A stretch of DNA of 33,408 nt. Source: Candidatus Firestoneibacteriota bacterium (GTDB taxonomy: Bacteria; Oederibacteriota; D2-FULL-39-29; CAIOVX01). The position numbers were made by a program, and so were the translations under genes. The stretch is taken from positions 1-33,408 of the forward strand of contig CAIWRR010000016.1 in assembly GCA_903915125.1 (NCBI GenBank), written 5' to 3'. Shown piece after piece: positions 1-33,408 of this stretch; positions within the stretch are counted from its first letter, which is position 1, and each line of letters opens with the position of its first letter. Under the pieces are notes generated by a model. That model was given only the letters and a program-made list of their open reading frames with translations. It had not been told where the DNA came from and made no database searches.

Positions 1-3
1 ATG

Positions 4-31
4 AAACTCTGCGGCCTGAAGGCCGGAGTTT
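4..31. repeat. Hairpin-forming inverted repeat downstream of the ABC ATPase gene
   Basis: AAACTC and CGGCC (4-9, 12-16) pair with GGCCG and GAGTTT (21-31) around a TGAA loop, with two unpaired bases. On the minus strand it lies 160 bases past the ATPase stop and could be a terminator, but any following U-tract would be outside the window. On the plus strand the sequence that follows is only moderately T-rich. Confidence 0.45.
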
Positions 32-63
32 CTCTTTATAGGTGTGTTAATATTATTCATGCC

Positions 64-103
64 GGATTTCCGCCGGAGGCGGATCCGCCTTTGGCGGACA
101 TCC
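64..103. repeat. Nested palindromic intergenic element
   Basis: A perfect 12-base palindrome, GGCGGATCCGCC (78-89), is flanked symmetrically by CCGCC (70-74) and GGCGG (93-97), then by GGAT (64-67) and ATCC (100-103). The whole can form a cruciform or RNA hairpin. A related partial word, GGCGGATCC, recurs on the minus strand near 15390. The rest of 1-190 holds no convincing gene; bases 149-160 share the 12-mer AACGTTACAAAC with the junction repeat at 18113-18124. Confidence 0.6.
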
Positions 104-190
104 CTCTTCGCCATGAATGGTGAGGTTTTCTCCGGCATCTGAAAGATAAACGTTACAAACTTCTCTCGAACAAGACGCGCGGAGTGCGGT

Positions 191-931
191 TTATAAACTT
201 TTAATTTTCTTTTGCCTTTCCATCTCATTTACAAATATTTCTTCAAACCTCTTACCGCCTGACAAAATATCCTCTAGTTTGGCTACCCTTAAGAGCGTTC
301 CCTCGTAGAGCAGGCCGACACGCCCGCATCTTTCGACTTCATCCATATAAGAGGTTGTGACAAGTATGCTGACATGCCTTTCCTTGTTGAGCTTAATCAG
401 CATTTCCCAGAGCTCTTGCCGGGATAATGGGTCTACTCCAATAGTCGGCTCATCAAGAATAAGCAGTTCCGGGATATTTATCAGCGCGCAAGCAAGGGCA
501 AGTTTTTTTTGCATTCCGCCGGAAAGTTTGCCGGCAGGCCGGCCCTTAAACTTTTCAAGCCTGCTGAAAGCGTAAAGGTCTTTCTTCATAATTTCCCGCT
601 GTTTTGAGCGTACATCGAACAAGTCAGCGAAGAAGTCTATATTTTCTTCGACTGATAAATCCTGATAAAGGCTGAATTTTTGAGGCATGTAGCCAATTAT
701 TTTCTTGCTCTCGGCAGGCTGTTCCTTTACATTAAACCCTCCCACAATAACCGTCCCGGAGTCTATCTTCATAACACCGGCGGCTATCCTGACAGTTGTT
801 GTCTTCCCTGCTCCATCAGGACCCACAAGACCAAATATTTCTCCTTTTTCAACGGAGAAACTTATCCCTTTAAGCGCTTCATTGCCGCCGAAGCTTTTAC
901 GCAATGAGTCAATCTCAATTATTTGAGACAT
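191..931 (-). CDS. ABC transporter ATP-binding protein (drug-export / ABC-2 type)
   Basis: This is the nucleotide-binding subunit of an ABC-2 type exporter; it hydrolyses ATP at the inner membrane to drive a permease. Visible motifs are a Walker A (GPDGAGKTT, about residues 37-45), the signature LSGGMQKK (about 136-143) and a Walker B with catalytic Glu (LLILDEPT). The proline in the P-loop (GPDGAGKTT) is typical of the YbhF/YhiH group. At 246 aa it is one ATPase domain, whereas E. coli YbhF has two in tandem. The start overlaps the HlyD stop by 17 bases, so the genes are co-transcribed. No permease is present in the 190 bases downstream, so it must lie beyond the window or elsewhere. The order TetR-TolC-HlyD-ATPase matches cecR-ybhGF-like efflux loci. 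The substrate is unknown. Confidence 0.93.
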   Translation of the reverse strand: MSQIIEIDSLRKSFGGNEALKGISFSVEKGEIFGLVGPDGAGKTTTVRIAAGVMKIDSGTVIVGGFNVKEQPAESKKIIGYMPQKFSLYQDLSVEENIDFFADLFDVRSKQREIMKKDLYAFSRLEKFKGRPAGKLSGGMQKKLALACALINIPELLILDEPTIGVDPLSRQELWEMLIKLNKERHVSILVTTSYMDEVERCGRVGLLYEGTLLRVAKLEDILSGGKRFEEIFVNEMERQKKIKSL

Positions 932-1748
932 TTATCACCGCGTCAGCCGGCATTCCCGGCTTGAATGTGCCGTCTTTGTTATCCAGCGCTATTTTTACGG
1001 CATAAACAAGCCGCACCCTGTCCTCTTTTGTCTGAACGTTTTTCGGCGTGAACTCGGCCTTTGAAGAAATATAGGTGACCGTGCCTTGCATTTCTTTCCC
1101 GGGAAAAGTATCTATCATTACTCGAGCTGAAGCGCCCAGTTTGACTTTCCCGATTTTGTACTCGGGAATGTAAATTTTCAGCCAGGGTTTTGATAGATCC
1201 CCTATTGTCAACAGAGACATCCCGGGGGAGGCTACTTCACCGGCCTCAGCGTTCCTCTGCAGCACCACTCCGTCTATCGGAGAATAGAGAAACGCGTTAT
1301 CCGCCTGCGCCTTAATTTGCTTCAAATTCTGCACAGCAGACTCATACTGATGAGAAGTAACCTGAAACAGTGTTTCATCGCGCTCGAACGCCTGCTTCGA
1401 ATAACCTCCGGCACGGTACAGATCCTTGGCCCTTTTATAATTTTCGCCGGCATTGCCTGCTACCAATTTGAGCTGCTGGGCCTGCTGGTCGGCTGACTCC
1501 TGCTGGGCCTTCAACTCATCGTGAGCAAGGACTGCCAGCAGCTGCCCTGTCTTCACGCCTGCGCCCTCTTCAACATTTATTTGTTCTATCCTGCCTGAAA
1601 TTTTTCCAGAAATATCCACTTCAGTAACCTCTATTGTTCCGGACCCGCCCAGCTCCGCGGTCCCGCTGTTTGCCGAAAACTTGAAGGCAAGATAACCGGT
1701 TGCAAGCAGAAAAACAATTACCACAGGAATTATCATCTTTTTATTCAT
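915..1748 (-). CDS. HlyD/YbhG-family periplasmic adaptor protein
   Basis: This is a membrane-fusion protein that should bridge the inner-membrane ABC exporter and the outer-membrane TolC channel. The start at 1748 is chosen because GGAGG lies 5 bases upstream and the protein then opens with a Lys-rich tip and one hydrophobic anchor (IIPVVIVFLLATGYLAF). A longer open frame upstream to 1844 would place about 32 polar residues before the anchor and has no such ribosome site. The anchor is followed by a biotinyl/lipoyl-like half motif (SGKISGRIEQINVEEGAGV), a coiled-coil hairpin rich in Gln, Ala and Lys, the second lipoyl half (AFLYSPIDGVVLQRNAEAGE) and a beta-barrel domain. The length of 277 aa is short for the family but complete. 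It lies 46 bases after the TolC stop. Confidence 0.9.
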   Translation of the reverse strand: MNKKMIIPVVIVFLLATGYLAFKFSANSGTAELGGSGTIEVTEVDISGKISGRIEQINVEEGAGVKTGQLLAVLAHDELKAQQESADQQAQQLKLVAGNAGENYKRAKDLYRAGGYSKQAFERDETLFQVTSHQYESAVQNLKQIKAQADNAFLYSPIDGVVLQRNAEAGEVASPGMSLLTIGDLSKPWLKIYIPEYKIGKVKLGASARVMIDTFPGKEMQGTVTYISSKAEFTPKNVQTKEDRVRLVYAVKIALDNKDGTFKPGMPADAVINVSNN

Positions 1749-1794
1749 AAAGCCTCCGTTTGAATACTTTTGCCTGACTCCTAACTTTACCCAA

Positions 1795-3114
1795 TCACCC
1801 TCTAACGCCAAACGGCCCCGCAAGCCTCTCAATCCCGGCTTCAATCACTTCCCTGTCGAAAAGAGCCTGTAAGTATCCAATTTTCGCATTCATCAGAGAT
1901 AACTCTGCGTCAATAACCTCAAGATTTGTCATGGTTCCGCTCTTGAAACCAACCTGAGCTATTTTGTGATACTCTTGCGCCTGAGCAACGGCGTCTTTCT
2001 GCGCCTCAATTCGTTCTTTTGCCTCTGCCAGCGACAGAATAAGCTGTTTTAGTTCGGAGGCAGTAGAATCTTCAAGCCTCTTTACCCCGATATCTACAGC
2101 GTTTAGTTCGGCTTCAGCCTGCTTTACTTTAGCTGCCGTAAAATTTCCGTCAAAAAGCGGAATGTTCAGGTTGAGACCTGCATTCCAGCTTTGAGTCCAG
2201 CTAAGCTGTAAAAAGTAAGGGTTTTGATAATTATACGAAGCATAACCCGCAAGCACCGGTTTGTCCGACGCGCTTGCGGAGTCCAAAGCAGACCTGGCAC
2301 ATTTTGACCTTGATCTTGCCGCAAGCAGCTCCGGCCTGGTTGACAAAGATATTCTGAGTTTTTCTTGATAAGCAGGGATTGTAATCTTCTGCTCGGCCAG
2401 CTTTCCGGATACATCAATGCTCTCACTATAAGGCAGACCAAGCGCTATCTTTAAGTTGAGCTTTGCAATTTCAAGATTATTTTTTGCCTTTGATACTACC
2501 GGTTTTAGATTGCTTACCTGAACGCGTGACCGAAGCACTTCGAATGAAGAAGACGCTCCTTCTTTATACTTTCTCTCCGCATCGGATAAATGTTGCCTGG
2601 AAACGTTAAATGATTCTTCGCTCACAGCAAGCGCCTCTTTGGCAAATACAACGCTGAAATAGGCCTGTTTTACGGCAAAAGAGACAGAAGCTGCTGCAGC
2701 GTCAAGGTCCCGCATGGAGGCGTCTGCCGCGGCTTCCGAGGATGAAATATTCCCATGTATCTTTCCCCAATCAAATATTTGCTGCGTAAGCTGCGCCTTG
2801 AAGGACCAGTTATCGTAGGCGCCCGCGATTACAGTCTTTTCAATAGTTGTAAGCGGTCCTGTTGGAATGCTTATGTTGATGGACGGCACGCTGGAAATGT
2901 AGTTATACCCGCCGAATAGGCTAAGTTTCGGAAGTGCCCAGCTGATTGCTTCCGCGCTCCGGCCTTCAGAAGCCTTCCTCGCTTCACTCGCGGCAAGAAT
3001 CTGGGTGTTGTTCTTTAGCCCGAGCGTTATAGCCGTCTCTAAATCATAAATTGCGCCCGCGGCCGGCAAACTAAACGCGCACCCAAACAGCAGAACCAAT
3101 AGCTTTTGCCTCAT
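1795..3114 (-). CDS. TolC-family outer-membrane efflux protein
   Basis: This is the outer-membrane channel component of a tripartite efflux system. It has a signal peptide with hydrophobic core KLLVLLFGCAFSLPAAGA and a cleavage region near residue 21. The body shows the duplicated TolC/OEP pattern: an opening LETAITLGLKNNTQILAA helix, long Ala/Glu/Gln-rich helices, and a second copy beginning around YNLQNPYF-like strands with NLNIPLFDGN (the conserved N-x-P-L-F-D-x-G element). At 439 aa it has the family's usual length. The ATG overlaps the TetR stop by four bases (ATGA), showing translational coupling with the regulator. Confidence 0.93.
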   Translation of the reverse strand: MRQKLLVLLFGCAFSLPAAGAIYDLETAITLGLKNNTQILAASEARKASEGRSAEAISWALPKLSLFGGYNYISSVPSINISIPTGPLTTIEKTVIAGAYDNWSFKAQLTQQIFDWGKIHGNISSSEAAADASMRDLDAAAASVSFAVKQAYFSVVFAKEALAVSEESFNVSRQHLSDAERKYKEGASSSFEVLRSRVQVSNLKPVVSKAKNNLEIAKLNLKIALGLPYSESIDVSGKLAEQKITIPAYQEKLRISLSTRPELLAARSRSKCARSALDSASASDKPVLAGYASYNYQNPYFLQLSWTQSWNAGLNLNIPLFDGNFTAAKVKQAEAELNAVDIGVKRLEDSTASELKQLILSLAEAKERIEAQKDAVAQAQEYHKIAQVGFKSGTMTNLEVIDAELSLMNAKIGYLQALFDREVIEAGIERLAGPFGVRG

Positions 3115-3740
3115 TTTACAACCTCCCTCATCCGCACAGCCGGAAAAGCCTTTCTACCTTTCTCAGTTAGAGCTCCTTCAAACATCAATTTGAAGATGCC
3201 TTCTATAAGGTCAGCGGCTGAGTAGCTCGATTCTGAAAGGGAATCAGGGTTTATTGTCCCGTCAAGAAGATTTAAGAAAATAACAAGAAAAATCCCTTCA
3301 TTGAAATCGTTCGTTATGTATCCTCGCGATTTGCCGTGTTTTATTAAAGTTGAAATATTTGCTGAGAGCTTCTCCCTTCTGAACACCTCTATCTTCTGCC
3401 AAAGAGAACGGGCGTTTTTCCTGATGTCTCTCAAGAATTCTGGCTTTAACGAGGCAACGGTTTCAAGAGCGGTTCTGCGCACCAAAAGCAGTTTTTCAGG
3501 AAACTCTAGAGAACTGTCATTTACGGCTTTTTCAATTTTTGAGCCTGCGTCCCGCAGCATTTGAAATATGGCCGCTTCAAGCAGCTCTTCTTTAGAAATA
3601 AAATGCTTATACAATGTTTTCTTGCTGACGCCTATAGACCTGGCAATGTCATCGGTCGTAACTTTAGAAAAGCCGTTTGAAAGAAAGAGTTTTCTTGATC
3701 TTTCAAGTATATTTAGTCTGGTTTCTTCTATATTAGTCAT
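3111..3740 (-). CDS. TetR/AcrR-family transcriptional regulator
   Basis: This is a probable ligand-responsive repressor of the efflux operon it heads. The N-terminal 60 residues form the TetR helix-turn-helix: ILERSRKLFLSNGF, then TTDDIARSIGVSKKTLYKHF, then SKEELLEAAI. The C-terminal part is a helical dimerisation and ligand domain without recognisable specificity. At 209 aa it is of normal family size. It is preceded by a consensus sigma-70-type promoter (3779-3806) and an inverted repeat at 3751-3769 that is well placed as its own operator, so autoregulation is likely. It overlaps tolC by four bases. Confidence 0.93.
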   Translation of the reverse strand: MTNIEETRLNILERSRKLFLSNGFSKVTTDDIARSIGVSKKTLYKHFISKEELLEAAIFQMLRDAGSKIEKAVNDSSLEFPEKLLLVRRTALETVASLKPEFLRDIRKNARSLWQKIEVFRREKLSANISTLIKHGKSRGYITNDFNEGIFLVIFLNLLDGTINPDSLSESSYSAADLIEGIFKLMFEGALTEKGRKAFPAVRMREVVK

Positions 3741-3750
3741 TTAACACCCT

Positions 3751-3778
3751 GGAAACTATATTGGTTTCCTCAGTTTCC
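3751..3778 (-). promoter_or_regulatory. Probable TetR operator
   Basis: The inverted repeat GGAAAC-N7-GTTTCC (3751-3756 and 3764-3769) lies between the -10 box and the tetR start. A third half-site GTTTCC (3773-3778) abuts the -10 box. Spacing and position just downstream of the promoter are typical of autoregulated TetR-family genes. Binding is inferred. Confidence 0.6.
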
Positions 3779-3806
3779 ATTATAACACAAATAAGGCGCC
3801 TGTCAA
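3779..3806 (-). promoter_or_regulatory. Sigma-70-type promoter of the tetR-tolC-hlyD-ATPase operon
   Basis: Read on the minus strand, a perfect -35 TTGACA (3801-3806), a 16-base spacer and a perfect -10 TATAAT (3779-3784). The predicted transcription start is near 3772, giving a leader of about 32 bases to the tetR ATG, with the operator inside it. Confidence 0.75.
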
Positions 3807-3815
3807 GACGCCTTA
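3792..3815 (-). terminator. Probable terminator of the LPS-core operon
   Basis: A 7-base-pair stem, TAAGGCG/CGCCTTA, with a 10-base loop is followed on the minus strand by TTATTTGTGTT. It lies just past the GT9 stop at 3824. The stem is short and the U-tract interrupted, so termination may be leaky. The -35 box of the next promoter lies within the loop. Confidence 0.5.
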
Positions 3816-3823
3816 ACAATACC

Positions 3824-4843
3824 TTATGCCTTAATATTCAGCTTTACAGCCTCTTCAACTTTAGATACACTGATTTCGTTCATACACCTGAGATCAGAAC
3901 ATTCTGTCTTCTCACACGGCATACATTCAAGTTTTGCCTGCAAAACTGTTTGTTTCCTGTAATCCGGGTCCACCCAGGCCCTGCTGTCTGTTGCTCCGAA
4001 AATACTAACGACATTCGCTCCGACAGCTACGGCCAAATGCTGGACGAAGGTAGTGCCTGTAACGACTGCAGCGCTCTTCTTAAGAAGCCAGCCAAGTTGT
4101 TTGATGCCGGTTTGCGGAGCGAGGAAAGCCCGCGCTCCAGATGCAGCCGTGACGCTCTTTGCGGATTCGTACTGCCCCGGTCCCCACGCTATAACCACAG
4201 GCGTACCGCCTATTCCAAGTTTGACTGCCAGTTCTGCATACTTAGTCCTTGGCCACTCGCGTGTGCGCGCGCTGGCGAAAGGGTTCAGAACCGCATACTT
4301 CCCTTCCTTCAGTCCCTCCGCTTTCAGGAATGAACTGATATAGTTTTCCGCTTCCGTCCCAAGTTTAATTTCCGGCCTGCCTCCTGAGCCAACTGCGCCG
4401 GAGGCTGCGGCAACCCTAAGCCAAACCTCAGGATTATAAATAATTTCAGTCGAACCCGGGACTACTTTGTTGTAGAAAATGTTCCTGCTGCCGCTTGCCA
4501 AACCAACCCTGTATTTTGCTCCGCTGAGATATGTAAGCATTGCGCTGCGCATGTTTCCGTACATATCAACCACCAGGTCAAACTTCTTTCCTTTAACCGA
4601 TAGAATCAAGTTTAGGTCGCGTACATAATTCCGGCCGCTCTTTTTATCAAAAACCAGGAGTTCGTGTACAAAACTCTCGGCTTCAAGCAGCTCTTCTCCT
4701 CCCTTATTTACCAGAACACTCAGTTTTGCCCCGGGGTATCCCTCCTTCAATGCTTTCATGGCGGGAATAGAGAGTAAAATGTCTCCAAGAGCCCTAAATT
4801 TTATAATCAGTATTTTTTTCACTTTTTCTTTTTGAATTATCAT
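3824..4843 (-). CDS. Glycosyltransferase family 9 (heptosyltransferase-like)
   Basis: It probably transfers an ADP-heptose-type or related sugar onto the LPS inner core at the cytoplasmic face. The N-terminal Rossmann domain opens with KKILIIKFRALGDILLSIPA, the usual GT9 signature (R-x-x-x-G-D-x-x-L-x-x-P). The C-terminal nucleotide-binding half has FVQHLAVAVGANVVSIFGAT, where most relatives have a D/N-S-G-x-x-H motif; here it reads T-x-F-V-Q-H. A Cys cluster, CMPCEKTECSDLRC, near the C-terminus is shared with two sister GT9s in this operon. At 339 aa it has typical length. It is the last gene of the operon and overlaps the preceding GT9 by four bases. Acceptor and donor are not known. Confidence 0.88.
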   Translation of the reverse strand: MIIQKEKVKKILIIKFRALGDILLSIPAMKALKEGYPGAKLSVLVNKGGEELLEAESFVHELLVFDKKSGRNYVRDLNLILSVKGKKFDLVVDMYGNMRSAMLTYLSGAKYRVGLASGSRNIFYNKVVPGSTEIIYNPEVWLRVAAASGAVGSGGRPEIKLGTEAENYISSFLKAEGLKEGKYAVLNPFASARTREWPRTKYAELAVKLGIGGTPVVIAWGPGQYESAKSVTAASGARAFLAPQTGIKQLGWLLKKSAAVVTGTTFVQHLAVAVGANVVSIFGATDSRAWVDPDYRKQTVLQAKLECMPCEKTECSDLRCMNEISVSKVEEAVKLNIKA

Positions 4844-5874
4844 TTACCTTTCCCGCCGGTAATCCGGATAAAGGCGCTGTAGACTTCTTTTACGCCAAGC
4901 GCTTTCATGCACTTGAGGTCATTGCAGCTGTCTTTTCTGCAAGGCCAGCAAGGCATGATCTTCTTTAGCCAGACGGCTTTCGTCTCATACGGAAACCATA
5001 CATCCGGATCTCCCGGACCGAAAATTCCCACCAATGGTATATTGAAAGCACCGGCTATATGCATAGCTCCGTTGTCATTGGATATAAATCCGTCAAGTCG
5101 CGACACAACCGCTGAAAAAAGACGCAAAGGAAGGTTATCCGCGAAAACAGCCTTTTTTTCCATAAGCATCAGCACCTTCGCTCCGATTACACGGTCTTTC
5201 GGACCTGAAAATATTATTACCTGCCGTCCTTCCGCAATAAGCTTATCAGCCAAAGCCGCAAATTTTTCCGCAGGCCACATCTTTGCCGGCCAGCTCGCGC
5301 CGGGATGTATGCCTATTACCGGCTTTCCAGAATCAAACATGCTAAGTTTCATAAATTTATCCGCACTTTTTCTCTCATTGATTGATAGCTTAAGCACTGT
5401 GGTTTTTTCATAATTAATGATTCCGAAGAGCCTGCCGACACGATTATAGGTATCTATTGCGTCTCCCGGTTTCCCGTCGCTGTTCACAAAATGAGTATAC
5501 GCGTATTTCCTTCCGCGGTGCTCCCAACCAATCCTGACTTTAGCTCCGCTTAATAATGTGAGCAATGCGCTTCTCGGATTGCCGAATGTGTCAATAACCG
5601 CGTCAAATCGCCTCTTCCTTATATTTTTAATCATTAACAGGTTATCTGCCAGATTTCCGCGCTCAAGAGTAATCAACTCGTCTAAATATGGGTTATTCTT
5701 TAACACTTCCAGGGAAGCCTTTTCCGCAAGGTACGATATCTTGGTGCCAGGAAGTCCGGCCTTTAAAGCGCGCACCAAAGGGGTCGAGAGCAGAACGTCA
5801 CCTATAAATCTCGGACGGATTATTAGCAGTTTCTTAATCCCTTTAGGGTCTATTTGAAGTTCTCGCGTTTTCAT
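4840..5874 (-). CDS. Glycosyltransferase family 9 (heptosyltransferase-like)
   Basis: This is a second GT9 LPS-core enzyme. It has the GT9 opening KKLLIIRPRFIGDVLLSTPL, a middle motif PVIGIHPGASWPAKMWPAEK that matches the family's HPGA-x-x-x-K-x-W element, and FISNDNGAMHIAGAFNIPLV, which is the conserved N-D-S/N-G-x-x-H-x-A donor-binding motif. The C-terminal Cys cluster CWPCRKDSCNDLKC is also present. At 344 aa it is full length. Its ATG shares one base with the stop codon of the upstream ligase fusion (TAATG), and its stop overlaps the next GT9. It is the best-preserved GT9 in the set. Confidence 0.92.
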   Translation of the reverse strand: MKTRELQIDPKGIKKLLIIRPRFIGDVLLSTPLVRALKAGLPGTKISYLAEKASLEVLKNNPYLDELITLERGNLADNLLMIKNIRKRRFDAVIDTFGNPRSALLTLLSGAKVRIGWEHRGRKYAYTHFVNSDGKPGDAIDTYNRVGRLFGIINYEKTTVLKLSINERKSADKFMKLSMFDSGKPVIGIHPGASWPAKMWPAEKFAALADKLIAEGRQVIIFSGPKDRVIGAKVLMLMEKKAVFADNLPLRLFSAVVSRLDGFISNDNGAMHIAGAFNIPLVGIFGPGDPDVWFPYETKAVWLKKIMPCWPCRKDSCNDLKCMKALGVKEVYSAFIRITGGKGK

Positions 5875-7640
5875 TAACTCTCTTGCCTTAAGATATAGCC
5901 GGCAGCGTCGAGAAGGTCATCTGCTATAAAATCCGGCTGAGCAAGACCCAACTTTCTTTTCTCCTCAGCGCCGTATCCGGTCAGGACCAGTATCGACTTC
6001 GTTCCGCTGTTCCGTCCGAACTCAACGTCAGCCTTTTTATCTCCAACAACATAGGACCGGCTTAGGTCAAGACCAAACTCTCTTTCCGCCTGCTTTATCA
6101 TCCCCGGTAAAGGTTTCCTGCAGTCACAATTTTCCCCAGGAGCATGCTTGCAGAAATATGTAGCGTCAACGCGACCCCCGCTTTTTTCTTTTATCAGCCT
6201 GTCCAGTTTCTTGTGAATAGCGCGCAAAGTCATTTCGGTGAACAGCCCTCTGCCAATGCCGGACTGGTTAGTAGTTATTATAACGGCAAATCCGGCGTCA
6301 TTTAATTTCTTGATTCCTTCCGCGGCGCCTTCTACAAGGAACAGAGCTTCCGGGTCAGAAAGATACTCTTTTTCAACATTAATAGTCCCGTCGCGGTCAA
6401 GAAAAACAGCCGGCTTGCCGCGCGAAAGGCTATTTGAAAGCGCGGCCATTCCCAACCCTGTCAGAAACCAGAAGTCAAGCATGACTTGGGAGGCTCCCCA
6501 GGAATACTCAAAAAGTCCAGTGACAATCAGGACGGTGAAGACGCCGCCTGATCCAATGAATAGGTGTTTCGCAAACCCTTCGCGGAATCTTCCGAGCCCC
6601 TTTAGAAAAACATAATAATAAACTGCAATAAAATAGATAAATAGCGCCAGCACAGGGAGCCCGCGCTCTGCTGCTATTTGCAAAAAATTATTATGCACGT
6701 GCGCTTTTGCGTCTCTCTCTGCGGCTTCAGGGAGCATATACTTTTCATAGACCAAACCGAGGTTGTCTATGCCTACACCCATAGGATGATCCCTAATTAT
6801 ACTAAGCGAACTTTTCCACATACAGAGACGTTCATGAACCGATTGATGTTGCAGATCCGCTATTTTGCTTATGCTTTTCCCGAGACCGCTTGCAGGCATG
6901 AAAAATATACCGGCCGCAAATATCACCAAAACCACTGCCACCAGGGCGTAAGCAATCCATTTGCGCGAGAGAAATGCAATGAATATTACAAGCGCCAAGA
7001 GCGCTATCAGGCCTGAACTTGCATGCGCCCCAATTAGCGCGGCAAAACAGGCCTCTAAAGCTATTACAGACAAGATCCATTTTCCGGCAGACATGAATCC
7101 CATTCTCGCTTCGGACGAGACAGCAAAAAGTATGATAACACCTATAAGGGCAATAGCGAAGTTCATTCCGATACCAAGATGTATCGGATGACCGAGCCCG
7201 CCGCCGAACCGGGCTTCTCCCCTGAGGACTCCTCTTATTACAGCATAAAGAGCCCCGATAAGCGCAGACCAAACCAGTAACCAGGCTGTCCGTTTTAGCT
7301 TTTTCTCCTCTCCGAAACTTTCCCTGGCAACGACATACATTAACATCCAGCCGGCCGTCTTTACAAAAGCGTGCTGGCCTAAACTCTTTGCGGTATCAAT
7401 GCCGAAGAAGCAGGAAATAAAACTGCCCAAAAGCAATGCAAGAAACGCGGCATCAAAGAGATTGTATCGTTCAGGACGAAAGAACTTTCTTCCTTTCGAG
7501 ATGACTTGCACAAGTAAACCGGCAAGCGCCAGCGCGAAAAAGACCTGCATCGGACTCCAGGCCCAAAAAGCGCAGAATGCAAACCCATAGAGTGAATACT
7601 CTGTCGCCTTAAGACTTATCTCTGACACTCTTTGACGCAT
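5874..7640 (-). CDS. Fusion: O-antigen ligase/polymerase (Wzy_C) + GmhB/HisB-type HAD phosphatase
   Basis: Residues about 1-400 are a polytopic membrane protein with roughly ten hydrophobic segments and the O-antigen ligase motif AHVHNNFLQIAAERG in a large extracytoplasmic loop. Residues about 408-588 are a soluble HAD phosphatase of the D,D-heptose-1,7-bisphosphate/histidinol-phosphate class: FLDRDGTIN (nucleophile D415, acid/base D417), TTNQSGIGRG, a zinc loop CKHAPGENCDC (C-x-H-x5-C-x-C) and VVGDKKADVEFG. The two join through a short SNSLSRG linker with no frameshift visible. The ligase joins glycan to lipid A core in the periplasm, while GmhB makes ADP-heptose precursors in the cytosol, so the phosphatase should hang on the cytoplasmic side. 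The start is preceded by AGAAGGAG and follows the deacetylase stop directly. The heptose role fits the four GT9 genes here. Confidence 0.88.
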   Translation of the reverse strand: MRQRVSEISLKATEYSLYGFAFCAFWAWSPMQVFFALALAGLLVQVISKGRKFFRPERYNLFDAAFLALLLGSFISCFFGIDTAKSLGQHAFVKTAGWMLMYVVARESFGEEKKLKRTAWLLVWSALIGALYAVIRGVLRGEARFGGGLGHPIHLGIGMNFAIALIGVIILFAVSSEARMGFMSAGKWILSVIALEACFAALIGAHASSGLIALLALVIFIAFLSRKWIAYALVAVVLVIFAAGIFFMPASGLGKSISKIADLQHQSVHERLCMWKSSLSIIRDHPMGVGIDNLGLVYEKYMLPEAAERDAKAHVHNNFLQIAAERGLPVLALFIYFIAVYYYVFLKGLGRFREGFAKHLFIGSGGVFTVLIVTGLFEYSWGASQVMLDFWFLTGLGMAALSNSLSRGKPAVFLDRDGTINVEKEYLSDPEALFLVEGAAEGIKKLNDAGFAVIITTNQSGIGRGLFTEMTLRAIHKKLDRLIKEKSGGRVDATYFCKHAPGENCDCRKPLPGMIKQAEREFGLDLSRSYVVGDKKADVEFGRNSGTKSILVLTGYGAEEKRKLGLAQPDFIADDLLDAAGYILRQES

Positions 7641-8384
7641 TTATCTCCTTCTAAAACCCCTGTACCACAGGTACCAGGGGGATATTTTCCTCATAAATGT
7701 TCTTATGCTGTCATCTTTCTTTACATAAACCCTTCGCAAGTCAAACGGATCTTCCAAAACATATTTCGTCTCTGCCGATATTGAAACGCCAAACCTGTAA
7801 CCGGCTGCTCTGAGCGCCTCTTTAACACGGGCATTCCTGTCACCATACGGATAGATTAATGTGTTGACCGGCTGACCTGTCAGTTTTTCAATATCCTGCT
7901 TTGAAAAAGTCACTTCTTTTTCAAGTTCGTGCCCTTCCAATGCAGAAAGGAAGCTGTGCGTTTCGGAATGAGAAACAAATGAGAAACAACTCTTCGAGTA
8001 TTCCCTTACCAGCCCGGCATCAATTATCTTGTAATACTCCTTGCGAGCTTTCTGCCAGTCATCAAAACTGCCGATACAACCGGTAACCAGTCCTACAACC
8101 GCCTTTTGTCCGTTCTTTTGCAGCACCGGCATAACATTTTTCAGGGTTTCCGCATAGCCGTCGTCTATAGTAATGATAACCGGCTTTTCCGGCGGCTTGA
8201 CTTTTTCGTCATAAATATCCGCCAATTGTTTGAAATCGATGGTGGTATAACCTGCAGCAGAAAGCGCCGTTGTTTGCGCCACAAAAACATTCAGGCTCAG
8301 GAAAGAATTGTCTTCCGGCAAGACAGCGTCGCCGGCCGCTATATGATGATACATCAGAATAGGGATATCTTTTAAGTGCGCCAT
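7641..8384 (-). CDS. Polysaccharide deacetylase (NodB homology domain, CE4)
   Basis: This is a carbohydrate esterase 4 protein, likely removing N-acetyl groups from an LPS or core sugar, or acting on an intermediate. Motifs: PILMYHH near the N-terminus, ITIDDGYA (catalytic and metal-binding Asp pair), SHSETHSFL (metal-binding H-x3-H) and LIYPYGDRN (the conserved Y-P-x-G). No signal peptide is seen, so a cytoplasmic site of action is likely. At 247 aa it is a compact single domain. Its ATG lies 13 bases inside the end of the upstream GT2 gene. A gene of this type often follows a WaaE-like GT2 in LPS-core operons. Confidence 0.9.
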   Translation of the reverse strand: MAHLKDIPILMYHHIAAGDAVLPEDNSFLSLNVFVAQTTALSAAGYTTIDFKQLADIYDEKVKPPEKPVIITIDDGYAETLKNVMPVLQKNGQKAVVGLVTGCIGSFDDWQKARKEYYKIIDAGLVREYSKSCFSFVSHSETHSFLSALEGHELEKEVTFSKQDIEKLTGQPVNTLIYPYGDRNARVKEALRAAGYRFGVSISAETKYVLEDPFDLRRVYVKKDDSIRTFMRKISPWYLWYRGFRRR

Positions 8385-9148
8385 TTTAGCCCCTTTGTCT
8401 CATAACCACAAAGCTCTAACAACTTAAGCTCGCAAGTAAAGTAATAAAAAGCGGAAAGCGTATGAAAAATAAGACCATGCAGCCCGTCAAGCGCGCCTAA
8501 CTTCAGGAAATACCATTTAAAGAACCTGCTCGCCGGCCGGAAAAACAAGCCATAAACGCTCGGCTCTAAACCATTCTCCTTTCTGCCCTTTGCGTCTAAA
8601 TAGGTGTAGTTGTTGAATTTTCTGAGATAGCCGTAGAGGCTCTGATACGAATAATGTTCCAAGCAATTCTCAAGCCGTTTCTCAACCGCCCCGCCTTTAA
8701 GGTAAATCCCCTCATGCACCTGTCTCACGTTGAACATGAAGCGCCCTTTTCTCCTGTTAAAAAGGCGAAGGTGATAGTCCGGGTACTGACCTCCGTACTT
8801 AAGCCACTTTCCCAGGAAAAAGTTACGGATGGGGATAGCATAGCCTTCACCCGCTAAACGCAGGCTCTTAAGTTCCGCCCTCAAAGCAAAGGAGACTCTT
8901 TCATCGGCATCAAGACTGAGTACCCAATCATTCTTTGCCCTGTCAATTCCATAATTCTTTTGGTTAGCAAAGTTATCCCATTTGCGCGTAAACACCTTCT
9001 TCGTAAATTTCTTGGCAATCTTCACGGTGTTATCCGTACTGCCGGCATCCACAATTATTATTTCATCGGCGAAAGAAACGGAACGCAGGCAGTCATCAAG
9101 ATTCCGCTCCTCGTTCTTGGTTATCACTACAACGCTTATTTTTTCCAT
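8372..9148 (-). CDS. Glycosyltransferase family 2, WaaE/KdtX-like
   Basis: This is a probable LPS-core glycosyltransferase of the WaaE (beta-1,4-glucosyltransferase) group. Motifs: ISVVVITKNEERNLDDCL at the N-terminus, EIIIVDAGSTDNT, the metal-binding LSLDADERVS, and the family pattern IPIRNFFLGKWLKYGG followed by HLRLFNRRKGRF and VHEGI. At 258 aa it has the usual length for WaaE. The C-terminal 60 residues are aromatic-rich and may associate with the membrane. It overlaps the neighbours on both sides by 13 bases. It is also the intact reference against which the decayed GT2 domain in the neighbouring fusion gene can be aligned. Confidence 0.9.
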   Translation of the reverse strand: MEKISVVVITKNEERNLDDCLRSVSFADEIIIVDAGSTDNTVKIAKKFTKKVFTRKWDNFANQKNYGIDRAKNDWVLSLDADERVSFALRAELKSLRLAGEGYAIPIRNFFLGKWLKYGGQYPDYHLRLFNRRKGRFMFNVRQVHEGIYLKGGAVEKRLENCLEHYSYQSLYGYLRKFNNYTYLDAKGRKENGLEPSVYGLFFRPASRFFKWYFLKLGALDGLHGLIFHTLSAFYYFTCELKLLELCGYETKGLKWRT

Positions 9149-10539
9149 TTCAGGTATTCCTTGTATACATCCGCCGGCTTTATGATTTCAAGGCATTCAC
9201 GCCCTTCACAATTCTCTTTCCAGCAGGGCTTGCAAAACCTGTCCTTTGAAACCAGGTAATGCCCCTGTCCTTCTTTGTAAGGATGAAATATTACGGGCTC
9301 ATCCGGCCCGACAATGGTTATTGTTGCAGTACCGAGTGCCGCAGCCGCGTGCGAAAGGCCGGAATCATTTCCTATGTATAGGGCTGCGACTGAAAGCAGC
9401 CCTAAAACTTCCCTCAAGCCCAACAGCGGCAGTAAGACAGGTTCACTTTTTGCCAGCGAAGCCGTGATGGCAGACGAGACCGAGTTTGCGGGGTCTGCCA
9501 AGAGCAGCACCTTCACGTTCTTTTCGGATGATATTTTATCAACTAAAAGCGAAAAAGACTTTTCCGGCCAGATCTTATTTCGCTTGCTGGCCGATGGATT
9601 AATTATAATGACTTTAGTGTTTTTCCTTGCGCCATATTTTATTAGAAGCGCCCGCGCTTTTTTCTGCTCGTCAGCAGAAACCGATATTTTAGGCTGTGAA
9701 AATTGCGCCTTTAAACCAAATGCCCTGAGACAGTCCAAATCCCTTTCAGCTGCATTCTCGTATTCTTGAGGTTTCTTTACGCGCACCGAAGAAAAGTAAT
9801 TTCTTCCGTTATGATTGTTCACAGAGAGCAGTTTTGCGCCGGAAAGCCTGGCAAGCAAAGCCGATCTGAAACTTGCCTGTGAAACCAGCGCTATGTCGTA
9901 TTTATTTCTTCTGAGCTTAAGCAGCGTCCTAAAGAAACCTTCGTAAGCTATTGCAGTTGATATATTCGTATGTCCCGAAAGCAGACTGGCGCTCTCTTTT
10001 CTAACTACTGCATCAATTAAAACGCCTTTAAATGACTTCTTGAGCGCCTTAAAAAGCGGAGTCAGAAGTACTGTATCTCCTATACCTCTGAGCTTTACAA
10101 CAAGAATCCTCCTTATCCTGACTGAAGCGCGTATATCGGGAAAGCTCTTGTGGGTCAGGTAATCGCGTATTGGATTAGCAAGCGTTCCGGTTATGCCTTT
10201 TCCTCCCGCAAAAAACAACCTTGCGCTGCCCTTACAGACAAGCTTCCAGGTATCTCCGGTGTTTCTTATAATAGGAATCAGGTAAGCGTCCGGATTATTC
10301 CTGCCGGGAACTTTTTTCAATTCCTCAAACAATGTCCGTATTTCGCGTTTTAGCGGAATTGAGACTTCTTCGCCGGAATTCAGCCCCAGAAACCAGCCTG
10401 AAATTTTGCGTCCGGAAGTTCCACGGCCTTGCTTTACCACAACAATTTCCGAGGTCCAGCCGGCAACGCTGTTAACCGTCCGCGCCAGGCCTTCTTCATC
10501 TCCGTTTTGATTAATTATGGCGGTTATTCCGGTTTTCAT
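9136..10539 (-). CDS. Fusion: degenerate WaaE-like GT2 domain + GT9 glycosyltransferase
   Basis: The C-terminal part (about 143-467) is a full GT9 enzyme: RRILVVKLRGIGDTVLLTPL, IIINPSASKRNKIWPEK and LYIGNDSGLSHAAAALG, ending with the Cys cluster CKPCWKENCEGREC. The first about 135 residues look like a shortened WaaE-type GT2. GITAIINQNGDEEGLARTV parallels the GT2 opening, SEIVVVKQG parallels EIIIVDAG, and WFLGLNSGEEVSIPLKREI parallels WVLSLDADERVSFALRAEL in the neighbour gene. AYLIPIIRN and ARLFFAGGKG parallel IPIRN and LRLFNRRKG. The metal-binding DxD is lost (NSGEE, residues 54-58), so this domain is unlikely to be catalytic and may bind acceptor or partner. The fusion sits directly upstream of the intact WaaE-like gene, overlapping it by 13 bases. 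Confidence 0.85.
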   Translation of the reverse strand: MKTGITAIINQNGDEEGLARTVNSVAGWTSEIVVVKQGRGTSGRKISGWFLGLNSGEEVSIPLKREIRTLFEELKKVPGRNNPDAYLIPIIRNTGDTWKLVCKGSARLFFAGGKGITGTLANPIRDYLTHKSFPDIRASVRIRRILVVKLRGIGDTVLLTPLFKALKKSFKGVLIDAVVRKESASLLSGHTNISTAIAYEGFFRTLLKLRRNKYDIALVSQASFRSALLARLSGAKLLSVNNHNGRNYFSSVRVKKPQEYENAAERDLDCLRAFGLKAQFSQPKISVSADEQKKARALLIKYGARKNTKVIIINPSASKRNKIWPEKSFSLLVDKISSEKNVKVLLLADPANSVSSAITASLAKSEPVLLPLLGLREVLGLLSVAALYIGNDSGLSHAAAALGTATITIVGPDEPVIFHPYKEGQGHYLVSKDRFCKPCWKENCEGRECLEIIKPADVYKEYLKWKK

Positions 10540-11603
10540 TTATATTTTTGCTCCGCGAGCAATTTTTCCGCCGCCGCAACAACTTCAACAACCCCAGTAT
10601 CAGCGCATTTTCTTCCGCTTAAGATCTCCAACTTGGGATTATCGCCGGGCGCCCACCTGCTGTAATCGCTTTTCCCGTAGATTCCCACAACTGGCGTTCC
10701 GGCAGCCATGGCGATATGTACCGGCCCTGTGTCGCCGCAAATAAACAGATTCATTCTTTTATAAATTGCAGCCCAACCTGTGATAGAGGAAGGTTTTAAT
10801 ACAGGCACATTCCCGCCGAGCGAAGAATTAAGCCTGCTCGATAACCCGCTTTCTCCTGGCCCTTCGCTTATCACAAGCTTAGCGCCGTGTTTTTCGCGCA
10901 AGATGGAGGCCGCCGACGAAAAAGAGTCCAAAGGCCAGCGTCTTGGTTTTCTCTTGGAGCCCGGATGCAGTCCCACAACCAAATCCTTAATTTCCAGGCC
11001 ATGCCGCGCGTAAAACTTCCCCGCCTCCGCCGCTTCATCAGCGGAGATAAAAAGTGATGGTTTTGAATATGAAGACTTAAAACCTGCTTTTTCCAAAAGT
11101 TCTATATTCCTGCGCGCTTCGTATTTCCCTTGCGGGTCCTTCTCAACCTCAATATTGTAGAAAGCGTCAGTGTATTTATCTTTGAAACCGGCCCGTATAG
11201 CGGCCCCTGATTTGTAACATGCAAGAGCGCTTGAAAGATCAAAATCATAGGTTAATACTACAGCCGCGTCATACCCGGAAGAAACCGATTTAGCGTAATC
11301 TTTGCTCCCGTATTCTATTACATTGTCTATATACGGGTTGTTCTTTAGAACCCCCCGGCTGTACCTGTTTAGAAGCACAGTCACGCTGGAACCGGGTATA
11401 TTTTTTTTTATACTCTCAAAGACAGGAGTAGAAAGGAGCATATCTCCAACACGGTCAAGCCTTATAATGAGGAATTTCTTAGCTGCATCCGTAGAGGTTG
11501 GCGCGGGTTTGGAATGCGTTCCAACGGCCTTAATGATGAATGCCGCTGTTTTAGCCAGGGCGTGTCTGTATTTAGCCCTGATTATAGAAGTGTGGAACTT
11601 CAA
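10536..11603 (-). CDS. Glycosyltransferase family 9 (heptosyltransferase-like)
   Basis: This is the fourth GT9 of the LPS-core operon. It has the GT9 signature KKFLIIRLDRVGDMLLSTPV (about residue 42), VVGLHPGSKRKPRRWPLD and LFICGDTGPVHIAMAAGTPV (the G-D-T/S-G-x-x-H-x-A donor motif). About 40 basic and hydrophobic residues precede the domain. Unlike its three sisters it ends after GRKCADTG and lacks the four-Cys tail. The start is a TTG, with AGAGG five bases upstream overlapping the stop codon of the preceding GT2; no in-frame ATG lies nearby. It overlaps the downstream gene by four bases. Confidence 0.88.
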   Translation of the reverse strand: MKFHTSIIRAKYRHALAKTAAFIIKAVGTHSKPAPTSTDAAKKFLIIRLDRVGDMLLSTPVFESIKKNIPGSSVTVLLNRYSRGVLKNNPYIDNVIEYGSKDYAKSVSSGYDAAVVLTYDFDLSSALACYKSGAAIRAGFKDKYTDAFYNIEVEKDPQGKYEARRNIELLEKAGFKSSYSKPSLFISADEAAEAGKFYARHGLEIKDLVVGLHPGSKRKPRRWPLDSFSSAASILREKHGAKLVISEGPGESGLSSRLNSSLGGNVPVLKPSSITGWAAIYKRMNLFICGDTGPVHIAMAAGTPVVGIYGKSDYSRWAPGDNPKLEILSGRKCADTGVVEVVAAAEKLLAEQKYK

Positions 11604-11605
11604 GT

Positions 11606-12346
11606 TTACCTCTTAGCCGAAAAGATGCGAAACCTGCCAAGCCGCGACTTTTGGAGAAGATAACGCAGCAAGCTCCAGAGGGTCTGAAGCCCGTAAACCA
11701 CGCTATTTTTGAAGCTAATTGAGGAAGAATCCTTCAGGTATTTTGTCGGGCAAGGTATCTCTTTTATCTTCATCCCGTAAAAAACTGTCTGGACTATTAC
11801 CTCAGTGTCAAAAACAAAGTTCTCGGAGTTATTCATAAATGGTATATTTTCAAGTAAACGCCTGCTATAGGCCCTGTAGCCGGTATGAAATTCCGAGAGC
11901 TTTAGTCCCAGAAAAATATTTTCTGTTATTGTCAGAAACCTGTTGCTGATGTATTTGTAGAAAGGCATACCTCCGGAAAGAGCAGTTCCTGAAAGCAGCC
12001 TTGAAGCCAGCACAAGATCAGCCTGCCCTTCTGCTATCGGCCTTACTATCTCGGGTATTAGCTTGGGGTCATATTGATAATCGGGATGAAGCATTACCAC
12101 AATATCAGCATTGTTCTTAAGCGCTTCAGTATAACAAGTCTTCTGGTTGCCGCCATAACCTCTGTTTTCCGGATGCACAAATACTAAAATCCCTAGTTCT
12201 CTTGCTTTTTTGACCGTTTCATCATGAGACGCGTCGTCAACGAGTATTATACCGTCAACAGCGTCTTTAGGTATGTCATTATATGTTATTTCAAGTGTTT
12301 TTGCCGCGTTATAGGCCGGCATAACAACCACAACTCTTGGTTTCAT
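11606..12346 (-). CDS. Glycosyltransferase family 2 (DPM1-like)
   Basis: This inverting GT2 enzyme resembles dolichyl/polyprenyl-phosphate mannosyltransferases. Motifs: VVVMPAYNAAKTLE, GIILVDDASHDET (nucleotide-binding Asp residues), the metal-site equivalent VMLHPDYQYDP and FHTGYRAYSRRLL. At 246 aa it has no long C-terminal membrane domain, so it probably works at the inner face of the membrane. It is the first gene of the LPS-core operon. No Shine-Dalgarno is visible before its ATG, and the predicted -10 box ends seven bases upstream, which suggests a leaderless message. Confidence 0.9.
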   Translation of the reverse strand: MKPRVVVVMPAYNAAKTLEITYNDIPKDAVDGIILVDDASHDETVKKARELGILVFVHPENRGYGGNQKTCYTEALKNNADIVVMLHPDYQYDPKLIPEIVRPIAEGQADLVLASRLLSGTALSGGMPFYKYISNRFLTITENIFLGLKLSEFHTGYRAYSRRLLENIPFMNNSENFVFDTEVIVQTVFYGMKIKEIPCPTKYLKDSSSISFKNSVVYGLQTLWSLLRYLLQKSRLGRFRIFSAKR

Positions 12347-12352
12347 AAAACA

Positions 12353-12381
12353 ATTTTAGCACAAACAGGTGTTTGAGTAAA
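12353..12381 (-). promoter_or_regulatory. Candidate promoter of the LPS-core operon
   Basis: On the minus strand, TTTACT (12376-12381), a 17-base spacer and TAAAAT (12353-12358). The distance to the ATG at 12346 implies transcription starting at or very near the start codon. The rest of 12347-12491 holds only the terminator listed separately. Confidence 0.5.
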
Positions 12382-12453
12382 GGGGTTATGAGATAAGCTC
12401 TGACAGGATTGATCCAAAATGACAATTCTTTTTAAGCTGCCTTGTATAAAATA

Positions 12454-12476
12454 AAGGCCCCGTTTACCGGGGCCTT
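12454..12476 (-). terminator. Rho-independent terminator after the PorV-like gene
   Basis: A perfect 9-base-pair stem, AAGGCCCCG/CGGGGCCTT, with a 5-base loop sits 16 bases after the stop at 12492. It is preceded by T7 and followed by TATTTTATA on the minus strand. It closes the two-gene unit 15181-12492. Confidence 0.88.
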
Positions 12477-12491
12477 AAAAAAACGCCTCAA

Positions 12492-13415
12492 CTATAGGTT
12501 GAAGGCAGGCCTTGGCTCTGTAATGCATATTGAGAACCTATGCGTGCCTGCGCCTTCTATATACATAAGCGGCATAGTGAACGAGTAATCAAACCTTGCA
12601 TCCAATATTTTTGAGGGCAAATAGAAACTGAAACCTAGGCCAACGTTTAGGTAACTGTTATTTCCGTATCCAACACCGCCTCTAAACCCCAGCTCTGAAT
12701 TGCCTGCGCCGAGTTCCTTTAGCAGGCCTGAATCCAGCCAGTATTCACCGCCGCCTTTAATCTTTGCGTCGTCGCCGTTCAAGTCTCCTTCAAGAGAGAC
12801 AATAAGGCTCTTGTCTATCTTGTACCTGCCGCCAATCCTTAGGTTCATTGGGACAGGATCGGAACTCCCAACGTTAATATCAGGAACATTTAAGTTTTCA
12901 ATCGAGGCGCCTACAGCTATTTCCTCTGTAAGTTTCCCGAAGAAAGATGCGTCTAATCCCAAACCCGCGGCGGAAGTCGATGAGAAAAAAGGATTCCCTG
13001 CCGCTATAGAGTCAAGGGTGTATGATTTTGAAAGCAGTTTTAGCGCCACTCCAACAGTGTACTGTTTGGTAATTGGATAGGCATAGCCGACCTTCAGCGT
13101 GCTTTCCGAATATGCGGACGCCGCAGAAAGGCCTAACCAGCTTACACCTATAACTCCGTTACCGGGGATAGGCACAACAATGGCCGCAAAGCTTTCGCTG
13201 AGCCCTTCCATATACCCCGTGTAAGTAGCAGTTGAAGAGATAACCTTTATTTGAATCATACCGGCAGGATTATAATACATGGCGTTTGCGTCATCGGATA
13301 TGGCAACAAAAGCTTCGCCAAGCCCTGTAGGCCTTGCGCCCTGGCCAGAGTCAAAAAAGGCCGCATGCGCAACAGCCGATACCAGAAGCATTGCCGCTAA
13401 GACTAATTTTTTCAT
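12492..13415 (-). CDS. PorV/PorQ-like outer-membrane beta-barrel protein
   Basis: This is a predicted outer-membrane barrel of the PorV/PorQ (UPF0164) type. In type IX secretion systems PorV shuttles cargo at the cell surface. A signal peptide (MKKLVLAAMLLVSAVAHA) is followed by the family signature GARPTGLGEAFVAISDDANA and MYYNPAGMIQ (D-D-x-x-A-x-x-x-N-P-A-G). Repeated amphipathic strands follow, ending in aromatic-flanked strands. At 307 aa it fits the smaller members. GGAGGAG lies five bases before the ATG. It follows the gene for a secreted protein with a FlgD-like end, which supports a secretion-linked role. Without other type IX genes in the window, this role is inferred. Confidence 0.8.
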   Translation of the reverse strand: MKKLVLAAMLLVSAVAHAAFFDSGQGARPTGLGEAFVAISDDANAMYYNPAGMIQIKVISSTATYTGYMEGLSESFAAIVVPIPGNGVIGVSWLGLSAASAYSESTLKVGYAYPITKQYTVGVALKLLSKSYTLDSIAAGNPFFSSTSAAGLGLDASFFGKLTEEIAVGASIENLNVPDINVGSSDPVPMNLRIGGRYKIDKSLIVSLEGDLNGDDAKIKGGGEYWLDSGLLKELGAGNSELGFRGGVGYGNNSYLNVGLGFSFYLPSKILDARFDYSFTMPLMYIEGAGTHRFSICITEPRPAFNL

Positions 13416-13435
13416 AAAAACTCCTCCGTATTAGA

Positions 13436-15181
13436 CTATTTCGCCAGGACTACGGTTCCTTTACCTGCAACCGTGCTGCCCACTTTTATCTGCCAGACAT
13501 AAACCCCTCCGTCCACAACTTTGCCGGAATTGTTCTTGCCGTCCCAGGTTATTGTACTGCTCAAGGCGCCGGAATTCCAAACTACAGATGTATTCCCGGC
13601 ATTCAAATTCGCCACAAGCGTGCCGTTAGGTTTATAAATAAGCATTGAGACGTCCTCATTTATTTGGTTGAAAACCGAGAAAGACGCCTTGGAATAGGAA
13701 GCTCCTCCGGTTGGTGTAAAAGGATTGTTGGATATTTTTATTCCGGAATGGGGAGCACCGGAAACTTCATCAGCCAAAACTAACGGGGTCTCCGTTAATG
13801 TGCTTGCAGATGTATAAACATTTGCCGTAACCGTATAGTAGTAAATCACTCCGTTGGTGACTGAGATGTCCGCAAAATTCTGGGAAACTGTTGTTGTTAA
13901 CGCAGTCCCGTAAGTTTTTGAAGAAGTTCCCCTGTAAATATTATAGGATGCTACTTCCCCTGTTTTTGCGTCTGAGTTAAACGAGATATCCATACGCCCG
14001 TCTCCGGCAGTAGCAACGATTGAATACGGGAGCGGTTTAACAATAAGATTCGTGAAATACACCGTGGCATCTGCAGTAGCAGAACCGGCCAGAAAACCTA
14101 TCCTGCCCGCGATAGAACCCGTTTCCTGAAAGCTGTAGTCCGCCGAACTCCAGGTAGCGCCGCCGTCAATAGAATGATAGCATGACAGTACCCCGCTTTT
14201 TGAAACAACTTTCAGGGAGTAAGTAAAATTTGTTGCCGAGGTAGTGGTTGTAGCGGCAGCAGTTGAGGTCGCGTTTACCAGCGCCGAACCATTATACTTT
14301 TTAATTTCAAAACCCCTGGTTTGCGCGTTAAAGTTATAGAGGTAATAACTTGAATCCACCACGCTTTGATTAACAACCAGTCCTGCGTACTGCGCGTTTG
14401 CCGACTGCACATTCACATCTACGGTCGCAATAAAATCCCTATAGAATTTATTCAACAAAAGTTGAGGTTTGGCTATATCACAGTTGCCGTTCTGTCTGTA
14501 AACTTTTGTGCCGCCGTTGTTGTAGATAGACCAGACACCGCTGTCTTCATTCCATACGCCATTCGTAGTATTGCTGGCGCTAACTACCCTCAGGTCGTCA
14601 ATTCTGATAGCAGTACAGGTTGCCCCTCCGGTCGGCGTAAAAAACTCCACGCTCCAGGCCGATATTGCCGTCGAATCGACACTAAGCGGCCAAGAAAGCA
14701 GGCTTACTTTGAAATAATTCCAAGTATTTGTGGCAAGGCTCGAACCTACCGGAACCGATGTAGAAACTGTAGTATTGTTGCCGCCAATGCTAAAAGTTGA
14801 GTCAGAACTGATATTTGCAGTTGCTCTGTTCCATAACGCGCCGAATGAAGGCAGGTAATACCAGAACTGAAGTGAACCCGTTGTCAGCAATGACATGTTA
14901 ATTGAAGCTATACCGGATCTGATAACCTGAGTAGTCGAATTTGTGCCCCCGGTTTTATCCCACCTAATTGACGTTCCGCCATCCCTGAACTGAACCGCGT
15001 CAACAGTGATATTGGAAGTGTCCGTTCCGGCAGCGGAAACTACGGTCGAGGAAGTAGTTACATTGTTGCAAGGATCAATAACCTTATAAAAAGATTCATA
15101 ACCTGTGAAGTCATCATAATATCCCTGGACAGGGCTGAATACGAAGAGCAAAACAGGAAGCAAGAATAGATATTTTCTCAT
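13436..15181 (-). CDS. Secreted multidomain protein with FlgD-like C-terminal domain
   Basis: This is an exported protein of unknown target. After a signal peptide (KYLFLLPVLLFVFSPVQG) come an N-terminal beta-sandwich region (about 25-205), a concanavalin/LamG-like region (about 210-385, with FEIKKYNG and CYHSIDGGATW), an FN3-like segment (about 388-475, DISFNSDAKTGEVASYNIYRG) and a FlgD-Ig-like end (about 485-581). The last part shows NPFTPTGG, TITWDGKNNSGKVVDGGVY and a final short strand. FlgD-like ends of this kind often act as C-terminal sorting domains in lineages with type IX-like secretion. Composition is rich in Thr, Ser and Asn, unlike the neighbouring enzymes. It is co-transcribed with the PorV-like gene 20 bases downstream and has its own promoter. 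The start is preceded by GGGGG at normal spacing. Confidence 0.82.
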   Translation of the reverse strand: MRKYLFLLPVLLFVFSPVQGYYDDFTGYESFYKVIDPCNNVTTSSTVVSAAGTDTSNITVDAVQFRDGGTSIRWDKTGGTNSTTQVIRSGIASINMSLLTTGSLQFWYYLPSFGALWNRATANISSDSTFSIGGNNTTVSTSVPVGSSLATNTWNYFKVSLLSWPLSVDSTAISAWSVEFFTPTGGATCTAIRIDDLRVVSASNTTNGVWNEDSGVWSIYNNGGTKVYRQNGNCDIAKPQLLLNKFYRDFIATVDVNVQSANAQYAGLVVNQSVVDSSYYLYNFNAQTRGFEIKKYNGSALVNATSTAAATTTTSATNFTYSLKVVSKSGVLSCYHSIDGGATWSSADYSFQETGSIAGRIGFLAGSATADATVYFTNLIVKPLPYSIVATAGDGRMDISFNSDAKTGEVASYNIYRGTSSKTYGTALTTTVSQNFADISVTNGVIYYYTVTANVYTSASTLTETPLVLADEVSGAPHSGIKISNNPFTPTGGASYSKASFSVFNQINEDVSMLIYKPNGTLVANLNAGNTSVVWNSGALSSTITWDGKNNSGKVVDGGVYVWQIKVGSTVAGKGTVVLAK

Positions 15182-15201
15182 ACAATACCCCCTAACTGTA
15201 T

Positions 15202-15213
15202 ACCCTTTCGGGT
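15202..15213 (-). other. GAAA-tetraloop hairpin in the leader of the secreted-protein mRNA
   Basis: On the minus strand ACCC-GAAA-GGGT forms a short stem with a stable tetraloop 20 bases before the ATG and just ahead of the GGGGG ribosome site. It may stabilise the mRNA 5' end or tune translation. It is too short to call a riboswitch. Confidence 0.35.
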
Positions 15214-15273
15214 TGATATATTAGTATCTGTTTGCCTATTTTTGTTCACTTTTTGAGGCGTTTTGCGGTCTTC

Positions 15274-15302
15274 ATTATCCTATATTTACCCTGCTAAGTC
15301 AA
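15274..15302 (-). promoter_or_regulatory. Promoter of the FlgD-domain protein / PorV-like unit
   Basis: TTGACT (15297-15302), a 17-base spacer and GATAAT (15274-15279) on the minus strand, each 5 of 6 to consensus. It predicts a leader of about 86 bases. The sequence between this promoter and the HAD stop (15303-15408) holds GC-rich inverted repeats, such as CCGGC/GCCGG at 15303-15321, but no gene. Confidence 0.65.
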
Positions 15303-15408
15303 CCGGCATTAGCCTCGCCGGCAGCTTTGCGGCCTGGCTGGCATACTGCAATAAATGGCCGGGCGGGTTTTGGCATAAGAGCCTAAAAGGGATCCGCCAA
15401 ACCTGAGT

Positions 15409-16074
15409 CTAAAGTATTATATCTCCTGAATGCGCAAGCAGTTCTCTCATGTTGCGAACACAAGCATCCGGTTTAGCTCCTTTGATTTCGTCTTCAGAAG
15501 AATACCCTTCCAAGATACCGATAGTTTTTACTCCGTAGGCCTGTGCCGAACTAATATCAGTCCCGGCATCCCCGATCATTACAGCTGATTGCGGTTTTAC
15601 TCCGCCGTCTATCAGTTCTTTGAACATCCCTAACTTGTCAATCTTTCTTCCTGCGTGCATATCGGGGGTCATTACTTTCGAAAACAGGCCAAAACTCCCA
15701 AGTTTCTCGAAGAGGAAACCAAGATTTCTGGTCGGTTTGTTAGTGACCAGACCTAGTTTTTTTTCTTTTGAGGCCAGCAGGTCTATCAGCTCTTTCGCTC
15801 CCGGAAAAAACGCTGTCTTCTTGAAATCCTTGACGAGGTACATCTTCATGAACTCTTCTGTCAGGGTTTTTATCTCAGATTCGGTCACGTCCGGGGTCAA
15901 CACTTTCAACATAGTCGCCAGCGGAGGTCCGATTTTTACTGAGGCGGCATTAACGCCCATGAAACGCGGGATTGTGTTATAGGCCCTCTGCAGGTTATCA
16001 ATGATATCTCCGGCGCTGTCAACAAGAGTTCCGTCAAAGTCAAAGAAATACCAGGTGAAGTCGAGAAAGCGCAT
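15409..16074 (-). CDS. HAD-superfamily hydrolase (phosphoglycolate phosphatase-like)
   Basis: This is a cytosolic phosphatase of the HAD subfamily I with a helical cap. Motifs: YFFDFDGTLVDSAGD (nucleophile Asp and acid/base Asp), LVTNKPTRN (motif II Thr), Lys in the cap-following segment GRKIDKLGMF, and MIGDAGTDISSAQAYG (motif IV). The start at 16074 has AAGGAGA five bases upstream. The longer open frame to 16140 runs through a junction repeat and adds an unrelated hydrophobic stretch. The length of 221 aa is normal. It may release phosphate from a sugar-phosphate intermediate for the adjacent nucleotide-sugar genes, but its substrate cannot be read from sequence. Confidence 0.87.
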   Translation of the reverse strand: MRFLDFTWYFFDFDGTLVDSAGDIIDNLQRAYNTIPRFMGVNAASVKIGPPLATMLKVLTPDVTESEIKTLTEEFMKMYLVKDFKKTAFFPGAKELIDLLASKEKKLGLVTNKPTRNLGFLFEKLGSFGLFSKVMTPDMHAGRKIDKLGMFKELIDGGVKPQSAVMIGDAGTDISSAQAYGVKTIGILEGYSSEDEIKGAKPDACVRNMRELLAHSGDIIL

Positions 16075-16090
16075 AAATCTCCTTGAGAAC

Positions 16091-16196
16091 GCAAGCACCA
16101 AATCACAAGCACCAAGCACCAAATAAACGTCAAAAACCAAACAAAGAAAAGCACTTTTAGTCGTTTTGCAATTTGGTGCTTGGTATTTGGCGCTTA
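16091..16196. repeat. Inverted array of AAGCACCAAAT words at a gene junction
   Basis: The left arm (16091-16125) carries three CACCAAAT/CACCAAGC-type words. The right arm (16168-16196) carries the same words inverted (TTTGGTGCTTGG, TTTGGCGCTT). About 40 bases separate them, so the RNA could fold into a long imperfect hairpin. On the minus strand the array begins at the stop codon of the GT2 gene. Confidence 0.7.
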
Positions 16197-16907
16197 TTTA
16201 TCGCGTTTGCCTTTTATTAGGTAAAAATACCACTTCATGTATTTAGGTATCCATTTAAGCAATTTAAACCGCGATTTGCCTTTTTCCCTGTCGTACCATG
16301 TAGTTGGCAGCTCTGTTATTCTGCCGCCGTTTTTGAATACTTTTGCAGTAATCTCAGTTCCAATCTCAAAACCACCTTCACTCTCTACTTTCAATGGCTT
16401 TATTACCGAAAGCCTGTAAAGTTTATAACTGTTGGTTGTATCGTGAGTCGGTATTCCTGACAACCAGTGCATTGAAAGGCCTGCCAAGCGTGAAAGGAAC
16501 TGCTTGACCGGCGGCCCTCCGATAAGTTTCCCTCCCTTCATGTACCGCGAAGGACACACTATGTCATAACCCTTGTTTGCAAGCCCGACCATTTCATCAA
16601 GTATAGAATAATCATCAGACATATCAGCCATGGTAATCAGAACAAAATCCGCGGCAGAGGTTCTAAAACCTGTTTTAATGGCGTTGACAACGCCTCTCAC
16701 GGGGTTCAGAGAGAATTTTATTGGGAGCATAAGTTCCGGCGCAACATTTCGCGCGGCGGGTACGGTAGTGTCCTCAGGAAAATCGAAAACAATATTCACC
16801 TGAAACTCCGCGTCTGTTATTTTCCTTGTGTTTCTGTCTATAGCCCTTAGGGTTTCCCCGATATTCTCCGCTTCATTATATACAGGTATCACTATATCAA
16901 TCTTCAT
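16194..16907 (-). CDS. Glycosyltransferase family 2 (DPM1-like)
   Basis: It probably transfers a sugar to or from a polyprenyl-phosphate carrier during glycan assembly. Motifs: IDIVIPVYNEAENIGETL, VNIVFDFPEDTT (in place of the usual D-D-S-x-D-x-T), VLITMADMSDDYS (metal-binding region) and THDTTNSYKLYR. There is no C-terminal membrane domain. The ATG at 16907 has GGAAG nearby; an in-frame ATG at 16919 lies inside the GACRGAR-type junction repeat and would add four residues. The gene sits between the SDR epimerase and the HAD phosphatase, with repeat-filled gaps on both sides. Confidence 0.87.
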   Translation of the reverse strand: MKIDIVIPVYNEAENIGETLRAIDRNTRKITDAEFQVNIVFDFPEDTTVPAARNVAPELMLPIKFSLNPVRGVVNAIKTGFRTSAADFVLITMADMSDDYSILDEMVGLANKGYDIVCPSRYMKGGKLIGGPPVKQFLSRLAGLSMHWLSGIPTHDTTNSYKLYRLSVIKPLKVESEGGFEIGTEITAKVFKNGGRITELPTTWYDREKGKSRFKLLKWIPKYMKWYFYLIKGKRDK

Positions 16908-16945
16908 TCGGTCTTCCATCCTCAGTCTTCTGTCTGCCGGCTCCG

Positions 16946-16980
16946 CCGGATTGCTAATTACTGATTACTAATTGATAATT
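16946..16980. repeat. Five tandem heptamers (consensus RYTAATT)
   Basis: Plus-strand units are CCGGATT, GCTAATT, ACTGATT, ACTAATT and GATAATT, in exact 7-base register. The units differ by one to three bases, more like an array drifting from a common word than a fresh slippage product. It lies in the 16920-17049 junction between the SDR and GT2 genes. Confidence 0.7.
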
Positions 16981-17030
16981 AAAACTAACGAATTATTGAG
17001 CAAACCGTGCTAAATTCCCTGCTGGTCTTT

Positions 17031-17046
17031 AACCCTCCAACCCTCT
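17031..17046. repeat. Tandem octamer AACCCTCC/AACCCTCT just after the SDR stop codon
   Basis: Two octamer units start within a few bases of the stop codon at 17050. The unit AACCCTCT recurs at 30713-30720 in the rfbG-rfbH junction, so two distant junctions share a word family. Confidence 0.55.
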
Positions 17047-17049
17047 ACT

Positions 17050-18069
17050 TTATATTCCCCCAAGCTTAATCTGTTCTTTAATCCACGGGATAATCTCGTC
17101 AACCGCTTTCTCAAGACTTGTGTTCGCTTCATAGCCCAGCAGCACTTTTGCTTTAGCGACATCCGGAACCCTTAACTGGACATCGTGAGAAAATGGTTTG
17201 TCTGAAACATATCTAAAAGGCTTGTCTTTATTGATCTTCTTCCAAATGAGTTCCGCAAGTTCCAGGACCGTGGTCGACTTCGCAGTTGATATATTGAAGT
17301 CCTGATTCAAAGCCTCCGGTTTTTCAACGCAATATCTGATACCTTTCGCGAGGTCGCCGCCGTAAGTATAATGCCTGACCTGTTTTCCGTTGCCAAGCAG
17401 GTGTAGAGGGTCCTGTCCCTTCAGGATTTTCTGGCAGATATCGGGAACAACATGGCTGAGCGCAAGAGAAACATTGCCTGATTTTATTTCAACATCCGTA
17501 ACCGCCCGCTTCTCTCCTATACCAATGCAGTTGAAGGGACGGACAAGCGTGTATGGCAGTTTATACTGTTCAAAAGCGCCTTTTACAAAATACTCGGTGG
17601 CAAGCTTCTGGAAACCATAGGTGGAAAAGGGCGGAGGGCATTCAAGCTGGTGGCCTTCAGGGGTCGGATATTTGACCGCGTTCTCGTAAACCATGGAAGA
17701 AGACATAACTGTTATCTTTTTAAGTTTCGCGGCTTTATGCGCCCAGATTGCCGCGTCAAAAGCCGCCGCAGTTATCCTTTCATTCTCGGCAATCAGGTCA
17801 TACGCGAACTCATGAAAATATGAAATTCCGCCTATCATTGCAGCTCCGGCCATGAAATGCTCGCAGTCACCAAGGATGTCTTTCAACAGCTTAACATCTT
17901 TGGCATCGCCTTTGACGAACCTATACTTCGGGTTTTTGTCGTAGCTTTTATCTACATCGCCGTACTTGGAAAAATTGTCCAGCCCGACAACTTCCCAGCC
18001 GTGATCCAGAAACTCCTGAATCACATATCCGGCAATAAAACCCTTCGCTCCCGTCACTAATATCTTCAT
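17050..18069 (-). CDS. NAD-dependent epimerase/dehydratase (extended SDR)
   Basis: This is a nucleotide-sugar-modifying SDR, closest in look to UDP-hexose epimerases or decarboxylases. The N-terminal Rossmann motif is TGAKGFIAGYV (G-x-x-G-x-x-G), with LDNFSKYGDV in the NAD ribose region. The active site has SSSMVYE and YGFQK (Y-x3-K). RPFNCIGIGEKRA and VRHYTYGGDLAKGI are typical of the UDP-glucose epimerase/UDP-xylose group. At 339 aa it is complete. It lies next to the nucleotide-sugar dehydrogenase, so it may act on the resulting uronic acid. The exact reaction is not readable. Confidence 0.88.
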   Translation of the reverse strand: MKILVTGAKGFIAGYVIQEFLDHGWEVVGLDNFSKYGDVDKSYDKNPKYRFVKGDAKDVKLLKDILGDCEHFMAGAAMIGGISYFHEFAYDLIAENERITAAAFDAAIWAHKAAKLKKITVMSSSMVYENAVKYPTPEGHQLECPPPFSTYGFQKLATEYFVKGAFEQYKLPYTLVRPFNCIGIGEKRAVTDVEIKSGNVSLALSHVVPDICQKILKGQDPLHLLGNGKQVRHYTYGGDLAKGIRYCVEKPEALNQDFNISTAKSTTVLELAELIWKKINKDKPFRYVSDKPFSHDVQLRVPDVAKAKVLLGYEANTSLEKAVDEIIPWIKEQIKLGGI

Positions 18070-18091
18070 TTTCCCATCCTTTTTCTTTTTG

Positions 18092-18124
18092 GTTTACGTT
18101 ACGAACGTTATTAACGTTACAAAC
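18092..18124. repeat. Tandem nonamers (GTTAYNAAC)
   Basis: Plus-strand units GTTACGAAC, GTTATTAAC and GTTACAAAC follow a partial unit GTTTAC, all in 9-base register. Part of the array (AACGTTACAAAC) is repeated at 149-160. It occupies the short gap between the dehydrogenase stop and the SDR start. Confidence 0.75.
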
Positions 18125-18135
18125 AGCTTTGATTT

Positions 18136-19326
18136 TTATATCTTCGTGAACTTAATGTGATTCCACACATCCACCAGCACTTTCTTCCCAAACTTCAGTG
18201 TTTTGTACCTTTTATGCGGCGCCCCTATTATCACAATATCGGATCTCCTAATGAGTTCTTCGGCACGCAAAAAACCGGATTCCTTTATGTATTCATCGGA
18301 GCAATAGACCTCTTTCGCTTCCACCTCGGCAATTTTTTTGAGCTTATATGAAAGAGATTCTCTCTTGTCGTCGCTTTCGGCTTTAAAAGCCATTCCGAGT
18401 ATACCCACCTTCATTTTCGATAAATCAAATTTTTTCTTCAGCTGCTCTATCAGGAAATCCGGCAATCCTTCATTAACAAGCATCGCCGAATGCCCAAGGA
18501 AAAACCTGTTATTTGTAAAAGCAGAAATCTGCATAGTATCTTTAAAGAGACAGGGCCCGGCGGCAAACCCGGGCTTAGGAAAATTCTTTGTCCGCGGATA
18601 ATTCTTTGTCATGGCATTGTAAATCTTGAAGAAATCCGCGCCATATTCCTGGGCTATCATAAAAAATTGATTGGCTATTGCAAATTGAACATATCTCCAC
18701 GAATTAGTGAAAAGCTTTGCCAGCTCCGCTTCAAGCGGCGGAACCTCAATCATTTCTGCAGTCAGAGCGCTGAAAAGCTTTTTTGTTTCAGCGACAGCTT
18801 TCTTGTTGAAACCGGAGATTATCTGCGGCAATCCGTATAATTCTTCCATGGCTTTTCCTTCAAGAATTCTCTCCGGGCAGAAAACCACTTCCAGTTTTGG
18901 ATGCGCTTTTTTAAGGAAAACATTCAATTTGCCGGTTATCCCCGGGAAAAGCGTGCTCCTAAGGATTACAATCTGACCGTTCCTCAGATACGGCATTATC
19001 TGCTCAAAAAAGACCTTCATGTCGTGGAATCTCGGATTAAGATGTTCATCAACCGGAGTGCCAATTATAACTACTACGAACTTCGAGGAAATTATTGCCT
19101 CAGGCGAATTTGTAGTAAAAAGTTTCTTGCCAATAACTTTACGCAGTATCGGCTCGGCGTTTTCCTCAAGAAACGGCATCTTTCCGGAGTTAATATCCTC
19201 AATGGCTTTCTCGTTAATATCATAGATAATAACCCTCTTGCCTTTATTTGCAAAAGCAATGGAAAGAGGCAGCCCCACATGCCCGGCTCCGCCTATCACG
19301 CATACATCGTACCGCGCTTTCAACAT
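18136..19326 (-). CDS. Nucleotide-sugar dehydrogenase (UDP-glucose/UDP-ManNAc dehydrogenase family)
   Basis: It oxidises a UDP-sugar at C6 to the uronic acid using two NAD+. The N-terminal NAD domain has CVIGGAGHVGLPLSIAFA. The UDPGDH pattern continues with GTPVDEHLNPRF, ILRSTLFPG and VFCPERILEGKAMEEL. The catalytic Cys is in AGPCLFKDTMQIS, and the C-terminal UDP-binding domain has VGILGMAFKAESDDKRES. The PERILEG form is nearer UDP-N-acetylmannosamine dehydrogenases than classical Ugd. The start at 19326 has AAGGAG five bases upstream; the longer frame to 19407 is encoded by the octamer repeat and is rejected. At 396 aa the length is normal. Confidence 0.9.
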   Translation of the reverse strand: MLKARYDVCVIGGAGHVGLPLSIAFANKGKRVIIYDINEKAIEDINSGKMPFLEENAEPILRKVIGKKLFTTNSPEAIISSKFVVVIIGTPVDEHLNPRFHDMKVFFEQIMPYLRNGQIVILRSTLFPGITGKLNVFLKKAHPKLEVVFCPERILEGKAMEELYGLPQIISGFNKKAVAETKKLFSALTAEMIEVPPLEAELAKLFTNSWRYVQFAIANQFFMIAQEYGADFFKIYNAMTKNYPRTKNFPKPGFAAGPCLFKDTMQISAFTNNRFFLGHSAMLVNEGLPDFLIEQLKKKFDLSKMKVGILGMAFKAESDDKRESLSYKLKKIAEVEAKEVYCSDEYIKESGFLRAEELIRRSDIVIIGAPHKRYKTLKFGKKVLVDVWNHIKFTKI

Positions 19327-19340
19327 AATAACTCCTTGTT

Positions 19341-19431
19341 TTAGATGCTCGGACGCGCAGATGTGCGGATGCGCGGCAATGTTTTCATGTTTTGTCTTAC
19401 TGCGCATCTGCGCTTCCGCGCGTCTGCGCCT
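19341..19431. mobile_element. MITE-like hairpin element built of GYGCRGAT octamers
   Basis: The left arm (19355-19374) and right arm (19410-19429) are inverted copies of tandem octamers matching 17 of 20 bases, separated by about 35 AT-richer bases. On the minus strand the element starts directly after the TAG stop of the sugar transferase. The arms are the same word family as those flanking the S23 gene at 31830-31859 and 32315-32344, so this could be a gene-less relative. No transposase or target duplication is evident. Confidence 0.5.
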
Positions 19432-20829
19432 CTAGTACGCTCCTTCTCTCTTCAAAACCACCTTCACCGTCTTTATCAGAATCACAATATCCAACCAGAG
19501 CGACCAGTTCTGGATGTACCAGGCATCAAGCACCAGCCTTTCGCTGAAAGATTTCTTGTTGCGGCCTGATACCTGCCAAAGGCCGGAGAGTCCAGGATTA
19601 ACTTCTGTAATGGTTCCAAAATAATTCCCTATATCTTTCTTTTCTCTTGGCAAATACGGCCTCGGCCCCACCAGGCTCATATCTCCGCAAACTATGTTAA
19701 AGATTTGCGGGAGTTCGTCCATGCTGTATTTCCTTATAAACCGTCCGACACCCGTAACTCTCGGGTCTTTCCTCAGTTTAAAATAGGTCTTCCACTCACA
19801 TGCAAGCTTTTTATTTGATTTGAGCGCGGCACGGAGTATCTCTGCGGCGTTTATATACATACTTCGAAACTTGATGCATTTAAAGTTATGGCCATCCCTG
19901 CCGATGCGTTCTTCGACCCAAAAAGCCGGACCGCGCGAATTGATTTTAATTACAAGGGCTATGAGCGCAATAAAAGGAAGCATAAGAATCACGAGCGGTA
20001 CGCTTATCAAAAGGTCAAAGATCCTTTTGACGAACATGTTGAACCACTTTTTGAGATTATTCCTTACGTTTAGTATCAGAAGCTGGCTCTCAAAATGAAA
20101 ATCCATATCGCTCTCAAAAAACGGTATCCCGAGCAAATCAGGGATAAAAGACACACGGTGAACTCTTTTCTGCAGGCTGTTTACGAGACCAATCATCTTT
20201 TTGGCGTTCATACTGGGTATGGCCACAATAACTTCAAGTTTTGGCGTCAGGAATTTTTCTATTTCGGATATCTTACCGAGAATTTTAACGCCTTTAATGC
20301 TCTTGCCTGCCTTACCCGGTCCGTCGTCGAGAAAACCAATAACTTCACAACCCATGCTCTTTTCTGCCAGGTAGGACTCGAGCAGAACCCTGCCTGTCGT
20401 TCCGGCGCCTATTATCAGCACTTTTCTTTTATTTAGTCCGGCAGCAAAAAAAAGTCTCTTTGCGTAATATCTCAGCAGCGGAAAAATCCAGACACCATTC
20501 AGGAAAGTGAGCACAAGGATGGTCCTTGAAACGGTAGCCGTCATCTTGCCTAAAGAGACAATCGCAAGCACGCTGATTGTTGCAAGTAACGCAGCTTTCC
20601 AGGTTATTTTGATCTCTTCCCAGAGCGGCAAGCGTTTCGTGTAAAGATTTTCATACCAGAAAAAGAAAACAAATATTACCGGCAGCCACACGGGATTAAA
20701 AACTGCAAGCGGGAGGCGCTCAGGCAGCGCCAAATAGTTTGGGAAAATAAAACATCTTATGTAATAGGATAACTGATAGGAACAGAAGATTCCGAAGACA
20801 TCGGTTATCAGCAGCAGTAAAAGCCCCAT
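19432..20829 (-). CDS. Initiating sugar-phosphate transferase (WbaP/WcaJ-like polyprenyl glycosylphosphotransferase)
   Basis: It starts glycan repeat-unit synthesis by moving a sugar-1-phosphate from its nucleotide carrier to undecaprenyl phosphate. About four N-terminal membrane segments (residues 1-110) are followed by a CoA-binding-like Rossmann domain (KVLIIGAGTTGRVLLESYL). A membrane re-entrant helix (DLLISVPLVILMLPFIAL) leads into the catalytic Bac_transf domain: VEERIGRDGHNFKCIKFRSM, YSMDELPQIFNIVCGDMS, LVGPRPYLP and PGLSGLWQVSGRN. At 465 aa it matches WbaP-type proteins. The start shares one base with the stop of the GtrB-like gene (TAATG). It likely defines the reducing-end sugar of the O-antigen. 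Confidence 0.92.
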   Translation of the reverse strand: MGLLLLLITDVFGIFCSYQLSYYIRCFIFPNYLALPERLPLAVFNPVWLPVIFVFFFWYENLYTKRLPLWEEIKITWKAALLATISVLAIVSLGKMTATVSRTILVLTFLNGVWIFPLLRYYAKRLFFAAGLNKRKVLIIGAGTTGRVLLESYLAEKSMGCEVIGFLDDGPGKAGKSIKGVKILGKISEIEKFLTPKLEVIVAIPSMNAKKMIGLVNSLQKRVHRVSFIPDLLGIPFFESDMDFHFESQLLILNVRNNLKKWFNMFVKRIFDLLISVPLVILMLPFIALIALVIKINSRGPAFWVEERIGRDGHNFKCIKFRSMYINAAEILRAALKSNKKLACEWKTYFKLRKDPRVTGVGRFIRKYSMDELPQIFNIVCGDMSLVGPRPYLPREKKDIGNYFGTITEVNPGLSGLWQVSGRNKKSFSERLVLDAWYIQNWSLWLDIVILIKTVKVVLKREGAY

Positions 20830-21776
20830 TATTTTTGTTCTTTATCATCGAAATTTATTCTTTCTTTCTCGATGACAAGCGGGCGTTTAAGTACCTGTGT
20901 ATAGATAGAACCTATATATTCGCCCAGAATCCCGATAAAAAAGAGCTGAACCGAACCGAAGAAGAAAAGCCCGATAATGAGCGGCGCGAAACCAAAAAGG
21001 AATTTGTCCCAAAAAACCAGCTTAGCAACGAGATAGACCAGCGATATTATTATGCTGAGCAATGAAAGAATAAACCCGAGCATAGTTGCCAGTCTTAAAG
21101 GCAGTTTGGAATGATTTGTTATTCCGAGCATAGCCATGTCGTAAAGCGAATAAAAGTTATTCTTGGTGATTCCTCTCTGCCTCGCCGGCTGGAAATACTC
21201 AATTTCCGCCCTCTCAAATCCGATATCGCAGATTAATCCCCGGAAATACGGGTATGGGTCTCCTATTCCCCTCAGCGTCATGATTATTTTCTTATCATAA
21301 AGCCCAAACCCGGTGAAATTCTCCGTCAGTTCAACTTCAGAAATTTTATTAATAAAGCGGTAGAAAACTTTCCTCACAAGAAACATTGATTTCTTTTCCG
21401 CGCTTTGCTTCTTGACTCCGACGACAATCTTATAACCCTCTTCCCATTTGGCGATAAAATCCTTTATAAGCTCGGGAGGATCCTGAAGGTCGGCAGAAAG
21501 AGTCATGGCGGCATCGCCGGTTGCCTGCAGCATAGCGTAATAAGGCGATCTTATGTGCCCGAAGTTACGCGAGTTGACAATAAGTTTCACCCTCTTGTCT
21601 AAAGCGGCAATTCCTTTAACTATCTCAACGGTATGGTCTGTAGAGCAGTTATCTATGTAAATATGCTCGTAATCAAACGCCGGGAGCGCGGCAAAGACCT
21701 TCTTTATCCGGGAATATATTTCAAACGCATTTTCCTCTTCATTGAAACAGGGAGTGATAATGCTTATTTTTTTCAT
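20829..21776 (-). CDS. GtrB-like polyprenyl-phosphate glycosyltransferase (GT2)
   Basis: It loads a sugar onto undecaprenyl phosphate at the cytoplasmic face, for later O-antigen decoration in the periplasm. Motifs: ISIITPCFNEEENAFEIY, HIYIDNCSTDHT, MTLSADLQDPPELI (D-x-D) and TENFTGFGLYDKK. Two C-terminal membrane hairpins follow (about 225-285). The ATG at 21776 overlaps the gtrA-like stop by four bases (ATGA). A longer open frame upstream to 21869 lies inside that gene and is rejected. The pairing with a GtrA-like flippase supports the assignment. The third component, a specific GtrC-type transferase, is not identified here. Confidence 0.9.
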   Translation of the reverse strand: MKKISIITPCFNEEENAFEIYSRIKKVFAALPAFDYEHIYIDNCSTDHTVEIVKGIAALDKRVKLIVNSRNFGHIRSPYYAMLQATGDAAMTLSADLQDPPELIKDFIAKWEEGYKIVVGVKKQSAEKKSMFLVRKVFYRFINKISEVELTENFTGFGLYDKKIIMTLRGIGDPYPYFRGLICDIGFERAEIEYFQPARQRGITKNNFYSLYDMAMLGITNHSKLPLRLATMLGFILSLLSIIISLVYLVAKLVFWDKFLFGFAPLIIGLFFFGSVQLFFIGILGEYIGSIYTQVLKRPLVIEKERINFDDKEQK

Positions 21777-22282
21777 TCGGCCGACTCCTTCTTCCTGAAG
21801 ACAAATTTCTTTTGGAGTAAAAACACTACCACAGCAATAGGGACCGAGAGCAGCGCGGCGGCAAAACAATCAATCATTTTCGACGCATCAAAACTAATCA
21901 GGAACGGCAACAATTTCCTGACAAGCAACGTAAGCTGATTGTTGACTATATTCGTGTTGACAATCCTGAGAAAACCTACGTTCAGCACATAGGTGAATGC
22001 ATAAACCGCCAGGAATCTGTAGAACAACGATTTGTCATTGTTCTTAAAAACAAACCTTCCGGTGGTCTTGAAGTTGAAGAGTATTCCCAATATCTGCGAA
22101 AGCAAACTCGCGATTGCATAGTGAACCCCAAAATACCTCAGCAAAGCGAAGGTGCCGATTCCAAAAGCAGTATTAATTACCCCTACAAAGGCGAACCTTA
22201 CAAAAGTACGGTTCTTCTTGTTGAGCTCTTCCCTTATTTTAGAGACAAATCTCGGGTTCTTAGACTTTTTTAGACTTGTCAA
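21773..22282 (-). CDS. GtrA-family membrane protein (probable polyprenyl-P-sugar flippase)
   Basis: This small membrane protein is thought to flip undecaprenyl-phosphate-linked sugars. It has four hydrophobic segments and the GtrA pattern FVRFAFVGVINTAFGIGTF, then LGILFNFKTTGRFVFK. At 169 aa it is slightly long because of a basic N-terminal tail. The start is a TTG at 22282 with AGAGG six bases upstream, which makes it overlap the radical SAM gene by 23 bases; no better ATG exists before the first membrane segment. It is coupled to the GtrB-like gene by ATGA. Confidence 0.85.
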   Translation of the reverse strand: MTSLKKSKNPRFVSKIREELNKKNRTFVRFAFVGVINTAFGIGTFALLRYFGVHYAIASLLSQILGILFNFKTTGRFVFKNNDKSLFYRFLAVYAFTYVLNVGFLRIVNTNIVNNQLTLLVRKLLPFLISFDASKMIDCFAAALLSVPIAVVVFLLQKKFVFRKKESAE

Positions 22283-23345
22283 TTAGATCCTCTTTTGTAA
22301 ACACTTCAGCCACGGCGACCGGCAGCTGCTTCCCGTAGATTTTCTTCTCTTCAACTTCGCTAATAAACTGCCTGTCTTCCGCTATCAGGCAGGTATCAAT
22401 ATGCTTGCCAAAGTATTTGATGTTCATGCCTCTCGCTATGATATCTTTTAACGGCTCTTCAAATACATTTCCTAGCGAGACATGTATGTATGGGCAAGGC
22501 ATAACGTCTCCGTACTTCGTTATTGAGACCATGCGCTTGACCGCGATACAGCCCAAGTCCAGACCATATGAAGGCGTAAGGTGGGTGAATACTTTGTATT
22601 TTTTCTCCAGCTCGCGCATATGCGCCATATCTTCCTTTGTAACCATTATGTCAGTATTACCGGTCCAGTCTCCCACAGGTTTCGCATAGGTTACAAAAAC
22701 CGGGACATCTTTCCCTTTCGCGAACTTTAGAAATTCCTCGAACTCATCTGAACGGATCCTCTGTTTTGTAACCACAGTGGCAATAATGAGGCTTAGGCCG
22801 GCCTTTTTAGCAGCGTCTATCGCTTTAACTGCTCTTGCGTGTGAACCTTCCTTACGACGAAACTCATCGTGCCCTTTTGCCGAGAGACTGTCCAACGAAA
22901 GCTGAATCTTGTCAATACCTATGGCCTTCAGGTGTTTCGCTTTTTCCTCATCCAGGTACCAGCCGTTAGTATCTGAAGTAATATAGAATTTCTGCGGGTC
23001 TAAGGCCTTTACAACCTCATCAAGATCAGGGAAAACCAGCGGCTCACCGCCGGTAATGACTATATGAGCGAGCCCCATCTCATCCGCCTGCCGTGAAAGC
23101 TCCGCGACATCCTTAATGGTAAAAAACCTGTCAGGGTTCTTGCCGCGCAGTTTAGTTATGCAGCAGTGCTCGCATTTGAAATTGCACCTGTAATCATATT
23201 GAAACTGAAGTATCGCTATACTCTCGCCCTTCTTAACTTTTTCGTCATATTTCATTATTTTTTCATAGACGTACGGCTTTTCCTTTTTTAGACTGCCGCG
23301 CTTTGCCAGTTCTTCCGGTGTAAGGGTCCCAGCTTGTTCAGACAT
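22260..23345 (-). CDS. Radical SAM protein (twitch/SPASM-like C-terminus)
   Basis: This is a radical S-adenosylmethionine enzyme of unknown substrate. The 4Fe-4S motif is CNFKCEHC (C54, C58, C61), followed by HIVITGGEPLVFPDL (GGEP SAM motif), FYITSDTNGWYL and IQLSLDSLSAKGHDEFR. A C-terminal segment, CIAVKRMVSITKYGDVMPCPY, resembles part of an auxiliary cluster-binding SPASM/twitch domain but has fewer Cys than a full one. At 361 aa it is typical. AGGAGA lies about nine bases upstream of the start. Placed between a sugar methyltransferase and a flippase, it may carry out a deoxygenation, epimerisation or methyl-type modification of a sugar, which is inference from context only. Confidence 0.87.
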   Translation of the reverse strand: MSEQAGTLTPEELAKRGSLKKEKPYVYEKIMKYDEKVKKGESIAILQFQYDYRCNFKCEHCCITKLRGKNPDRFFTIKDVAELSRQADEMGLAHIVITGGEPLVFPDLDEVVKALDPQKFYITSDTNGWYLDEEKAKHLKAIGIDKIQLSLDSLSAKGHDEFRRKEGSHARAVKAIDAAKKAGLSLIIATVVTKQRIRSDEFEEFLKFAKGKDVPVFVTYAKPVGDWTGNTDIMVTKEDMAHMRELEKKYKVFTHLTPSYGLDLGCIAVKRMVSITKYGDVMPCPYIHVSLGNVFEEPLKDIIARGMNIKYFGKHIDTCLIAEDRQFISEVEEKKIYGKQLPVAVAEVFTKEDLIDKSKKV

Positions 23346-23362
23346 AATGTAGTCTCCTATGA

Positions 23363-24499
23363 TTAGTCAATTATCTCGAGGCCATAGTCCCTTAAAATGG
23401 CCGTTTTTATATTTTTACCGTGTTTTTTCTTTATAATACGCGCGACTTCGTCCGAATAGCTCGCGGCCATGATTATTATAGCATTTACCGGTCGCAGGTC
23501 AAGCAAATCAGGCGATACTATCGGAATATGGGTTGCCGTAGTGTATTTCCCCTGCTTGAAGGGAGCAGAATCAACCACATAACATATTTTGCCCTTAAGT
23601 TCAGCCAAAGCCATAACTGCCAGAGCCTGATGACTGGCGCCCCAGACAGCAATGGTTCCTTTCTTGTACTTTCCAAGAAAGGCCGAGAGTTCTTTTCTGA
23701 TATTTTGAAGCGAACCGTAAAAACTTTCAAGAGCCGGCTGTTCTCTTTTTCTGACTACCGCAGATATTATATAATCGTGCCAGATAACCTTTGATTCAAG
23801 CACTTCAAATCCGCTTAACTTTAGCGCGATATCCAGAGTATCTTTTGTAAAGTATAGCAGATGATCCTTTATGAACTCCGAGAAAAGCTGTTTTTTGACA
23901 ATCATGTCAAAATTAGGAACCTCAATCAAACCGATTCCGCCGTCGCGCAGATTATCGCGCATTGACTCAAGACTGCTTTTGGGGTCAGGAAAATGTTCAA
24001 GAAAATTCATTATGTAGAAAGCGTCAAAAGGCGAGTGCTTTATTGATTTCGAACCCGTTGACAGATATCCTCTCTCAACTCTCAATCCAAAGCTTCTGCA
24101 ATATTCAACCGCCGGCCTTGAGTATTCCAGTCCGAAGGCTTTTACTCCCTGCCGTTTCATAATCGAGAGATACTCCCCTCGCCCGCAGCCGAGTTCCAGC
24201 ACCTTCTTCCCCTTCAGTCTATATTTCTTAACGAAACTGCCGAACTGTTTCTCTCTAAAAGCTCTCATTTCTTCTGAAAAAGCGGCAGCACGTATAACTT
24301 CCCGGTAGTAGGGTACCGGCAAAACAGTAAGTTGTGCAAGGCCACAGCCCGGACAGACAAAGACGTCAAGTCTCTCTCCCCTGTCTTTGGAAATAGAACC
24401 TGCGTCAGGAAAGTTCTGGGCGCTTTTCGGCATATTCTTAAAACTCAACATGGCCTTTGCGCCTAAAATATGTCCGCATACTCTGCAAATATTCTTCAA
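23363..24499 (-). CDS. SAM-dependent sugar C-methyltransferase-like protein (TylCIII/NovU type)
   Basis: The three-part layout matches sugar C-methyltransferases: an N-terminal zinc domain (CRVC at 5-8, CPGC at 49-52), a class I SAM domain (KVLELGCGRGEYLS at about 99-112, and AFYIMNFLEHFPDP), and a C-terminal Rossmann-like domain (GTIAVWGASHQALAVMAL) that closes the active site. Such enzymes usually methylate 4-keto-dideoxy sugars at C3 or C5, but a few only bind. A TTG start at 24499 has GGGAG six bases upstream; no alternative ATG precedes the first Cys pair. At 378 aa it is slightly short of the usual about 410. It fits the neighbouring 4-keto-sugar genes. Confidence 0.85.
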   Translation of the reverse strand: MKNICRVCGHILGAKAMLSFKNMPKSAQNFPDAGSISKDRGERLDVFVCPGCGLAQLTVLPVPYYREVIRAAAFSEEMRAFREKQFGSFVKKYRLKGKKVLELGCGRGEYLSIMKRQGVKAFGLEYSRPAVEYCRSFGLRVERGYLSTGSKSIKHSPFDAFYIMNFLEHFPDPKSSLESMRDNLRDGGIGLIEVPNFDMIVKKQLFSEFIKDHLLYFTKDTLDIALKLSGFEVLESKVIWHDYIISAVVRKREQPALESFYGSLQNIRKELSAFLGKYKKGTIAVWGASHQALAVMALAELKGKICYVVDSAPFKQGKYTTATHIPIVSPDLLDLRPVNAIIIMAASYSDEVARIIKKKHGKNIKTAILRDYGLEIID

Positions 24500-24515
24500 T
24501 TATGCTCCCGGCCGG

Positions 24516-25031
24516 TCAAATGTATTTTCTGTAGGCCTCGTGGATGTTAATCATATTCTCCGGGCACACCGTATGCCACTTCAGATACCCTCTGCTCGTT
24601 TCAGCTAACCCTTTATTCTCAGGTGAAAATTCTTCCAAAAACCTGCACTTAAAAAGGAAAGAAACAAAGTGCCCCCTTGACACATGCTCGCAAAAAAACT
24701 GTTCTATTGCCGCCGGGACGGGGTCAAAAACAACCTCTGCCCCAAGTTCTTTTCTCGCGGTTTTAAGTATTCTTTCCTCAAAAGTTTCCTTGTACCTGAC
24801 AATACCTCCGGGAATGTGCCAACCCTTCCCTGAAAACTCGTCGTCCCTCCAGGAAAGCAGCGTTCTTCCAGCAGCATCCTTCACGAGAAGGTCAACATTT
24901 ACCATAGGCGTCAGCCTGCTGGCCAGCAAAAACACCTCTTCCGGAAGCCCCTTCCTCGCGTCAGGGACCATCCCGTCAATCGCGGCTATGGCCTCATGAA
25001 TATTCACTTTATGCCGGATTCCCCGAAGCAT
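24516..25031 (-). CDS. Nudix hydrolase, GDP-mannose mannosyl hydrolase-like
   Basis: It probably hydrolyses a GDP-hexose to GDP and free sugar, tuning nucleotide-sugar pools. The Nudix box reads G-IVRYK-E-TFEERIL-KTARKELGA. The usual R-E and E-E pairs become K-T and K-E, the same kind of loss seen in E. coli GDP-mannose hydrolase (WcaH/NudD), whose chemistry moves to the anomeric carbon. FLLASRLTPMVNVDLLV and WHIPGGI also match that group. The ATG at 25031 lies 28 bases inside the SDR gene without a clear ribosome site; a GTG at 25007 overlapping the SDR stop (GTGA) is a good alternative and would shorten the protein by eight residues. Confidence 0.83.
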   Translation of the reverse strand: MLRGIRHKVNIHEAIAAIDGMVPDARKGLPEEVFLLASRLTPMVNVDLLVKDAAGRTLLSWRDDEFSGKGWHIPGGIVRYKETFEERILKTARKELGAEVVFDPVPAAIEQFFCEHVSRGHFVSFLFKCRFLEEFSPENKGLAETSRGYLKWHTVCPENMINIHEAYRKYI

Positions 25032-25882
25032 GTTTGTTGATTTTTCTTGTACCAGTCAAAGAGGCCTTCTATTGCCTTATCTATGGGCGTGAAAGAGAAA
25101 TCCTTTATTTCGGAAAGCAGCCTCGAATTGTCTCCGCTGTACTCACCCGAGAAACCGCTCTTTTCAAATACCACCTTAAGGTCTTTGCCGGCAACCTTAA
25201 GCACCTTCGCCGCAAGTTCTTTTCTGCTGAAGGCCTTCCCGGAACAGGCGTTATAAACTTTTTCTTTGGGGTCACTTGCAATGAATATTTTCACAAGCCC
25301 CGTTATGTCGTCAATACAGGTGTAATCATAAACCGCGTCCTGGTGAATCACAATTTCCCTGCCGGTCAGCGCCTGATAACAAAGGTTTGAGATAAACCTG
25401 TACCTCCAGTCCTCGTATTTGCCGAAGACCCCGAAAAGCCGGAGGTTGTAAATATTCTTACCGGAAAGTGCGTGTTTCGTCATTAAATATTTCGAAAAAC
25501 CGTACTGATCAGATGGGACAAACTTGTCAAAATAACTTTCCGGCATGCGCGGCAGCCAGTTCTCGCGGCCGAACTCCGCGCCGGAACCGAAGAAAATCAG
25601 CCTGCCGAAATTGCCGCTCCACCTTGCTATATTGAAAAACATCCTGAGATTGTTATTAAGGACTTTGGCAGGGTCTTTTGTCGAGGTCTTGGGGGCTGCG
25701 TCATACGTTGCCGCGTGAATAACCAGGTCGAAACCCCCGGACTTAAGCGTGTCCGCCACTTTTATTGAGTCGAGCAAATCGAGCTCGCCGCTTCCCGGCG
25801 AACTGACTTTGTGTTCCGAGGAAAGGGCCTCCGCGAGGTTTCTGGCGATAAAACCTTTTCCTCCGGTTACGAGTATTTTCAT
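25004..25882 (-). CDS. NAD-dependent epimerase/reductase (extended SDR)
   Basis: This is a nucleotide-sugar reductase or epimerase. It has the Rossmann motif TGGKGFIARNL, IHAATYDAAPKTS, FFGSGAEFGRENWL (active-site Ser region) and YGFSKYLMTKHAL (Y-x3-K). At 292 aa it is on the short side, as in dTDP-4-keto-rhamnose reductase and GDP-fucose synthase. It starts directly after the ThDP enzyme stop (TAGATG), so the two are translated together. In yersiniose synthesis a ThDP enzyme (YerE) is followed by a reductase (YerF) that reduces the new acetyl branch; the arrangement here allows the same role. This is inferred, not shown. Confidence 0.85.
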   Translation of the reverse strand: MKILVTGGKGFIARNLAEALSSEHKVSSPGSGELDLLDSIKVADTLKSGGFDLVIHAATYDAAPKTSTKDPAKVLNNNLRMFFNIARWSGNFGRLIFFGSGAEFGRENWLPRMPESYFDKFVPSDQYGFSKYLMTKHALSGKNIYNLRLFGVFGKYEDWRYRFISNLCYQALTGREIVIHQDAVYDYTCIDDITGLVKIFIASDPKEKVYNACSGKAFSRKELAAKVLKVAGKDLKVVFEKSGFSGEYSGDNSRLLSEIKDFSFTPIDKAIEGLFDWYKKNQQTCFGESGIK

Positions 25883-27664
25883 CTACGCTTCGTCCGCCGG
25901 CGCGATCAGCATGCCGGCAAGGAATTCTTCCCTTTCCAGGAACGGCCAAAGGTCTTCAAGCGGTTTGGATACTATCCTGCCGTCCGGCAGGACTGCCGAA
26001 GATACCCTGGGGGCAGTTTCCAGCATCGGCTCAACTTCTACGTCACAGATTACCGGGCCTTTGCTTGCGAGGACTTCCTTTACAGCTTTCTCCAGATTAT
26101 TTTTAACCGTTATTCTTCTGGTTTTTATTCCATAGGCCGCGGCTATTTTAAGCGTATCAGGAACGGTGAGGCCGCTTGTCGGATCACAGCTTACAAGCCG
26201 TCCTTTAAAATGCCGGGTCTGCATCATTCGTATTGAACCGTAGCCGTTGTTGTTGAGGATAAAAAGTTTGTAAGGCAGGCCCAGCCTCTTAATAGTTTCA
26301 AGCTCCTGGATGTTATGCTGCAGCCCTCCGTCTCCTACCACGCCTATTGTTCTGCGGCCGCTTGCAACGCAGGCGCCAATCCCGGCCGGCAAGCCAAAAC
26401 CCATAGAACCGAGTCCCGGGGTATTTAGCACGCGCAGCCCTTTCTTAATCTTTATCGTTTGCATGGTGACTTCCGCGCAGCTGCCGGAGCTGCCGGGGAC
26501 AAGAATATCCCGCGAGGTAAGCTGTTTAGACAAGGCATCTATGAGGCTATAAGTATTTATGAATTTGCCTGAAGTCTGCAGGCTTGATTTATCCGGGACC
26601 GGGTACAACTTTTTGAGGCGGCCGCACCACTCCAGCCATTTCTTTGCGCCTGACGGCTTAGCCCGTTTAAGCAGCAGCTCAATAAAAACCCCGGCGTCGG
26701 AATTAACCGCAACATCTTTTTTAAATCCCATTTTGCGTATTTCCGCGGCGTCAATATCGACAATAATCTTCTTCGCTTCTCTCGCAAAGTTTTTGTAATC
26801 AAAAGCTACCTGCGGCAAATCCAGCCTCGCGCCGAGGGTGATCAAAAGATCTGAATTCTGTTGAATAAAATTAGCAGCCCGCTGGCCGACAGAGCCGGGG
26901 CGTCCGAAATAAAGCGGGTCATTTTCCGGCAGCAGATCGGCGGCGCGCCAGGTTGTCAAAACAGGTATATTGAGCTTGCGAATCAATTTAAGAAACTTTG
27001 CTTTCGCGCCTGCCATTCTAATGCCGTTTCCGGCCAGTATAACCGGGCGTTTCGCGGCCTGGAGCAGTTTCACGCATTGAGCTATGTCAGGTTTCTTTGG
27101 CGTATTTTTGGCCGGAGTAAAGCCCTTCAGTTTATTTTCATCTATCATGCTCCCCTGAACGTCCAGTGGGATTTCTATCCAGACCGGCCCCTTTCTTCCT
27201 TCAGTCGCCAGGTAAAGGGCTTTTTCAAGATGATATCTAATTTCTTCCGGCCGCATAACAGTTGCGGCATATTTGGTTATTGAGCCGACTACGGTGACTA
27301 CATCAACCTCCTGCACTCCCATCTGCCTGACTCCGCGCCCCTTCAGCAGATCCGCCCGCTTGGCCTGTCCGGAAAAGTAAATTACGGGAGTGGAATCTAT
27401 CCACGAAGCCGCAACGCCGGTAACAGTATTTGTTCCGCCCGGCCCGGTAGTTACCAGCACGGCTCCCGGTTTCCCAGTATACTGCGCTGAGGCGTCAGCC
27501 GCTATGGCCGCGGCCTGCTCGTGCAGCACGGGAATAAATCTTAACTTTTTGTTTGCCCCGAGAGAGTCAACAAGGTGCATGCAACCGCCGCCGGGCAGCA
27601 TAAAGATTTCTTTGATGCCCTGACCGGCAACGAATTTCATCACATAATCTGATAGTTTTATCAT
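25883..27664 (-). CDS. ThDP-dependent acetolactate-synthase-like enzyme
   Basis: This is a thiamine-diphosphate enzyme of the acetohydroxyacid synthase fold. Its three domains are an N-terminal PYR domain (about 1-170) with the catalytic Glu in LHEQAAAIAADA (E49), a middle domain (about 190-330, VILAGNGIRMAGA) and a C-terminal PP domain (about 380-540) with the metal/ThDP motif VVGDGGLQHN (444-446) and FILNNNGYGSIRM (471-478). The NNNGYGSI form is usual in homologues from glycan clusters. With rfbFGH next door, the best analogy is YerE, which adds a two-carbon unit from pyruvate to a CDP-4-keto-3,6-dideoxy sugar. A housekeeping acetolactate synthase is less likely: no small subunit or ilv gene is near. 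The C-terminal about 50 residues extend past the fold. AGGGG precedes the start. Confidence 0.88.
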   Translation of the reverse strand: MIKLSDYVMKFVAGQGIKEIFMLPGGGCMHLVDSLGANKKLRFIPVLHEQAAAIAADASAQYTGKPGAVLVTTGPGGTNTVTGVAASWIDSTPVIYFSGQAKRADLLKGRGVRQMGVQEVDVVTVVGSITKYAATVMRPEEIRYHLEKALYLATEGRKGPVWIEIPLDVQGSMIDENKLKGFTPAKNTPKKPDIAQCVKLLQAAKRPVILAGNGIRMAGAKAKFLKLIRKLNIPVLTTWRAADLLPENDPLYFGRPGSVGQRAANFIQQNSDLLITLGARLDLPQVAFDYKNFAREAKKIIVDIDAAEIRKMGFKKDVAVNSDAGVFIELLLKRAKPSGAKKWLEWCGRLKKLYPVPDKSSLQTSGKFINTYSLIDALSKQLTSRDILVPGSSGSCAEVTMQTIKIKKGLRVLNTPGLGSMGFGLPAGIGACVASGRRTIGVVGDGGLQHNIQELETIKRLGLPYKLFILNNNGYGSIRMMQTRHFKGRLVSCDPTSGLTVPDTLKIAAAYGIKTRRITVKNNLEKAVKEVLASKGPVICDVEVEPMLETAPRVSSAVLPDGRIVSKPLEDLWPFLEREEFLAGMLIAPADEA

Positions 27665-27671
27665 TTTCCCC

Positions 27672-29198
27672 TCAGGATAACGGCTTATTGAACCAGTCCG
27701 ACCAAAAAGTCATCTCGGTCTTCCTGTTCTTGTTCGCGAGCACCTTGGGATCTTCATAGAAAGAGTCTTCTTTGTAATGAGTCGTGGAAACCTCTTCAAA
27801 TATTGCCCCGCCCTTTGAAGTAAAGCTGTGCGGCACTTCTCTTTCCACCACAATAATATCCCCTTTCTTGTATTCCTTTTCCACGCCGCTCATTTCAAGA
27901 ATCAGATCTCCGTAAAGCACCTGGAAAGTTTCTTCCTTTTTCTTGTGGAAATGGGTCGGATTTTTCTGCCCGGGGAGTGTAATAATTATCGTCTTGCAGT
28001 ATTCCCAGTTTATGCATCGTATTATCGTAGCGCCTATCTTCTCAAAATTCTCAATACCATAATGGTGAGAGAGTTCAAAATCAAATTTCAACGGCAGCGG
28101 AACATGGCTCTTAATAACCATGTCTTTGATCTTGTTTGAGATCTCAAGGAATTTCTCCCTCAGGTTTAGGACAGAAACTTCCGCCGTCATAACCGGCGAG
28201 TCCTTTAGCAGATCCTTTTTCAGAGAATACTCCATGTATTTAGAAAAATCATTCGCGAGCAGCTGCCCTTTGATATTGGGGATGGCAAAGAAAACATTCT
28301 TTAATGAAAGTTTTTCTCCGCTATTAAGATTTTCTTTGACAAAAACGCCTCTGCGCAAGCCGATGAGATCTTCTTTTTCCTTGTCGGAAATTTTTCTCCT
28401 TTCGTTCTTAACGCCGGCCATAAGGAAGGCTTCTTTCGCCGACGCAAGCCACCTGCCGATCTGCTCCGGCATTGAGGAATAATTGTTAATGGAGTACTTA
28501 TCCGTCTTAAGTCCGATGTGCCTTTCAAATATCTCCGCGCCTTCTCCCACGGCAAGCTTTACCGACTCCATCTCTTCAGGGGGTTCGTGCGTTGAATAAC
28601 CTATGGTCAGGTTAGGATACCTGGTTTTAAGGAAAGCAATCTGGTTTAGTTCAAAATTCTCTTTAGCAGTTGGATATTCGCCTACACAGTGCATTATTGC
28701 AAATTCCTTGTCCCTGTGCTCAAAGAAAGCGACAACCCTGTCTATGTCGTTAACCGAGGCGCCTGCAGTGGAAAGCAATACAGGTTTATTGGTTGCGCCG
28801 ATCTTCTCCAGGAGCGGCCAATCAGTGAAAGAGCAGCTCGCGACCTTTATAACATCAAACTCGTGTTCCAGTATCAAATCAACAGAACTTTCATCAAAAG
28901 GAGTGCAGATAGCCGTGAAGCCGAGCTTAACCATCTCATCTCTAAGCTTCCTTAAGTCGCTTTTAGAAAGACGTGTATCCTCGAACCGTTTCACATATTT
29001 AATATCCTGACTGCCTTTGTATTTCGGATGAATAAAGGTGTCGAGATTCCTGTACTGAAGCTTGAAACCGAATTTAAAGTCATATTTTTTGGTTACTTCG
29101 TGAAATGCCCTTATGACTTTCAGACCGTGTTCAACATCGCCCATGTGGTTATTGGCCATCTCCAGAATAAACAATTTTTCAAATATTCCCTTTTCCAT
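27672..29198 (-). CDS. Fusion: NeuB/SpsE-family sialate-type synthase + SAF + cupin
   Basis: Residues about 1-275 form a TIM barrel of the NeuB family, which condenses PEP with an aldose to give a nonulosonic-type acid. Signs are LFILEMANNHMGD, ICTPFD, VIKVASCSFTDWPLL, TIGYSTHE and IFERHIGLKTD. Residues about 280-340 match the antifreeze-like SAF domain (RRGVFVKENLNSGEKLSL). A cupin (about 385-475) follows, with the metal-type motif THFHKKKEETF (H416, H418, E422/E423) and VPHSF (H457). The cupin may be a sugar isomerase-like or binding domain. The E-x-x-x-N-H and E-R-H variants differ from classical NeuB, so the product may not be a sialic acid. The start follows GGAGG with good spacing. No CMP-sialate synthetase is in the window. 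Confidence 0.85.
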   Translation of the reverse strand: MEKGIFEKLFILEMANNHMGDVEHGLKVIRAFHEVTKKYDFKFGFKLQYRNLDTFIHPKYKGSQDIKYVKRFEDTRLSKSDLRKLRDEMVKLGFTAICTPFDESSVDLILEHEFDVIKVASCSFTDWPLLEKIGATNKPVLLSTAGASVNDIDRVVAFFEHRDKEFAIMHCVGEYPTAKENFELNQIAFLKTRYPNLTIGYSTHEPPEEMESVKLAVGEGAEIFERHIGLKTDKYSINNYSSMPEQIGRWLASAKEAFLMAGVKNERRKISDKEKEDLIGLRRGVFVKENLNSGEKLSLKNVFFAIPNIKGQLLANDFSKYMEYSLKKDLLKDSPVMTAEVSVLNLREKFLEISNKIKDMVIKSHVPLPLKFDFELSHHYGIENFEKIGATIIRCINWEYCKTIIITLPGQKNPTHFHKKKEETFQVLYGDLILEMSGVEKEYKKGDIIVVEREVPHSFTSKGGAIFEEVSTTHYKEDSFYEDPKVLANKNRKTEMTFWSDWFNKPLS

Positions 29199-29212
29199 AT
29201 CGCCTCCGCGGG

Positions 29213-30559
29213 TTATGCTACTGCCTCTTTAATTTTTGCTATCATGAACTTGATTTCTGCGATTGAAAGTCCCGGATAAACACCGACCCAGAAGGTCCTG
29301 TTCATAACCTCGTCGGTTACTTTAAGATGTCCTGCCACTCTGTAGCCTTTACCCGTTTTTCTCATATCGTCAAAACACGGGTGTTTTAAAAGGTTGCCGG
29401 CAAAAAGCATTCTAGTTTGTATACCGTTCTTTTCCAGATGCCTTACTATCGCATCCCGGGATAAACCGCTGCTCTCCTTTACCGTGATAAGAAATCCGAA
29501 CCAGCTCGGATCAGATTTTGCCGTTGCTTCAGGCAGTATAAGCTTCTGTGTCAGCCCGTCAAGACCTTCTCTCAGCAGTAGCCAGTTTCTCTTCCTTGCA
29601 ACGATAAAGCCCGGAAGTTTCTTAAGCTGAGCGCAGCCGATAGCGGCCTGAAGGTCTGTTGCTTTTAAATTATAGCCAAAATGAGAGTAAATGTATTTAT
29701 GATCGTATCCGTGCGGCAGGTCTCCGAGTTTCCAGTTGAACCTGTTCTTGCAGATATTGTCTTTTCCGGAGGGGCACCAGCAGTCCTTGCCCCAATCCCT
29801 GAAAGAATCGACCAGCTGTTTCAGCAGAGGGTCATTCGTATAGACTGCGCCGCCTTCTCCCATTGTCATATGGTGCGGCGGGTAGAAACTTGAAGTACCG
29901 ATATCTCCGAACGTGCCCGTATATTTCCACTTGCCCGCGTGCTGGTATTTAGTGCCGAGCGCATCACAGTTATCCTCTATGAGCCACAATCTGTTCTTCG
30001 CGCAGAAATTTTTCACCTTTTCAAGATCAAAAGGATTTCCGAGCGTGTGCGCGAGCATCACCGCTTTTGTCCGGACAGATATCGCCCTGTCAAGCAGCGA
30101 ACAGTCAATGTCGTAGGTCGGAAGTTTGATATCTATAAAAACTGGAACAGCCCCGAACTGTATGATAGGCGTTACGGTTGTCGGAAATCCGGCGGCAACA
30201 GTTATAACCTCATCCTCTTTTTTTATTCTTTTTTCTCCAAGTTTAGGGGAGGTAAGCGCCATAAAGGCAAGCAGGTTGGCGGAAGAGCCTGAGTTAACCA
30301 GCGAGCAATACTTCACGCCAAGAAACTTCGAGAAATCCTTCTCAAATTTATCGGAGTATTTACCTGTTGTGAGCCAAAAATCCAATGAAGCGTCAATGAG
30401 GTTTTCTATCTCCTTGCCGTCAAAGACCCTGCCTCCGTACGGAATCTTGTTGCCAGGAGAAAAAACCTTCTTTTGCCCGTGCTTAACCGCGTAATGTTTA
30501 AGCGCGGCCGAGACAACTTCGGCCCTCAGTTTTTTTTCAAGTTTTGTATTCTCTTTCAT
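29213..30559 (-). CDS. rfbH: CDP-4-keto-6-deoxyglucose-3-dehydrase (E1, RfbH/DdhC)
   Basis: This PMP- and [2Fe-2S]-dependent enzyme removes the C3 hydroxyl of CDP-4-keto-6-deoxyglucose, the entry to 3,6-dideoxyhexoses. The diagnostic replacement of the PLP lysine by His is visible in SFYPPHHMTMGEGGAV. The iron-sulfur ligands appear as CWCPSGKDNIC (C-x-C-x7-C), followed by YDHKYIYSHFGYNLKATDLQ. ASLDFWLTTGKYS and LVNSGSSANLLAF match RfbH closely. The start at 30559 (448 aa) is preferred, with AGGAG about 12 bases upstream. The frame extends to 30613, but those codons come from the GACRGAR junction repeat. The reductase partner (DdhD) is not in this window. Confidence 0.93.
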   Translation of the reverse strand: MKENTKLEKKLRAEVVSAALKHYAVKHGQKKVFSPGNKIPYGGRVFDGKEIENLIDASLDFWLTTGKYSDKFEKDFSKFLGVKYCSLVNSGSSANLLAFMALTSPKLGEKRIKKEDEVITVAAGFPTTVTPIIQFGAVPVFIDIKLPTYDIDCSLLDRAISVRTKAVMLAHTLGNPFDLEKVKNFCAKNRLWLIEDNCDALGTKYQHAGKWKYTGTFGDIGTSSFYPPHHMTMGEGGAVYTNDPLLKQLVDSFRDWGKDCWCPSGKDNICKNRFNWKLGDLPHGYDHKYIYSHFGYNLKATDLQAAIGCAQLKKLPGFIVARKRNWLLLREGLDGLTQKLILPEATAKSDPSWFGFLITVKESSGLSRDAIVRHLEKNGIQTRMLFAGNLLKHPCFDDMRKTGKGYRVAGHLKVTDEVMNRTFWVGVYPGLSIAEIKFMIAKIKEAVA

Positions 30560-30599
30560 TTCAGTTAACTTCTCCTTTTCCTTTTTTGCCAACGGTCTT

Positions 30600-30762
30600 C
30601 CGTCCTCCGGCATCTGTCCTCAGCCCTTAAGCATCCGGCCTTCTAAAACTCTAATCATCCGACTGTCTTCTGTCCTCCGTCTTCATCCCCTGCTCACTGT
30701 CCTTAATCATCCAACCCTCTAAACATCTAAACATCCATCTGTCACCGTCTACCGTCCTCATG
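30600..30762. repeat. Mixed heptamer/octamer degenerate repeat between rfbG and rfbH
   Basis: On the minus strand this junction mixes heptamers of GACRGAR type (GACGGAG, GACAGAA, GACAGTC, GACGGAA) with octamers of GATGTTTA type. On the plus strand two exact octamers CTAAACAT stand at 30719-30726 and 30727-30734. The array reaches into both genes: the last residues of RfbG (EDGRR) are encoded by it, and an upstream in-frame ATG for RfbH lies in it. Shared words with 16920-17049 include GACAGAAGAC and GGAAGACCG. Confidence 0.7.
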
Positions 30763-31923
30763 CTCATACTCCCCAATCTGCCTCAAACACGCCTCTCTCG
30801 CGTCATATCCATTCAGAACATTGATATTCCACTCTACAACCTTCTCCAGCGCTGTTTCAATATCCCACTTAGGGTACCAGCCCAATTGCTTTTTTGCTTT
30901 ATTATTATCAAGCTGCAGGAAGTTTGCTTCATGGGGATGCCTGCCCGGCTGAACCGCGCAGGATTTTTCAGAACCCCAGAAGGAGCAGAATTTTGAAGCC
31001 ACCCAGCCTACCGGTTTGCAATCCTTTGAATCCGGCCCGATGTTCCAGGCGCCTGAATACTTCGTTCCGTTTGCATAGAGTTTCTCGCAGAGCAACAAAT
31101 ACCCGCTAAGCGGCTCAAGAACATGCTGCCACGGACGCGTAGCCTTGGGATTCCGTATCTTTACCCGTTTCCCGCCCAAAATTGCGTCAACACAATCAGG
31201 AATCAGCCGGTCTTCTGCCCAGTCGCCGCCGCCTATAACATTGCCCGCCCTGGCAGTCGCGACAGCAACCTTGTGTTTCTTATACTCGCCCGCATTGAAA
31301 AAAGAATTCCTGAAGGAAGCAGTTACTATTTCCGAGCAGGCCTTGCTTGCAGAATAGGGATCGTACCCGCCGAGTTTCTCTCCTTCACGGTAACCTTTAT
31401 TATGCTTCTCAAGGTTCTCGTAAACCTTGTCCGTGGTTACATTCAGAATAACTCTTACCGTTCCGCAGGCACGAGCCGCTTCAAGCAGGTTTACGGTGCC
31501 CTGCACATTAACCTGAAAAGTCTCCGCCGGATCTCTGTAGGATTGCCTTACAAGCGGCTGTGCCGCCAGGTGGATAACGATTTCCGGCCTGAAAGCCTTC
31601 ATAACGGTTTTCAGCTTTCTTGCGTTCCTTATATCGCCAATGTTATGCTGTACCAGGGGTTTGGCCCGGGCGAGCGTGAAGAGGTTCGGCCTGGTGTCCG
31701 GTTTGAGCGCGTATCCGCAAACCCGCGCCCCCATCGAGGTAAGCCAAATGCTAAGCCAGGCTCCTTTGAAACCGGTGTGTCCTGTGAGAAACACTCTCTT
31801 GTTTTTCCAAAATGCACGCTGTGATTGACGCGCGGATGTGCGGATGCGCGGATGCGCAGTCGTTTGAGCAATTGAGAGCAAAGACTGATGCTCATCCTTC
31901 TTTTTGGCAAACTGTTTATTCAT
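30742..31923 (-). CDS. rfbG: CDP-glucose 4,6-dehydratase (RfbG/DdhB) with repeat-encoded N-terminal extension
   Basis: It converts CDP-glucose to CDP-4-keto-6-deoxyglucose. The extended SDR fold shows VFLTGHTGFKGAWLSIWL, VIHLAAQPLVRQSYRDP, NVTTDKVYEN, YDPYSASKACSEIV (Y-x3-K) and RAGNVIGGGDWAEDRL, all diagnostic of RfbG. The conserved domain begins at FWKNKRVFLTG. Before it lie about 35 residues (MNKQFAKKKDEHQ to RQSQRA) that are partly encoded by GYGCRGAT octamers of the S23 element. The ATG at 31923 follows the S23 stop by one base (TGAAATG) and has AGGGG eight bases upstream, so translation is likely coupled. The C-terminal EDGRR is encoded by the junction heptamers. Confidence 0.9.
   Translation of the reverse strand: MNKQFAKKKDEHQSLLSIAQTTAHPRIRTSARQSQRAFWKNKRVFLTGHTGFKGAWLSIWLTSMGARVCGYALKPDTRPNLFTLARAKPLVQHNIGDIRNARKLKTVMKAFRPEIVIHLAAQPLVRQSYRDPAETFQVNVQGTVNLLEAARACGTVRVILNVTTDKVYENLEKHNKGYREGEKLGGYDPYSASKACSEIVTASFRNSFFNAGEYKKHKVAVATARAGNVIGGGDWAEDRLIPDCVDAILGGKRVKIRNPKATRPWQHVLEPLSGYLLLCEKLYANGTKYSGAWNIGPDSKDCKPVGWVASKFCSFWGSEKSCAVQPGRHPHEANFLQLDNNKAKKQLGWYPKWDIETALEKVVEWNINVLNGYDAREACLRQIGEYEHEDGRR
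31830..31859. repeat. Inverted arm (rfbG side) of the S23 element: GYGCRGAT octamers
   Basis: Units GCGCGGAT, GTGCGGAT and GCGCGGAT and a partial GCGCAG stand in 8-base register on the plus strand. The arm is the inverted partner of 32315-32344 (24 of 30 bases matching). It lies inside the rfbG reading frame, in the N-terminal extension. Confidence 0.8.
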
Positions 31924-31924
31924 T

Positions 31925-32278
31925 TCAAAAGCCCCTAAATAGCTTTGTTTTGAGAGCATTGATCCTTTTCCCAAGCACATACATCTTCTCTTTCAATATC
32001 TTGTCTTCTTTTAGGTAATCCAATTCTTCACAAACCGCCAGTATCGCATCAACTTCCGATAGTGAAGCATTCGCAATTACCAGAAAACTTCCAAAATCCT
32101 TTGCAGTTTTTCTGCTCTTTCCTTCAGCAATATTTAGAGCCACAGAAACGACAGCCCTTCTAAGCTGCTGTTTCAAGACGTACTCTTCGGATTTAGGTAA
32201 TTGTTCCGAGACCTTGTACACATCTTTTATCAATTTTACGCTTTCCTTCCAAATTTCAAGTTCCTGGTACATATTCAT
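31925..32278 (-). CDS. Four-helix-bundle protein (S23/IVP family)
   Basis: This small basic protein belongs to the family first seen in 23S rRNA intervening sequences; relatives include the Avd partner of diversity-generating reverse transcriptases. Family signs are LEIWKESVKLIKDVYKV at the start, LPKSEEYVLKQQLRRAVVSV and NIAEGKSRKTAKDFGSFL (the R-R-A-x-x-S-x-x-x-N-I-A-E-G core), and SLSEVDAILAVCEELDYL. At 117 aa it is full length and intact. GGGGG precedes the ATG. It sits between rfbF and rfbG, flanked by inverted octamer arms. The biochemical function of free-standing members is not established; nucleic-acid binding is the usual suggestion. There is no functional link to sugar synthesis. 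Confidence 0.9.
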   Translation of the reverse strand: MNMYQELEIWKESVKLIKDVYKVSEQLPKSEEYVLKQQLRRAVVSVALNIAEGKSRKTAKDFGSFLVIANASLSEVDAILAVCEELDYLKEDKILKEKMYVLGKRINALKTKLFRGF

Positions 32279-32314
32279 CTTACATCCCCCATTTCATCAT
32301 GCTTGCTTTTGTTC

Positions 32315-32344
32315 TTGCGCATCTGCACATCTGCGCCTCCGCGC
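32315..32344. repeat. Inverted arm (rfbF side) of the S23 element: GYGCRGAT octamers
   Basis: On the minus strand the units are GCGCGGAG, GCGCAGAT, GTGCAGAT and a partial GCGCA, in 8-base register. It begins six bases after the rfbF stop codon and lies 36 bases upstream of the S23 start. Confidence 0.8.
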
Positions 32345-32350
32345 ATCCAC

Positions 32351-33121
32351 CTACCACACCTTCCACGGAGCCTTCCCTCTCACCCACATCTCTTCCAACT
32401 GGTTCTTATCGCGAAGCGTGTCCATCGGCTGCCAGAAACCCGGGTGCTTATAGGCAAAGAGTTCCTTGTCAGCGGCAAGTTTTTCCAGAGGTTCTTTCTC
32501 CCAGAAGGTCGTATCGGAATCGATATACTTCATTACACCGGGTTCGAGCACGAAGAAACCGCCGTTTATCCTTGATCCGTCGCCTTTTGGCTTTTCAACG
32601 AAGGAAACCACTCGGTCTTTATCATCAATCTTAATCGCGCCAAAACGCCCGGAGGGCTGCACGGAAGTCATTGTCGCAAGTTTCTTGTGGCTCTTGTGGT
32701 ATTTGAGGAGTTCCGGTATATTTACGTCGCCAACTCCGTCGCCGTAGGTAAGCATAAATGTCTCATCGCCAATATACTTACTGACCCTTTTTATGCGGCC
32801 TCCGGTCATGGAGTTTAGTCCGGTATCTACCAGGGTTATCTTCCAGGGTTCCGCTTTGGAATGGTGGACCTTTACGCTGTTGTTTTTCAGGTCTATTGTA
32901 ACATCAGACTGGTGCATGAAGTAGTTCGTGAAATACTCTTTTATCATATAACCCTTGTAGCCAAGACATATGATAAAATCATTAAAACCATAATGAGAAT
33001 AAATCTTCATAATGTGCCAGAGGATGGGTTTGTCCCCTACCTCAACCATAGGCTTGGGTTTCAACTGCGTTTCTTCTCCGAGCCTGGTACCGTAACCGCC
33101 GGCAAGAATGACTACTTTCAT
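32351..33121 (-). CDS. rfbF: Glucose-1-phosphate cytidylyltransferase (RfbF/DdhA)
   Basis: It makes CDP-glucose from CTP and glucose-1-phosphate, the first committed step to CDP-linked deoxysugars. Motifs: [20 protein letters not shown] (nucleotide-binding loop), [33 protein letters not shown] (metal-binding Asp), [18 protein letters not shown], and the end region [19 protein letters not shown]. At 256 aa it is exactly family length. GGGGG lies five bases before the ATG, and a candidate promoter is just upstream. It starts the rfbF-S23-rfbG-rfbH run. Confidence 0.95.
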
Positions 33122-33138
33122 TTTACCCCCTATGAAGC

Positions 33139-33167
33139 CTGTTTTTATATTTTATTAAATAAATGCA
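33139..33167 (-). promoter_or_regulatory. Candidate promoter upstream of rfbF
   Basis: On the minus strand, TTGATT (33162-33167), a 17-base spacer and TAAAAT (33139-33144) lie in AT-rich DNA. The implied leader is only about 11 bases but still contains the GGGGG ribosome site. Bases 33122-33210 hold no other feature. Confidence 0.45.
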
Positions 33168-33210
33168 ATAAAATCAATACTTATAGGCAGTTTTTAAGTC
33201 CGGAAAGCGT

Positions 33211-33408
33211 TTAAAGCGGGAGTTTTGAAAGGAAATCTTTGAGTTTTTGCTTGAAAAAGGCTTTATCGAACATTAAGGAGTGGTTGCGTATGACTTCGGC
33301 GTTCCATTTCATGCCTTCAAGCCTGTTTATGGCCGTCAAGACTTCTTCCTCAGTCTGTTCGTTGAAGAAAACACCGGTCGTTCCTTCAATTACCGTGTCA
33401 ATCGCCCC
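33211..33408 (-). CDS. Glycosyltransferase family 4 (GT-B), C-terminal fragment cut by the window edge
   Basis: The frame is open from the window edge to a TAA at 33211-33213 and codes for 65 residues. It begins GAIDTVIEGTTGVFF, which is the G-x-x-x-(T/E)-V-x-x-G-x-T-G-x-L/F element at the end of the GT4 donor-binding domain. It is followed by NEQTEEEVLTAINRLEG, and a helical tail with F-x-x-x-x-F-x-x-x-L. This suits the mannosyl/rhamnosyl transferases of O-antigen clusters. The rest of the gene lies outside the window, so the product cannot be specified. Confidence 0.75.
   Translation of the reverse strand, partial: GAIDTVIEGTTGVFFNEQTEEEVLTAINRLEGMKWNAEVIRNHSLMFDKAFFKQKLKDFLSKLPL

Follow-up and report, generated by a model that had tools for sequence, protein, structure and literature searches.

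The window (the whole stretch of DNA analysed, 33,408 nucleotides) carries a tight operon of eight genes, from 12346 to 3824 on the reverse strand, in the order GT2, GT9, GT9, GT2, deacetylase, fusion gene, GT9 and GT9. The first gene (11606..12346; all operon features given below are likewise on the reverse strand) encodes a GT2 glycosyltransferase that is 78-96% identical across the genus and its sister family. It is followed by a GT9 heptosyltransferase-family protein (10536..11603), a second GT9 protein with an N-terminal extension (9136..10539), another GT2 glycosyltransferase (8372..9148) and a polysaccharide deacetylase-like protein (Polysacc_deac_1; 7641..8384), all assigned by Pfam. 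The sixth gene (5874..7640) encodes a Wzy_C-type ligase fused to GmhB, the heptose bisphosphate phosphatase. Its stop codon is overlapped by the ATG of a GT9 heptosyltransferase (4840..5874) scoring over the heptosyltransferase II cut-off of TIGR02195, and the last gene encodes a further GT9 heptosyltransferase-family protein (3824..4843; Pfam and NCBIfam). Consensus scans placed a promoter-like site (12353..12381; TTTACT-17-TAAAAT with TG) ahead of the operon, such sites being no more numerous than expected by chance, as well as a terminator-like stem before the operon (12476-12454) and another of 10 pairs just after it (3792..3815).

Several neighbours of the operon are worth recording. Positions 3779-3815, between the LPS operon and a tetR-efflux operon, hold a perfect sigma-70-like promoter (TTGACA-16-TATAAT with TG, 12/12) that overlaps the terminator-like stem and shares bases with it. 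The stretch 12492-15181 encodes two proteins conserved in the genus, an outer-membrane protein of the PorV family and a protein of 581 aa whose C-terminal-end match to the PorU sortase model is weak. The region 25004-33121 contains genes for a glucose-1-phosphate cytidylyltransferase (best PDB match 1tzf), a CDP-glucose 4,6-dehydratase (1rkx), RfbH (721 bits, over its cut-off), an acetolactate-synthase-family ThDP enzyme and an RmlD-like reductase. This cluster looks like a CDP-linked 3,6-dideoxyhexose pathway, and its gene content suggests that the product is possibly the branched sugar yersiniose.

The fusion gene is one frame of 588 aa that starts with ATG and has no internal stop. Its ATG abuts the stop of the deacetylase gene and is preceded by a strong GAAGGAG site, and the Shine-Dalgarno region GAAGGAGAT (7641..7655) is the same in three species. 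A Wzy_C/WaaL-type ligase (residues 1-405) is followed by a joint of about five residues and a complete GmhB (411-586). The sequence-only reading had proposed such a one-frame fusion of a Wzy_C ligase with a GmhB/HisB-type HAD domain, and both families are indeed matched over curated cut-offs. An AlphaFold2 model of the whole chain had a mean pLDDT of 90.1 and a pTM of 0.79, with no residue under 50. The input was an alignment of relatives of both halves (A4); an alignment lacking the GmhB rows (A3) gave a low-confidence HAD half. In the model, the last of 12 membrane helices runs to residue 405 and the HAD domain opens with a strand at 411, which leaves residues 406-410 (SRGKP; 6411..6425) as the joint.

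The GmhB half, a HAD-IIIA domain (residues 411-588; 5877..6410), was identified with NF006506, the PDB entries 4pnh and 2gmw, and Foldseek. The NCBIfam GmhB equivalog NF006506 matches residues 409-586 with an E-value of 1.4e-53 (181.2 bits versus a cut-off of 178), and the stricter TIGR00213 was not reached (123.1 versus 149.6 bits). Foldseek aligned this half with 3l8h (TM-score by target 0.92) and 2gmw (0.86). A residue-by-residue alignment to GmhB 4pnh showed that the HAD residues D415, D417, T457, K509, D534 and D538 are intact, as is the C-x-H...C-x-C zinc loop (C497, H499, C505 and C507). This bears out the earlier claim that the nucleophile, acid/base and zinc-loop residues were present. 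The fused copy thus resembles the known GmhB enzymes (3l8h, 2gmw and 4pnh) over the whole domain, including the catalytic and zinc residues and the equivalog score, whereas it is joined to a membrane protein and has no start of its own instead of being soluble and stand-alone.

The remainder of the ADP-heptose pathway is present in genome G000, away from the fusion. The genes gmhA, hldA and hldC are clustered at G000:C196:8432-10472, where the GmhA match lies below its cut-off (197 versus 209 bits) yet stands beside HldA and HldC, both over theirs. The gene hldD is located on C64 (over cut-off) and that of the Kdo transferase, waaA, on C274. The presence of a separate gmhB in the genome had been raised as a check on the fusion. 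A search with NF006506 found no GmhB in G000, G002 and G003 (the last 98% complete) other than the fused copy, with partial HAD matches as the only further hits, so that the fusion carries the sole copy found. In E. coli and Klebsiella, GmhB is only partly needed, its function being partly redundant (PMC9302095). As there are also other HAD phosphatases here, being the sole GmhB does not prove that its activity is indispensable. One of these phosphatases, of the HAD_2 type, is encoded near the operon at 15409-16140 and could in principle back up GmhB.

The sequence-only reading had also offered the HAD domain as a new regulator. That it might be a regulator or sensor of the ligase, instead of a working heptose phosphatase, has one point in its favour, namely its attachment to a periplasm-facing enzyme that does not directly need its product. 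The full set of catalytic and zinc residues, the strong purifying selection on this half, and an otherwise complete pathway in genomes with no second GmhB all argue against that role, which we regard as very improbable. The idea is further disfavoured by the direct relationship of the HAD half to the stand-alone GmhB of the sister family.

The ligase half (residues 1-405; 6426..7640), with its 12 transmembrane helices, was assigned by Pfam, the AlphaFold2 model, Foldseek and a profile search. Pfam Wzy_C matches residues 197-335 with an E-value of 1.3e-20 (74.1 bits versus a cut-off of 31.7). The A-H-V-H-N-N motif named at the outset occupies residues 313-318, and the putative periplasmic loop (247-328) carries R271, W275, H314 and H316. 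While phmmer found no PDB chain for the single ligase half, a profile of 27 ligases found the cryo-EM structure of WaaL, 7tpg, by sequence (E 2.2e-22), and Foldseek matched the half to the same structure (TM-score by target 0.72, E 8e-9). In the profile alignment, from whose printed form the residue numbers were counted off, R271 lies opposite WaaL R265 and H314/H316 opposite the H-x-H. R271 and H316 are invariant, and H314 nearly so, across 27-28 aligned relatives. E. coli WaaL requires conserved arginines and a histidine. The fused proteins share with WaaL (7tpg/7tpj) the membrane fold and the equivalents of R265 and the H-x-H but differ from it in the added C-terminal GmhB and in helix 8, where the arginine of T-R-G, present as R in 24 of 29 aligned ligases, is replaced by S208. 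A histidine, H206, lies two residues ahead of this serine, and the closest unfused relative has R206. Because of the loss of the T-R-G arginine, canonical ligase activity is not assured. We therefore class the fused half as a WaaL-like protein and not as a proven WaaL.

The Wzy_C family also spans polymerases and protein O-glycosylation ligases, and the Wzy_C model cannot tell such enzymes apart. The N-terminal half may thus be a different Wzy_C enzyme of one of these kinds and not an O-antigen ligase. The replaced T-R-G arginine of the fused lineage speaks for this alternative, and the closest unfused relative has a weak, sub-threshold match to TIGR03097 (PEP_O_lig_1) and adjoins a gene for a TMEM260-like mannosyltransferase. 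WaaL, however, is the best PDB match both by structure and by profile, and the gene belongs to a core-LPS operon that encodes four GT9 proteins and lies near a cluster of deoxysugar genes of the type usual for O-antigen. We consider the alternative rather unlikely. Two further Wzy_C proteins are encoded in G000 (C84 and C238, with frames of about 606 and 1048 aa), and others are found in each genome. The 1048-aa frame bears two Wzy_C domains, and both proteins of this pair are found across the order.

The host of the fusion is a genus of uncultured lake bacteria, Candidatus Firestonebacteria. A search of relatives covering 59 genomes found the full-length fusion in two other species of the genus, as a protein of 589 aa in G003 (83% identity; bin 98% complete) and in G002 (77%). 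In a third congener, the contig stops within the ligase half. The public records of the congeners are the Candidatus Firestonebacteria bins CAIOVX010000003.1, CAITPB010000195.1 and CAIWWK010000213.1. Gene order around the fusion and the whole operon are conserved in G003 and G002. Pairwise dN/dS values are 0.09-0.11 for residues 1-400 and about 0.10 for residues 411-587, while dS among the three full-length fusions is about 0.8 to 1.7 and none of the three (0/3) is split. The joint region 401-410 is relaxed, with only 5 to 7 of its 10 residues agreeing between species. These values indicate that both halves are under similar purifying constraint and that the joint is not.

The sequence-only reading had named two observations that would speak against a true fusion, a frame error joining two genes and relatives that always carry the genes separately. 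Every genome compared is a metagenome bin, which leaves room for an assembly or sequencing error that merged two genes. The fusion nevertheless occurs in three species, in separate bins and contigs, with 77-83% identity across the joint and lengths that agree within one residue, and a misjoin of this kind is virtually negligible. Since the same fusion occurs in three species and dN/dS is near 0.1 in both halves, we conclude that it is not an artefact. As for relatives, two congeners carry the genes fused, and the sister family has a stand-alone gmhB.

The sister family (G004, G006 and G007) has the same operon in the same order, with a stand-alone gmhB of 183-224 aa between the deacetylase and GT9 genes. 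Its ligase is encoded elsewhere: the ligase genes of G004, G005, G007 and G008 adjoin a DUF520 (YajQ) gene and a dnaJ-like gene, and that of G006 adjoins cmk and a nucleotidyltransferase gene. In the phylogenetic trees, the fused HAD domains form the sister group of the sister-family stand-alone GmhBs (100/99). The fused ligase groups only with the unlinked ligase G006:C8 (100/100), apart from the other sister-family ligases. Since the sister-family operon has gmhB in this place and the ligase gene lies outside it, and since the groupings agree with this arrangement, we conclude that gmhB stayed in place and that, most likely, a ligase gene was inserted in frame upstream of it. The fusion would then have arisen, most likely once, in the ancestor of the Firestonebacteria genus, when a ligase gene entered the conserved core-LPS operon directly upstream of gmhB.

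The search for GmhB fusions covered three phyla (about 220 genomes) together with a mixed set of relatives. Outside the genus, it found the Wzy_C-GmhB pair in none of the 45 genomes of its own phylum, the 133 of the phylum of G053, the 40 of the phylum of G056 or the mixed set, and the open-access literature searched contained no report of an O-antigen ligase-GmhB fusion. GmhB does occur with other partners. The phylum of G053 has GT9-GmhB fusions of about 530 aa (L121-L134, L040), of which 8/8 frames were confirmed by Pfam, with frames of similar length in most genomes; we found no paper on them in the open-access literature searched. These proteins also carry GmhB at the C-terminus of an LPS-assembly enzyme and are widespread in that phylum. 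Their partner, however, belongs to the heptosyltransferase family and takes as substrate what the same cytoplasmic pathway makes, unlike a periplasm-facing ligase. GmhB-HldC, HldC-GmhB and sugar nucleotidyltransferase-GmhB fusions occur in the phylum of G056 (L135, L138, L139, L140 and L142). They too use GmhB as a fusion module, but their partners look like soluble enzymes of the nucleotide-heptose pathway. A GmhB frame of 786-809 aa in G011 was rejected as a fusion, its N-terminal part resembling the wrong frame of a GC-rich neighbour. The bifunctional HldA-HldC enzyme HldE of E. coli likewise joins ADP-heptose pathway enzymes, whereas the Firestonebacteria genus has separate hldA and hldC and its Wzy_C-GmhB fusion crosses the membrane. 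Together with the Wzy_C-GmhB fusion, the GT9, HldC and nucleotidyltransferase fusions make GmhB a repeatedly recruited fusion module. GmhB fusion in LPS biosynthesis is recurrent as a kind, and the Wzy_C partner is new.

The two activities are known from different sides of the membrane, and the sequence-only reading had left the position of the C-terminus to be predicted. By a positive-inside count, the basic N-terminus and the basic loops lie on the same side. With 12 helices and the N-terminus inside, the C-terminus is predicted to be inside as well, and the apparent paradox resolves. The GmhB half would face the cytoplasm and the ligase active site the periplasm, each on the side that its pathway needs. 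As long as the protein remains one chain, this predicted architecture would tether GmhB at the membrane's inner face. No channel between the active sites is expected, because they would sit on opposite sides of the membrane.

The protein might also not stay whole. Translation starting internally at M398, or cleavage at the joint, could yield free GmhB with or in place of the full-length chain, and the fusion would then be mostly a translational arrangement. M398 is conserved and is preceded by a purine-rich sequence in all three species. The same methionine is nevertheless ordinary ligase sequence, shared with unfused relatives in which no second protein could begin at this point. It lacks a strong Shine-Dalgarno site, in contrast to the GAAGGAG at the ATG of the fusion, and from M398 as far as the DRDG motif there is no further ATG, GTG or TTG codon. 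Initiation at M398 is therefore unlikely, given its place in ordinary ligase sequence and its lack of a strong ribosome site, and we take the production of two polypeptides to be quite improbable.

We propose, with a probability of about 0.72, that the fusion is a bifunctional inner-membrane protein that keeps both activities, with the ligase anchoring GmhB and no substrate channel between them. The 12-helix half would act as a WaaL/Wzy_C-type ligase at the periplasmic face, joining a lipid-linked glycan, which is probably O-antigen, to lipid A-core. On the cytoplasmic face, separated from the membrane by a few residues, the GmhB half would strip the 7-phosphate from heptose 1,7-bisphosphate in the ADP-heptose pathway. 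The two enzymes on one chain would work independently, and the ligase would serve as a membrane anchor that holds GmhB next to the operon's own heptosyltransferases. That both activities operate, that the chain stays whole in the cell and that tethering is of benefit are points that we infer.

Whether the joining itself brought any gain is a separate matter within this proposal. Two working enzymes may have come to share one chain by a neutral operon fusion, tolerated since the ligase ends in the cytoplasm and GmhB can bear extra sequence at its N-terminus. We rate such a neutral join at slightly less than even odds. In its favour, the joint coincides exactly with the former start of gmhB, in an operon whose genes are tightly packed, and itself evolves freely; a single genus of the phylum has the fusion; and GmhB tolerates many partners on either side. 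Against this, the fused proteins have diverged to 77% identity without a split among the full-length cases. Persistence alone, however, does not show benefit, and neutral and beneficial joins account for the data about equally well. The suggestion in the sequence-only reading that the fusion tethers heptose supply to the site of core assembly is plausible from the cytoplasmic C-terminus and an operon full of core glycosyltransferases, but the benefit in it is only conjectural.

A stronger form of the bifunctional proposal, which we hold to be decidedly unlikely, is a working hub in which the only heptose bisphosphatase, placed under the ligase, ties the cytoplasmic supply of core heptose to the periplasmic attachment of O-antigen. 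If this were true, core synthesis and ligation would take place at the same membrane sites or in a fixed ratio, and one polypeptide would physically link the last stage of LPS assembly with an early one. The genus offers a natural, putatively membrane-tethered GmhB, for which the sister-family operon supplies a closely related unfused control, and this would make enzyme co-localisation in LPS assembly testable.

Follow-up and report, generated by a model that had tools for sequence, protein, structure and literature searches.

The 33,408-nt stretch of DNA analyzed here (the window) belongs to a genome of 2.01 Mb (G000; 88% complete) and carries, between the sugar-nucleotide genes rfbF and rfbG, an intact gene for a protein of the S23 family that is enclosed by two inverted arrays of short repeats. 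The relevant features, mostly in the order in which they would be transcribed, are as follows.

32351..33121, minus strand: rfbF, glucose-1-phosphate cytidylyltransferase, the upstream host gene (TIGR02623, E=4.5e-134)
32316..32347, minus strand: 5' arm in the transcript, GATGCGCGGAGGCGCAGATGTGCAGATGCGCA, beginning a few bases past the rfbF stop codon
32286..32290, minus strand: GGGGG, a Shine-Dalgarno-like sequence between the 5' arm and the S23 gene, 7 nt ahead of the S23 ATG
31925..32278, minus strand: gene for an S23 / 23S rRNA intervening-sequence protein (117 aa; intact; four-helix bundle; matches to PF05635, TIGR02436 and 2gsc)
31932..31936, minus strand: AGGGG, a Shine-Dalgarno-like sequence for rfbG, within the 3' end of the S23 gene
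31921..31923, minus strand: likely rfbG start codon (by frame: S23 TGA, one base, then ATG)
30742..31923, minus strand: rfbG, CDP-glucose 4,6-dehydratase, its N-terminus extended through the 3' arm (TIGR02622, E=1.1e-144; frame)
31827..31858, minus strand: 3' arm in the transcript, an inverted octamer array within the rfbG frame (..TAHPRIRTSAR.. in translation)
19342..19434, minus strand: hairpin built from the same octamers but enclosing no S23 gene, located between ugd and a sugar-transferase gene (z=-6.8)

A profile search places rfbH further downstream of rfbG, and the interval between these two genes (30589-30760) contains a degenerate direct-repeat array with GTCCTCC and CATCC-type units that has no inverted partner. 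The S23 protein matches PF05635 with E=4.6e-31 and 107.6 bits (curated cut-off 33.8) and TIGR02436 with E=4.5e-29 and 100.9 bits (cut-off 24); its nearest solved structure in a PDB sequence search is 2gsc (XCC0516; E=4.9e-19), and the closest named locus, from Ca. Firestonebacteria, encodes a protein that is 100% identical to it. The preliminary description of an intact S23 gene between rfbF and rfbG is thus borne out by the profile matches of all three genes. It had also reported inverted arms built from GYGCRGAT octamers with 24 of 30 positions matching, and this is exactly what is found at 31830-31859 and 32315-32344; the best local alignment pairs 26 of 32 positions (31827-31858 with 32316-32347). 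The arm score of 17.0 is unmatched by any of 4,538 window positions with the same geometry (maximum 12.0) or by any of 2,000 shuffles (maximum 13.5), and structure prediction for the RNA pairs the two arms (z=-3.5). An Rfam scan of 31600-32500 returned no matches, and we therefore rejected the notion that the arms represent a known RNA.

The relationship between the 3' arm and rfbG deserves particular attention. From the ATG, which a single base separates from the S23 stop codon, rfbG can be read without interruption through the 3' arm and into the Rossmann motif FWKNKRVFLTGHTG. The interval from the arm to this motif contains no start codon, and every plausible start is located upstream of the arm; hence, the 3' arm is part of the rfbG reading frame. 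Such read-through of the 3' arm is seen in four lineages with different arms (G000, G001/G003, G005, G004).

The association of S23 genes with inverted arrays extends far beyond the window. In a survey covering many bacterial phyla and one archaeon, inverted arms were found at 64.7% of 116 distinct S23 genes and at 2.1% of 243 other ORFs from the same loci, the latter being controls unmatched for spacer length. A set of 74 S23 loci with adequate flanks, drawn from many phyla, gave a similar picture, as 73% of them score above the 99% quantile obtained from 3,448 positions in the same loci, and in a set of plasmid records (mostly complete cyanobacterial plasmids and one from Gemmatimonadota) 9 of 14 S23 genes possess arms, compared with 2.5% of 314 control positions. 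The flanking arrays consist of degenerate 7-10-mers; among the 116 genes, the best array period is 7 in 45 cases, 8 in 19, and 9 in 4. On the cyanobacterial plasmids, the gene pairs that enclose an S23 gene include cas10-cmr3, cas6-cas4 and the ribonucleotide reductase pair nrdB-nrdA (L237, L248, L241). The S23 protein evolves under purifying selection (dN/dS about 0.09), and it is thus maintained.

About a third of the S23 genes lack flanking arms, and these are found downstream of tRNA or tmRNA genes in 15 of 41 cases, as compared with 4 of 75 for the others. Many of the arm-less genes form a clade that lies just downstream of tRNA/tmRNA genes on the same strand (L038, L041, L042, L044, L046, L107, L108, L110, L114-L116, L119, L124, L143), and many of its members have an inverted-array hairpin in the interval between the RNA gene and S23, frequently with a CGGTC motif. 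The tRNA 3' end does not recur as a direct repeat downstream of the arm-less genes. That these genes might be rRNA intervening sequences (IVSs) was rejected, as Rfam identified tRNA and tmRNA neighbors and not a single rRNA. Carriage by phages was likewise discarded, since the phage records yielded no match and none was confirmed in viral contigs. Two further observations concern individual loci: the distant genome G052 (L153, L154) contains 19 S23-like matches, many of them paired divergently at distances of a few hundred bases, and at L059:3030-3160 a broken S23 gene harbors an internal insert with inverted ends of its own (ATGCCGGAGAAAACCTCACCC...). Of 53 S23 genes at tandem junctions, 50 have the sense orientation, and so do 75 of 79 ordinary operon genes. 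This equal bias led us to abandon orientation as proof of an RNA-based mechanism; it points to no more than a dependence of S23 on host transcription or a tolerance limited to this orientation.

The sequence of the arrays follows the type of the S23 protein that they enclose. Between genomes, the k-mer similarity of the arms rises from approximately 0.09 for S23 proteins with less than 40% identity to 0.29 at 50-60% and 0.41 at 60-80%. The corresponding correlation amounts to r=0.465 (within-genome permutation, p=0.0005) and persists for pairs from different phyla (r=0.411; within-phylum permutation, p=0.0002); it is weak when same-genome pairs are considered alone (r=0.145, p=0.08). A tree of the S23 proteins, which is based on 106 columns and has many unresolved forks, contains an octamer clade with Firestonebacteria, Elusimicrobiota and the archaeon Jingweiarchaeum, a 7-mer clade (GCTCATAG) with Nitrospirota, Omnitrophota, Bacteroidota, Myxococcota and Thermodesulfobacteriota, and a clade with 9-10-mers. 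Judged from these sequence comparisons, S23 and its arrays are probably inherited and exchanged as one unit.

Related genomes afford a view of such units at one and the same site. The preliminary description had proposed to compare rfbF-rfbG junctions with and without the element; junctions free of an insert do exist (G007, G013, G018, G011), and a tie between the arms and S23 is supported. In G000 and G002, S23 is enclosed by GYGCRGAT arms; the sister species G001 and G003 carry another S23, whose arms are made of a different octamer, GGTTGGAK, and the S23 gene of G005 is degraded and has GCTTGGAT arms. In G009 (L163), a GxxExxY gene (PF13366, E=1.4e-40) between AACCACAGAGGACACAGAGG arms takes the place of S23. 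The S23 gene of G004 likewise precedes rfbG, and an assignment of this gene to an unrelated site was dropped for this reason. Between G000 and G001, the S23 genes share 71% DNA identity and have different arrays, while rfbG and rfbF are 88% and 87% identical, respectively; between G001 and G003, S23 is 99% identical, rfbG 92% and rfbF 83%. These values are incompatible with a single clock and hence indicate that the cassette has been exchanged. Homologous recombination also moves the rfb region, as S23 and rfbG are 100% identical between G000 and G002 and rfbF is 88% identical. In the S23 tree, the proteins of G000 and G004 are grouped (support 99/89; 74% amino acid identity), although their rfbG genes are only 66% identical.

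The second S23 gene of the window genome provides a case of presence and absence. It is located upstream of thiM within different arms (GTTTACC-type heptamers), the cassette being inserted between a TPP riboswitch and thiM (L002 / G000:C138), and the same junction is empty in G002, whose ThiM protein is 98% identical, and in G003, as would be expected for a mobile element. Neither excision nor transposition was seen, and no clear target-site duplication was recognized at the thiM site.

Arrays also occur where S23 does not. Doublets of GYGCRGAT number 19 in the window genome as against 1 for a reversed control, a non-random excess, and 8-48 in each of three relatives from the same genus (G001-G003); they are most numerous in G001 (assembly 87% complete), in which no S23 gene has such arms. 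Most array sites of the window genome, including further GYGCRGAT sites outside of the window's own, are without S23, so that the octamers are not specific for this gene there. The GTTTACC-type heptamer is dispersed as well (25 hits versus 2), and it too forms hairpins that lack S23. The junction between the sugar-transferase gene and ugd carries a hairpin without S23 in G000 and G001, one arm in G001 being shorter by exactly 16 bases, the length of two octamers, and in G003 it carries a broken S23 gene between GGTTGGAK arms. One hairpin together with its loop (C49) has a further copy elsewhere in G001 that is 88% identical across 101 nt, and G000 and G003 contain copies that are related in the loop but have arms of the GGTT type. 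An S23 gene conserved at the rfb junction without the octamer arms, or arms scattered with no tie to S23, had been named beforehand as findings that would speak against the element. Taken literally, half of this is what we see, since S23 is retained at the junction in relatives whose arrays differ, and some arms enclose no S23 gene. Because the arrays change together with the type of S23, however, the link between the two is strengthened.

How, then, should the element be understood? The preliminary description had envisaged an IVS acting at the RNA level within an mRNA, whose arms could pair and perhaps be cut by RNase III so that the rfbF and rfbG messages are split. The sense orientation of S23 between complementary ends is indeed what is found in rRNA IVSs that RNase III excises (PMC4990558), and the predicted pairing of the arms makes such a structure possible. 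Nevertheless, we regard message splitting as improbable. With the 3' arm located downstream of the rfbG start and in frame in four lineages, a cut at this position would part rfbG from its own start codon. Furthermore, the mismatches in the arms at 74 loci, counted without a positive control, comprise 82 G-U and 102 A-C pairs (p=0.16), and as G-U pairs do not exceed A-C mismatches, the counts give no hint that pairing in the sense RNA is under selection. A different view would treat the arrays as generic dispersed intergenic repeats, between two of which an unrelated small gene happens to lie. The prevalence of array sites without S23, and the octamer-rich genome G001 with no matching S23, are in keeping with it, but chance should not place arms at 65% of S23 genes versus 2% of controls (64% versus 2.5% in the plasmid set), nor should it generate the co-variation of arrays and S23 across phyla or cassettes that differ as a unit at a single site. 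This explanation is already disfavored, and we give it little chance.

We accord a similarly small chance to the idea that the hairpins are REP/REPIN-like palindromes which owe their mobility to a Y1 transposase (RAYT/IS200-type), S23 merely traveling along. Each same-genus genome encodes PF01797 proteins, and dispersed palindromes would fit REPINs; the informative flanks of the Y1 genes, however, bear a motif of their own (GGGGACAG..) and not the S23 arrays, which follow the S23 type. A Y1/RAYT enzyme was consequently rejected as the driver, the resident Y1 genes being accompanied by their own GGGGACAG palindromes. It is hardly credible, finally, that S23 is an anciently co-opted operon gene that regulates rfbG translation together with its fast-evolving arms through coupling or attenuation. 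The adjacency of S23 and rfbG with translational overlap in G000-G005 and a dN/dS of about 0.1 would suit such a role, yet the same cassettes occupy unrelated operons (TPP riboswitch-thiM, cas10-cmr3, nrdB-nrdA), and several rfbF-rfbG junctions do without one.

In our assessment, the window probably contains an IVS-like and presumably mobile S23 element outside of rRNA, with S23 recognizing its own arrays. It would consist of a cassette of approximately 0.5 kb in which an apparently promoterless S23 gene lies inside inverted arrays of 7-9-mers, and S23 would most likely recognize these arrays as a hairpin or as repeated binding sites. The cassette may be a small and mostly selfish mobile element that lodges in operons in the sense orientation, and array hairpins without S23 could be its non-autonomous relatives. 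At the rfb junction, rfbG appears to have become fused in frame to the cassette, starting after the S23 stop codon with an N-terminus encoded by the 3' arm. To our knowledge, S23 possesses no known nuclease motif, and movement of the cassette would for this reason need a partner enzyme in trans. A reverse transcriptase, either of the element's own or resident in the genome, was rejected, as PF00078 was found in none of G000-G003 (assemblies 86-98% complete).

A broader grouping is conceivable, and we put it forward tentatively, at slightly less than even chances. In relatives, 25 of 27 GxxExxY genes (PF13366; PD-(D/E)XK superfamily) are enclosed by inverted arms that are of the type AACCACAGAG..CACAGAG (L163, L176-L205). 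S23 elements, GxxExxY cassettes and gene-less array hairpins might form a single undescribed class of small prokaryotic mobile elements, in which inverted 7-9-mer arrays co-evolve with the encoded protein, S23 is the array-recognizing protein, and rRNA IVSs are members that have landed in rRNA. Searches of openly accessible journal papers turned up no account of S23 or GxxExxY genes that are enclosed by arrays of this kind. The match between S23 type and array across phyla provides a concrete predicted ligand for S23, whose role thereby becomes directly testable, and many degenerate arrays of 7-9-mers in genomes from the environment may find their explanation in S23 elements. The rRNA IVSs would be placed in a wider family that inhabits operons, tRNA/tmRNA neighborhoods and rRNA.

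Several known systems invite comparison. The intergenic TAACTGA repeats of Beggiatoaceae resemble the S23 arrays as short tandem repeats with a 7-base unit, but they are described as direct repeats (PMC4679880), and the text of that report uses none of the terms S23, four-helix and intervening. REP/REPIN palindromes with their RAYT transposases are similarly dispersed and tied to a protein gene; in the S23 system, in contrast, tandem 7-9-mer arrays pair with S23, and the resident Y1 genes display the GGGGACAG motif. The Avd proteins of diversity-generating retroelements (PF22296 / NF033474) form a related four-helix-bundle family to which the window S23 has weak HMM matches that remain below the cut-offs (27.4 versus 80 bits and 22.9 versus 40); this relationship suggests a role connected with nucleic acids, but a search for the reverse transcriptase family PF00078 in the window genome and its three genus relatives found no member.

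The closest counterparts are the IVSs of rRNA. IVSs with an S23 ORF have been named for Coxiella, Leptospira, Xanthomonas and Brucella, and the S23 protein, whose function is unknown, has been treated mainly as their passenger (PMC4990558); insertions in the 16S and 23S rRNA of CPR bacteria likewise contain S23 ORFs (PMC11270868). The 23S IVS of Coxiella possesses terminal inverted repeats that form a 28-bp stem and, in its 5' arm upstream of the S23 ORF, a variable number of tandem GACAGAT heptamers (PMC4990558). Kinship with these sequences, as originally proposed for the window element, is upheld by an S23 (PF05635) ORF in the sense of the host transcript between complementary, stem-forming ends and by comparable sizes (428-444 nt for the 23S IVSs and approximately 0.5 kb here). 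Unlike them, the window element resides outside of rRNA genes, between the protein-coding genes rfbF and rfbG, its arms are arrays that track the type of S23, its 3' arm is read in the frame of the next gene, and cutting by RNase III is disfavored.
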